From: Bugulina stolonifera
Taxonomy: Eukaryota > Bryozoa > Gymnolaemata > Cheilostomatida > Bugulidae
Direction: 5' to 3'
DNA: 64,000 bases
Assembly (NCBI GenBank): GCA_935421135.1
Contig: OW285195.1
Coordinates: 5,804,701 to 5,868,700, forward strand
Each line of letters opens with the position of its first letter. Position 1 is the first letter of the stretch. The position numbers and the translations under genes are program-made. The notes under the pieces were generated by a model. That model had not been told where the DNA came from. It saw only the letters and a program-made list of their open reading frames with translations, and made no database searches. Positions 1 to 64,000 of the stretch are shown here, in pieces.

Positions 1-338
1 CAGTGTTTTTGTAGAAATGGGCAGTATAGGTTGGTATGTTCTGACAGAGTTTTACAGTTCTCAAGTACACACACATAGTGGGTGAGTGACAATCATCAAC
101 ATTGTCATAGGGCGCCGTAAGCACTAATAGACATGTCTATGTAGAAGTGATCAATCAACATTTTGGCACTTCAATGATGAACGTTCTTTGTAATTCTATT
201 CAACTTAGCCTGTTATGGCAAAGACAACACTGTGGTAGAAGATCCCAGTAGTAAAAGAACTTGAAGGTCTAATGTAGACTAGTGGGCTAATACTTTTAAC
301 GATAGATCCAGTAGAGAAAATGTGTACAGTAATATAGA
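1..338. other. No recognised feature
   Basis: AT-rich DNA to the left of the last visible exon of gene 2. I see no coding exon, RNA gene or repeat boundary here. The gene 2 transcript probably continues across it to the left, because the last visible exon ends in an open splice phase. Confidence 0.5.
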
Positions 339-1049
339 TAGAGGTGGAACGAGGCCGCATTTTTGGATTCGAGACGAGATTCGAGACACAACTTCTAAAA
401 AATCCGAGACAAAACTGGGTTTTAGGATTCGAGGGAATTTTTCTAAAAAGTTTGCCAAATTCTGTATCTGCATGTTAGAACTCCAATAGTTTCAATTGCT
501 ACTCTGTAAACTCTGTATTTGATCATTATGCATTTCAATAAAAGGTGTGGAATATATTGCACATGTATTCCATGTACATTACATTGCATGCACATTGTAC
601 ATGGGTACTAAAATAATAAAATGTAATTTGACAAATTAGTATGGGGTTATGTTTCCTTTAATGAAATAATCTCACGAGTAGACAACTTTTGGTAAGGACA
701 TAACTTTGCATTGTGGGAATGTTGATTGACAGTCGTTAGTAATTATGTATGACTTGTAGTGATCGACTAGTAGCCCAGCATTAGCTGCAATCTATTACTA
801 GGAAATCAGTGCTGGGGATGTACATGTAGGTAGTGTTACTAAATAATTTGAACAATAATTTTCTATTTGATAGGTTTATTGTCGACTAGCAATTAGTTGT
901 ATTATAATTATAATAATTTAATATCAATAAAAATTATTAGCTGCTATTTGTTTTCCAGTCTCGAATACTAATTGCCATCTTGAGACAACTTTCGAGACAA
1001 GACAAGTCGATACGAGACTCGAAAAATCTCGAGTCTCGATCTAACTCTA
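339..1049. mobile_element. Possible non-autonomous DNA transposon (MITE)
   Basis: The two ends are imperfect inverted repeats: TAGAGGTGGAACGAG at the left and, read in reverse complement, TAGAGTTAGATCGAG at the right. Inside each end follow several copies of the motif CGAGAC / TTCGAGAC. No ORF of transposase type is visible. The flanks only loosely match (GTAATATAGA against GTAATAGA), so the target duplication is unproven. The structure would suit a short hAT-like element, but this is a guess from the ends. Confidence 0.35.
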
Positions 1050-1326
1050 GTAATAGAAGATGTTTGAAGTAGATGTAAATCATTTTGAGGTTAGTACCCT
1101 CTTAGTTTGGGTAGCCATGCACCTGAGCAAAAATAGAAAACATGGATTTTAGTTGAGTAAATTTTTCTAAAAATATTATGGAGGTCTATCCATACTCGGC
1201 TGGTTTTTCAGTCACTAGTAGGAGGTGATAAGAATGTCGTTATGTTCAACAAGGAATTGTTGCTAAAGGAGTTTGAAATAATTTAGAACAACCCTCACTG
1301 CATAATGGACCATAATGTGAACATAC

Positions 1327-4300
1327 CCGTAATATACTCAACAGATATGGTGTTGGATAACACTTCCTGTCCACGAATAATTACACTTGTCCAGCAACTG
1401 AACACAATCATTGAATCCGGTGGAAGTCTGCGCCATTTTGTATGTGACTTGACTTCCTCTCTCCTCTAGATAATAAATAAAATGATTCATCGGCATAGTC
1501 AACCCTCCACCGCATGAGTAAAATCTTAAATATTATGTTATCTTTTTATGCTTTTATCCCTGTTATTTGTTCCGTGTTAGCAGCGGTGGCCAAGTGGCTA
1601 GAATACTTGACTTTCATGCTGAAGATTCCAGGTTTGAATCCGACTCATCGTGGTGTTAGGAAGAGCATCCAGCCACAATTGCTTCTGTGACTCATATAAA
1701 AGTCCTTGGGACCATGCAAGCTAACATGGCTTCAAGGCAACTCCTCTACCCCTGCCAAACAAGGCCATGCCATCGAGGACTTTTTTCACAGGGAGTTAGC
1801 CAGCAGCGGTACCTGGCGGTGCGAGCTGCAGAGGGCTGATCATGGTCATGGTCAAGCCCGGTGAGTTCTATTTATTTCACGTGATCATCAAAGAGCTAAG
1901 GAGGTAATAGGCTACATGTAAGCAAGTTGCTTAACCTCTAGTTATTATAATGGTATTGACCATGTTGATGGTAAGACTGACATCTCAACTTCAAAATGGT
2001 AAAACACATATTATGCCAGGTTTTGTTTTACATAACTTCTGTCAGTTCTTTGAGCTGATTTATTAATTGCAGTGGTAGATAAACCAGCTTACCAGTTTTA
2101 CTATAAAAGTAGCGTTATCTGAGCTGTTCAAATATAGATAGTGAAATGCATGTACGTATGGGGATTCCAGGGTAAAGCTGACTGCTACTTCCCCATTTCT
2201 CAAGCCTACATACATCTCCTTTGGAGGTAATGGAGCTGAAAGATAGATGGGTGTTTAGAGACGAAATGGAATTTAAGTTTAGTCATCCAATAAAGAGTCA
2301 GTTCACTGATAGCATTAAATAACCAGTCTACTTATTTTGGTAGCATTGTGCATGTAGATCTACCGAGACTATCACAACTTCATCAGTATGCATCAATTGT
2401 CTCATGTTTTAAGTGCAGCAGTTACATGTATGTTGCATACATAGCTTATACACAAATGTTTACATGTTCACATGATTACAGCATCTTTCCGCAACCTTAC
2501 AATGCCAGCATGCTGTACTGAGCAGAGGTTCAAACTAAATTTTTATGAAGTATCATTTTTCAGCAATATAAATACAAAATGTGTAGATACACGTATGTGG
2601 TAGCGCATACTAAGCTGCAGTCATCATTGACACCCAGTGATGACTTTCACTTACTTCTAGCAGTTATACTTTCATAGTAATTATTATAAATAATTAGTAT
2701 TTAATATTTGTGATTTATTAAATGGAACAAACGGTTGCAGTTATATGCAGAGTGTAAAAACTGCCAAAATTGAGTATTTAATTTTCGGTTTGATCCGGCT
2801 TTCTTTTTGCTGAATTTAAAAAACAGAGTTAAACCGAGGAGTAGAAGACAACTTCGGCACCATGTAGATTTGCTGAAAATCAGCAAAAAATTTGAATCCA
2901 ACTGCAAATCAAAACTGCCCAGCACTAGTAAACACCTGTACATGTACAGAGGTGTGCGAAATAGTTGGGACGCTCTGATGCAGTAGCCAATTTCGAGTAC
3001 ACTTTTAGTTCTGCCACTATACCAGTTGTTATCTATCTAAAGGTATAAATATATATATCATTTGAATCCTCTCACTCTAAAGAACTCATTTATGTTTGTT
3101 TCAATTGCATTATTAGACCTCCAGTGAAGTTACAATGCATTATACACTTTGAGTCAAGTTCTGTATACGCGACCAAAAGTCGCCCCCTACGGGATTAATT
3201 TATGTCTTAGACTAATTTCTCTGCTAGTAATGGACTTCAAAAGAGTTTTAGACTTCACTCAGAGCATAAGGTACTCAAATTTTGCATAGCTTCTTGTCTA
3301 CTTATTTGCAAAATTTGCATAAATTTGTTGTAAGCAGTTAGGAAAACCACTGTTTCTCGTAACGGCCACGCTTCAAGACAAGGAGTTTTTATTCCAGCTC
3401 TAAGATCTTTGACAGTACCAATTTCCTTCAACCTTCTGATGAAGTTATACACAGTAGAATTTAGAATGCACCATTTAATAGAATTTTGTCCGATTGTCTT
3501 ATCAATATGCAAGAGTGGAGTGGTCAACTTCTTGTCCTGGAGTGTGGCCATTTCATGAAATAGCGATTCTTTTGACTGCAGCTTACAACCAATTTATAAA
3601 AATATTACAGGTAAATGAGCAAAGAATTATGCAACGATTGAAGACCTTATGCTCTGAGTGAAGTCTGAAAATCTTTTGAAACCCATTGCTAGCAGACAAA
3701 TCGGTCTAAGACATAAATCAATTCATTAGGGGGTGACTTTCGGTCGTGTATACAGAACTTGACTCAAAATGTATAATGCATTTTAACTTTACTGTAAGTG
3801 TGATAACACAATTGAAATAAGTATAAATGGGTTCCTTAGAGTGAGAGGATTCAAATGATATATATATTTATACCTTTAGATGGATAACAACTGGTATAGT
3901 GACAGAACTAAAAGTGTACTCGAAATTTGGCTACTGTATTACAGCGTCCCAACTATTTTGCACATCTCTGTATAATATGGGTGAATACAAATAATGATAA
4001 TCATTTTTGTCTATTAAGGCAAACTCAAGGCAGACACTAAAATATTACGTTTTATGTACATACATGTATCTATTATATATAATTTATGTTTTATGTAAAT
4101 GAAACCAGAGTTAGATCAACATCGACACAGTGTGAAAAAGTTTACAGTGTAATTGGCAACAACCTATACCCATGCGTGAAATTACTTACGTATAATAATA
4201 AATATATCACTTGAGACGATTTGTCTCTTATTTTCTGGACCTTGTGAGTAGACTGTCAAGTTCAACTTCAGTAAAATCCCGCTTGCAGTCAAACTCAGCT

Positions 4301-7300
4301 GTGGAGAGGAAAAAGCAAGATATATTCAGACTATCATTGCATAGAAGTGCAGTGTAGAAAAGTGGTTATTCCATCATACATATGCAAATGTCAATAGAGG
4401 ATCAAAATACAGATGGGAAGAATTTGTTGTAAAAATCAATTCAATGGGATAATTCAAAATAATCAGACATTTTACAGATGTAGGTTCATGTACATATATA
4501 TGTATGATGCTAACCTGGCATAGAGTAGAATTCCCAAACATTTTCTCCATTGTATAGGTACACTCTTGCTGTGGTGAATAGCTGAGACGAATGAGAGAAA
4601 AACTTTCACCTGTGACCTGCTGCTCTATGAGTAAAGTTGCATCAACTCCTATTCACTTTTAACTGAGTCATATAAAGTGACTTGAGGTAAAGCTGGTGCT
4701 GTTACATAACAAACATTACATCAATAATATTACAGTTAATAATACTAGAGAATAGGTTAATTTAAATATTTAGAGAAGTGTGTAATTATATCGTAAAACA
4801 ACATTAGACATACTGCAAATCTGCTAGTTTTATCTTCATGATAAGTTAAAAGTTGATTGTTGCTACTTAATGGCTTTTATAAAATTCAAGGTTAACGCTG
4901 TTTAACTTCAACTCATGGGAGCAAAGTTTGGCAGCATATACTGTAGTTCTTTTTAACTTTGGCCAGATGCACAACTTTCCTAGATTTGTCAAACTCACAC
5001 GCATGCAATGCATGAATTATCTTTTCAAAACAATCAAGTTTTCTCTCAGAGAAACTGTGACATCTTCAAATTTTGTTAAAGGGGTTAGTTGAACAAAAAT
5101 ATTAATATACATGTAGATGAACTATTCAAATAATAATAATATTCATGGCGCCAAACACAATTCTTCAACGTGGTTGCCCAATAGCAGAGCTAGTCGAGGG
5201 GCCACCACGGCTCCTAGAGCTGGATATCAATATAGTTCGATATGGCACAGAGGGAAAACCTTCTTCGGGACGAAAACCTCCAGGTCATTGGCGGGACTCA
5301 AACCCACGTCATTGCAGATAACTTGTGCCTTCGCTGCAAGACTAGAGTGACTAGCGCTAGACCACTCAGCCACCAACACCTATATAATATGCATTATATC
5401 TATGTTTGGCCTTTTGTTCAGTTAGTGCGATATGTTGATAACTGTGCCAGCAATGATAAAAAATTATTTGAAACAATTTGCAAAAACAGCCACTGCATGC
5501 ATCATCACCTGTAACATACTCAGCAGAAATAGTGCTTGATAAGACCTCCTTTCTGTCAAATATTACACTTGTCCAGCAACTGAACACAATCTTTAAACCA
5601 TGTCGAAGCTTGTGCCACTTTATGTGGGATGTGACTTCTTCTTCCCTCTAGATCATAAATAAAAGGACACATCAACATAGTCGAACCTACACCATATGAG
5701 TAAAATCTTAAATACACTTTCATAAAGCAGTTGTGGCAACTCAACATTGATGCTATATTGTGTGGTAGAGTTAAAATAGTCAATGAAGAAGTTTTGAAAA
5801 CTGAAATAAAAATAGGTGGAGATAACTCCTAATGCTGACAACATCATGGGTATTTTAGACGTCTTTGGGTTACTTTTTTACAGTTTGGCATCTTTTGTAT
5901 CAGCTGTTAATGAAAAAGTTTAAATATATGTTTATGGAGGCATCAAGTAATACTGTGGTGTTTTGACATGCCCAACATGATCAGTCTGCCATTTGTTTAG
6001 CCACACACAATGACAATTCAATACTAGCTTACCTGTATTTGCATACACCCCTTTGTATTGATACACATGCTTGCAATTATGCCTGTCTAAACTTGCCTAC
6101 TACTTTTTACTAAGCATTGCTAAGCCAATAGACAATTGGTGTTATTATGCTAAGTACTTTCTATGTTTTGTGCCTATTATAGATATAGCCTACATGTCAG
6201 AATATGCGAGTTTTTATATATAATGCCTTTCTCATAATAATAAGCATCTTTGATAATAGCCGACCCTTTTTATGTCGAACCTTGGCCTTCTGCCTCAATT
6301 TTATTGTGCAATTCCCAGGCCGACACTATATCGTTCCTCTCGATATCCTGTCTCCAGAACTGCTACCGGAACTGGCTTTAGTATAAAAGCCTTAGCAATT
6401 CTGCTGTACTAATCAGTTGATGGCTGGACTCCAATAAAATCACACCCCCAACTCAAACCTTAAAGAGTCTTCTCTCTGGGAGAGGTAGTTCCAGCCTTGG
6501 TCCCTTTGAACCATTTGCCCAAACTCATCCTCGGGCTCGGCTGAACATGCTCTTTCACCTACTCTTTCATTAGCACTAGCATTGGGTTGATGGCCTTTGT
6601 ACGTGCATAACCTACTACACACTGTTCACTTTTTATGTAATGCTGAAAGCATACTTGTAGCTTAGTCTATCACTCCTAAGCGCTTCCTACACTCGAGCCC
6701 TCAGCACCCATCTGTACTCATCGGCAGAAAGATTACAGTACTTTTACTAATATATATAGTTTGGTGAAAAAGTCTGAAATTTCCAGTACAGTCCAGCTTT
6801 ACTGTAAGACTAACCCTGTCAATTAAAAAATCCTGTCCATACTTCAAGACTTTTTTTCACAGAACTGCTATCATATGAAAGTAAATAAAGCACCTTACCA
6901 GTTTGACTATAGAAGTAGGGTCATCTGAGCTGTTCAAATATAGATAGTGAAATGCATGTACAGAGGGGGATTCAAGAATTAGGCTGACTGCTACTTCCCC
7001 ATTTCTCAAGTCTATAAGCATCTCTTTTGGAGGTAATGGAGCTGAAATAAACGTGAGCATTTAAGGTTTGTAGAAAAATCACTGCCCTAATTGATTATTG
7101 CTCAGTATGACTGTCACTGCAATTACCAGAAATGATGCTGTGTTATTCATAAAATGCTTTTAAGCCATAGCAGGAAATAACTAACCATGTAATTGGTATT
7201 TAGAAAACATTATCTTTTATATTCAAGTCTAAAACAATTCAAACTATTAATACCAAACTGCAGCTGATTCAAATAAGAAATGTATGAATGATTATTATCA

Positions 7301-10300
7301 AAAATATAAATTTTATGTGAGCTTTAAATATTGCTCCAAGTTCAAACATTGAGCGAGTTATTATCTAGAGCATTTATGAGGAAATAGATTCATACATTAT
7401 GAAGGTGCTGGTTAAGTATCTTAACAATTCAGATAATAGAAACAGGTTGAATCAGAATTTACAATATATGAACCAATCAACCATTTGTAGATAATCTATT
7501 GAAAAGCTTAAACAACTGCATGTACATGGTAGTTAAGAAATGGCACAAATAAGTACATCTTCATTTTAGCAGAAAATTTTGAACTAAAGCAACGATTCCG
7601 ATGGTTAGGAGTTACTAGTGAATAACCCCAACAGGGATTGTGGAGGAAAGTTTTGCAATCTTTCAAAGAAGTAGATAAGAAAATTTCACAATAGACCGAT
7701 CAAATGTGTAGGAATAGAAGTGAAAATTGATTGGTCTATTAAGGTAGACTTCAGGGGTAAACTAAAGCACATTTTACATTCGTATTTAAATAAAACACAA
7801 TCAAATCAACATCAAAACAGTGTAAATAATTTAACTGGTCAGAAATCATGTGTGACATAACTTACGTATAATAATGGCTATATTGCTAGAGGATATCTTT
7901 CTTTCATATCTCTCACCATGCGAGTAGACTGTTAAGTTGAACTTGGATAAGGATCCGCTCGCTGGCAAGCCCAGCAGCTGTGGTGAGAAACAAACAAAAT
8001 TCATAATATAGGCCTAGTAATTATTAAAGGGTTATAGTGTAAAAAATTGAGGCTTTTTTCATACGTTTATTTAATATAATTTAGCCAGAGACGTCAGACT
8101 TGAGTTAAAGACTCTCACTCCAGTTAGTTGTTCAAGCAACAGTTTATGACTTATTAGAAGGACTCGTGACTTGAACATATAACCATCAAAGACTTTGTAA
8201 TTTGAATTGTAATTTAATTATGGTTATGATCAAAAACTCTTAACTCAAACGTCATTATGTTGAAACATTCAATAACTCGAGTTTTTATTGGGCAGCTGTA
8301 AATTGCAATGAATGGAAAAAACTACGATTAAAACCACAATTGTTACCACAATTATAACACATTTTACACTAAAACAGTAACATTTTGTTTTGAAATTTGA
8401 ACTTCTAGCCCCATTTCTTAACAATATTTCACCATAAGCTAAATAATAGCCCAAAAACTCTATAAAAAAACTCGATTTAAACAAGAAAAGAGTTGAATTG
8501 AAACTTGCTTGTAGCTAACTTAGATAACTTGATAAAAACTTGAGTTTCTAGGGACATGTAAATATTTAACTTGTAACTTGAAAGTTTTGATCTGTTACTA
8601 AAGGAAATGACTTGTAACTTGAAGAGTCGCAACTAAGAGTTGGCCATAGAAACTTGATTTTCCAAAATAAAACTTACACACATCTCTGAATTTATCTGCA
8701 GTGCATGTCTTACAGGTGAAACACAAGATAACTCAAGATCAAACAGTCAAGATGTCAATCGTATTAGCATCAGAACACAATTAGCAGTGTTTTTGTTGTA
8801 AAGAGGCTCTTCAGTTGAATAATTCAAAATAATATGATATTCTATTGACCTTGGTATTTTTCTAACCTGGCATAGAGTAGAACTCTCAGTGAAGTTGTTC
8901 AGTGTATAGGTACACTCTTGCTGTGGTGAATAACTGAGACGAATGAGAGAAAAACTTCCACCTTCGACCTGCTTCTCTATGAGCAAAGTTGCATCAACTC
9001 CGTATTCACTTTTAACTGACTCATATAAAGTAACTTGAGGTAACGTTGGTGCTGTTATATTAAAAACATTATCAACATTATCACAGTTAACCTACTACTT
9101 TAGAGAATTGTGTACTTGGTGTCATAAAACATAAATCTTCTTTTTATCTTCCGTAGGTAGCTTTTCGGCACACTACTTGATTATCACTACTATTATGAAT
9201 TTTTTTGATAAGGTTATAATAGAAGCTAAGGTTGACAATATTTAACTTCAGCCAACACCGCAATAAAGACTTCAACAAGCCAGTTATTGACACTTTGAGC
9301 TTCAACTAGATGCATAAGTTGTCCAAATTTATCAAAACTACACAGGTGCAGTGCATGGATTTTATTTTTAAAACAATTCAAGTTTTATTCCTGGGGAAAG
9401 TTGCAGCATCTCAACTTGCTCATTAGGTATTCCCAAAGTGTGACAGATTAGCACAGGAGTTTATAATAAAAGGGGGCCAAAAGCAGAGTTAGTCGTAGAA
9501 TACTAGCAGATGGCAGTAGAGAACTAGAATAGAAAATTCATACATTGGCAAACACATATACTGCCGTAATTTATTATTACTAGATTTTGTATTCATTAAA
9601 CATATCTAAAAAATATAGGACAACATCTGGACAACTGAGCATATTCTCCTAAAATATAAAACTGTGCAAATCTCAGTTAGTTTAAATATATGAAGGTCAT
9701 TGAAAAACAACTAAAAGGCATTCAACTTCTCCACATTATTCTATATCCCTTTGTTAACGAGGATTTTATCATCAATAAATAATACTTTACTTTGTTCTGC
9801 ATTATACAATTACCAGTAGCAGAATGCCTGAGAATGGTACGAGTCTATGTGATCAGTTTAAACCAAGTGATATGTCAGAGAAATTAGCCAAAAAGAATCT
9901 ACATGTAATAGTGTAGTTTTTTGGAACACTCACCAATAACAAAGGAGGATCGCAAAGGCTGAGAATACTTTGTTATATCTTGCTCAGATGTTGCACGCAA
10001 GGTGCACTCTATGGCTGATCCATTCGAAAACACTTTTTGCAGGTTGCCTCTGAGTGGCCAACTGGTTTCAACTATTCTATGGTTTACTGCAAGAACATTA
10101 TTTACACATTAGCATCATGAAAGTCGTACATGTATGTATGTATGACTACATGAGTGTATGGCGTACTTATATGAATTATTATTATTATAAATGATAGTAA
10201 AATTCCACACGCAGGCAAGCAATGTCTGTATATTTTTTTAGATTGCTGCAGTGTTTGAAACCCATGTATTCTTACAGATTAGTTTTGTATAGCTAATACA

Positions 10301-13300
10301 CTTAATGGGGCAAAATATTACCTAAATTAGAATTTTTGTAAATTGTTTTAGATACTGTTCGTCCTCCCTCTACAATCGAAAGATTGTAGTAACGATAGCA
10401 GCTTATGAGTAAGTAGTCATAAAAAGCAGCCGTCCCATTCTCACTTTGATTTCTTGGCGCCAAAAACATGAAATGTGCAGAGTCCCCTTCTACTGACATC
10501 TCAAAGTAACTGGGAGGAAGAGGAACTGCAAGTACAATGTATAAAGTGATGGTTTGACCTTCATACAATTGACCATAAAATTTGTGAAGGGGTAGTGAGT
10601 ACTGATAATGCAACAAGTCAGCCCACGTAGAAGGAAATATGAATCCTAGCTAACTCATGTAGGTTCCTGTAGATTTAATGTTGCAGTCTCATGTTGTTCA
10701 AATGAGTATCACAGACAGGTTCCAACGATGCAATGTGCATGTATATTACAGCACTGTCATCTTCAGAACCTGAAGCATTTTATAAAGTTAAAGTTTAAAG
10801 CATTTGCCAGTTAGGTGGCTATTTTAAGTTGATATCTATTATGTTCTTTGGGCGTTAAGTTACCTACATGTGTCAGAGCTACTATCTCATTACAGCTCAT
10901 GCTCAATTCTCACTATTTTTATAATATAACATACCCCCTTCTTTTATGGACAACCTTTTTTGTGTTATTATAATTACTGTAGTCAGACACTGAGTACGTG
11001 ATATTGAAGCTGACCCACTCCTCTAATTTGTAAGGCTGTCATTGGCTGTTGAATTTAGTGTCAACTGAATGTATATATAATGAGAGAAATTGCCTTAAAC
11101 CACTACTGTTGTACCATTCAATATTTGCAAACAATAATGTAAAGTATTTCAGTAAGATTGGTGCGTTGTTTGTATTTGAAAACTCAACTACTGTGTGGGA
11201 TTATAGTCTAGAGGTCAATGTATATGATGAAGCCGCCTATTGGGTACAGGGATAAGCGCTAGCGAATAGGATCTACATACGAGACTGAGGTAGAGAACAC
11301 GGGGGGGGGGGGGGGGGGGGGGAGAGAGCGCGAACACTTCTATTCATACTACTGGTAAGTCTAGACGTGTTGTCAAAGCCTATCTTTATTATATTATATC
11401 TTGACTTGACATACTGTCAACCAAACCCCAGTTTAATACTGGCAGTTCTCACATACAATCAGCCTATGTCGGAAGCACTCATAGTAACATATGACAGTGT
11501 AATATTATTATAATTACCAAATAGTACTACTTACTCATCATCACTTACCAGAGTTATAGATCACGACATCTTCACCAACTCTCAGTGGTCCCTGTGGTGA
11601 CCCTTGCCTTACTGTTATTTGTGCAGTAATTATGTACTGTAACCCAATGATTGGAATATTATATGCTCCCTAAAACAGAGAAGCATCGTCCACTAGCTAT
11701 GTACATGTAATAATAATACACAATTATAGGCCTTCATTATAATAACCATCATTAGTTCGTTCTAGTCCACTTTTGGCAGCAACTACTTCAACAACCCTTC
11801 ACCACTCACAAGTAATCAAATCTAAGAAGGTGCCATACTATGCAATGCTTATTTATCTAATCCCCTGTAAAAGAGAAAAGTTAGCCTACAGCTACACACC
11901 AAATTCATAGGCAGAGTTTATAAGCAGCGTAGCCACGGGATGAAATGTGCTCTACCATGTACAGCATGGGCAACATTCTTGTTTACTATTGAAGTAATAT
12001 GAAACATCCCAATAAAATTTTTAATTTTTCAGAATACTCAGCCATCTTGTTAAATGAATTTAGCAAAGAAGTACATAACATATTTAATTTAATTTTAATA
12101 TAGTCAATTGTTTGCAGCCAGAGAAATACATTTGTAGATATACATGATTGTACAAGTCTAAGAGTACACTTGTTTATGTGGATCCATCGCATTTTGAAAT
12201 TGATTGCAGTGTAATTTTTGAAAAGTATATTTAGCTGCTGTTGCATTTTTCAGCAATGCAAAGATTAGATACAAGTCATGTATTTTCCTAGCTGGATTGC
12301 AAAATGCTGCTCTGTGTAGGTGTGTGTAGTGGGTGCTTGTGCATAGATGCATGCCGCTCCTATAAATGATTACCTAGAATATCAATTTTGAAAAGTGTAG
12401 TGGCTACCGGAAAGGGGCGTTAAGACAACGTCACGAATAGTCCGAGATTGAGATCATCTCGGGAGAAAACAGAACATATCTTGGAACCAACAAGAGAGGA
12501 CGTACTTTGAGACGCGACTGCAACACAGAGTTATTACTAGTAAGTACAAACTTCACATGGTGTCAGAAGTTACAGATAGTTCCCACATAACGATTATCAG
12601 GTTTAGTTGAACCTGATTAAGGTGGTGGAGAGTCAAGTTTGGTTGAACTTGATTGATACAGATATCTAATTAATGACTAAAATAGTGATTTGATTTGTCT
12701 GACCTGATTAACTACGAATAACTAAGATTAATTAATTACTTCATAAATAATACAGTAACAACGTTTCAGGACTCGGACATACATGTATAATCTTTAGTTT
12801 AGTTGAACTTATCATTATTAACAAGTGAAGTGGAGTTTAGTTAAACTCCCACTAATAAGCGTATCTGATCTGATTTATAATTATCAATGATTTGATTTGG
12901 TGGAATCAAAAATACGAGTATACGCCGAGTTTAGTTGAACTCTCTGGTTGCTGCAAATACGAACGATTACCTTCAATGCCTGTGCAACAATATTAGTAGT
13001 AGAATGGCGGAAGGTGGTAAAGAGGAAAGGTTTGTGCAACGAATAAATTTTTCTGGAGGTAATTTAGCTGCAAGCTGGAATACCTTTAAATCACAACTTA
13101 ACATTTACAAGATAGCAAAAAAATATGATAAAATGTCAGAGGACGTGAAGATTGCTAATACATTACTACTGATGGGACCTGAAAGTGTGCCGATATATGA
13201 GCAGTTTCAATTTGATGAAACAGATGATGATAAGAAGAAGACCCTGGTGAATGTTCTCAAATCTTTCGGGAAATATTTTGAGCCAGTCAAGAATGTCATA

Positions 13301-16300
13301 TTATATGAACGAATGAAATTTAACAGTATTGTACAAGGAGAGCTGCCTATACACCAGTTTATAATTAAACTCCAGACTCAAGCTGATGTATGCGAATATG
13401 GAACAATGAAGGATGAGCTGGTTCGTGACAGGATTGTAGTTGGAGTGAAGGACAAGCGCCTCCGAGAGTATCTAATAGACCTCGATGACCTGGATTTGCA
13501 GAAATGTATTCAAAAAGCGAAGCAGTTTGTAAGCCATCATGAGCAATCTGACAGGTTGGCAGTGGCTACCAGCGATAACAATCTTGATGTGCTTCGAACT
13601 CAACGCGATAAGACAACGTCGAACAGCCGACAAACGGAGGGTGCCAAGCAGCAGGTAGACACGAGAAATTGTTGGAAAAGCTGTTTGTACTGCAAATATG
13701 GACCTCACAGCAGGGAAACATGCCCAGCAAGAAATGCCATTTGCCATGTGTGCAAGACAAGGGGACACTGGGCCAAATCTAAATTCTGCAAGGGCAGAAA
13801 GCTTAGCTCGGCAAATGAAGTGGCAGATGAAGTTGAGGGACTGTTTTTAGGTTCCGACTCAGAATGACTAGATGTGGTCAACTCTAGCCCAGTCACTGAC
13901 ACTGGCAAAGCATGGTTTGTGGAAATCATGATAAATTCTGAACCTGTTAGGTTCAAAGTAGACACAGGTGCAGCAGTGACTGCAGTTCCTGCAAATATGT
14001 CGGAGAAGTTCTTGGACACAGAACCATCTAAGAAAATATTAATAGGTGCGGGAAACCACAAGTTGAAAATAACGGGTGTGGCCAAAGCACAGTTGTGTAG
14101 AAACTCGAGGCAAATTGAGGAGACAGTTTACTTAGTGGAGGGTCTAGTGACCCCATTATTGGGAAAGCCAGCCATATTATCTAAATTGGGATTAATTCAG
14201 TTTATAGATGAAATAGAGGGTAGTTGCCCCTGGTTTACTGAATTTCCCAAAGTATTTGAAGGATTGGGATCCATGAAAAATGAAGTGAACATTGTCTTAA
14301 AAGGGTCAATACCGCCATTTGCTCAGTCAGTGCCCCGGAGAATAGCTGCCGCACGTAAACATCCACTGGAGGTTGAGTTGCAGAGAATGGAAAAGCTAGA
14401 GGTAATCGAAAGAATAGAGAAACCGACAGAATGGTGCTCCCCGTGTATTGTCGTACCCAAAAAGAATGGTAAAATTCGAGTATGCATAGATTTCACCAGA
14501 CTAAACCAAGCAGTAATGCGTGAATATCACCCTCTACACACAACAGAGGAAACGTTGAGTGAATTAGGCTCTGCAGCAATAGTCAGTAAATTGGACGCGA
14601 ACTGCGGATACTGGCAAATGAGACTGGCCAAAGAATCTCAAGAGCTAACTACCTTCATAACCCCATTTGGTCGATACATGTGCAAGAGGCTCCCTTTTGG
14701 AATTAGTTCGGCGCCTGAAATTTTCCAAAGGGAAATGCAAAAAGCTTTAGTTGACTGTGAAGGAGTAGTGTGTCAGATGGACGATATCTTGTTGTATGGA
14801 ACTAATCAACAGGAGCATGACATTCGTCTCAGAAGAGTTATCGGGAAACTCCAAGAGGCAGGGATAACGCTAAACAAGGACAAATGTCAGTTTAATATGA
14901 CAGAAATAGTGTTTTTAGGTCATGTTATATCTGTGGCAGGCATAAGAGCAGACCCAAGTAAAACCGAGGCAATAATTAAATTTGTTACTCCCATATGTAA
15001 GAAAGAACTCCGTCGTTTTTTTGGAATTGTAAACTACTTAGGGAAGTTCTCACCCTCATTGGCACAAAGCACACACCATCTTCGACAGTTGTTGCAGAAG
15101 GAGTCTAGCTGGACATGGGGACCTGATCACGTAAGGGAGTTTGAACAGTTAAAGCAATACATGGCAGAAACTCTTACCCTGACTACAATTAGGCTGCGGT
15201 CACCGACAATGCTTAATACAGATGCCTCGTCCTATGGGTTAGGTGCAGTGGTGCTTCAGGAAGTTGACGGTGTGTGGCAACCTGTGGCATATGCATCACT
15301 CACATTAACGCCTGCTGAAAAAAGGTATGCTCAGATCGAGAAGGAGGCACTAGCAATATCATGGGGGTGCACAAAATTGGAGAAGGAGCTAGCTAGACTG
15401 CCTCTTCGAGTTCAGAGATTCAGGCTAAAGATGATGTCCTACAGCTACCGCATGAAATACACACCAGGAGAAAAGATGATTTTGGCTGATGCACTGTCAA
15501 GGTCACCTATTAGTGAAACAGAGCATGTGAGCGAGGTGGCCCATTCCGGAATGGTTGGTGAATTAGTTAATTCACTTGCCATATCCAATGGCAGATTGGA
15601 GAGGCTAAAAGCGGCGTTGCTAGAAGACGAGGTAGGAAGATTACTAGTACGCTACATTTCGGAAGGATTGCCCCAATTTAAATATATTGATCCAGTTGTA
15701 AGGAACCTGTATACGTTCAAAGAATATTTAACCTATGTTGACGGTGTTGTGTTTTACATGAATAGAGTATTCATTCCAAAGTTAGAGCAAAGTTCTGTGT
15801 TGATAGCAGTTCATAAAGGACACTAGGGAGAGAACAAGTGCCTAAGACGAGCTAGAGAGGTAGTTTGGTGGCCAGGAATGACCAAAGAAATAAGGGAAAT
15901 GGTCAAGACATGGCCCAGCTGCTTGGAGTACCGGAGAATTCCTAGAGAACCGCTAATATGCACTGAACTACCAGTGAGACCCTGGTGGCGTCTTGCAATA
16001 GATCTGTTTGAGAAAGAGGGACAATCATATCTAGTAGTAGTTGATTACTTCAGCCGATACATTACTGCGCACGAAATGCGAGAGTCCACAACGTCTGAAG
16101 CAATCGTGAAAGTCCTAAGAAACCTGTTCTGCATGCTAGGAATACCGAACTCGATAGTGAGTGATAATGGCCCCCAATTCATTTCAGAGAACTTTAAAGA
16201 ATTTCTCCGCACATGGGATATACACCATGTTACCAGCTCACCCAAGTACCCTCAATCCAACGGAGAGGCCGAAAGGGCTGTTCAAACCGTTAAAGCATTG

Positions 16301-19300
16301 ATGAAAAAAAATCTTGGACTAAAAGAAGCGCTGTGTGCATACAGAGACACCCCATTGGCAAATGGTTACTCCCCAGCACAGTTGTTGTTTGGTAGGGGCA
16401 TGAACTCGATGGGGTACCTCAATGAAAAGAGAATAGATCTGAAAAGACTACAGTGCTTTGAAAAAAGCCAAAGAATTTCACAAAGTGAGAATTATAACAG
16501 GCGGTATAGAACACAAGAACGTGGACCGCTGTCAGTTGGCCAGGAAGTCGCTATCAACGATCCGGGCAGGCCCGCTTTGAACGCCAAGATCGTAGCAACT
16601 AGAGGTCGAGAGGTAGTTGCAGTAGGCGAGTCCGAAAGGTTGCTGCGCCGAAACAGGCAGTTAGTTCACCCACGCAGTGAACAAGCGTCCCCGGAATCAA
16701 ATACCAAGATGGGAGATAAGATCCCTGAGGCAACACACTAGGTAGTAGAACCAGAGATACCAAAAGCACTACCAATGGAAAATCCACTGCCCAGTCCGAC
16801 AGCACCTATGGAAAATGATTTGCACAGACCGGCTGAGCTTAACACGCATAGTCCACATTCAAGGGGCAGAAGTTTAGACAAACCGACTTATCAGGCACCC
16901 GCGGCAACCAGAGAAGTTACAACTCGTAGCGGCCGTATAAGTAGGAGGCCTATTCGACTTAACTTATAAGTTTACACATATATTTTTCAGGAAACAATGA
17001 AGTCCTATCTAATTGGAAACTCGTTGACTCAGGACATTAAAGAAACAGGATTTCGAACCATCTCCTTACCAGGTGCGAATTGGCATGACATTTTCAAATA
17101 TGTCTATGAACGACGGCACCGGATGACCAATTCCATCATTTACATTCATGTCGGGCCCGTCAGATTCACTAGGATGCATAGGACCCAGAATAGAAAAGAG
17201 GTCCAACTCCTAACCAATCATCTGGGATCTGCCAGGTCTCACTTCGAGGAATGGGAGCGACTTAGGACATATGGGATTGTCCCAGTCATATGTACTCTCT
17301 TCCCAATGGATTTTAGAAGGTTCAACGATTCGTTGGCTAGGCGGGCTAATCGGCCGCCTTCTAGTCAACGTAGGACCAGGCCAGGTCGTCAGATTCTACA
17401 AAGTTTTTATAGTCAGAATTCAAGCATGATCACAGAAATGATCGTGTCTGAAAACAAAGAGATAATCGAGTTTAACAGGGAAAGTGAAATGTGTACACCT
17501 TTTATACACAATCACATATTTACAAGAAGGAGAGGGCACTATCATTTTCAAGATTGGCTACTTAAAGATGGACTGCATCCTACTCGAACAATCATACACA
17601 AATGGATAAAGGAGATCGAACGAGTAGTGGAGTTGAATGACATAAAGTTGGAGTACAGACGGAGAGAAAGGTCACGTAGGCGGAGATAGGATGCAGAAAG
17701 AAAGAAAAAAAAAAAACAAATTATTCGGTGTCTCCTTGTTTAACTAACACTAGTTAACTAATCACTGTTTCTATTCCCAATACTAATTGTATCGGTTTCA
17801 AATCTCTCGTTCTAGGTGTAGTTGCACCTAACCCAAAAAAACAACAAAAAAAAAACAAAAAACAAATGTTTTTGGTTGTTCTTCGTTTAACTAACATTGG
17901 TATAAATATATTATTCGTTAATTACTGTTTCTAATCTCAATACTGATTGTATGGCACTTGTGATGCTGCATTGTTTTCAAATATCTCGTTTTAGGTGTAG
18001 TTGCACCTGATTGAATAAAAAGGACTTAAGAGGGAGGTGTAGTGGCTACCGGAAAGGGGCGTTAAGACAACGTCACGAATAGTCCGAGATTGAGATCATC
18101 TCGGGAGAAAACAGAACATATCTTGGAACCAACAAGAGAGGACCTACTTTGAGACGCGACTGCAACACAGAGTTATTACTAGTAAGTACGAACTTCACAA
18201 AAAGTGTTTGCTTGTAGCTTTTTTACAAAGAAACATCCGGGATCATCTAGTGTCTATTGTACAACTAAACAGCTGCAAAGACCTACAGCATTTATGGCAT
18301 GCAGTTGTACATAGTGTGGTAGTTACTGAGAAAGAAAGGCTATAATATGTATACTAACCTCTAATGTGTAACCTTCATTGTCACTTTTTGTCAGACGTCT
18401 GTCTGGACGAAAATCCGGTAGATTTAGTAATGATGGAGAGGTGATATCAATCGTCACGTTTACTACGAAGGAGGGTGTTCGAAAAAATTTAGCCAATATG
18501 GTAATCCTCTCAACTGATCGCTCCTCTAAATCTAGGGTGACTCGAGGTTGACTGCCAATAAACAAGACACAACATATACAATGCACATAAAAAATAAAAA
18601 TGTTAGAAATATTATATCTTATTTTTTTCCGTTAATACTACTAAGATTAGTGTGAAAATGCATCTAGTACTACTTGGCAAAATTAGACTCCACACCCTCA
18701 TCAGCATCTTCAAAGGGTAGTACTGCTTTACTTTTACTTGTTACTTTCTGATGCTTATGTCTGTAACTTGATGCTATGAGCGCTTTGCATAGTACAAGTA
18801 CACCAAAGTATTTCTATGCTACCATTTTGAGCAAGGAGTAAGAGGGAAAGGGGTCTGATCTTGATAAGACTGGTGCTGTTAGTTATAAAAAGAAGCCTTT
18901 ATTACATAGGCAACAGATTTTGGCTAAGAACTTTTTGTAGAAAAAAAATTCCCTCACACATATATAGCATGCTTTTACCAAAACTTGAAACATTTGTTGT
19001 AATTCATTTGTCATAAAATAGTAAAAAATTCAGTTTTATTTCAACCCACCCACTTCAGCGAGTTTGATTTTACATATAAACAAATTGTGGTTGGCTTACC
19101 ACAGTTGAAACTCTTTAAAGTATAGACATGTCTTTGCAGTGCAGGTGTTTAACTGGAGCTGCCACTTTATACTGTTATAGCTTTAATTGAGAAAACTTTC
19201 TGGTACTTTAATATTTGTGGTTTTGTAAGGGGTGGAACCCTGATTATTATCATTATTTTAGTTAGCTACTCAGCTAACAACATAAGCCAAATAACTCTCA

Positions 19301-19672
19301 ATTACTTGGTAATTGCACAAGTATGCCCAGCTATCATTCTACCAAAAGTCACTTCTTCTAATAGCTGCCACTGCTGACAACAGCCATACAGAGAATTGTA
19401 ATTACATTGTATGTCGATAATATACATGTAGGCTTACATGTATTGGTGATTACACTGTACAAATGTATATACGCAGTGTGTGACATTGAACACAACAAAT
19501 TAACAAGAATAATAATAGTAGCAGAGCTTAGCTGAAAGAGCACTAGCATTTGAAAGAGGTTGGGCAGTTATGGTTAACTCTCCAGCCATCATAGCAGTAG
19601 TATATTGACTCACCACGCTCTGTGATGAATCATGATGAATCCAAATAAACGGGTTAAAAGTAAATTCCCCAT
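1327..19672 (-). CDS. Gene 2: multi-domain FN3/Ig-like cell-surface protein, partial
   Basis: Thirteen exons were traced by matching splice signals, phase and homology to gene 1: 19614-19672, 18359-18551, 11549-11669, 10322-10525, 9934-10086, 8867-9051, 7866-7977, 6899-7041, 5509-5647, 4515-4698, 4190-4298, 2093-2235 and 1327-1465. Exon 1 encodes the start and a signal-like segment (MGNLLLTRLFGFIMI). Each later pair of exons makes one domain of about 95-120 residues with phase-1 outer borders, as is common for Ig/FN3 modules. Typical pieces are PLPPSYFEMSVEGD and FSCWTSVIF. Six domains are visible and the frame is open to exon 9. Exon 10 has a 1-base deletion. The last exon ends in phase 1, so the gene leaves the window to the left; its membrane anchor is not seen. 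Ligand and function are unknown; a surface or secreted receptor is an inference from gene 1. Confidence 0.78.
1580..1700 (+). mobile_element. tRNA-derived SINE
   Basis: An A-box-like stretch (TGGCCAAGTGGCTAG) is followed about 40 bases later by a B-box-like stretch (GGTTTGAATCC), the internal RNA polymerase III promoter of tRNA genes. The text GAAGAGCATCCAGCCAC then follows, a body motif seen in many invertebrate tRNA-derived SINEs. It does not fold as an intact tRNA. The 3' end is not clear and may extend to about 1870. Confidence 0.55.
2947..3970 (-). mobile_element. Tc1/mariner-like transposon with long inverted repeats
   Basis: The ends start CAGAGGTGTGCGAAATAGTT and, in reverse complement at the right, CAGAGATGTGCAAAATAGTT. 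Inverted similarity continues for about 325 bases on each side (2947-3271 and 3645-3970). The element is flanked by TA on both sides (2945-2946 and 3971-3972), the target of Tc1/mariner elements. The centre encodes a transposase fragment on the minus strand. At 1,024 bp it is too short to carry a full transposase and is a deleted, non-autonomous copy. It lies in a gene 2 intron. Confidence 0.75.
3255..3551 (-). pseudogene. Tc1-like transposase fragment
   Basis: A 98-residue reading frame contains VYNFIRRLKEIGTVKDLRAG, which fits the N-terminal helix-turn-helix of Tc1-type transposases, where a recognition helix leads into a basic segment. The catalytic DDE/D domain is absent. The frame runs into the left inverted repeat at its end. 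It is a remnant and probably not expressed. Confidence 0.5.
4515..4698 (-). pseudogene. Broken duplicate exon of gene 2 (1-base deletion)
   Basis: This is the second copy of the exon at 8867-9051. It is 184 instead of 185 bases. Where the intact copy reads GAATACGGAGTTGATGC, this copy reads GAATAGGAGTTGATGC, so one C is lost and an in-frame TAG appears at once. Both splice sites remain (acceptor TAACAG, donor GTTAGC), and the downstream duplicate exons are open in the expected frame. Either the allele is truncated here, the exon is skipped, or the base is a sequencing error. Skipping alone would not keep the frame. Confidence 0.7.
5190..5390 (-). mobile_element. tRNA-like SINE copy
   Basis: Read on the minus strand, GGTGGCTGAGTGGTCTAG (A-box-like) is followed by TGGGTTTGAGTCCCGCC (B-box-like). 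The spacing is longer than in a plain tRNA, as in a SINE head derived from a Leu/Ser-type tRNA or one carrying an insert. No intact cloverleaf can be drawn. It sits in the intron between gene 2 exons 9 and 10. The two short ORFs that cross it look accidental. Confidence 0.45.
5954..6737 (+). mobile_element. Solo LTR, family A
   Basis: It starts TGTGGTGTTTTGACATGC and ends ATTACA. In order it holds a Cys-less, GC-richer block around 6260-6360 (CCGACCCTTT and GGCCGACACTA motifs), a TATA-like TATAAAAG near 6381 and AATAAAA near 6434, then the shared CTTGGTCCCTTTGAACC text. The same order is seen in five other copies in this window. Flanks are ATAC on the left and GTAC on the right. No internal retroviral-type coding region follows it. 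Confidence 0.7.
7042..7865. other. Intron of gene 2, no other feature
   Basis: This is the intron between exons 7 and 8 of gene 2. It is AT-rich. I found no mobile-element ends, RNA gene or extra exon in it. Confidence 0.5.
8086..8688. mobile_element. hAT-like MITE, family B
   Basis: The element begins CAGAGACGTCAGACTTGAG and ends ACACATCTCTG, giving short inverted ends CAGAGA(C/T)G. Flanks are AATTTAGC and AATTTATC, a degraded 8-bp target duplication. A second copy with a perfect duplication lies at 34141-34709. The interior has repeated ACTTGTAACTTGAA-type text and no transposase. It lies in an intron of gene 2. Confidence 0.65.
9052..9933. other. Intron of gene 2, no other feature
   Basis: This is the intron between exons 5 and 6. 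Part of it (about 9345-9400) is similar to 5015-5060, a trace of the exon-block duplication. Nothing else was recognised. Confidence 0.45.
11194..11411 (+). mobile_element. Solo LTR of the second gypsy family
   Basis: It matches the LTRs of the element at 46906-52469, starting TGTGGGATTATAGTCTAGAG and ending CTTGACTTGACA. A perfect 5-bp target duplication TACTG flanks it (11189-11193 and 11412-11416). It contains an expanded G run of about 20 bases at 11300-11321 that is absent from the other LTRs. It lies in intron 3 of gene 2. LTR-LTR recombination of a full element is the usual origin of such copies. Confidence 0.85.
11670..12395. other. Intron 2 of gene 2, left part
   Basis: AT-rich intron DNA between exon 3 and the gypsy insertion. 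No exon, RNA gene or repeat was recognised. The last five bases (AAAAG, 12391-12395) are the target duplication of the retrotransposon. Confidence 0.5.
12396..12557 (+). repeat. 5' LTR of gypsy element 1
   Basis: The LTR starts TGTAGTGG and ends TTCACA, giving the usual TG...CA borders. It is 162 bp, very short for a gypsy LTR. It differs from the 3' LTR at two sites only (GACGTAC against GACCTAC, and GTACAAAC against GTACGAAC). Confidence 0.95.
12558..12570 (+). promoter_or_regulatory. Primer binding site, tRNA-Leu
   Basis: TGGTGTCAGAAGT abuts the 5' LTR with no gap. It is the reverse complement of the 3' end of an animal tRNA-Leu(CAA) plus its CCA tail (...ACTTCTGACA-CCA), as I recall that tRNA. 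Thirteen bases match before divergence. Confidence 0.8.
12596..12942 (+). promoter_or_regulatory. Leader array of six stem-loops with a shared hexaloop
   Basis: Six hairpins lie between the primer site and gag: 12596-12617 (8-bp stem), 12631-12654 (9 bp with one wobble), 12796-12809 (4 bp), 12829-12853 (9 bp, one bulge), 12891-12910 (7 bp) and 12927-12942 (5 bp). Loops are TAGTTG, TGGTTG, TAGTTG, TAGTTA, TGGTGG and TAGTTG. The stem sequences differ (for example ATCAGGTT/AACCTGAT against TTTGATT/AATCAAA), so pairing is kept while bases change. Two more occur downstream of the coding region. Role unknown; RNA packaging or Gag binding would fit the position. Confidence 0.8.
13004..13867 (+). CDS. 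gag: Gag polyprotein (element 1)
   Basis: 287 residues from the first ATG of the open frame; the frame is open upstream to 12935 but without ATG. The protein forms the retrotransposon particle and binds its RNA. Two zinc knuckles lie near the C terminus: CLYCKYGPHSRETC (CX2CX4HX4C, from about residue 227) and CHVCKTRGH with a final Cys six residues on (from about residue 247). The end is acidic. A six-codon upstream ORF at 12976-12996 precedes the start. The frame appears intact. It ends in TGA, directly in frame with pol. Confidence 0.9.
   Translation: MAEGGKEERFVQRINFSGGNLAASWNTFKSQLNIYKIAKKYDKMSEDVKIANTLLLMGPESVPIYEQFQFDETDDDKKKTLVNVLKSFGKYFEPVKNVILYERMKFNSIVQGELPIHQFIIKLQTQADVCEYGTMKDELVRDRIVVGVKDKRLREYLIDLDDLDLQKCIQKAKQFVSHHEQSDRLAVATSDNNLDVLRTQRDKTTSNSRQTEGAKQQVDTRNCWKSCLYCKYGPHSRETCPARNAICHVCKTRGHWAKSKFCKGRKLSSANEVADEVEGLFLGSDSE
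13865..13887 (+). promoter_or_regulatory. Probable stop-readthrough site between gag and pol
   Basis: Gag ends TGA-CTA-G and pol continues in the same frame with no new ATG. UGA followed by CUA(G) is the best-known leaky-stop context in animals and alphaviruses. CTAGA directly after the stop (13868-13872) can pair with TCTAG at 13883-13887, making a small hairpin. Readthrough would give Gag-Pol at low level. Function is inferred from context only. Confidence 0.6.
13868..15826 (+). pseudogene. pol: Pol part 1: protease, reverse transcriptase, damaged RNase H (element 1)
   Basis: In frame after the gag stop. An aspartic protease motif VDTGAAVTAVP comes first. The reverse transcriptase has KLDANCGYWQM, FGISSAPE and the catalytic MDDILLYG box, all intact. 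RNase H keeps the first two catalytic acids (NTDAS and EKEAL). Relative to the second gypsy element about 23 residues are missing between ISWGCTKLEK and ELARLPLRVQ, which removes the TDHKPL segment with the third catalytic Asp. The frame ends at TAG 15824-15826 where related elements read Leu in the HxGHLG of the integrase zinc finger. The enzyme should therefore be defective for RNase H. Confidence 0.88.
15827..16969 (+). pseudogene. pol: Pol part 2: integrase and C-terminal tail (element 1)
   Basis: The same frame resumes right after TAG at 15826 with GENKCLRRAREVVWWPGM, and a second in-frame TAG lies at 16739-16741. The integrase core keeps its DDE triad: AIDLFEKEG, VSDNGPQF and NGEAERAVQ. 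In the zinc finger the first of the paired Cys is Trp (TWPSC instead of TCPSC). After the second stop the frame runs to 16969 with the common gypsy C-terminal signature TRSGRISRRPIR. Both stops are single-base changes in the same local text, CAC-TAG-G. They may be mutations or weakly read through. Confidence 0.85.
16997..17689 (+). CDS. SGNH/GDSL-hydrolase-like ORF after pol (element 1)
   Basis: An intact 230-residue ORF in the place where env would lie. Residues 5-11 read LIGNSLT, like the GDSL block I with the nucleophile Ser at position 9. LPGANWHDI (24-32) offers the block II Gly, IYIHVGP (48-54) resembles block III although the usual Asn is missing, and DGLHP (191-195) fits block V with its Asp and His. 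The C terminus is very basic (RRRERSRRRR), suggesting RNA binding or nuclear entry. There is no signal peptide or membrane segment, so it is not an envelope protein. It starts 28 bases after the pol stop; how it is translated is unclear. The fold is inferred from motifs alone. Confidence 0.65.
   Translation: MKSYLIGNSLTQDIKETGFRTISLPGANWHDIFKYVYERRHRMTNSIIYIHVGPVRFTRMHRTQNRKEVQLLTNHLGSARSHFEEWERLRTYGIVPVICTLFPMDFRRFNDSLARRANRPPSSQRRTRPGRQILQSFYSQNSSMITEMIVSENKEIIEFNRESEMCTPFIHNHIFTRRRGHYHFQDWLLKDGLHPTRTIIHKWIKEIERVVELNDIKLEYRRRERSRRRR
17695..18010 (+). repeat. Duplicated 3' untranslated segment with two stem-loops
   Basis: Two diverged copies lie in tandem, about 17720-17830 and 17875-18010. 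Each contains GTTTAACTAACA, ACTGTTTCTA, AATACTRATTGTAT and TTTCAAAT.TCTCGTT and ends in a stem-loop: TAGGTG-TAGTTG-CACCTA (17813-17830) and TTAGGTG-TAGTTG-CACCTGA (17991-18010). The loop is the one used in the leader hairpins. A-rich stretches separate the copies. An AATAAAA motif at 18014 lies just before the polypurine tract. Confidence 0.75.
18028..18037 (+). promoter_or_regulatory. Polypurine tract
   Basis: AAGAGGGAGG ends exactly at the 3' LTR, the expected place for the plus-strand primer of reverse transcription. Confidence 0.85.
18038..18199 (+). repeat. 3' LTR of gypsy element 1
   Basis: 162 bp, same borders as the 5' LTR, two substitutions. It is followed by the target duplication AAAAG. 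Confidence 0.95.
18552..19613. other. Intron 1 of gene 2, no other feature
   Basis: Intron between the signal-peptide exon and exon 2. AT-rich. No repeats with definable ends were seen. Confidence 0.5.
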
Positions 19673-20787
19673 GGTCTAAGCAGACTTTAATAGTGAAATG
19701 TTACAGTAGAAATAACTGCATAGAGAGCTAGTGCATTAGATTTCTTGATTAGCTAAAGAATAGTTATTCTAGGTATTTACAGCTTTATATTTGCTACTAT
19801 TTACTATGTTTGATAATGAAATGGCTTTACTCTCTTCTATGTTAAATATTTTCAACAATGGGTAACACTCTAAACTGATTGTGTATTGTGTAATTATGTT
19901 ACTGTATGTTACTGTCTCTATAACCTTAGTTAATATCTAGCCAATAACAAGGGCTTATGTTAACAACTTCTACAACTGGAGTCCTGTATTTGATATGAAT
20001 AGGCTTTTTGACTTAAAGCCTGTGTTTACCTAAAGTCAGATTCAGCAAGATGACCAAGCACTAACAATTTCACAATAACCAGTAGCCTATAATGTAGACA
20101 CTGCTTTATTTAGTTTGAAAATACTGCAAACTCAGCTATAGAATACATCGTTTATTGTAGAAAGCAATGCTTGATATTTGGGTTGGTAAACAGATCCTGT
20201 GCATGGACATTTGGCTTTGCATCTACTACATGCACATATTGTATAGTAATATTCTCCTCCAGGTTTGTATGCAATCATGTCTGTGCAGTTCTATTAGTAC
20301 AAACACTGCCATGTCTAGGAATAGAATTATAAGTGTAGAGTCTTATACATCAGAAATGTGCTTTTACATGTAGTTTGTGATTAAAACTGATTCTTGTAAA
20401 ACCACAATAACAATCTGCAGGAAAACATACACAAATAAATCAGATTTGACAATATTTCGCAAGCTACATATTATAGTATTTGTAAAGGAAGGTCCCCATT
20501 GATGATATACAAAGCATGTTGTGTGTTGTTCATATGTAACAAGTGTAAGCAGTTAGGGGTATATAGTTGGACATTGTTTTGTCTTCAAAATAATATCAAA
20601 CTACATGTAAACATTTTAGCTTTCCATTTTGTATGTATGCGTAGGTACATGTATTGTATTGTTATTTTGATAGAAATTCAGGTCTACAGACAAGATCCAG
20701 TATATAATAATATCATGCTCCTTTACAACACAGACTTTATGTTTGCAGTTACTCGATGCAGAGTATAGTTATGATTGTGACTTCCAT
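19673..20787. promoter_or_regulatory. Spacer between genes 1 and 2 with the gene 2 upstream region
   Basis: About 1.1 kb separates the gene 1 stop from the gene 2 start. The first 260 bases upstream of the gene 2 ATG (19673-19930) are closely similar to the same position upstream of gene 1 (54509-54770), so the promoter region was duplicated with the gene. Shared blocks include CAGACTTTAATAGTGAAATG and TTCAACAATGGGTA. No clear TATA box was found. Confidence 0.6.
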
Positions 20788-23700
20788 CTAACCTGCAGTA
20801 AAAGCCGACTCGTCATTAAATGTGTAATAATATGTAGATTTTTCCTCTAAAGTATTAAGTTTGGGTGGAAAGATGGTAATATTTTTCATTTCTCTTGATC
20901 GCTTAATTGTCTGCATCTTGACCATCCATTCTTCCAGTTCCTGATCAGAACTTTGGGCCGATATAGAAATTCTGGGTTTGCTGTTACATTTTGAGTGAAC
21001 TTGAGACAATGCCTTCCACTTTCTTATCCTAAAACTGGAGAGATGGCAAATTAATAATAGATAGACAGATTGGTAGTTATGAGGAAAAGGGTAGTGTTTC
21101 AGAAGACGATTAATTAACTGGGTCACGTTCTGTTTTACCACTTTTTTATTTACTGCAAGTAAACAGCTAAAGTAGTGCATTTCACATACATTGTACTTCA
21201 AAAAGACAGACTTGAGCAATAGTGCTTGATTTATACAAAAGAAATAAAATGCATGAACAAATTCAGCATGTGAATGCTTGGTGTGTATTAGTAGGTGTTA
21301 TCAAACCCACCAGCCTGCTATTAGAACTGTGACGGTCAGAAATAATATCATTCCCAAGACAATTATTAATATAGATCCACTATTGTCATCGTTGTCTATA
21401 AAGCAAAGTGAATATATACATTGCTTCAGAGCCAGAGAAATACATCAATCAGTTTTAAAATGCATGTACTTATTAAAAAACTAGTTTGTTGCAAAAAATT
21501 ACTCACCGTTATACATGCACATCTACCTCTAAAGGCATGAGAACAGAGAAATGCATGTTTCACAATAATTGTTTTCTACCAACAAAATACATGTACTTAA
21601 CCAACCGATGTCTATTTTCAGAAAATATTGACATCCATGTTTTATGTAACTAGCCGGTTGTGTTCTTTAGTAGATAAGCCTACTTTGTAAGATCTTTCAG
21701 TTGTTTAACATTTAAAGGAAAGAGCAATGTCAGTGTTGTACAAATGTGGGCACCTATGCCAGGAAATAGTCAATGAACTATTGATTGGTGGTGCTTAGTG
21801 GTCCTCCTGAACTTCTGAGAGAGAAGAATAGAGCATTGTGAACTTGACCAGGTGTATTGGTATTGTTCAACTAGTTACTAAAAGAGTTCAAGGTTTATAA
21901 TTTACCATATGTTTACATGTATGTATATGGAAATTAAACTCCCGCTACAAAGTGCCTTGACGTCGCTTTTCAAACTAATAATTATTGTTAGCACATTAGG
22001 TTAAAGTAAACAACATACAATATTTAGGCCAATCAGCTGATATGTGCGAAGATAAGTAGTGTTTTCCATTGATGTCTACACCAGTCCAACAGTGGAAGGT
22101 GTTCACTGTACCAGGTGGTAGGCTTCGCCACTTTACTGGGTGTGTTACATTCTGTGTGCTCTATGAAATACATGTAAATGTAACATACATCTACCATGGC
22201 AAACTAAGAACATTGCGTTGTAACAGGTATCATAAGATGAATCTACATGACAGCATATATATAATTTCTAGTACATACATGTATCTAGATTTTCACCTTT
22301 ATTGAGCTTTTTAGAAGAATATATAACAGTAATTATGATAGAACCCATTGACCTCAAATATTATAGAAGAACCAACAAAAATTAAAGTGAAACTAAGATG
22401 CTACATAGAAGAACTACTACTAAGCTATGAATTAAGATTAGGCTACATGTAATTGTATTAATAATGACCATAACAAGGTTATAATTAATATAAAAAGGAA
22501 AACTAATGAATTTCCAGGAATACCGTACATTATTGAGTACATGATTGTATTGAACATGGCTAACCAAGCTCAAAATGTGAACTACAAAATTTACTGAACT
22601 GTCAGCAGAAGGAAATTCTGATCATGCTGCTAATGATGGCTGGTTGGTCTGTTTGTGTCATTCATTAACAAGAAAGCTATAACTTATCGATGTTCATTTG
22701 CAATGGAAGGATTTTTATTAATTTGAGTCTGTAGAAGGTGGCTTACTCAGGATCTATTCCCATGGTCCAAATGCCTATTAGCTCAACGGTTACGTGTAAT
22801 GTATTTAATTTCCCACAACTTGACCCTAACATTTGTTGTCCACTTCTAGTCAGGCCACAACATTATTTTTCTGTATTTAAGTATAATTTATGTCAAAATA
22901 CAAAGAATTGGATTGACACAGATTTGGTGGCAATTTATCATAACTTGAAAATCGGCTAATAAGCGAAGTTACATTTCCAATCACAGTTATGGCAGAACAA
23001 CAATGTTTTTGTTCTCATAATTTTACTGAAAATTTTGTTTCACCTTTGGTAACTATGATGCAATATGACTAGGCGCTAAAATGGGAGATAAATCCCGATT
23101 ATACAGGCTACTCTGAATCTAGTTTCTTGAAAAGATTTGTTCTACATATTGAATTTGGCTCTACAGAACCGTTAAAATTCGAATGGATCGGTTTAAACGT
23201 TTATCTAGTCATAATAGCAGATATGTTGCCATTATGACTGGGTGTCAAAATATAGAATACGATATATCTAGATTCGACACTTTACTTTGAATCTAGATTC
23301 GGCAGTAAATTTTTTCTAAATGAATAATCAATTTGACTCTACAGAACCCGAAGTATTCTAATGGATTAGTGTAAATGTTCTTGTTTGCGTAGCTGTTGGA
23401 TGTCTTGTATTGTGTGAAAAGAGAGAACTTCAAACTCACCAGTTGGACTATCGCAGTGGGATTATCAGAGCTATTCAAGTAGACTGTGTCAAAGATATTT
23501 GTCGAAAGGTTGCCCAAATCTAGACTAATAAATATGTCCCCATCAGTCAGGTCTATGGCCATTGACTTTGGAGGACGTGGAGCTAAAATATACATTTATG
23601 TCGAGTTGAATGAGTAATAAAGATTGTATGACCAAATGTGTTGTATATTTGTGTACAGAATCATATGATAGACATCTGTGCTATTGAAGTACATGCACAT

Positions 23701-25686
23701 GTACATGTACATATACAGTACATTTGTATGTACTGTATATGTACATGTACATATACAGTACATTTGTATGTACGGTCTTTGAGTTGAGGTTAAGATGCAA
23801 CAGCACAGCATGATTGTGTTGCAACATATTTCATTCCTTCGAAAACAAACCGAACATTAGACTCAATGTTCGAGACACCCAAGTTGACATTTGAAAAGTG
23901 AACATCCCTAATTTGCATTATATAGAGCAAATTTTGCTGCCGCTTGGTACCAGCAATAGCTTTGTGTCAACAGTAACAGAGTTTGATGCAGTAGTGGAAG
24001 TATTGCAGTTTGGAGATTGCAAGCAATATTTTCTTATTCAGTTTGTGATGCTTTACTGTAAAGATTAAACTGGATCACTGGTGCACTGCTTAAACTTAAT
24101 TGTGTATGCTGTATGTATTCAGGGGTATGGCCATTTCATACTTCATGATGCTAATTATGCAAGGAATGTTATTTACATTGTACTAGTTACTATAATCCAT
24201 TATGATCCATTAAATGAATATAATGCGACGTTGCCGAATGTACCCTTATAACAGACTATTCTGTTAGTTACATTTGCACTGTTGGGGTAGAAAACACAAC
24301 TCTTCTCGTAGAACGGCAAGTGTAACACCATAGAGTGACTGGAGTAGCACAATATGTACAGTGTACAAATGTACATGAACATACAATGACCGTGTTATTT
24401 AGGTTTTTAGCACCTGCTCAAAACATTATATTTTATGGAGTTATGTTTTCTGACTCGTGCTTGCAATGTATCTACCTACCTATAAAGAAAACAAAAAAGT
24501 TGACTGCATTGTGTATTGTACGAAGGTTTACTCTATTTCAGTCTTTTATGTGAAAGGAGACTCAAAGAAAGACACTACTCCACAAACTAATAACCATTTC
24601 AAGCTTGTTAAATTTTCTTTTCCACTTCCGTTGGTCATAATTACATTTAGTTTTCCATTCTCATGACCATTTCCGAGGGGAAGGCATAGAAACAAATAAC
24701 AACTTATTCCATTCAGTAAGACATTGGTAAATTCTCACCAATGTCATACTAAATAAAAATGCAGATGGAGGCTGCTTAAAACAACCTGCAGTAATAGTCA
24801 AGTGATGCACAGAATAAATTAGCCAAAGACAATCTAATAGTGAAGCTTTTGAAACACTCACCAATTACAAAGGAGGATTCTAGTGACTGCGAATACTTTG
24901 TGATATCCTGTACAGCTGCTGCACGCAGTTTACACTTTATAAATGATCCATGTTTAAACAATCCTCGCAGACGATCTGTGAGCAACCAGCTGGCTTCAGT
25001 AACTCCATTACGGTTGACTGAAAGAAAGTGTCTACACATTAGCACCTTAACAGTAACGGAGGGGCCGTGGCCTAGTGGTTAGGGCTCTGGGCTTTCATGT
25101 GGGAGATTCTCAATTTCACTTCTCGTAAAGGTCATTATAGTTGTCCCGCGCTACTTCAGTAACTTTGGCATTGATGAAGTGCCGTCTCCACTCCGAGCTA
25201 GGAAAAATACAGACCTTTTTATTAGATCACTGCTCATTTCTGCTGTATCAGGGATCGACAAAGGTTGGGAGTAGTATAGTCAGTGCACTTCTAGACAGAC
25301 ACGCACTCATTGACCCCTGTTTTCAACCAATCACAAGCCGGTATTTCCGATTTCAACCAATCACAGAAGAGCACAAAAATTTTGCACACGACCTTGCCAA
25401 GGTCACCCCAAAATCCCCCCTTCTGATTGGTCGAAAAAACATTTGCACACTTGACCCCGAACCCGGCCACGACCCCTTCCCTCCCTCCTTCCCACCCTCC
25501 TCCCCTCCACCTCCCCCACCTCCCACTCCTCCCCCACTCCCCGCCACCGCCCTCGTCCCGTCCGCACCACCGCCACCGCCGCCACCACCGCCGCCGCCAC
25601 CACCGCCCTCACCACCGCCACCGCTGCCGCCACCACCGCCCTCACCACCGCCGCCGCCACCGCCGCCACCACCGCCACCACCGCCA

Positions 25687-25721
<35 letters not shown>

Positions 25722-28700
25722 GCCGCCACCACCGCCGCCGCCATCACCGTCATCACCGCCACTCCTCCTCCACCGCCGCCCACCCTCCCCCCCCCCCCCC
25801 CCCGCAACCTCCACTCACCCGAACGACCGATCGTTTGAGGCGGTCAAGCCGCGTCCGCCCACGTTGCGTGCGGCGCCGACCGTACACGTGGAGGCGACGC
25901 CGGTGCCCCGTATCCACCGGGCCAAGCGACTAGGCAGCGGCCCGCCGCTTCTCCTGCGCCCTCCACTCGAAAAGCTTGTGATCTAAACGAGCGAATTCGG
26001 CTGCGCTTCGCCTATAGCTCTCATCAGCGATAAGAAGAAGTACTACGGAAGGCTTGGTTTATGATGTGCATTGCATTGTTAATAAAGAAATGTGTAAAGT
26101 CTTGGCTATAAATACACTGATGGGAAGAAGGGTTGGTTCTATGATATACATTGTATTGACAATAAAGAAACGTGTGCATGTGTTTAGTCAGCATATATAA
26201 TACATTAAATAAACTTTCCACAATGGTGACAATAGAATGAATAAAAGATTGTGTACACGTGTTAAAACACAATTGAAAGAATGAAAGACACATATTTAAA
26301 AGAGTATGTCATATCTATTATTAGCAAGAAAGTCTGTGTGCATGTGTTAAGACAGTGTATATTATAAATTAGATAAACTTTTCACAATAGTAGCAATAGA
26401 ATAAATAAAAGGTTGTGTGCATGTGTTAAGTCAGCATTATGTAATATATTAAATAAACTTTTCACAATAGTAGCAATAGAATAAATAAAAGAGGAGTTTA
26501 GGTACTTATTACTCATCTTCATCAGAAGTCGTAGGAGCTATAATGTTTACGACTTCGGTCTCAGCATACTCTAATTGATATGCTCCAGCTCCAAACTCTT
26601 GACACAGTCTTACCTACAAGATGATTTTAGTTTTTTACTCAGACGAATATCACTCAAGGTGGACAAAGCAAGAAATTTATACTTCTTTATGTTGTTGGTC
26701 CCTTACCATATCTGCTGATTTGTAGAGGTGAGCTAGTTGTTGAGGGGTTTCACTTTTGTAGTTACGAACTTCAGAATCAGCTCCCAATCTTAGACATGTA
26801 TGTAGACATTCGTAGTCTTCATTCTCTATGGCAATGAGAGATGGGGCGTATCCATCTCCCATTCGCTATAATATCAAACAAGAGAATAGAATTAAACTCC
26901 CCATCTAACTTATCAATTCGATCTACTCTACTTTTATTCCACTGTAATGTATTCACTTACCCTCATATCTAAGTCAGCCCGAGTATTTTTTTTAGTACCT
27001 TTAGTGCCTCTCTATGCTTGCTGCTATGCGCTGTTTCAACAATGAGGTGGACTACACTCCTTCCATCATGATTGTAGCTCTGTACATTGTCTTGGGGAAG
27101 TGATTTGTAAGGAACTCTGAAGTATGGATGCTTTACTTCTGCTCTGGTCAAACTTGTGGTTAGAGCATGAATAACCTTAGCTCTACCCAGAGGTGCAGCA
27201 ATGTGAAGGGGGGTGTCACCTTCCAAATAAACATTAGCAATATAGATAAGTACCGAATTGTTACAAGTTTTGCAACACTTTATTTTTTAACAAGCAATGC
27301 ATGCAAACATTGGTGCTATAAAACACTAACCCCAAGCATCGGCTATTGCTCCATCCGCTCCCCTTGTGATGATGAGGCGAATTAGTGAATCCGAACAATA
27401 AGACTGTACAGTTAGGTGAAGTAACGTCTGCCGATTCGCATTCTTTGTATTCAGTTGTTTGTGACTCCTCGCAACAAATACCGCGAGTGCAACGGCTCTC
27501 TCATCTCTATCTCGGGCTGCTTCTAGTACCTCACTACATCATTTAGCATGATATTTGTTTTTCACATAGTTGAGAGGTAGTTATATGGGAAATTTGTCTA
27601 TCATATTTTATTTTGATCATAAAAGACAATACGAAACAAAAAAAAAATAGTTGGAAGTATGTATAACTTACAACTCTTCATCCTTTCCATCTTGCTCCCA
27701 AAAGATAGAACGAATTTCTTCTAGTAACTGTGTGCTAAGCTTATTACGAATATCGGTTAAAGGATCCCATTTCTGCCAGTCTAGAGGTAAGCTTTTTTGG
27801 AGAAAGAGCTCAGACACCCCCTCAAATAAGTATTTATTCTCATACTTGCTTTGTTCTGTACATCTTTCCACTGTTACCTTCATCAGCTCTTGGTTTATAG
27901 GAGTCATTAGCTTGTTGCTATACTCGCTTGATCCATATCCACTTTCCATGCTATTTGTGTGCTAACCTTCTTTAATTTCTATTAAGAACAGACTGGAGCT
28001 AGAAAGAGTTAACTAAACTACTGTTTCCACCTCTCTTTATATAGTGAATAAAAAGATACAAATAAAGCTGATTGGCTAACAGCATATACATTGGAGCGCA
28101 TTGGAAACACATCAGAGTGCATCGAATCACATCGGGAAAGATCGAAAACACATAGGGAAACATCGAAACACATCGGGAAAGGTCGAAAACACATCGGGGG
28201 AGGTCGAAAACACATCGGGACACATCGAATCACATCGGGGGAGGTCGAAAACACATCGGGACACATCGAATCACATCGGGGGAGGTCGAAAACACATCGG
28301 GACACATCGAATCACATCGGGGGAGGTCGAAAACACATCGGGTCACATCGAATCACATCGGGGGAGGTCGAAAACACATCGAATCACATCGGGGGAGGTC
28401 GAAAACACATCGGGGGAGGTCGAAAACACATCGAATCACATCGGGGGAGGTCGAAAACACATCGGGGGAGGTCGAAAACACATCGGGGGAGGTTGAAAAC
28501 ACATCGGGACACATCGAATCACATCGGGGGAGGTCGAAAACACATCGGGACACATCGAATCACATCGGGGGAGGTCGAAAACACATCGGGACACATCGGG
28601 GGAGGTCGAAAACACATCGAATCACATCGGGGGAGGCCGAAAACACATCGAATCACATCGGGGGAGGTCGAAAACACATCGAATCACATCGGGGGAGGTC

Positions 28701-31700
28701 GAAAACACATCGAATCACATCGGGGAGGTCGAAAACACATCGGGGGAGGTCGAAAACACATCGGGACACATCAAATCACATCGGGGGAGGGCGGAAACAC
28801 ATCGAATCACATCGGGGGAGGTCGAAAACACATCGAATCACATCGGGGGAGGTCGAAAACACATCGAATCACATCGGGGGAGGTCGAAAACACATCGAAT
28901 CACATCGGGGGAGGTCGAAAACACATCGAATCACATCGGGGGAGGTCGAAAACACATCGAATCACATCGGGGGAGGTCGAAAACACATCGAATCACATCG
29001 GGGGAGGTCGAAAACACATCGAATCACATCGGGGGAGGTCGAAAACACATCGGGGGAGGTCGAAAACACATCAGGACACATCGAATCACATCGGGGGAGG
29101 TCGAAAACACATCGAATCACATCGGGGGAGGTCGAAAACACATCGAATCACATCGGGGGAGGTCGAAAACACATCGAATCACATCGGGGGAGGTCGAAAA
29201 CACATCGGGACACATCGAATCACATCGGGGGAGGTCAAAAACACATCGGGTTACATCGGGTTACATCGGGGAAGGTCGAAAACACATCGAGACACATCGA
29301 ATCACATCGGGGGAGGTCGAAAACACATCGGGGGAGGTAAAAAACACATCGGGTTACATCGGGTTACATCGGGTTACATCGGGTTACATCGGGTCACATC
29401 GGGGAAGGTCGAAAACACATCGGGACACATCGAATCACATCGGGGGAGGTCGAAAACACATCGAGACACATCGAATCACATCGGGGGAGGTCGAAAACAC
29501 ATCGGGGGAGGTCGAAAACACATCGGGTTACATCGGGTTACATCGGGTTACATCGGGTTACATCGGGTTACATCGGGTTACATCGGGTTACATCGAATCA
29601 CATCGGGATGCAATAAATCAGACTAAAAAAAGGCAAATCACTTCTGATTGGACAGAGATTTCCATAAAAGCAAGCGTGAGAGAGGATTTTTATCATTACC
29701 ACTCAACCACCTAGTAAAGACTTGCAACTCTGTGGATATTTACTAATTTCTCTGAATAAACATCACTCAACAATTAATATGGTGAGTAAACTTATTTTAA
29801 TATGTATTTTAGTATGAATTTACTCATTTGAGTTAACATTGGGACTCATTCTATTTTAGTAGTGATATAATACTCCCTCGGTATGACCAGAGCTTAGAAA
29901 CTTTGTAAGCTTATGTATTAAACTGTTTTGATTCTCAACATGAGAGCAAGTATGTAGAGATCTGATCTGTCTATACTACAATTTGTGTGACCGGAGCTTA
30001 GAAGCTTTATATGTGGTGAGATTTATTTTCAATATGAGTAGTTATACCACTAGTAGTGTAATAAGTATCAAAACAGTTTATTACCACTTGTACTGGCTAT
30101 ACTAGTACATCCTAGCTATTTTAATATGTATTTTAATATGAACTTACTCATTTGAGTTAACATTGGGGCTAATTATATTTTAGTAGTGGTATAATTCTCC
30201 TTTGGTATGTCCAGGGCTTAAAAACTTTGTAAGCTTATATATTAAACTGTTTTGATTCTCAACATGAGAGCATGTGTGTAGAGATCTGCTCTGTCTATAC
30301 TACAATCAGTGTGACCAGAGCTTAGAAACTTTATTATAAGTGGTTATACCACTGTAGTGTTTCTTTCTTTAGTAACTATGTTGCATTAGTAGTTCCATCT
30401 ACTTGACTCATGCTTTGGTATATGTTTATTACTCTACATATACTTACAGGCTTCTACATCTAAATATCAAAGAAAGAAATATATAAGAAAAATTAAAACA
30501 TCAAAAAAAGGTATGAAGTATATGATTACGTACGATTCGGAAGACAGAAGACGAATCTCGAGGAAAAGAATCCCATCTCCAGAAATGGTTAGTCTATTAT
30601 CTTATTTGTTCACACATGCATTACACCTTCAATCCACTATGGTGTTGGGTTTCTAAGATGTCAAAGGAGATTACTGACATTTCTTCAGAAGTACATGTTA
30701 GTTACACATAATGATGATGTACTTTTTTATACTATAAGCCAGTGTTCGAAGTGGAACAAATGAGGTGGGTACACGGTACCTACCTGCAATCTTAGGACCT
30801 TTCCTAAAGGGTGCATTGGTCACTCAGAAGCTGCAGATCATAATTAGAAGTTGTTCTCCCATTTCAGCAAGACAAAACAAGGGAGGACAATTTCTAATTA
30901 TGGTTGATAGCAAATGAGTAACCTCTTTACACAGAGTACATGGTACCAATGTAGACCATTCCTTATATTTTAAACTACTGAGTGTGCTTTGTGTCCTTCA
31001 ATTTTGTATTACTGCTGCATTGATTGTAAGAATGAATAGATCTACATTATTTAAACCACGACAACTCCCCTTATCTTTCTTTCACTGCAATAAAAGTACA
31101 TGTACTCAAAGAGATAACAACTTCTTTATTTATTACAAAATGCTGAACTACAACATTTTACAGTTGTATATTTTGTCAAAAGTATATAAACACAAACAAC
31201 AACAGCATGTAACTGCAACTGTATGAAAACTATGGTTATTCAACAAAACAGCTATGACATTGACATCAACATTAGAGAAGGGAAGGAGTTGAAGTTTATC
31301 AAAAAAATTATAATGAACAAAAGTATTATACAATAAATCACATGTATTTCCCTTGTCACAACCTACCTGTAGACTTTAATATATAACACCAGTAATGTTA
31401 TTTGAACAACAGCTATAAGGAAAAGGTTGAAGCCTATAAAACATACATACCTGTGTAAAGGAGTTTCACCAATTTATCTAGGATATATACATGTACTACT
31501 CACTGGGTTTTCTCTAATATTATTATAATTTTATTAATTTAAGGAATTTATCTGTGGGAGCTGTCAAGTCTTGCATCAAATCCATGAAAACACCAGGCCC
31601 TGACTGGGGTTTGAACCAATGGTCTCTACAGTGCCTAATCACCTAGAAAAGTGAACAGAAGACATTGCCACAACACCAGTACAGCAATGTTAGAAAAAGA

Positions 31701-34700
31701 CAGCTTCACCAGCGAGCAGTAGATATGAAAAATATAAATTAGGGTATCATTTCTGCAAAATTAAATTCCTCACCAGCTTCCTTTGGATCACTAAACACTG
31801 TATTCCAAGTATCCTCACCACTTGTGACAACATCTTCCAAAAATGCTAAATGTTTTATAAATTGGCAGCACTAGTAAAAACTGGCCTCAAAGTTAAATCC
31901 ATGGCCGAATATAACCTTAGCAAGAAACATCAAATCATACTGACAGTAAATTCAATGTAAACTAAAAATATAGTATTGCCTAAAAAGACTATTCAGCTAC
32001 CTAAAATACTCGACAAACTATCATGCATGTAGGTTACTAGGCAGCATTCAAGTACACTAATAGACAGCATGCAAGTACACTAATATGCAGCATGCAAGTA
32101 CACTAATAGGCAGCATACAACTTCATTACCTGTGGTCTTTTGTGGACTTCTGAAAGCAATGAATCACCTCAATACAACAAAAATAGAGAATACAAACAAA
32201 ACGATTACTTTAATTGCAGTCAACCAGTGAAACCAAGCTCAATCCAAATACATAGTTTCTACTAGTACCATCTAGACTAAACAGTGACAGGATTCTTCTT
32301 AGCTCTCTGTGAATTTCAATTTGTCATAACCTCACTCTTTGCCTCACTTACTAAACTTGGAAGTAGTTTGCAATAGTAGAGCAATACCTACAACTGTTGA
32401 AATTCAATACTTATACTATGTGCAAAAACAAATAGTATTCCTACCTATTCTAGAATAAAAACATCAACGTTAGATTAAAATATTTTATATAAAACAATAC
32501 AACAATTGCTATATTATTTACATTAAATATTCGATACAATAATGATAATTAAATATAAATTAATTATCTAATTCCCTGTTCTATTAAAAACGATTTATTT
32601 CTATTCTATATTTTAATTTTTATTTATTGAATATCGACTCTTGTTCTTGTGACAATCCAGAAAGCAATATATTTATTTATACTTGATGTAGGCGTATTGC
32701 TACAACAATTATTATCAAAATAATTTATTTCATATAAAAATTAATAAAAATATAAATAATTATGGTTATCATTATGATATGATTACCATTTGATTATCTA
32801 ATTCTATTGATTCACTTCTAATTCTATTATTTATAATAATCACTATAATAAATAATTATTTATTTTTTTTATATAATTAATATAATGTTTGATTTATTAT
32901 TTATATGCTATATTATTGAATGCAGATTCTTTCTCTAGTGATAATCTAACAAATAGGAATATTTATGTTATTGTTATATACAACATCATGGATGATCATA
33001 TATGATATTAAATTAACACTTATTTTTAATTTTTGTATTTTATATTTTATTAGCAAAGTAAGAAAAATACAACTATATCCGATATTTATTCACTCAGTCA
33101 AACGTCAAATTCCAATAGAGTACAACAATTAACTTTTGAGATTTAGGTTTAGAGCTAAAAAAAACTTTTAGATTCAACTGTTTGGCCACTGTCCTTATCA
33201 AAAAGTTTTCATGGCTCTGCAAACGCATTCGAAAAACTGAAAATACTAAAGAAAGTGGAACCCATATTCAAGTCCTATGAAACCATTAACACAATGACTA
33301 ACTTTGTCAGTAAAGCAGAAGGATTTATTTGTGTGCATGTTGCTGGTCCAAGCTACTATAAACTTACTTTGACATTTCGGGATTGACTTAACACGCTATT
33401 ATCAATCAAACGATCGCTAGATTAGAGGGAAATTTTACGATCAGCAGTCACTCAGCAACCAGTAAACCTATTTCGATTGCGAAAACTGCCGTGTCTTCAG
33501 CAAAACTAGTCAATTACCATGAGGGTACACGCCTGCTGAGAGTGTACCCACCAAAATTGAGGTGGGTACACGCCGTATACTCCCGTATAACCACAATTCG
33601 AACACTGCTATAAGCCTCTTACCATGTCTAGAATGTCAAAAGAGACTACTTCCTTTTTAAAACCAGATGTTAATTAGCCATAGTATGATTTTCTCTAATT
33701 CTATAAGTCTCTTACCATGTCTAAGATGTTAAAGATTAGTGATATTTTTATTATAAGTGTTGCACTTTCTTTCTTATGTATTATTTTTATCAATAGGACA
33801 CTTTTTTTTTCTTTTCTTATGTGAAAAAATATAACATAAATTACAACTGGTTTTCTTATGTTAATGATGTATTTCTCTTTATGTGAGTAAATAGACAGGC
33901 TTTAGTAGACTTGCTTAGTACTTAGAGTGCTAGTTTTTTCATCAAATTCTTCAAAAACCATATATTACAAATAACTATGTTAATGTAGTTTGTTAATTAG
34001 TCTCTGCACATTTTATTTACATTATAGAATGAAAAAGAAACAGAACTAGGGGAAGAAGAAATTGCATTATTTGAAGAATGTGGGGGAGTAGATGGGTTCG
34101 AGATAGGTAAGAATGATCTAGTATCTATTTGTATATTTAGCAGAGATGCCAGACTCGAGTTAAAGACTCTCACTCGAGTTAATTCAAGCAACATTTTATG
34201 GCTTATTATAAAGACTTGTAGCTTGAATATACAGCTGTCAAAAACTTGTAACTTGAATTGTAATTAAATTATGGCTATGATCAAAGACTCTTAAGTCACA
34301 CATCATTAAGTTGAAATATTCAATAACTCGAGTTTTCATTGGGCAGCTGTGAATTGTAATGACCACAGTTATAACCACCAACCACAACCACAATTATAAC
34401 ACATTTTACACTAAAACTGAGACATTTTGCTTTGAAATTTGATTTTCTAACACCATTTCCTAACAAAATTTCACCATAAGCTAAACAATAACTCAATAAC
34501 TCTATAAAAAGAATTGAATTGAAACTTGCTTGTAGTTAACTTGGATAACTTGACAAAAACTTGAGTTTCTGGGGACATGTAAATATTTAACTTGTAACTT
34601 GAAAATTTTGATCTGTCACTGAAAGAATTGACTTGTAACTTGAAGAGTCACAACTAACAGTTGGCCATGAAAACTTGAGTTTCCAAAATAAAACTTGCAC

Positions 34701-37285
34701 ACATCTCTGATATTTAGAATCTTTTTTTTTTTTTTTTCTGATTTACAAGTAAGTCATATGTTCTCTCTCACTTATTCTTGTTATTTTCTTTCTTTTTTAG
34801 GACTCAGAGCAAAGCCGATATGTAAGGGGGGTCTAAGATTCTATGTCTTTGTTAGTGATGAGACAAAAAGAAGACTGGAGATGTCACTAACAAAGCCATT
34901 TGAATCGGACGACCCCTGCTTTTTATGCAATAAGAATGTTGGGCACCGACGAGGTGTCCACATTCAACAACATTTTTTGCTCCGAATCTGTTTTTGCTAT
35001 CACATAACAGTAGATGATGAGGGGATGAATAGACACTACAACTTTCCATCTAATCATCATATTGATGGAAAGCCCTGTCACCGACACATCTCATTCAACA
35101 CACGCTTTCTAACTGATATCTATTCATTAAAAAAGACCATATCCTTTTTGCAAAGGGTCACTGGTCACTCTCCACCTTCCAAAATACTCATCCCCGCATA
35201 CACTCCAACAACTGTTGGTGGGGTAGTATACCCTCCCTTCTTTAAGGGGATGTCTACTACTCCATTCTCTTTAAAGTCTGGGGTGTGCTCTTCACAATTT
35301 CCTCTCCCTTCTCACCATCATTTTGATTCAGATGCTTCTTCCATCAGTAACTCTCTTACTAATGGAGACATTACCAACTCTACTTCTTCTCTTACAACTA
35401 CTACTATTACTACTACCATTACTACCACTCCTTCTACTGCTTCTTTTCCCCCACTCTTTTCTTCACATTCACCCTCTCATTCTCCTGAAAGATCTGATGA
35501 TACAGTTACCACTGTTTCGATACGTACTTCTACTCCCACCTCTTCACCTGCTCCACTCTTTTTCTTAGATTCACCCTCTTTTTCTCTTGGAAGATCTAAT
35601 AATACAATTACTAGTCTTTCAATACCTACTTTTATTACTACTTCTACTACTACCACTTCTTCCTTTTCTTTAGCTTCACCCTCTCTTTCTTTTGGAAGAG
35701 AGCTACTTAGCTCGCAATCTCCTTCTTGTTCGTCTGAACTCAATCTTAATACCCCCACCACTATTACCCCCATAGAAGAGGAGACTGTCAGTGAACTAGT
35801 TGATCGAAGCAGACTCCCCCCATCTTTTTTCTCTGGAGCAGTTGAGTATTACCGCTCTGCCATTTTTCATCTCAAGAAGAATGGGTATCACAGAGAGGTA
35901 ATAGCACAAGCTGAAGCTTACCTTCGAGTCAGTGAAGAAAAGCTCTAATCATCTTTCTTTAGTTTTTTTCTTTTTTCTCCCACTCTCTCTCTCTGTAGTG
36001 TCTCATTCCCTCTGCATTTACTTTTATGTGATAGCAAATCAGTGAGGATTTTTTTTAAATTATTTTTTTAAATTATTATATAATGGTATTCTAACACTTA
36101 TACACATCCTTTTATACATTCTATTGCTACTATTGTAAAAAGTTTATTTAATGTATTATATGTGCTGACTTAACACATGCACACAGCTGTCTCTTGCTAT
36201 AATAGCTATGACATACTCCTTTACATAGGTGTCTTTTATTCTTTCAATTGTGTTTAAATCATATTATAATGATATTTCAACATGTGTACACAATCTTTAT
36301 TTATTCTATTGCTACTATTGTGAAAAGTTTATTTAATGTATTATATATGCTACCCTTAACACATGTACACAGACTTTTCTTGCTAACAATAGCTATGACA
36401 TACTCCTTTACATATGTAGCTTTTTTATTCATTCTATTGCTAGTGTTGTAAAAAGTGTATTTAATGTATTACATAATGCTGACTTAACACATACACTCAA
36501 TCTTTTATTTATTCTATTGCTACTATTGTGAAAAGTTTATTTACTATATTACATAATGCTGACTTAACACATGCACACAACCTTTTATTTATACTATTGC
36601 TACTATTGTGAAAAGTTTATCTAATGTATAATATACACTGTCTTAACACATGCACACAGACTTCCTTGCTAATAACAGATATGACATACTCTTTTAAATA
36701 TGTGTCTTTTATTCTTTCAATTGTGTTTTAACACGTGTACACAATCTTTTATTCATTCTATTGTCACCATTGCGAAAAGTTTATTTAATGCATTATATAT
36801 GCTGACTTAACACATGCACATGGTTCTTTGTTGTCAATACAATGTATATCATAGAAACAACCCTTCTTCCCATCAGTATATTTATAGCCAAGACTTTACA
36901 CATTTCTTTATTAACAATGCAATGCACATCATAAACCAAGCCTTCCGTAGTACTTCTTCTTATCGCTGAAACCAAGCCTTCCGTAGTACTTCTTCTTATC
37001 GCTGATGAGAGCTATAGGCGAAGCGCAGCCGAATTCGCTCGTTTAGATCACAAGCTTTTCGAGTGGGGGGCGCAGGAGAAGCGGCGGGCCGCTGCCTAGT
37101 CGCTTGGCCCGGTGGATAAGGGGCACCGGCGTCGCCTCCACGTGTACGGTCGGCGCCGCACGCAATGTGGGCGGACGCGGCTTGACCGCCTCAAACGATC
37201 GGTCGTTCGGGTGAGTGGGGGTTGCGGGGGGGAGGGTGGGCGGCAGTGGAGGAGGAGTGGCGGTGATGACGGTGATGGCGGCGGC

Positions 37286-37318
<33 letters not shown>

Positions 37319-37402
37319 GGTGGTGGTGGCGGTGGCGGCGGTGGCGGCGGTGGCGGCGGCGGTGGTGAGGGCGGTGGTGGCGGCGGCGGTGGCGGTGGTG
37401 AG

Positions 37403-37434
<32 letters not shown>

Positions 37435-40400
37435 TGGCGCGGACGGGACGAGGGCGGTGGCGGGGAGTGGGGGAGGAGTGGGAGGTGGGGGAGGGGGAGG
37501 GGAGGAGGGTGGGAAGGAGGGAGGGAAGGGGTCGTGGCCGGGTTCGGGGTCAAGTGTGCAAATGTTTTTTCGACCAATCAGAAGGGGGGGATTTTGGGGT
37601 GACCTTGGCAAGGTCGTGTGCAAAATTTTTGTGCTCTTCTGTGATTGGTTGAAATCGGAAATACCGGCTTGTGATTGGTTGAAAACAGGGGTCAATGAGT
37701 GCGTGTCTGTCTAGAAGTGCACTGACTATACTACTGTTGGGTCAGAACAGCTGTAAAATCTACTTCTAAAATCTTCGTATTTTCCTGCGCAACGCCAACT
37801 TACAAAAATTTTGTTTAGAAAGACTGCCGTTATGGGCAATATTAGTGTCCTGGGCAATATCAGTGTTCGAAGTAGAAAAAATATGGTGCGTGCACAGTGC
37901 ATGTGATCCTACAGATTAGCTTTGTGTAGCTTTCTATTTAATCTTATAGTAGCTAAGAAATTAGTGAATTACTAAAATGAAAATAAATATGCTCTGGTGA
38001 GATTCGAACTCAAGTCCCTATGAATGAGTGTCAAGCAATCTACCGTTACACTATCAGGTCCACAGAAATATTATGGGGAAAAATAGCAATTAAAATGTGG
38101 ATAAACGGTTGTTAGACGTATAAATCCTCAAATTAAGGTGGGTACACGTCGTATACTCCTGTATAACTAAACTTTGAGCACTAGGTAATATACGTGTATA
38201 ATGTTGGTTTCTGCTATTTAGTTTTTACCACCCACACTTGCATAATATCGTAGCTAAATAATTAGCAAAAAAAGAGATTTTTCTTCGATGTGCACTACCA
38301 TCCATTTGAGGTGGTCTCCACAATTCTCAGGCCTTAAAATGATCAGATTATGGCGATACTTTGCTAGCAACAAGGGGAGGGGGGTATTTAACCACAGATT
38401 TATTATATACAAAGTACGTGTAAGAGCACCCTTCAACGAGAATGGGCTGAACTACATGTATATTATACAAGTTAACAAATCTTGAACCGCATTTCCCCCT
38501 GATGTGTGGCGGGTGCAGTATGCTGTTAGTAGTATTACATAGTAAACAACTTGTGGTTAGCAACTGTAACAGAAGTATTCTAAGTTCTACAGCACTATCA
38601 ACCTTGAGTAGAGCTGTTATATGCATTACAAGCCTTGTAAATGTGATGTCAACATTACCCAAATCAGAAGTTTTGTTGATTATCCTAGACACTGTTTGTT
38701 CATCTTCTGCAGTCCAGTTGTAATAACTAGAGCAGGTTATGACTAAGTAGTCATAGAATGCAGGTTTCCCATTCTCACTTTGGTTGCTAGGCGGTGTAAA
38801 TGTAAAATTTGCAGAGTCACCTTCCACTGACATGTTAAAGTATCTGGGAGGAAGAGGAGCTACAAGTATTAAGTAATGCTTTGGTAAAGGGGTATTGCAA
38901 TGAGACAGTTTGACTAGTAAGTAATTGAGAACTAAACCATTCTACACTGCAGACTAGTCATAATTCTATTTTCAAAGTGATATGCAACTTGTTTAGTTTC
39001 TTAGGGTATTTCCAGATGCTAGAAATATACTACTACCAACAAAACTGAGAGAAAATTTAGCTTCAGTACCCAGTTTAGTATTGGATCCTGGTACTACAAC
39101 AACTTTTATTATACTGCTAATTCTACGCTATCTTTGTGGAGACATCTCCATCTACCTAGTACGCTATTACATTCAGCCATGTCATTATATTGGTTTTTGG
39201 GGGGTTTGTGTTGTCGTCCTAATTATATGAATAGAGTGTAGGTGTAAATAGAACCAGTGCTTATGGAATGCTGGAATGAACTGAAAGTTTAAATCTAGAG
39301 CAATGTTACTGTACTGGGCATTAAACAAAGAGACAAAGATTGTGGTAAAGAAACGCCAAAGATATTATCTTCACTTGTGTCTTGCTTCCATAATGATCAA
39401 GTTCATCCAGCCTAATGGCGAGGCACCACCAGCAGAATTGGGGGCCATCCAGCACCACCCCACACACCTATCATAGCCACTGGGACCACCAATTACTAAG
39501 GAACCCACTAGCACCAAGATCAGTACACCTAATTATAGCTGTCTCTGGCAGCTTGAGAACTTTGGTTCAGTGGATTTCACACCTTTTAAATACGCTTTGC
39601 TGTAAATATACAGTATTGCTAAGGTGTTCTCCCAGGCATATCTCTGAGCTGCACTGATGAGGTGTTAAACACCGAAACAGTACACTGTATGCAGATTGAG
39701 CAATTATAGCATTATGATAATAAATTCACCATCAATCAAACATTAAACAAAGACCAAATATTAAACAGGACATGAATCATAGAAAATTATGTAGAGTATA
39801 TATCAGCATCAATTGTGGTGGAAAGGCCGACGTACCCAGCACCCAGGCTGACCTATGCAGAGGCCATCAAGAGAGCTCTGTCACTCAAACGGATCCTATC
39901 TGCCTTATGTGACTCTCAACCCTCATTCATGTCTAGATTACTGCATTAATAACTTGCTTAGTGTCTACTCATGTATACCTATTATCCAATCATGCTTGCC
40001 TAAACTTGCCTATTATTGTTTACTATGCGTTACGCATCGTTATAGCAAGTTTACATTATTGTATTAATTATTCTAAGTCTCTTTGCCTATTGTAAATAAT
40101 GACCAATGTCTTGGATCGTAGCAGGTCTTACATATAATCTTTTCCACATTATTTTAAGCGCGTTTTGTAGATGGCCGACCGATTTAAGGTCGGACCTCGA
40201 GCACTTTTCAGCCATATTGTTATGCAATTTCCAAGGCTGATACCTTATCGTCCGACCCGATACCTTATCGGGTTCTTTTACCAGAAACTGATTTAGTATA
40301 AAAGCAAGCGCATTTTCTTATGCTAGTCAGTTATTGATTGCACTCCATGGCCGTAACTATCTAGGCAGCTCAGGCGGCCCTAGCCGCCTGAACTTTTTGT

Positions 40401-43400
40401 TAAAAGAAGAAAAAATTAAGCTAATATCGGAAAGCATAGTTACCATGCCCCACATGATATAAACATACCCTAATGAAAATGATGCTACTATGTGCATCAT
40501 TATATTGATGGCTAATTTTCGCATGAATCCACTGCTGATTTGCTAGCGTAATTGGTAGAGTGATTGGTCTTCATGCATAGGGACACGTTCGAATCCCACC
40601 GAGGGATAATTTTTTTCATTTTAGTAATTCACTCAATTTGTTATCTATACAATGACAATACTAATCTCATCTGTAAGATAGGATCACTGCATGTGTAATT
40701 CTGTATTCAACAATAGGAAATGACCTAAGATTGCATGCACAGTGTGCCCACCCACCTTATTTGTTCCACTTCGAACACTGTTCTTCAGGGTTTGGGAACC
40801 CTAGAATACCACTCTCCCTCAACTAAATTTGCATTATTTCCCCTCTTATTAATGTGTGTACATTTTTAGGCCTAAGTCATGTAATGATGTAAAGGACTAC
40901 AATGGTACGTCATGGCCAAGCCAAACAGAGAAGCACTATTTTTCAGTATACAGGGGCGGCTATAGGCACCCACGTCACCATCCTAGGCGTGTGTTCAATC
41001 AAGCGTGCAATACTAGTTGTGCTCTGCAAACTACTGATACTATGCATATCTAGGCTTCCATTCATTTTCTATTTACTAGCTCAGGCAGTACAGTCATTTT
41101 ATAGCGCTGTAATAGTTATGTTATATGTGTAGACTGTACCCACACATGTTCATGTTCCACACTTATCTTGTATTAACTCCCTCAGACGCGTGAAATTCAT
41201 GACTTCTTGAAAATACGCTGGTGCTGAAATATTTCCTATATTCGCCCCTGGCAGTATACTTATTTGAAGTTTACTATTTGCAGATTACTATGCAACATTT
41301 TGTACTTTTGTACCATCACGTATAGCTCAAATGAGCATCAAAATGGTTGTTTTTGTGTGAATTTTCAAAAACTTTCTTGTGGGAGGTGCCCCACCCTCCT
41401 CTGCCCTCCTCCCGCACACACCCTTCCCACACCGCTACTGCTAGTCAGTCCAGTTTTGGCCGTCTCAACTTTTTCAGGAAAGTTACCCCCCTGCACTCTA
41501 ATACAGCAACATCTATTAACTCAACTTACAGAGTCTTACTCTTGCAGGCAGGCAGCTCCAGCCTTGGTCCCTTTGGACCCTTTGCGCCGGAGCTCGACTC
41601 ATATAAGACTGTCACCACACTCTTGATGAGTATTAAACATCAGACCTTAGTCGATTCTTGATTCTTCACTGAGCCTAAGCATCGGGCCTAGATCCTTACA
41701 ACACTAATAGAGCTACAAACTGTTCACTCTTTATGTAAAGGTGGAAGTGAAACTTGATAGACCACTCTCAAGCACTTCCCACACTCGTGTCTACATCGGC
41801 ACCAGTGTGACATATCCATGAAACATTACACTATTTCCCTAGCAAACTGTTTACAAACCATATTGCCTATTCCTGACCTTGACTACTTCTCTTAGCCTCA
41901 TCTCTATCACTTGCTCTCACAGCTTCAGAGAGTGACTAAGCAGCTTAATTCTCCTATAGTTTGAGCAGTTCAGGGGTTCTTCGTTCTACTTATACGGTGG
42001 TGGGATTTTACTTCTTCTCTATTCCGGTGGTATTCCGTTTCTTCGTATATCCTGTAGGATAGCTGTCATCCAGGATACTCCCGTGCAACCTAGGCTTTTC
42101 ACTACTTCTATTGGAAACTTGTCTGGTCCAGTTGCTTTTTTGTTCTTCATCTTTTCCAGTTGTATTTTTACTTCTTCTTCTGTGATGAGCATTGCTCGCC
42201 CCTCTACTCGTTCCATTTACGCTAATTCTTTCCTATGATTCTTGTTGTTAAGCAAACTGTTGAAGTTATCTCTCCGTCTTTCATTGATTTCTCTATCTTT
42301 GCACAAGATCTTTCTCGTCTTTGTCAACTTTTAGAGGTTTTTCAGGCCATTCTGTAATCTTCCTCCTTTGCACTATAATCTCTGATGGGTCTCTCTCATT
42401 GTCGTTCTTTATTCTTTGCCACTCTTTGAATGCGACCTTTTTCTCTTCAACTGCTTTCTGAACTTCCGAGTTTCAGAACTACGACTTTTCCTCCAGGTAT
42501 TTTGCTCCAACTGTCTCTCCGAGCTCTTCTGTCACCAGCTCAATTGCCTTCTCATAAGTTCTACCCCATTTCCAATCCGTTTCTCCTAGTTCCTCAATGA
42601 ATATTAAAATAACATATTGTTTTGTGCTATAGGTTTCACACTAGTGCTGGTATTAGCACGAGTGTGGGAAGTGCTTGGTAGTGGTAGTGGGCTGCCAAGG
42701 AAACCTTCCACACATTACATAAAGAGTGAACAGTTAAGTAATATCTTATTAGTGTTGGAGAGGACGTAGGCCAATGCTTAGACTCATTGAAAAATCAAGG
42801 GTCGACGTAGGTCCGATGGTTTATTCTCCTAAGAGTGTAGAAAGTGTCTATGTTGAAGTGAGGATGTAGGCCCGATGCTTAGGCTCATTGAAGAGTCAAA
42901 GGTCGACTAAGGTCCGATGTTTATACTAATCAAGAGTGTGGTAAGAGTCTTATACGGGTATGAGGACGAGCTCGGGGGCTGAAAATCCACGGTACCAAGG
43001 CTGGAGCTGCCTGCCTGCAAGAGTAAGACTTGCAGTTTGCGTTAAGAGATGTTGCTTTATTAGAGCATCATCAACAACTAACTAGCATAGAAAGTTGTGC
43101 TAGCTTTTATACTATTTGAGTTTCCGGTAAAAAGCCCGACAGGGGGTCGGGTGGGACGATAAGGTATCGGCCCCGAAAATTGCATAACAATATGACTGAA
43201 AAGTGCCCGAGGTGCGACCTTAAAAGGGCCAGCCATGCACAAAAAGTGCTTATATTCATGTAAAATAGATTACATGTATGTATTAAAATGACTAAGATTC
43301 AAGACATTGGCCATTAATTATAATAAACAAAAAGACTTAGAATAAAGATAGACAATAATGTACTTGTAATAACAATACAACAGCATTAAACAAGTACGGA

Positions 43401-46400
43401 GACATGATTGGTTGATTAATAAAACACATGAGCCAGACAGTTAATTGATAATAATAGACATGTAAGAGTAACATATAATAACTGGGGTATGCAGGGTTAG
43501 TTAAGTGTGACGGTGACATGACAAGCATGCCGAAACACCACAATAATACACGCGTAATAAACAAGAAAGAAATACAAATATTGTAGTGTTTCGGACATTT
43601 GTATATACGACCTCGGCTAGCCTGATGGACCTTATAGCAACCTAAATGCCTAGTAGTTGCCACAGCACTACTCATCTAACACTTGGTTTCTTGCACTTAG
43701 CTGCCTTTTTACTCATACCTACATTGTTATGCATGTTCTAACCATACACTTATAATTACATATCATTTACTGAGCAATTATGTCCTTTTTATACCCATGT
43801 AAAGAGGCCCGACCTCTCAGATTTACCTGATATTGATTTTGCATATAATCTAGTTGATTTTAAGCATCTTTTGTCAAACCCGACCTATTTTGGGTCGGCC
43901 CTCGGGCTTTTGGCCGTCATATTGTTGCACAATTTCCGGACGACACTACGTCGTCTTTTTACGACACTACGTCGGCCTTTTTAATGGAACTTCCTCTGGA
44001 AGTTCTTATACTATATAAAGCACGTTACTTTTATGTTTGTTGTCTCAGTTGATGCTTAGATCTCAATAAAGACACGTCTATACTTACATACAGAGACTTT
44101 CACTTCGTAGATAGGTCATTCCAGTTGTTAAGGTCTTCGACCTTGCAACCCGAGCTGCCTACTAGGTCGGATCACTCTCTTTCTCAGTATAGTAAACAAG
44201 CATTGACTCGGGACCATATGGGTCGTCCTTGGTAGTTATTAGACTACTAGTACCTGTTAATCTTTCATATAATGAGAAGACCTAGCACCACTCATAGGCT
44301 CTTAATTTTGGACACGGGAGTCGTCTTAGGACGACAGCACAAACCCCCAAAAACCATTACAATATTATCCAAAATTGTATTATTCAATTCATAGTCTATT
44401 CGTTTGGGCTTGCTCTACTTCCAAACAATTACAGTTTTAAAATTTTACTGTTTTATACAGGAATTCTCAGTCTTCTTTTAAACAAAATGTTTATTAGAGT
44501 TGTCTGCTGTTTGATTTAGTAACCTTTGACCAATAGGCATCCAACTAGTTCCAAACTGCATGTTTAAACTGTTACCCATAATATGCAAGGGAACTCGTGT
44601 TGTTGGTTTCATTGTCTTAGAACGAAACTTCATTACACCATGGTAGAAGCCATTGTATAATTATTTGTCCCGAAGTATTTTAGGCACCCTACCATCTTAA
44701 CTGCGTATATTTAAGCCGGCACATAATAACAGTTTTTCTGCTCTCTAGTATAAGGTGCAAATATTCATTACAATTTCTAAATCCTTGGCCTAACTAAGAT
44801 GCCTATATTGTTCACTTCGATGCAGTTCACATTCACCCGTTACATCATACATACATTGTAGTACAAATCGTGTAATGTTAAGTTCAATCATCAATATTGT
44901 ACAAAGTTATATCTAAACTTTCTCAATGCTACTTTCAAACACATGAAGAATATGTCAGTAGTAAATTGTCTACAAAGCCAACACAATATTGATACACGGA
45001 TATGCTTTCATTATTACGTACCTGAATTGTAGACAAAATCACCTCTAAAAACCTCCATTATATCCAGCCCTGATCCCAGCTCCCCCACAAAGTATGCAGT
45101 AAATATGTACTGTATGCCAATCACTGGAATTTCATATAAACCCTAAAACAGAAAGGCATTGACAAATAGTTTTCACTTTAATAATTTAGCCAGTTCTTGT
45201 AGCTTTGTGATAGTAACCACAAAGTACTTTCACACCTGATTGTTGTTTCCCAAATTACAGGCAATTAAATCTGATATCTGCACAATATTACCCGTACGTG
45301 ATGTATATGATACTTACACATTTAATGACCACTACATGACCAGTTTTACTACAGGAGTACTAACAGTCATGTTGGTCTACATGTATGCTTTATTTATTGC
45401 GTACAGGGAAGAGAGAGTTAGAACTGGCTGACCAAGTAAGAGGGGGTCTAGGGTTAAAGAGAGTCAAACTGACACAGTGTACATTTTTGACATGCAAAAA
45501 AGCAGCAAGGTGTCAGAAAAGTGTTCGGAGGTGCGGATTCAACTCCTACAGCTATGATGGGCAGAACCTACAGCTGTGGAAAGAGATCGGACAACTGGGT
45601 TCCAGCATAAGTCATAAGACAGCACCCAGAAAGAACCAAGACTAGGTAGAGTGCCCGTTGCTCTACTGTTGAACTTTCATTTAAAGCTGAAAGATTAGCC
45701 GGGAGATTAAGGTAAAGTAAGAGTCAAGCTACGTGCTTTGTAGGAAAGTAGAGGTAAAGGTCAATTTTGAGCTTTCACACAATGCTAGAGCACAAGTTAA
45801 TTAAAAGTCATGTATATTATTACATAAAAGACAAAGAGTGATGTGGTACAAAAGAGCAAAAAAATTGAGACGAAAGAAAAGAATCAAATAAAAAGAAACA
45901 AATCCGAAACACTCAGACCAAGAATACCTTTCACCGTGCCAACTTTTTTGGAAAAAGGGTTCCTCATTTATTTGCCTCTGGACAGGTTTTCCCAAACAAA
46001 GTTTCTTCAGCACTGTTAAAAGATGGTGCATCTAAGAAGCCTGTACATGAAACGATTGTTAGCTGCTGCAGATGGGTGCTTCCACTCACCAACTACTCGT
46101 GGGAGGGAACTTTGTACTAGGCGCCAGTACATAAAATAGAAAAGCACTCTAGTCGCTCATCACATACATTAAAAATATACTTGGTTTATAACTATTGCAA
46201 TATATTCACAGATGTAAACATACATGACAACTCCCCCAATCTCACTGGGACCCTCCCATTTTCAGAACCCACCTCATGCAAACTCCCAAGCTCCTGCAAG
46301 CCCCCCCCCCCTCCTTGGGATTTTAATCAATAATAACTTTTGTTTGCTATTTTGGTGACTATTATAGACATGGCGGACTACCAAGCTAGCAGCTCATACA

Positions 46401-49400
46401 TTTAATGTTTATATGATAAAATTTGCTTTCGGGCAATTTTTTTTGTTAATGCTATGAAAGCTTAGTCACTCCAACTATATGAATGAAGAACTCTTGTTTG
46501 TTTTGCAATGGATAGTAAATGGATAGAAAATCGCATCTCATGGCCATACACAGTTTTAGATAGTAACTAATGTTCCTTCATGGTCGTTAATAAACCATCT
46601 CAAAACACCACAGTGACCAGATTGGTTACAAGCAGTTCAGTTCTACCACGTTCTCCCCACCACAACAAGCCATGGGTCTTTCAGCATCCCACTGCTGCCA
46701 CCAATGTCGTGGATTTTTTCCTGGGAGCAATGTGGTCTCGAACCGCCAACCGTGTGTATGGGCTGATTGCCGCTATACATGCGGTTGTTGAAGCTTCCTT
46801 TATAGGGTCGCCAAGATGGCCGTGATGGTAGAGGTTTCAGACACATGCTAGGCGCAGTGCCGGAGGTTAGCGGTTCGAGACCACTTTGCTCCCAGGAAAA
46901 AGTCCTGTGGGATTATAGTCTAGACTCTAGAGGTCAACGCATATGACGAAGCCGCCTATTGGGTACAGGGATGAGCGCTAACGAATAGGATCTAGATACG
47001 AGACTGAGGTAGAAGACACGAGGAGAGAGCGGGGACTTCTCTTCATTGTACTGGTAAGTCTAGATGTGTTGTAAAAGCCTATCCTTACTATATTATACCT
47101 TGACGTGACATGGTACCACGGGTGGGGTAGCTGAGTTTTCAAGTTATAGGTATACTGTACTACTGGATAGACTTTTTCAAAGCGAGAGGCGATCAACAGA
47201 GGAGGGGAGAGTAAAAAGAAAGGAGAGAGAGAGATTTTCATCATTTATTGTTATCAATCGTTATTGTGGAGCAGTGAGTTTCAGAGTGATTATAGAGGAG
47301 AGAGAAGAGGAGTGAGGTTGTATACTAACTTACTTATTAAAAGAAAGAAAATAAGGAGTAGAGATATTATAATATTAAAGTAAATTGTTATAGAAAATTC
47401 ATTATTGCCATTCAGAGAGAAAAAGATGGCGACTGGGTTTAGTCATTCGGGATTTCCTGAGCTTCGTATTGATCCACAAGATGTGTCAGGTTTATGGAGT
47501 TTAAATTATGCATTAGAATGAAAAGCTTTGAGATGGAAAATGATAAAGTTACTGATGAACATGGTACGGAAACCTTGGTTCCAAAATTCACTAATGAAGG
47601 TAAACTATTAGTATTTTTGAAATCTATTGACTCAGAAGGTAGAGAGACATTACTGTCCACGGGTTTGGATTTAGAAGGGGTCAATACCACGTATGATGAA
47701 GCTTTGGTGGTTTTGAAGAGAAGATAGTTTGTACGTTAGAACTCAGAGTTTTGTGAAAGTACAACAATGTGCTAGTGAAGATCCTATTCGTGAAGCGAAT
47801 GTAGAGATCAGGAATAGATTTAAATCTATTTCAACTTGTATATCGGTAGTCAAAGGCGCTAACAGAAATCTACTAGGTATTTCAGAAATTAGAAAACTAA
47901 ACTTGTTGGCTATAGTAGAATCAGTGTGTGCCAACACTTTTAATCTCTTTGTGAAGTTTCCTGAGCTTTTCAAAAGACTTGGAGTGCTGCCTGAGATATT
48001 TTCAGTCAAATTGAAAAGGGGTATTGAACCCTACCATCTAACGAGACCTAGGGTAATAGCAGCAGGTCTTAGAGAAAAAGCCAAGGCTGAAATAGATAAA
48101 ATGTTAGAAATGAGGGTAATCGAACCTGTTGAACAACCGACAGAGTGATGTTCAGGCTTGACTATAGCCCCTAAGCCAAACGGAGCAATTAGATTATGTG
48201 TAGATTTAACTAGACTGAACAAAAGAGTCAGAAGGGAAAATTATCTTTTTCCTAGGGTTTGCGATATGTTGTCTAGTTTGTCTGAGGGAAAAATATTTTC
48301 CAAATTGGATGCAAACTGTGGATTCTGGCAAATGAAATTAGATGAGAAGTGCAAACTGCTCACTACCTTTATTTCACCTTGGGGTAAATTTTGCTTTAAA
48401 AGAATGCCATTTGGCATTAGCTCTGCGCCTGAGTTCTCTATCAGAGAGCCATGGAAAAAATTCTTCATAGCTTAGAAGGTGTTGTATGCTTGATGGACTA
48501 TGTCCTGGTTTATGGTGAAGATGCTAACCAACATTGGTCTAGGGTAGAAAAAGTGTTGAATAGAGCTCAAAGTTCGGGAGTAACTCTCAAAACGAGCAAA
48601 TGTGAGTTTGGGTGCTCGTCAGTAAGGTTTCTAGGACATGTAGTTAGTGGAGAAGGCATTAAGCCAGACCTAGAAAAAGTTAAAGCTATTTCAGAGATGC
48701 TACCTCCAAATAACAAAAAGGAGGCACGCAGGTTCATATGGGTAGTCAATTACCTAGGTAAATTCAGTAAAAAGCTCGCTGAATTGAGCGTTCCCCCGTT
48801 ACGATGTGATAGGCGGAAAAAGTCTGTGATATTGGGGTGTTGATCAGCAGAACTCTTTTAACAAGATAAAGCGAGAGCTGTCAAGTACACCTGCATTGTG
48901 TTCTTTTGACTTGAATAGAAAACATAGAGTTTTAGCAGGCACCAATAAATCTGCGATAAGAGCAGCGTTGTTACAAAGCACCGACAGGGGAGACTGGCAG
49001 CCGGTAGAATATGCTTCTCGCAAAATGACAGAGGCGGAGCGAAAGTATGCGATGATTGAAAAAGAATCTTTAGCTATAACATGGGCATGCGAGAAATTTG
49101 ATTTTTATTTGATGGAGAGACAGTTTGAGAGTGAGACAGATCACAAACCATTGGTCTCACGCCTAGGGAAAAAAGATTTATATCATTTACGTTTGAGAGT
49201 ACAGAGATTTAAGTTAAGGCTAATGAGATTTGAGTACAACATACTCCATACTCCAGGTAGAGAAATATACTTAGCTGATGCATTTAGTAGGCCTTGCACA
49301 GAAGGGATTACTGATGAAGCAATTTACAATTGCGCTCTAGTAGAACGTTACATAGCGAATATTGTTGAAGAGAAGCTTTTAGGCAGTGTCAGGGAACAAG

Positions 49401-52400
49401 AGTTACTAGATGCAATCAAAATAGATGATGTTGGTAGTAGCTGTATATCATGTGTAACGGATGGCCGAGAAACGGTATATCGCTATATGGGGAATTACGA
49501 TGGCTCTATTTAGCTGTCCGGATAGTTTGACCGAATATGGTGGGTCGATTTTATGTAACTCACAGTTATATTGTTATGGTTTTTGGTTTCTGGTATGGTC
49601 GTCCTAAGACGACTCCCGAGTCCAAAGTGAAGTGCCTATGAGTGGTGCTAGGCCTTCTCATTACATGAAAGATTGATCGGAGTCAGTAGTCAAAGAACTA
49701 CTAAAGACGACCCATGTGATCCCGAGTTATGCTTGTTTACTATACTGAGAAAGAGAGTGATCCGACCTAGTAGGCAGTTTGTGTTGCAAGGTCGAGGACC
49801 TTAACAACTAGAATGACCTTTCTACAAAGTGAAAGTCTCTGTATATAAGTATAGATGTGTCTTTATTGAGATCCAAGCAAGAACTGAGACAACAAACGTA
49901 AAAACAATGCCCTTTATATAGTAAGAGAACTTCCGGAGGAAGTTCCGGTAAAAAGCCCGACGTATTGTCGGGAAAAGACGACGTAGGGTTGTTCGGAAAT
50001 TGTGGAACAATATGGCGGCCGGAAGCCCGATGGCCGACCTAAAATGGGTCAGGTTGATACAAAAGATGCTTAGAGTCATCCAAATCATATACAAAATGAA
50101 TATCAGGTAATTCTGAGAGGTCGGGCCTCTTTACATGGGTACAAAAGCAGCACAATGACTCTGTAATGCCATATTTAAGTATATAAATAATATTCGACTA
50201 GGTAACGATGAATACAAGTAGACATACATATGGGCGCACATTGTAGTTAGTGTCAGGTGATTAGAGAAGACTGTGCGTAACCATTACAATATGTCCAAAA
50301 AGTATTAAGACAAGCTTATTTAGAAAGATGCCACAATGGTCACCAAGGCATAGTCAAATGTCAGAGAAGAGCGAAACAATTACTTTGGTGGCCTAGTGTT
50401 AGTAGTGATATTAGTAATTACGTTTCTACGTGTGAGTCTCGTATGAAGAGTAGTGCCATAAAACACCAACCTACTGGTAGTACCTTACCTACAGCACCAT
50501 GGGTTGAACTTGAGATTGATGTATTTATGTTTGAGGGAAAGTTATATCTGATCGTGATTGATTACTATTCTAAATGGATAGAAACTGCATACCTGAAATC
50601 GCAAACGGCGAGTAATGTTATTAGTGAATTGAAATCTATATTTTTCACATCTGGGGACTCCTAAGAAACTTAGGAGCGATAATGGTAGCTGTTTTGCCTG
50701 TGAAGAGTTCCGGTCCTTTGCGGATAGTTGGGGATTTGCTCACGCCACGAGCAGCCCTAGGTATCCGCAATCGAACTGTCTCACGGAACGAGCCGTAGGG
50801 ATTTTTAAAGGATTGTGAATCAACTCAGGAAGCAAGATGGAGGCTCTGTTAGCATATAGAGCTACTCCGTTAGAGTCAAGGTTTTCACCTGCATAGCTGT
50901 TGTTTGGACGCCCCATAGAAACTCCCTTGGGTGCCCTCGTGGTGATCCGATTGATTACAGCGAATTTGAAGAAATCGATTTGAATAACAGAAGTAAATCT
51001 AATGCTGAATGGAGCAAAGAGGTTGTCGGATTTGAAAATCGGGGAAAAAGTGTGGGTTAAAGCTCCTAGTGTCATAGGTAAAGGAGGTATTGTTATCAGA
51101 CAAGATACATACCCCGATAGTTTTTGGGTTGGAATGAATTCCAGAGAACTTAGGCGCAACCGTAAACACTTGTTTCTGTTACACAGGTCGGAGACAGGGT
51201 TGGAGAGTGCTGTTTTACCATCACCCTCTAAACTGGAGCTCCAGTTAGGTGAGTTCCAGGGTGGAGAAATAGAGGACTTATTTGAGGTAGACCATATACC
51301 TGTGGATGAGCCTTTAGTATTCTTAACAACTGCTAGTGTCAATGCTTCTAATGACAATGCTGCTAAGACTAACACCACTAGTAATAAGGCTGCTAGTAAT
51401 ACCACCACTAATGGTTTGAATGAATCACAGTCGACTGAACAAGTGGTCATAGAGAGCCAGATTACACAGAACACCATAGAGGCCGCCAAGCCAAATGAAG
51501 GCACGGCAACAGGGTGCCAGGCTAATAACCCCAGCACCTCCGTGACTGGGAACACCAGATCCAAAGAGTATGTAACTAGATCAGGAAGGGTTAGTAAGCG
51601 ACCAAACAAACAGAAAATGTTATATCACAAACTGTTGTAGAATATTCAGACTATTCAAGCCATCCAAACTATTCAAACTTAACGAGATTATGGCAAGCGG
51701 AGGGAGCAGTGGAGAGGAGGGAACGTGGCAAGTGGTAGAGGGAAGGAGGAGAAGGAGAAGAGCTAGACCAGACATGACTGAGAACGCAAGCAAGGAAGAC
51801 GGAAACAGTGGAGTTCCACCAGATATCAGGTCAGGTAGAAGTAGAAAGGTATATGGTAAACCAGGTAATATGAAATGTCTCATTTGTGGCTGCTTACATG
51901 ACTAGACTAAACCCCGATCACATGAGTGAGTAGGTTACTAGAAGACTATGTAAAGTATTAGAAAACTAGAACAAGGTGAGTGTAACTTATTATATATACC
52001 TTACACATTGACACGGTAATGCATGCCTTATAGACAATAGTAGTCGAAAATAGCTTGCATTTATATAGTGTATATTGTTTGACTATCAAAAAAAAGAAAG
52101 AAAGAAAAAACATGTAGAACGTTGCAAGATGTGCTTGTTTACGATCCAGACATGAGAGACTTCCAAGGAGGAGAGCATGTTACATAACACATGATAAGTG
52201 TTGTAGGAATCTAGACTATTGAAGTCGAGATTACCAGAAATCAAGAGGAAGGCTCTTCGAAGAAAAGGGCATGTGGGATTATAGTCTAGAGGTCAACGCA
52301 CATGACGAAGCCGCCTATTGGGTACAGGGATAAGCGCTAGCGAATAGGATCTAGATACGAGACTGAGGTAGAGGACACGAGGCGAGAGCGGGGACTTCTA

Positions 52401-54508
52401 TTCATCCTACTGGTAAGTCTAGACATGTTGTCAAAGCCTATCCTTACTATATTATACCTTGACATGACAGTCCACAACACTGTGCCCACAGCAGACAGCT
52501 CATAAAGTGTGGTGCTCATTGTTAAAAAACATTTTAGGTATTTTAGCAGTCAAGGAGTTGGTGAGGGTTGTTTCACCATGTAAAAATCTCCCTCTTTGAT
52601 GTCAGCCCAAGTCATGTATGGATGTAAATGGTCTGGCATTGCCAGCAGTGTTAAAAGCGGAACAAATGAGGTGGGTACACGGTGCATGCAGAAAATGTTT
52701 GAACAATTTCGATTTGTCTCCCTTGTTTTCTTGTCAATATCTAAAATGTCGTATATTGTAAGTACACAGGTAGTACTTAGGAATTTATAATATAAAAATG
52801 TTTGCCACATATTACATGTATATCATCATGGCCGCCTCCTCTTTATTAAGAAAGTTACCCCCTGTTAGTTCAAGCTTTCAGAGATTATGTTGGCAATGGC
52901 CGGCAAAATTAATTCAGCTTTTGCTTAAAGAAATTATTCAACACATTGACGCTCTCCCTATAAGCGCTGCAGATTTTGAGAGAGGATTTAGTCGAATGAA
53001 TCTGATCATGATTTTTGATAGGGCTAGTATGTTAGTTTCTACACTTGCATCTAATCTCTTTATTGCTACCTTTGGTCCTGTACTTAGCCAATTTGAGATC
53101 CATGCGCTGAACATTTGTGTTGGTCATTTCAAACAATTGAAACTTTAGTTCTCACCAAAGAATATGGCTCAATACCACTCATCTAAACAGGAGTGTAGAT
53201 ATAACCACAGTATTATATTTATTAAATGTTTATTTACACACAGAAAGCAGGAGTTAATGAACAATATTTATTCTAAAAGCATCTTATTGATGTGCTACTT
53301 CTTTGAATTTAGCCAGATATTTGCGGGAGCCGAGCATCCGCCCGCACGTTCCTGTTTGATAGTGAAAGTCATGTAACGTTGATGCGTTCCTGTAAAAAAA
53401 ATTTTACACTTAAAGCCCTGACTAACGGGCTGCGCATGAAAGCAGAATAGCTCAACTGCTTTGGAAAGAAGCCTTACATTTCCACTACTAGTCCTCACAT
53501 GAGGTTACCCGCCGTATACTCCTGTATAACCACACTTTGAACACTGATTGCCAGCTACTCACCCCTAAGATGCTAAACAAAGAAAATACATGTACATTGT
53601 ATGTCCTAATTGTAGTGGCTACTGAAGAACTATGATTGAACTTGTAACCTCTGCTCTAATATGATCTTTCTCAGTGGTAACGCTTTCCCTCAGGATGTGA
53701 CTCGGTATGCTTGGCATGGATGGAGAGGTGATCTCAGTTGGGAAACGTTCCCAGTAGTTGTATGGAGCGGGAAAATATTTAGTAACTACAATGTTCCTCC
53801 TATCCGGTTGCTCCATTACGTACAGTTCAATTCGGGGCTGACTATCAACAGATACAACATAATGTTAGGGGGTTTGGCCACTTTTTTATACATGATGCAT
53901 TTTTAGGCAAGGAATTTATTTTTGAGCAGTCCGAGACTTGTTTCAAATCCATGAAAATACCAATCCTTGAATGGGGTTTGAAGCTGGGGCCTCTACTGCA
54001 CCTAATCACCTAGCACAGTGAACAAAACATGCTACCACTACACTAGCTCAGCAAAAAAAGGAAGCTTCGCTAGTGAGCAATAGACATGAGCTGGTGTAGT
54101 GGTAGCATGTTCTGTTCACTGTGCTAGACAATTAGGTGGCAGTAGAGGCCTCGGGTTCAAACCCCATTTAAGAACTGGTATTTTCATGAATTTGAAGCAA
54201 GTCTATGACTGCTCAAAAATAAATTCCTTGCATAAAAATACATCATATACTGTACAAGCGTCAAGCCATGTACAATCTACATTGTATAACATAATATTAT
54301 AATGTTGTTATTATTTGATCCTAACCAGTATCTACACATACATGCACATGGATAAGTCATTCATCAGTACAGATAAACTAATAGTATTATGTACTGATAC
54401 TGTATACATTGTAGCAGATACAATTTCGGCAGTAGTTGTATTGACTTACCACACTATGTGATGAATCATGATAAATCCAAGCAAACAAGTTAAAAGTAAA
54501 TTCTTCAT
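20788..54508 (-). CDS. Gene 1: type I membrane protein with three FN3/Ig-like domains
   Basis: Nine exons join into 1,347 bases with no stop: 54450-54508, 53649-53841, 45022-45142, 38659-38859, 24862-25017, 23440-23582, 22019-22160, 21311-21395 and 20788-21034. All introns have GT-AG ends and phases agree. Exon 1 encodes a signal peptide (MKNLLLTCLLGFIMI). Exon pairs 2-3, 4-5 and 6-7 each encode one domain of 95-120 residues with phase-1 borders and many N-glycosylation sites (NMS, NFT, NQS, NWT, NKT, NLS, NSS, NVT). Exon 8 encodes the membrane helix (ILIIVLGMILFLTVTVLIAG) and exon 9 a tail of about 80 residues starting RIRKWK. No kinase or ITIM-type motif was seen in the tail. Introns are swollen by transposons. 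The donor of exon 2 (GTTACA) is weak. Probably a surface receptor; family not recognised. Confidence 0.82.
21396..22018. other. Intron 7 of gene 1, no other feature
   Basis: No element ends, RNA gene or extra exon recognised. Confidence 0.45.
22161..23439. other. Intron 6 of gene 1, no other feature
   Basis: AT-rich intron DNA. Two similar phrases near 23090-23130 and 23275-23320 (GATTCGACACTT-like and TTGGCTCTACAGAACC / TTGACTCTACAGAACC) suggest a small local duplication of about 190 bp. Otherwise nothing was recognised. Confidence 0.4.
23690..23775. repeat. Short tandem palindromic repeat
   Basis: GTACATGTACATATACAGTA followed by CATTTGTATGTAC occurs twice, about 54 bases apart, within a run of TACATGTA palindromes. 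It looks like a local expansion in intron 5 of gene 1. Confidence 0.6.
23776..24861. other. Intron 5 of gene 1, no other feature
   Basis: AT-rich intron DNA between exons 5 and 6. The short ORFs here show no domain, no splice agreement and no homology to the other exons, and I leave them out. Confidence 0.4.
25058..25140 (+). mobile_element. tRNA-like SINE head
   Basis: GCCGTGGCCTAGTGGTTAGG resembles an A box of a tRNA-derived SINE, with a degraded B-box region (GATTCTCAATTTC) about 45 bases later. It lies between exon 5 of gene 1 and the left end of the inverted-repeat element. Confidence 0.4.
25270..26490 (+). repeat. Left terminal inverted repeat
   Basis: The outer 700 bases are GC-rich and unlike the surroundings. 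They contain CCAATCA boxes at 25327 and 25358, an inverted one (GATTGG) near 25426, and a long (CCG/CCA)n tract. The inner 450 bases are AT-rich tandem repeats of about 84 bp containing CAATAGTAGCAATAGAATAA. The whole matches 36480-37735 in reverse complement. The proline- and glycine-rich ORFs across it come from the simple repeat. Confidence 0.85.
25561..25755. repeat. (CCG/CCA)n simple repeat
   Basis: A tract of CCACCG and CCGCCA units, followed by C-rich text up to about 25802. The mirror tract in the right repeat is at 37262-37440 and is shorter, so the two copies have changed length independently. Confidence 0.9.
26509..27949 (-). CDS. Ankyrin-repeat cargo gene, IkB-like layout, one frameshift site
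   Basis: Five exons: 27672-27949, 27331-27533, 26961-27219, 26707-26865 and 26509-26613, with short introns (93-138 bp) and GT-AG ends. About 334 residues if the frameshift is bridged. The N-terminal 90 residues are unrecognised (starts MESGYGSSEYSN). Then come ankyrin repeats: RQTLLHLTVQSYCSDSLIRL, GDTPLHIAAPLGRAKVIHAL, GRSVVHLIVETAHSS, and YECLHTCLRLGADSEVRNY. The C terminus is short and acidic (APTTSDEDE). Ankyrin repeats with an acidic tail recall IkB proteins, which hold NF-kB in the cytoplasm; that reading is inference. Exon 3 contains an A8 run where the frame must shift by one to continue. A TATA box lies 92 bases upstream. Confidence 0.75.
26996..27003 (-). other. A8 run with frame change in the ankyrin gene
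   Basis: On the coding strand the text is CTA-AAA-AAA-ATA. In the zero frame a TAG follows within five codons. After a -1 slip on A-AAA-AAA the frame stays open to the donor and joins exon 4 in the right phase, continuing the ankyrin pattern (TRADLDMR). The cause could be an indel, a sequencing error or a programmed slip. Confidence 0.65.
28035..28075 (-). promoter_or_regulatory. Core promoter of the ankyrin gene
   Basis: On the minus strand, TATATAAAG at 28035-28043 lies 86-94 bases before the ATG, with a CCAAT box (GCCAATCAGC) about 30 bases further upstream at 28067-28077. The spacing suits an RNA polymerase II promoter. Confidence 0.6.
28083..29612. repeat. 1.5-kb minisatellite between two divergent promoters
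   Basis: It is built from modules of 10-11 bases: ACACATCGGG, ATCACATCGGG and GGAGGTCGAAA. The main unit is the 21-base GGGGGAGGTCGAAAACACATC, alternating with a 31- to 42-base form containing CGAATCACATC. Towards the right end it changes to (GGGTTACATC)n. The modules contain no stop in several frames, so a 511-codon frame without ATG crosses it. It shows no spacer variety and is not a CRISPR array. Confidence 0.95.
29645..29670 (+). promoter_or_regulatory. Core promoter of the Cys/His-rich cargo gene
   Basis: GATTGG (inverted CCAAT) at 29647 and a TATA-like CATAAAAG at 29663-29670 lie about 110-130 bases before the ATG at 29779. The arrangement mirrors the promoter on the other side of the minisatellite. 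Confidence 0.5.
29779..35948 (+). CDS. Cys/His-rich cargo gene of unknown function
   Basis: Four coding exons fit one frame of 455 residues: 29779-29781, 30450-30587, 34028-34106 and 34801-35948. The first coding exon is the ATG alone, followed at once by the donor GTGAGT. The N terminus is very basic (YQRKKYIRKIKTSKKG), then an acidic stretch (NEKETELGEEEIALFEE). A Cys/His cluster follows: DDPCFLCNKNVGHRRGVHIQ, ICFCYH, and HHIDGKPCHRH, likely to bind zinc. A long Ser/Thr-rich, low-complexity segment comes next, then a C-terminal helical part (FFSGAVEYYRSAIFHLKKNG). No known transposase signature was recognised. Introns hold an hAT element and a MITE. It is transcribed away from the ankyrin gene. 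A DNA- or RNA-binding role is inference. Confidence 0.7.
29795..30360 (+). repeat. Tandem duplication in intron 1 of the cargo gene
   Basis: Two copies offset by 324 bases share TTTTAATATGTATTTTA, CATTTGAGTTAACATTGGG and CTGTTTTGATTCTCAACATG. They differ at scattered sites. It has no coding content. Confidence 0.8.
30740..33607. mobile_element. Non-autonomous hAT element inside the cargo gene intron
   Basis: The ends are CAGTGTTCGAAGTGGAAC and ATTCGAACACTG, flanked by a perfect 8-bp duplication CTATAAGC (30732-30739 and 33608-33615), the hallmark of hAT transposons. Subterminal GGTGGGTACACG occurs at both ends. At 2,868 bp it has room for a transposase but no such frame is open. An inserted SINE copy lies near 31545-31690. 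An AT-rich core spans 32460-33060. Related copies are at 37861-38183 and 52646-53546. Confidence 0.85.
31545..31690 (-). mobile_element. tRNA-derived SINE copy (family C) in the hAT element
   Basis: On the minus strand it carries the B-box-like GGTTCAAACCCC and a 3' body with TTTTCATGGATTTGATGC and AAGACTTGACAG, shared with the copies at 53894-54250 and near 55030. Its ends were not resolved precisely. Confidence 0.5.
34141..34709. mobile_element. hAT-like MITE, family B, intact ends
   Basis: The same element as 8086-8688. It starts CAGAGATGCCAGAC, ends CACACATCTCTG and has a perfect 8-bp target duplication ATATTTAG (34133-34140 and 34710-34717). It sits in intron 3 of the Cys/His-rich cargo gene, 34 bases after the donor of exon 3. 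Confidence 0.85.
36100..37735 (-). repeat. Right terminal inverted repeat with extended tandem repeats
   Basis: The part from about 36480 to 37735 matches the left repeat in reverse complement. Tandem units continue inward to about 36100, more than on the left. A 36-bp unit (AAACCAAGCCTTCCGTAGTA...) is duplicated at 36933-36968 and 36969-37004 here but single on the left. The outer end is perfect to the last base. Confidence 0.85.
37861..38183. mobile_element. Short hAT MITE with an internal tRNA-like sequence
   Basis: It starts CAGTGTTCGAAGTAG and ends with the degraded terminus TTTGAGCACTA. The flanks GGCAATAT and GGTAATAT form an 8-bp duplication with one change. The subterminal GGTGGGTACACGTCGTATAC matches the other hAT copies. 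Inside, on the minus strand at about 38000-38070, are tRNA-like A and B boxes (TAGTGTAACGGTAG and GAGTTCGAATCTCACC), but no complete cloverleaf forms. Confidence 0.7.
38860..39813. other. Intron 3 of gene 1, right-hand part next to exon 4
   Basis: Mostly unrecognised AT-rich DNA. Around 39190-39222, TTGGTTTTTGGGGGGTTTGTG and GTCGTCCTAA match the minus-strand end of family A LTRs, so a fragment of one may lie here. No coding exon was found. Confidence 0.4.
39814..41826 (+). mobile_element. Family A LTR split by a 1.1-kb insertion
   Basis: The left part (39814-40345) has the opening TGTGGTGG, the GGCCGACCGATTTAAGGTCG block and TATA-like TATAAAAGC. The right part (about 41492-41826) continues with CTAATACAGCAACATC, CTTGGTCCCTTTGGACC and ACTGTTCACTCTTTATGTAA. 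Compared with the minus-strand copy at 42618-43542 the two parts are contiguous. The repeat TGCACTC (40339-40345 and 41492-41498) marks the insertion. Outer borders are approximate. Confidence 0.6.
40346..41491. mobile_element. Unclassified insertion in the LTR, including an hAT end and tRNA-like text
   Basis: It is flanked by a 7-bp repeat TGCACTC. Inside, 40745-40782 carries the right end of an hAT copy (CCTTATTTGTTCCACTTCG then AACACTG). About 40547-40612 has tRNA-like boxes (TAGCGTAATTGGTAG and ACGTTCGAATCCCACC). The ends (GGCCGTAACTATC and, reversed, GGGGGTAACTTTC) are slightly alike, so a DNA transposon is possible. Confidence 0.35.
41960..42617 (-). pseudogene. Degenerate non-LTR retrotransposon (LINE) fragment
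   Basis: Frames on the minus strand encode MKNKKATGPDKFPIEVVKSL near 42019-42216, the N-terminal signature of a LINE reverse transcriptase, preceded by endonuclease-RT linker text (VEEKKVAFKEWQRIKND) with stops and frameshifts. The family may be RTE or CR1; I cannot decide. The catalytic box is missing. The fragment is cut on its upstream side by the LTR at 42618. Confidence 0.6.
42618..43542 (-). mobile_element. Solo LTR, family A, long copy
   Basis: On the minus strand it starts TGTGGTGTTTCGGCATGC and ends CAAAACA. It has the GGTCGCACCTCGGGCACTTTT block, TATAAAAGCTAGC and AATAAAGCAACATC in the expected order. Flanks are ATAT (left) and ATAA (right). A stretch at 42750-42960 repeats AGGACGTAGGCC/GATGTAGGCCCGATGCTTAG units. 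It lies 39 bases from the next LTR, head to head. Confidence 0.7.
43582..44361 (+). mobile_element. Solo LTR, family A
   Basis: It starts TGTAGTGTTTCGGAC and ends AACCATTACA, with a perfect 4-bp duplication ATAT (43578-43581 and 44362-44365). Contents: GGTCGGCCCTCGGGC, ACTATATAAAGC (TATA box), TCAATAAAGACACG (poly-A signal), and CACCACTCATAGG. No internal coding region is attached. Confidence 0.85.
44366..45021. other. Intron 3 of gene 1, part after the LTRs
   Basis: No exon, RNA gene or element end recognised between the solo LTR and exon 3. Confidence 0.45.
45143..46700. other. Intron 2 of gene 1, left part
   Basis: Unrecognised, with a short C run at 46300-46309. ORFs here (for example 45385-45645) have no domain and no homologue among the exons of this window. 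Confidence 0.4.
46710..46899. mobile_element. Two tRNA-like SINE copies in inverted orientation
   Basis: TCCTGGGAGCAATGTGGTCT and CGAACCGCCAACC at 46719-46751 are mirrored by GGTTAGCGGTTCGAGACCAC and TTTGCTCCCAGGA at 46865-46898. The plus copy has A-box-like TGGCCGTGATGGTAGAGG (46816) and B-box-like GCGGTTCGAGACC. It ends about seven bases before the 5' LTR of gypsy element 2. Confidence 0.55.
46906..47110 (+). repeat. 5' LTR of gypsy element 2
   Basis: 205 bp, TGTGGGATTATAG to CGTGACA. It carries a 7-bp insertion (GACTCTAG text) compared with the 3' LTR. The solo LTR at 11194-11411 belongs to the same family. Confidence 0.9.
47111..47127 (+). promoter_or_regulatory. Primer binding site of element 2, probably tRNA-Leu
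   Basis: TGGTACCACGGGTGGGG abuts the LTR. It resembles the reverse complement of a tRNA-Leu(UAA) 3' end with about three mismatches, judged from memory of that tRNA, so the identity is tentative. Confidence 0.5.
47426..48148 (+). pseudogene. gag: Gag remnant fused to the protease/RT border (element 2)
   Basis: Starts ATGGCGACTGGG (MATGFSHSGFPELRIDPQD), then needs a frame change near 47495 to continue as MEFKLCIRMKSFEMEN. A stop at 47725-47727 interrupts it. Around 47800-47815 gag text joins directly to text that normally follows the protease (GISEIRKLNLL), so the gag C terminus with its zinc knuckle and most of the protease are deleted. It ends at TGA 48146-48148, where a conserved Trp (PTEWC) is expected. 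Confidence 0.75.
48149..49513 (+). pseudogene. pol: Reverse transcriptase and RNase H remnant (element 2)
   Basis: RT blocks are KPNGAIRLCVDLTRLNKRV, KLDANCGFWQM and FGISSAPE, then a frame change near 48440-48470. The catalytic box reads LMDYVLVYG: the second Asp is Tyr, so the enzyme cannot be active. A further shift near 48840 leads to RNase H with EKESLAITWACEKF and SETDHKPLVSRL, which is the segment missing from element 1. The frame ends at 49513 just before the nested LTR. Confidence 0.85.
49572..50288 (-). mobile_element. Nested solo LTR, family A, inside element 2 pol
   Basis: 717 bp with a perfect 4-bp duplication ATAT (49568-49571 and 50289-50292). On the minus strand it begins TGTAATGGTTACGC and ends CATAACA, with ACTATATAAAGGGC and TCAATAAAGACACATC. 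Removing it with one ATAT restores the pol reading across the junction (QLY then VQKVLRQAYLERCHNGH), which proves it entered after element 2. Confidence 0.9.
50289..51640 (+). pseudogene. pol: Integrase and C-terminal remnant (element 2)
   Basis: The zinc-finger His pair (CHNGHQG) and Cys text (STCESR, one Cys changed) come first, then the core: EIDVFMFEGKLYLIVIDYYS, a frameshift near 50655, LRSDNGSCF, and YPQSNCLTERAVG, giving an altered DDE region. Stops follow at about 50817 and 50895. From 51002 the frame is open to 51640 with an SH3-like C-terminal part (GEKVWVKAPSVIGKGG) and the tail YVTRSGRVSKRPNKQ. Confidence 0.82.
51690..51905 (+). CDS. Small extra ORF after pol (element 2)
   Basis: 71 residues starting MASGGSSGEEGTWQVVEGRR, with a strongly basic run (RRRRRRARP) and ending MKCLICGCLHD. 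It takes the position of the SGNH-like ORF in element 1 but shares no motif with it. The text stops soon after a CX2C motif and may be truncated. No function can be assigned. About 370 bases of untranslated DNA follow to the polypurine-rich AGAAAAGGG before the LTR. Confidence 0.4.
   Translation: MASGGSSGEEGTWQVVEGRRRRRRARPDMTENASKEDGNSGVPPDIRSGRSRKVYGKPGNMKCLICGCLHD
52272..52469 (+). repeat. 3' LTR of gypsy element 2
   Basis: 198 bp, TGTGGGATTATAG to CATGACA, preceded by the purine-rich GAAGAAAAGGG at 52259-52269. Confidence 0.9.
52646..53546 (+). mobile_element. hAT transposon remnant with 8-bp duplication
   Basis: Ends CAGTGTTAAAAGCGG and TTTGAACACTG, flanked by ATTGCCAG on both sides (52638-52645 and 53547-53554). 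The GGTGGGTACACGGT and CGCCGTATACTCCTGTAT subterminal texts are shared with the copies at 30740 and 37861. It lies between gypsy element 2 and exon 2 of gene 1. This copy still has part of the transposase. Confidence 0.85.
52798..53148 (+). pseudogene. hAT transposase C-terminal fragment
   Basis: The 116-residue frame includes LPISAADFERGFSRMNLIMI, close to the hAT C-terminal dimerisation signature in which an E/D-x-x-F-S-x-M-N core is conserved, followed by LVSTLASNLFIATFGP. The catalytic region upstream is lost. It indicates that the family was once autonomous. Confidence 0.75.
53894..54250. mobile_element. Two SINE copies (family C) head to head
   Basis: About 160 bases at 53894-54054 are repeated in inverted form at 54087-54250. 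The plus copy has an A-box-like GTGTAGTGGTAGC (54093), a B-box-like GGGTTCAAACCCC (54153) and the 3' body TTTGAAGCAAGTCTATGACT. They are separated by about 30 bases. Transcripts across them could form a long hairpin. They lie in intron 1 of gene 1. Confidence 0.7.
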
Positions 54509-54790
54509 GGTCTAAGCAGACTTTAATAGTGAAATGTTATAATAGAAATAACTGTATAGAGAACTAGTGTATTAGATTTCTTGATTAGCTAAAGGAGAGC
54601 TATCCCAGGTATTTACAGCTTTCTATTTACTATGTTTGACAATGAAGTGACTTTACTCTCTTCTATGTTAAATATTTTCAACAATGGGTAGCGCTCTAAA
54701 TTGATTATGTATTGTGTAATTACATGTTACAGCTGTAGTCTGCATTGTTGTGCAATCATGATGTATACTGTATGCCACAAAGATAGTAGT
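54509..54790 (-). promoter_or_regulatory. Upstream region of gene 1
   Basis: Conserved with the upstream region of gene 2 (19673-19930) over about 260 bases. No TATA box could be named. It is the likely place of promoter and 5' untranslated region. Confidence 0.5.
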
Positions 54791-54984
54791 AACCTTTATC
54801 TAGTAATGTAATTTCATAGCAATTTAACAAAATTCATTTTTGCATAAATATTATCTGACAGTAACAGAGGGTTCATTTTTTGCATGCAACTGCCCAATGG
54901 GAAGCCCATACAGCCATTTCCTACTAATCCATACACTCACACATGATGTACATGTACTATATTATTTGACTGCACTAAAATTTG

Positions 54985-55110
54985 AAATCAGGATTTTGTG
55001 GCTCATACCCGGTACAGATCAAGCTCAGCTAGTGCATGGATTTGAAACAAGTCTCTGACTGCTCAAAGATAAATTTTTGCTAAAAATACAATTGTACATC
55101 ATATACATGT
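54985..55110 (+). mobile_element. SINE (family C) 3' fragment
   Basis: GGATTTGAAACAAGTCTCTG then ACTGCTCAAAGATAAATTTT matches the 3' half of the copies at 53894-54250. The tRNA-like head is poorly preserved (AGCTCAGCTAGTG). Confidence 0.5.
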
Positions 55111-55546
55111 ATAATATGTAAGTCGGGTAAAACAAATCTGTAGGAGTGTTCATTGTGAGTATTGCTCCTAAACTTACATTATGCGCGTATTCTAGTGCAT
55201 AACATAATGATGCTTTAATCACATATGCATTCACAGCTGTTGAAAATTTTTAATTGGTAGTTTTCATGAAACAATAAGCTATATTATGTACATGTAAGTC
55301 ACTGCTTCAGTTACAATGAATTGAGAGAGGATAACTTTTAAAAAATATTAATTATCAGACGCCTATTTAGTAAATTGAAAATTATGCAGAGTGATACTCT
55401 GATTATTCTCTGCTCTCAACTCAAATATTGAATTGTAGGAGTTAACAGAGTCAAAGCAGCATTGAATATTGAATTCCAGATTTACTTGATGAGTTTTCTA
55501 CTTATCAGGGCTGTACAATTTTGATTGACGGAGCTCTCATACTCCA

Positions 55547-55661
55547 GTCAGTACAGCAGTCAGTCAGTCAGCCAGTCAGTCAATCAGTCAGTCAGTCAGT
55601 CAGTCAGTTATTCAGTCAGCCATTCAGTCAATCATTCAGTCAATCATTCAGTCAGTCAGTG
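55547..55661. repeat. (CAGT)n microsatellite
   Basis: Runs of CAGT interrupted by CAGC, CAAT and CATT units. Two short ORFs over it are Ser/Gln/Val low-complexity and not genes. Confidence 0.95.
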
Positions 55662-55699
55662 GCTCTTGGCAGGCTCATTTGGTGCATTCAATTCACTCC

Positions 55700-58600
55700 T
55701 ATTTGATCAACTTCAGACAGATATGGTAACATTGTAAAATATTGTAGTATGCACGAAGACAAACCATAAATAACTTCTTTAATCTGAACTATAACTATTT
55801 GGTTGCAAAGCATCCGTATTCTCATTGTGTCTAGGATGCAGCCTATAGTAAAGTTGCCCTCTCCCGCTACTGAAGAGAGAAGACAATTTCACTATAAACA
55901 CTCTACAGTTTTTATGAGTAAATAAGATGTTTCTATTTATGAATGCATTGAATTGCATCTAACATACCAACTGCCCAGTACAGTAACTTAGTGGACGTAC
56001 ATAAATTCAGTATGTTAATAGAATTATTACCTACTTCAATATAGATGTTAAAATAGTTAGCCAGTGTTCCAATAATTTACCACACATTGCACTCGTATTT
56101 TTATTCAGAGTATCAAATTAATTTTCCTATTATTCCCTGTATACTCGAGAAATTTTTTTCTAAAGTAACCACCCTCACCCCCACCCCTATACAATTTTAT
56201 AAATATTTATTAAACTAGATCTCACTCTATTGTTGAAGATATATAGGCCTGCTGTTGTTTGCTTTCATAACATGTCTCCAGTTACCAACAAGACATTTAC
56301 CAACCACCTGATCGCAACATTGAAACACTGAGGCTTGATGTTTTAAAAAAGTAAGTTTACAACTGATTTTTGAATTTTATTAATACTGTCTGAAACGAAG
56401 CCATTGATATTCTGTTTCTCACGAGTAGATGAATCTGAAGTTATTCAGTACCATATTATTATATGTGTGACTTTAAGCGTCGCACATTGGCAGAACATAA
56501 CCTGACATTATTATTGTTACTAACAACCACATACACTGTACATATATATTATATAGGTTGCTTGGAAGTGAATACATATTCATCAACAGAAATATAATAT
56601 AAAAATAGCAACCTACGTCCACGTGTCCATAATGTAGGAGTTATCTGTATGAAATGCGGAGTTCCGCCAGTAAGATCCAGGTGGGAGATGTAACATATCT
56701 TCCTTTCCATTTACATAAAATTCAACAATGTATATTTTTTGTAAAATAATGATGTCATGTAATCTGTGGAAGTAAAACAGACTCAAAATTTGACATCACT
56801 GTATAAATCATTTGAGTGAAATAATTGGTTTTAGACATATTTTATAGGGTGGTTTATATACATTATATAAATATCATAAACAGATCTAGGTGTTCATAAT
56901 AATTAATATGGCAGTATATTCAAGTGCTTCCTTTGATGTGTTGCAAGTAGCATAGCTGCAAGTACATACAATAGCTTCAAGGTCACACAGTTTGGTATAC
57001 ATAAAGTTTGCTATTTAGAGTAGCCTGTTAAAACTAGATAGTACATATACATACATTGTATTAAATCAAGGTCACAGTGCACATGTAAATGCAGAAACAC
57101 TCCAGATATGCCTATAAATGAGTGGAAACAGCAATGTAGGCTAAAGTTTTCCTGAAATTGGAAATACCGCTGAAATACTCGTATTACAACCATAATTAAC
57201 TTTAATGTCCTATTTCACACATGCAACATGTAGTACAAAAGCGTACGGCATTGGTATGGAGGGCACTACATAACGCTTCAGAGAGTTGATGTCCATGCAT
57301 ATGCCTAAATTTTCTTTTATCAAGCCAACAACCTAACATTACTTCTACATGCATGTATAGTATATTATATATACATGTAGCACAGTATAACAGTATCTTA
57401 CATTGTACATGTATAGAACATTGTGTTGCTATTGTACATATAATATAGAAGTAGCCACAATGTATTTAATTGAACTGTGAGCTGAAAATTAGACAAGTTT
57501 TTGCACTTAAGAAGTTGTCTTTCCATGAAGCATATGATATGCTGATGTATTGTAGAATTAATAGTAGAATATTGGTGTGATATTTTATACTAAATAATGT
57601 ACAAGTATAAACCACATACGTGTAGCTAGTGTTTCTATATTCCACAGTATTATACATGTACATGTAGTTATTATTGAAAATGATCAAGTCATCCTTTACA
57701 TTCCAATGCACATAATATCTTCCACTTTCTTTACCCTCAGAGTAAACTTGACTTATCTGTAAAATTACCTGTCATAAATCACATGTATACAATTGGTTTT
57801 CCTGGCTACAACCCTGTTTACACTAAGAGATTAGTAATTACTAATCTAATCTAGCATACATGTTAGTTCTGTTACAATTTTTGTCCAGCAGGAAATAAAG
57901 TTAAAGTGATAATTCATTCAGTCTTGGCTGATTGGCTAATGAGCTCTGTATCTGGATGACTTTTACGTACATTCTATATTCTGGTAGTTTGACTAAGTAC
58001 AGTGTATTATCGAACTTTATGTAGCTCTGGTTCTCGAACTTCTCAATGTAACTGAGACTGGGGCTTTATATTACCCACTGTAATGAAAAAGCAATTTCTC
58101 CTGCTGGTACTCTAATGGAAAACCCTGGCTATGTCTGTCTACTAGAAGTGAAGAATTCCACCTGCCTGTATGTGGTTCATATTTTCAGGCAAAATTCTAA
58201 AAAGGTGTGGTACTTCCTTTGCAGCTTATGCCAATATCTGCAAGTGTTTTGTAACCTAGGAGAACACATGAAAGAGAGGACAACTTCACAGCAAGGGCAT
58301 AAGCATATTTTGAGTGCCCATGCACTTCTAGAATCTGACTGAGAACATGCAGCATCCAGTGATCTCAGTGCCTTATGAAAGGCCAGAAATGCTGTAAGTA
58401 ATAAAATAGAATATTTTTATAGTAAAAGTCTGGTTGGATGTCGATCCTACAATCTACCCGTGTGATGCCTGGACAATTGTATTCTTAAAAATTTACATAT
58501 TAATATTGTTTTATAGTGATGAATTACAAATAAATCATTATAGCATTATAATTGTCAGGATTGATATGCACAATATATTTTTGACAATTTGACCTGTACC

Positions 58601-59888
58601 CTGTATGCTAATAGAATATTCTATGTAGATTATAAAATCTCTGCCTTATGGAAGTTAAGGTCCAGATAAGTTTCTTTGTAGATAATAATAATATTACTTA
58701 TTCTATGGATATTTACATGTACATGTATTATATTTCTATTGTATTACAAACTGGACAAATAAGAGTAGGCTGAAACTACACATGTATCCTGTGACACTCC
58801 TATTTAGGCTGGAATATAGGCAGTAAAAACTTACTTCAGTAAAATACATTTTATAAAATAACATTGTTCTGTCAGTAGGACCTGGAAGTACCCTAAGTGC
58901 TAGGAACTAAATGTCACCACATAGCTCAGCTTGTACTAGCTCAACTAGGTTGTCTATCACTCTAGCACTTGTAGCACTTGTCACTGCTGACTAGGTCAAC
59001 CAGGTGCTCTTTATTAGCCAAGCCTATATTGACTTGCGACTTATCATAGAGATCTATGACTGGCAGCTCTTTTCTGCAGTTGAGAATCTTGTGAAATGCA
59101 TGTACTTTGTAGATCTCACCACAAGGGTTTATTTTAGATTCAATTTGAACTTAACTAATTATATTAAACACATTCTACCCTACCTTGCCTTAGCTATTCT
59201 AACTTTTCTAAGTTAATCAGTTATTCATTCATTTCCATTTTGGCAACATGTAGTGTGTCCAGAATTGGATTCATTTTAAAAAATACAATAATAATATTTA
59301 GAAGATGATATCAACACTGCAGTTTCCTTGTGGTTTGGTAGATCTAGATCTGCACAGCAGGTATAGTGTGTAATCAAATCCCACAATCATGAGCATCTCT
59401 GAGAAGACTACTGTTTGTGAATATATGTTGTTGACCTGCACTGTGTATGTAAATGATGTACCAGGTTTTAGGTGCCAAAAATTTATGATGAAATTCTCAA
59501 ATATGTATATTTAAAAAAAAAATTATCACAGCCCAAAATCTAGCACCTGTGTACTGTGAACACTATTAGTATAGCCTCAATTCCCTAATGTACATGTATA
59601 TGTAAATATGTATGTGAATGAGCTGGGGGCCTTATCCTGCACCTCATTCTAGTTTACTAGTTTACTAGTTTACAGAAAATAGATGCAAGTTAGAGAACAA
59701 AAATCCAAGTAGTTGAGAAGGGCAAGCAACCTGCTCTTGTTGTGGTAAAAAACTAAGGCTATTTCAACTGTTTCCACTCCTGCACCTAATTCTGAACTTC
59801 TGCCCAAGTCTAGGAATCAGGGCACTAGATTTTTGACAGGATTCCACGTTGCCTTCTTCCTTACAGCAACAGAGCATAATTATAATAT
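55700..59888. other. Long stretch without a recognised gene
   Basis: AT-rich, with many ACATGTA/TACATGTA palindromes and no long ORF. The longest frames (for example 58115-58342) lack any domain, codon pattern or splice support. It is probably intergenic. Confidence 0.45.
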
Positions 59889-60607
59889 TGTGATGTCTCT
59901 GCTGCAGAAGAGCCTATGAGTTGTGCTAAGCCTTCTATATTACAAAATCATATAGAGTGAACAGTAGCTCTAGTTACACGTATAGTGATTAACCAAGACG
60001 ACCCATGTGGTCCCGAGTTAATGCTTAGACTATTCTTGAGAAAGAGTATGTTCAGTCCTAGGAGACAGTTCGGGCTACAAGGTCTGACGGGACCAGGAGC
60101 TGGAACTAACCTTAGCTACGAAAAAAGACTCTGTATCGATGTGTCTTTATCAAGATTCTAACATCAACTGACAGTACAATGCAAATGCGCATGTTTTATA
60201 TACTATTGCGTCTCCGGGAAAATTTTCCAATAAATTAAAGCCGGTGTATCATCGGCCAGAAATTGCGCAACAAGATGTCTGCCATGAAGACAAGGCCCGA
60301 CTTAACTAAGGTTGGCTGGCCTTTTTACAAAAGATTCAAATTATATGAATTATATGTAAAATTACATTAATTGTAACTACTTCTGAGACCTCTGTCTCCA
60401 TTACAAAGGTATGAAATTAAAAGCAATACAAAGTAAAGTTACTATTTTTATAGTTCAGGATTTGCATAATAAGAGTATACATGACAAGGTAAGTACAGGA
60501 GTAATTGGACGAGTATGAGTTGAGCGAGACAACTACCAGGCACTTGGTGTGCATAGACGTCAGTTGGGGGAGACTGAGGCTATGTTATGAAATTTTCTTA
60601 GCCTACA
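59889..60607 (-). mobile_element. Solo LTR, family A
   Basis: 719 bp with a perfect ATAT duplication (59885-59888 and 60608-60611). On the minus strand it starts TGTAGGCTAAG and ends GACATCACA. It shares with the others GCAATTTCTGGCCGATGAT, a TATATAAAACATG box, a poly-A-like region and GACCACATGGGTCGTC. Confidence 0.8.
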
Positions 60608-60611
60608 ATAT

Positions 60612-62536
60612 TGCTACACATATCTTGGTATTACAGTCTAGTGGTTGATTTACTGAACTGTAGAACTTTGGGCCCCAGGATTGCGAGAACATTGTGAATT
60701 TTTCCTAATGGCCAATTCGCAAAATTCAAATTTGCTGTGCTACACTGCAAGAGCAGTGAACCAATTTGCACTGTTGACAGTTTGATCTCACTTAATAAGA
60801 GATTGAAAAATATTATCCTCAGTCAAGTTTCCCATTTGCTTCAGTACAATGTAACATCTAGAATGCCCAATAGTTTGTTATTTGGAAAACCATTTGAAAT
60901 GAGACATACTCTAAAATGAGAAGTCAATCGTGAGTCATCTTCTATGCAACCTATTAGAATAATTGTATGCAGCCAACAGGGCAATATATAGTAAGATAGA
61001 GCAAGATAATGCAAGGCATAAACAAGAAAACATAACTGCCCCATATTTAGTTTATTGTAGCATTCCAGGAAAATCACAACCAAAAGAGCACTAATGAGCA
61101 TTTGAGCAAAACTTTAAGACTAATTCATGAGCCCTATCATGAATATAGTTACATAATATCCTGCAATAGTTGTGTGTAAAATATAGACATTTACAATATA
61201 GAATATCACTCAGACATTCATTGGTCTCGTCATATTGAAGATAATGCAGCATAACATATCAAATAACTCCTGATAAAACTAAAAATATATCGTTATTGCA
61301 GATGGCTGAGACAGACCAAACAACATACAGCTTGATAATTCCAAATTGAATAGGATCACATTGCTGCTCATCTACACATACATGTACATTATAATTCAAT
61401 TAACACATGGGTAACAGTTCAAACAATTTATTGTTGTCTATACTGTAACCACAGGGTTCTGAGCCAGACAGTAATAACAGCCCCCCCCCCCCCCCCCCAT
61501 AGCTATTGATAGGTACATGCATAATATACTAATGTGAGGTTCTAAGGCTACTTAGTTGCGGTTCTAAGGCTACTTAGTTGTGTACCAGCTTCTTATTTGC
61601 ATAGTAGAGAGAGTTTGGAAAGGCGGCAGTCAGCTGTAAACACGTGAGTGACATCATCAGTTCCTACTTGGATATATTTAATAGGTGCATAGTGAGTATT
61701 ACTACTCATTTACACACCTGACACTCTACTGGTCAGTGCTAGCATGTGCTTTCTCCAGGAGACCTTATAGAGCAGAAAACAGTTTGTAAGTACAGTATAA
61801 CTTATAATATAATATTATATACATCAATGCTCATCTAATGTAACATTTTGTAATAATATCTTGATTATTCAGCCTCTTTGACTGGTTACAAGTGGTAGCA
61901 GTGTACATGTAACAGGCGTTTTTTATCAGATAAAGGAAAACTTATATAGCCTAAATTTTATAATTTACGCAACACAGCTTGAGCAATTGAATATACATGT
62001 AAATATACAGGCATGTTTTAGATGCAAGATACTAGACAGTCATAATATATTGGACTATGCAGTTTTAATTGTTAGATATAAGATAAAACAGCCCTGTTTG
62101 CACTAGTCACCGCTCTCACTATGCTATAGGCCAAGAGGACGCGTAGATTTTACATGTCACAACATGTTATTATATTTATTGCCTGTTTATATAGTCAGTA
62201 GGACGGTGTCTAATTCAACCATTTAGCCAAATAATATACAAAAATATCTAGCACTTTAAACTAACTAGCAGCGTAAACAATAACCTAAAGTGATAGACCT
62301 AAAGAGTGGAAGTGAGAATTTTTGTATACAGCAGTTTACCACAAGTTTGTGTCTACGTTATTCCATGCACATTTTTATTGGGTAGATACTTGAGCATTTG
62401 CATTGTCTTTGTTTACATTTAAGTCGTCTGATGTGCATTTCTATATTTTTATTCAGCAAAGAAAGCACCTGTTTCGACCTGAAAACATCATTTCTGTAAA
62501 CATTTTCTGGACATTGGTGTGAACTTAGTCTGCAAT
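60612..62536. other. Stretch without a recognised gene
   Basis: Contains a C run of about 20 bases at 61481-61499 and a direct repeat GGTTCTAAGGCTACTTAGTTG at 61538-61579. Otherwise it is unrecognised AT-rich DNA. Confidence 0.45.
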
Positions 62537-62565
62537 ATGGCTGCAGTAGAATCAGCGAATCAGAA
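62537..62565 (+). CDS. Possible first coding exon of a plus-strand gene
   Basis: ATGGCTGCAGTAGAATCAGC begins a short frame (MAAVESANQ) that runs directly into a strong donor (AA-GTGAGT at 62566). The start has G at +4. The rest of the gene would lie beyond the window or in exons I could not recognise. This rests only on a start codon and donor and may be chance. Confidence 0.25.
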
Positions 62566-64000
62566 GTGAGTATAGCATTGTGTAATTTCATCAGCCTTAT
62601 TTCATTGAGATGTGGTTTTCAAATGGAAGTAAAACAGGTGCACTCAAATATACATGTATCTGAAGATGAAAAATGATACGTAAAATTAATCTTTAAATCA
62701 TAATAATCATTTGAAAATGAAAAATTTTGTATGGAAAAAGATGAATATTATACATTTTACTATTGCATTGGAGTAACTATGCAACACTGTAACCCAAATT
62801 AATAAAGAAGCGTAGGCTTAATTGTAACCACAAAGGCCTGCCACAATAAATTATTTTCTACATTCTAGCCATGAAACCACTATCAGCCAAGGGTGCTTTG
62901 ATATCAGTGTACTATTAATAGTTGATTGACAACAACCGGTTCTATTTTAAACCAATGAAGGAAACATTGGGCATATGTACATGTAGAACCACAAAAATAG
63001 ATTATTGTGATAATCACAGCTTGCGGCACTCACAATTTGGTTTCGCTAAAAGAGAAATGAGGTCAATAAACCCAACAATGGTTGGGGTGAGACACATAAT
63101 AATAAGTTAGGGCTATAATTATCTGTTTTTACTACCACACACTCATCGAAAATAAAATATTTATCTGGTAATGAGTTTACCAAGCAATAACATTAATTGA
63201 CAATATTATTAACATATGGGGCCACAAAGGGAGCAGTGGAAGGCAAATTTATACCAGTAAATGTATGGGGCCCACACAGGGACAAGGGGGATTAAGTAAG
63301 TACATGTACAAATAAATGACTTAGACAGACAGCACCTTATGCTTGAATGAAAACATAATTATTGTCTAATACCACATCTCAGCTTTAAAATATAACTTTT
63401 TGCCTTCCAATATTATTTTCACTGACATTTGATGTTTTAATGGCATAATCTCAATAGATAATCCAGAGTTACTCAGCACCAAACAAAACCATTGTGGAAA
63501 TTATCAAAAGTACATAGTAGCACACATCATTTATTGATAAATATTTTTTGTTCATTGAAGTTGCATGATTTGTCACAACCGGATAAGTGAAACGTGATAA
63601 TTGTATAATGAAGCTATGCCAATGACCTTGAGGATTACAAAAGTCCAGGACTGGGTTAGCTTTAGTTACCTCTTAGCTAACATGGTGTTATAAAAATGAT
63701 TTATTTAGTATAATATCTTATGTTGTACACCAATGTGCCTAGTACACTCTAGTACTATTATAATGCTATGCAGTTATGTCAAGTAGATGACAGGGGGCAA
63801 AGACTCTTTCACCTTAATTCACAGCTGATGGTCTGGTGATTTACTTCCTTTTGGCAGCAAATTCTATGTTGGAAGCATAGTAGCGCTGAAAAGCTTGAGA
63901 TCCTTTGTGCATGAGATAGGTAATGAGCATAGGGAGCCATAAATAGAAATAGAAATAGAAATTTCTATTTTTTTTCCAAAAGTTGAGTGTTTTGTGAACT
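62566..64000. other. Stretch without a recognised gene
   Basis: AT-rich. A phrase ATGGGGCC(A)CA..AGGGAGCAGTGG / ATGGGGCCCACACAGGGACA occurs twice near 63214-63290. The extreme right end has AAATAGAAATAGAAATAG facing ATTTCTATTT, a small inverted repeat. No gene was recognised. Confidence 0.4.

Follow-up and report, generated by a model that had tools for sequence, protein, structure and literature searches.

An I-kappa-B Gene–Carrying Element of Bugulina stolonifera as the Probable Non-Autonomous Partner of a Maverick/Polinton-Class Element

The element at positions 25270–37735 of the window (the whole stretch of 64,000 nucleotides analysed here, positions 5,804,701 to 5,868,700 of contig OW285195.1 of the bryozoan Bugulina stolonifera) probably belongs to a mobile system made of two parts, of which it is one. 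Such a system is suggested by elements that have the same ends and different contents: type A carries an integrase and a capsid candidate, and type B a host-type gene. We put the probability at roughly 70% that the window element is of type B, a gene-carrying non-autonomous partner of the Maverick/Polinton-class type A, moved in trans. Type B carries two genes, one of the I-kappa-B/cactus kind and one orphan, and no integrase.

The element proper is 12,466 bp long. It begins with AGTAGTATAGTCAGTG immediately after one copy of the target-site duplication GTTGGG (25264–25269) and ends with CACTGACTATACTACT immediately before the other (37736–37741), the 6-bp duplication being perfect. A sequence-only reading of this DNA had described an inverted-repeat element with exact termini and this perfect duplication at 25264–37741; the element is real and both its borders were seen again, but those coordinates take in the two duplications. 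The inverted repeats, put at about 1.2 kb in that reading, measure 1.22 kb, with 92.7% identity over 1260 aligned columns with gaps; identity rises to 99.5% in the outer 212 bp of the arms and 98.8% in an inner stretch of 246 bp. The left repeat (25270–26492, plus strand) starts with AGTAGTATAG and has GC-rich tandem arrays within it, and the right repeat (36501–37735, minus strand) ends with CTATACTACT. An 80-bp tandem repeat is present in two copies at 26335–26491 (plus strand) and in ~4.9 copies at 36423–36820 (minus strand). The Maverick/Polinton end motif was tested in two forms, (AGT)2//(ACT)2 or (AG)3//(CT)3, and the window element has the first (AGTAGT...ACTACT).

Two insertions are nested inside the element. 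The larger, 2,868 bp long at 30740–33607, sits in the second intron of gene 2; it has the ends CAGTGTTCGAA and is flanked by the 8-bp duplication CTATAAGC at 30732–30739 and 33608–33615; from these ends and the duplication we take it to be hAT-like. The second, of ~570 bp and with approximate borders (34141–34712), lies in intron 3 of the same gene. Sister copies lack both insertions, so 12.5 kb is an inflated length for a type B element; 19 of the 22 type B pairs among the first 100 end matches listed are 8.36–9.60 kb long. Rfam gave no match anywhere in the window.

Both genes of the element are spliced and they diverge from each other, as had been noted from the sequence: the GT-AG introns are real and the two genes recur in sister copies. 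Gene 1 (26509–27949, minus strand) has five exons by exon models and sister copies, at 27949–27672, 27533–27331, 27219–26961, 26865–26707 and 26613–26509. In the window copy a break in exon 3 interrupts its frame, and five of six sister copies read through to give a product of 334 amino acids. The protein has an ankyrin domain (Pfam Ank_2, 3.7e-13), matches BCL3 (1.6e-12), and is 70% identical to the Bugula neritina protein "cact" over 87% of the length and 60% identical to a Watersipora subatra NF-kappa-B inhibitor. Judged by these matches, gene 1 is of host type, an I-kappa-B/cactus homologue. Its closest relative is a bugulid protein. The DSGxxS motif is the phosphodegron of I-kappa-B/cactus proteins; in the alignment, the start of the element protein, MESGYGSS, stands in place of DSGFMS in the B. 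neritina protein, which indicates that the degron is altered in the element protein. With an N-terminal stretch of the B. neritina protein as query, one of 148 matches (C5:15180327–15180725) covered residues 3–135 of 138, and the others spanned only the part common to the element gene. This locus looks like the host's own I-kappa-B gene.

Gene 2 (29779–35948, plus strand; exons 29779–29781, 30450–30587, 34028–34106 and 34801–35948) encodes an orphan protein of 455 amino acids in the window copy and longer in sisters. Its exon 4 is full length in four of seven sisters (L011, L012, L020 and L027), and the gene is broken or truncated in the other three (L010, L023 and L026). The protein holds a Cys/His-rich stretch. 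No homologue was found at E<=1 among the 8000 candidates scored, nor was there a Pfam family, a PHROG or a relative among viral contigs; a single match was obtained against the PDB (E=0.26), and a structure model built without an alignment was uninformative (pLDDT 32). No integrase, transposase or polymerase was detected in the window element, either among ORFs of at least 50 amino acids or by Pfam searches with the gene pieces and the spliced proteins, which bears out the earlier statement that the element has no mobility enzyme inside.

Selection was assessed by counting distinct variants against one reference copy. For gene 2 (15 copies), 42 synonymous and 47 nonsynonymous variants give an N/S of 0.40 of neutral (p=1.8e-5), and pairwise sums point in the same direction (0.27). 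An N/S this far below neutral indicates that gene 2 is kept by purifying selection. For gene 1 (seven copies), the 7 synonymous and 17 nonsynonymous variants (N/S 0.89 of neutral, p=0.48) are inconclusive, as a sample of seven copies cannot tell; pairwise sums for exon 1 gave 1.46 on few changes. The word "cargo" used in the sequence-only reading undersells gene 2, given this selection. A rival view is that type B arose passively in the manner of Pack-type transposons, two host genes having been caught between a pair of Maverick ends and multiplied by chance. The spliced, host-type gene 1 is what such an origin would leave. We nonetheless regard it as very improbable, given that gene 2 is under purifying selection and has no detected homologue, that the first-exon region of gene 1 is free of stops in 142 of its 148 matching genome stretches (the host locus counted in), and that the cargo is fixed rather than varied in the assigned type B copies.

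Between the two genes lies a tandem array (28130–29607, plus strand) with 67 CATCGGG motifs on one strand; the remaining 51.5 kb of the window has three such motifs on both strands together. Arrays of this kind were present in every type B and type C stretch read, and in all nine of the type A elements read at the array end. The intergenic array was also considered as a set of NF-kappa-B sites; this reading was rejected, as the NF-kappa-B motif had no match on either strand in 27950–29779. The arrays, which we take to be iteron-like, could speak for an autonomous type B, in which gene 2 would be a new recombinase or replication initiator acting on the ends or on the arrays, and in which types A and B would have come to have common ends by recombination; gene 2 is selected, lacks known relatives and has its Cys/His-rich stretch, all of which would suit that role. 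Against this stand the 6-bp duplications and the (AGT)2//(ACT)2 ends, hallmarks of a Maverick integrase (PMC8097293) of the kind that type A has, and the uninformative model of gene 2. An autonomous type B therefore seems to us scarcely credible.

The ends are among the evidence for type B as a partner of type A. With up to three mismatches allowed, a 41-nt end pattern matches the genome 361 times in forward and 364 times in reverse orientation, and the reversed pattern used as control had no match. The assembly spans 235 Mb (PMC10213821). These matches rule out a lone element, and other copies with the same termini, on which the sequence-only reading had staked its case, are thus plentiful. 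The first 100 matches listed (all on C1, C2 or the beginning of C3) resolve into 48 end pairs and four unpaired ends, and the resulting type counts cover a part of the genome picked by listing order: 20 pairs are type A (18 called by genes, five of these from stretches read, and two by the capsid search), 22 are type B, one is type C, which is noncoding and has the same ends, and five have no type assigned and could be another element type. Six gene loci on C1 and C2 (three of type A and three of type B) have no listed end nearby, so the ends there must be lost or changed. In all 12 two-ended copies examined (seven B, three A and two C), each end stops at the copy's own perfect 6-bp duplication; the repeats do not run on past the borders, in keeping with the earlier reading. 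Left and right ends within 12 elements are 98.6%–100% identical in the outer stretch. The end-sharing elements are a young and abundant family, with hundreds of copies that differ in contents. An empty-site comparison had also been proposed; in this one-haplotype assembly it turned up no filled-versus-empty pair and no paralogous empty site.

Over 345 positions of 30 ends, the mean p-distance is 0.57% among type A ends, 0.88% among type B ends and 0.73% between the two, so the ends are not separable by type. This removes a superfamily with unique ends from consideration, and the "new cargo-carrying superfamily" that had been offered as one option is unlikely, as the ends are inseparable from those of the integrase-coding type A. 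The other option, a derived, non-autonomous element of the Maverick/Polinton class, agrees with both the ends and the 6-bp duplications, and its ends recur in elements that code for an integrase with rve and chromodomains. Type B is also not a deletion derivative of type A: a type A and a type B element compared directly (L025 and L012) have their ends and the CATCGGG array in common and nothing else at E<=1e-5.

Type A has genes that type B lacks. Its integrase matches rve (1.3e-11) and Chromo (1.2e-6) in Pfam, and its packaging ATPase matches Pox_A32 (1.9e-6, above that family's own cut-off). A protein of 461 amino acids is a candidate for a Maverick-type capsid protein on the strength of its sequence relatives, 40 database homologues of which one is identical and the rest are 22%–51% identical; no PDB match to the double jelly-roll fold was obtained with it, by sequence or by profile. 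A protease-like protein stays below the cut-off (Peptidase_C5, E=0.14). Pfam searches of type A recognised no superfamily 1 helicase, and the viral contigs yielded no relatives of the capsid candidate or the integrase. The best 113 of 383 genome candidates for the integrase (359 amino acids) and the best 92 of 272 for the capsid candidate are all stop-free, full length and nearly identical. Nine type A ORFs pooled, some of which overlap and are not independent, have 82 synonymous and 119 nonsynonymous variants (N/S 0.53, p=9.2e-6). Taken singly, the integrase, the ATPase, a 134-aa ORF and a 147-aa ORF reach p<0.05; the capsid (p=0.067), the protease and the 451-aa, 145-aa and 195-aa ORFs do not. 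Pairwise sums for the integrase gave 0.14.

A polymerase is missing from this set. No ORF of PolB size was present in the type A and type B stretches read. The genome has 11 matches to PF03175 at ten loci, and a PolB inside these elements on C1 and C2 is ruled out, since the five PolB loci there lie more than 3 kb outside every listed pair. Six PolB loci form one family (98%–99.8% identical), which in the stretches compared has no similarity to the window element and no CATCGGG motifs. Autonomous relatives with the same termini had been anticipated in the sequence-only reading; they exist as far as integrase and capsid-type genes go, but a PolB turned up in none of them, and the autonomy of type A itself is for that reason only putative. 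Since neither A nor B yielded a PolB, replication would have to be supplied from elsewhere, by the host or by separate PolB loci.

We picture the partnership as follows. The type A integrase would recognise the common ends and insert A, B and C elements alike, acting in trans on the latter two, and the type A capsid and ATPase may also package type B. The ends and the CATCGGG arrays would serve as the cis signals, as they are just what the noncoding type C retains. In return, the I-kappa-B homologue could damp an NF-kappa-B defence of the host, and gene 2 may supply some further service, in which case type B would earn its keep and not be a mere hitch-hiker.

The same observations could describe a tighter union: a single integrating DNA virus, bipartite or multipartite, of which A and B would be obligate segments, A providing integration and particles and B regulation and host control. 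Common ends are what segmented viruses have, the gene sets of A and B do not overlap, their numbers are near 1:1 (20 against 22 of the 48 pairs), and selection on gene 2 (0.40) is comparable to that on the pooled type A genes (0.53). However, equal numbers would also result from a satellite that competes well, nothing indicates that A requires B, the gene-less type C exists, and a replicase is found in neither part; obligate segments are therefore, in our judgment, unlikely. A split-genome Maverick-class virus, with a capsid and integration segment, a host-control segment, common ends and CATCGGG arrays, and a polymerase drawn from the host or another element, is likewise a rather doubtful proposition. 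Whether type A needs type B is the point that decides between a satellite and a bipartite virus.

On the preferred reading of type B as a non-autonomous partner, labour is divided between elements with the same ends, type B bringing an I-kappa-B homologue and a selected orphan gene. The usual picture of a Maverick is that of a self-sufficient unit, and our literature searches gave no description of a two-part Maverick or of a gene-bearing non-autonomous one. We know of no segmented member of the Maverick/Polinton class; the bipartite alternative, if true, would be the first. This makes Bugulina stolonifera a tractable system in which to ask whether integrated animal DNA viruses can be segmented or can support satellites with services of their own. 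It bears as well on how elements without a recognisable polymerase multiply and, for a phylum that has received little study, on how elements contend with NF-kappa-B immunity. The alternate haplotype GCA_935421085.1 and the RNA reads ERR10123683 of the host have been deposited (PMC10213821), which makes polymorphic insertions and expression testable from existing data.

Among known systems, the Maverick/Polinton elements (polintoviruses, adintoviruses) are those that the Bugulina elements resemble in their ends, their 6-bp duplications and the 1.22-kb inverted repeats of the window element, and type A resembles them further in its rve-chromodomain integrase, packaging ATPase and capsid candidate. 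Vertebrate Mavericks are described as having long inverted repeats that end in (AGT)2//(ACT)2 and as making 6-bp duplications, and the intact ones as intronless (PMC8097293); a length of 15–20 kb is given for Mavericks/Polintons (PMC4028283). The Bugulina elements differ in their length of 8–11 kb, in the division of genes between two element types, and in the splicing of the type B genes; a further difference is that a PolB was found in neither A nor B. Tlr elements of Tetrahymena have an rve integrase, an ATPase and capsid proteins without PolB (PMC4028283), a set like that of type A; unlike type A, they encode a superfamily 1 helicase, and the part of that source available to us mentions no gene split between two partners. 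Polinton-like viruses mostly lack both PolB and the rve integrase (PMC11071308). With segmented bidnaviruses and polydnaviruses, the Bugulina system would have several DNA segments in common, and polydnaviruses also carry ankyrin genes (PMC3359993), the I-kappa-B-like ones inhibiting NF-kappa-B (PMC3359993, PMC11071296). The Bugulina parts, in contrast, are separately integrated elements with Maverick ends; no particles are known, and no bidnavirus gene was seen. Finally, MITEs and deletion derivatives of DNA transposons would be like type B in relying on the enzyme of an element with the same ends, a description that fits type C; type B differs from them in keeping two genes unrelated to those of A, one of them under selection, in an interior that is no remnant of A.

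Two type A copies, the kind that codes for an integrase, a capsid candidate and an ATPase, lie at about 14.20 and 14.30 Mb of contig C1 (stretches L017 and L021, and likewise L004 and L005). They share a left flank and the duplication GCCATG, as if the element-filled site itself had been duplicated. The type C elements at L009 300–8676 and L028 487–9868 consist of the common ends and long tandem arrays, and a search of both for gene ORFs recognised none. The longest of the 48 end pairs, drawn from the first 100 listed end matches, spans 17.2 kb (C1:26262246–26279404).

A separate young PolB family is found at six loci (L040–L046, on contigs C1, C2, C4 and C10) with 98%–99.8% mutual identity, and its PolB is accompanied by an endonuclease VII match. 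Two more PolB-like families, with weak matches to the PolB profile PF03175, are each represented by a pair of loci, 99.8% identical in one (L047/L048) and 94.5% in the other (L049/L050).

The window also holds a Ty3/gypsy-like retroelement at 12935–17686 (RVT_1, 9e-25; rve, 1.7e-16), an extent that includes a 239-aa ORF downstream of the retroelement (16970–17686) for which a Pfam search gave no match. A second gypsy-like retroelement, at 47717–51637 (RNase H, 1e-24), is broken, its coding sequence being split across several ORFs. In the left flank of the window element, positions 25060–25240 contain a dispersed repeat with 95 candidates in the genome search; judged by eye, it looks like a tRNA-derived SINE.
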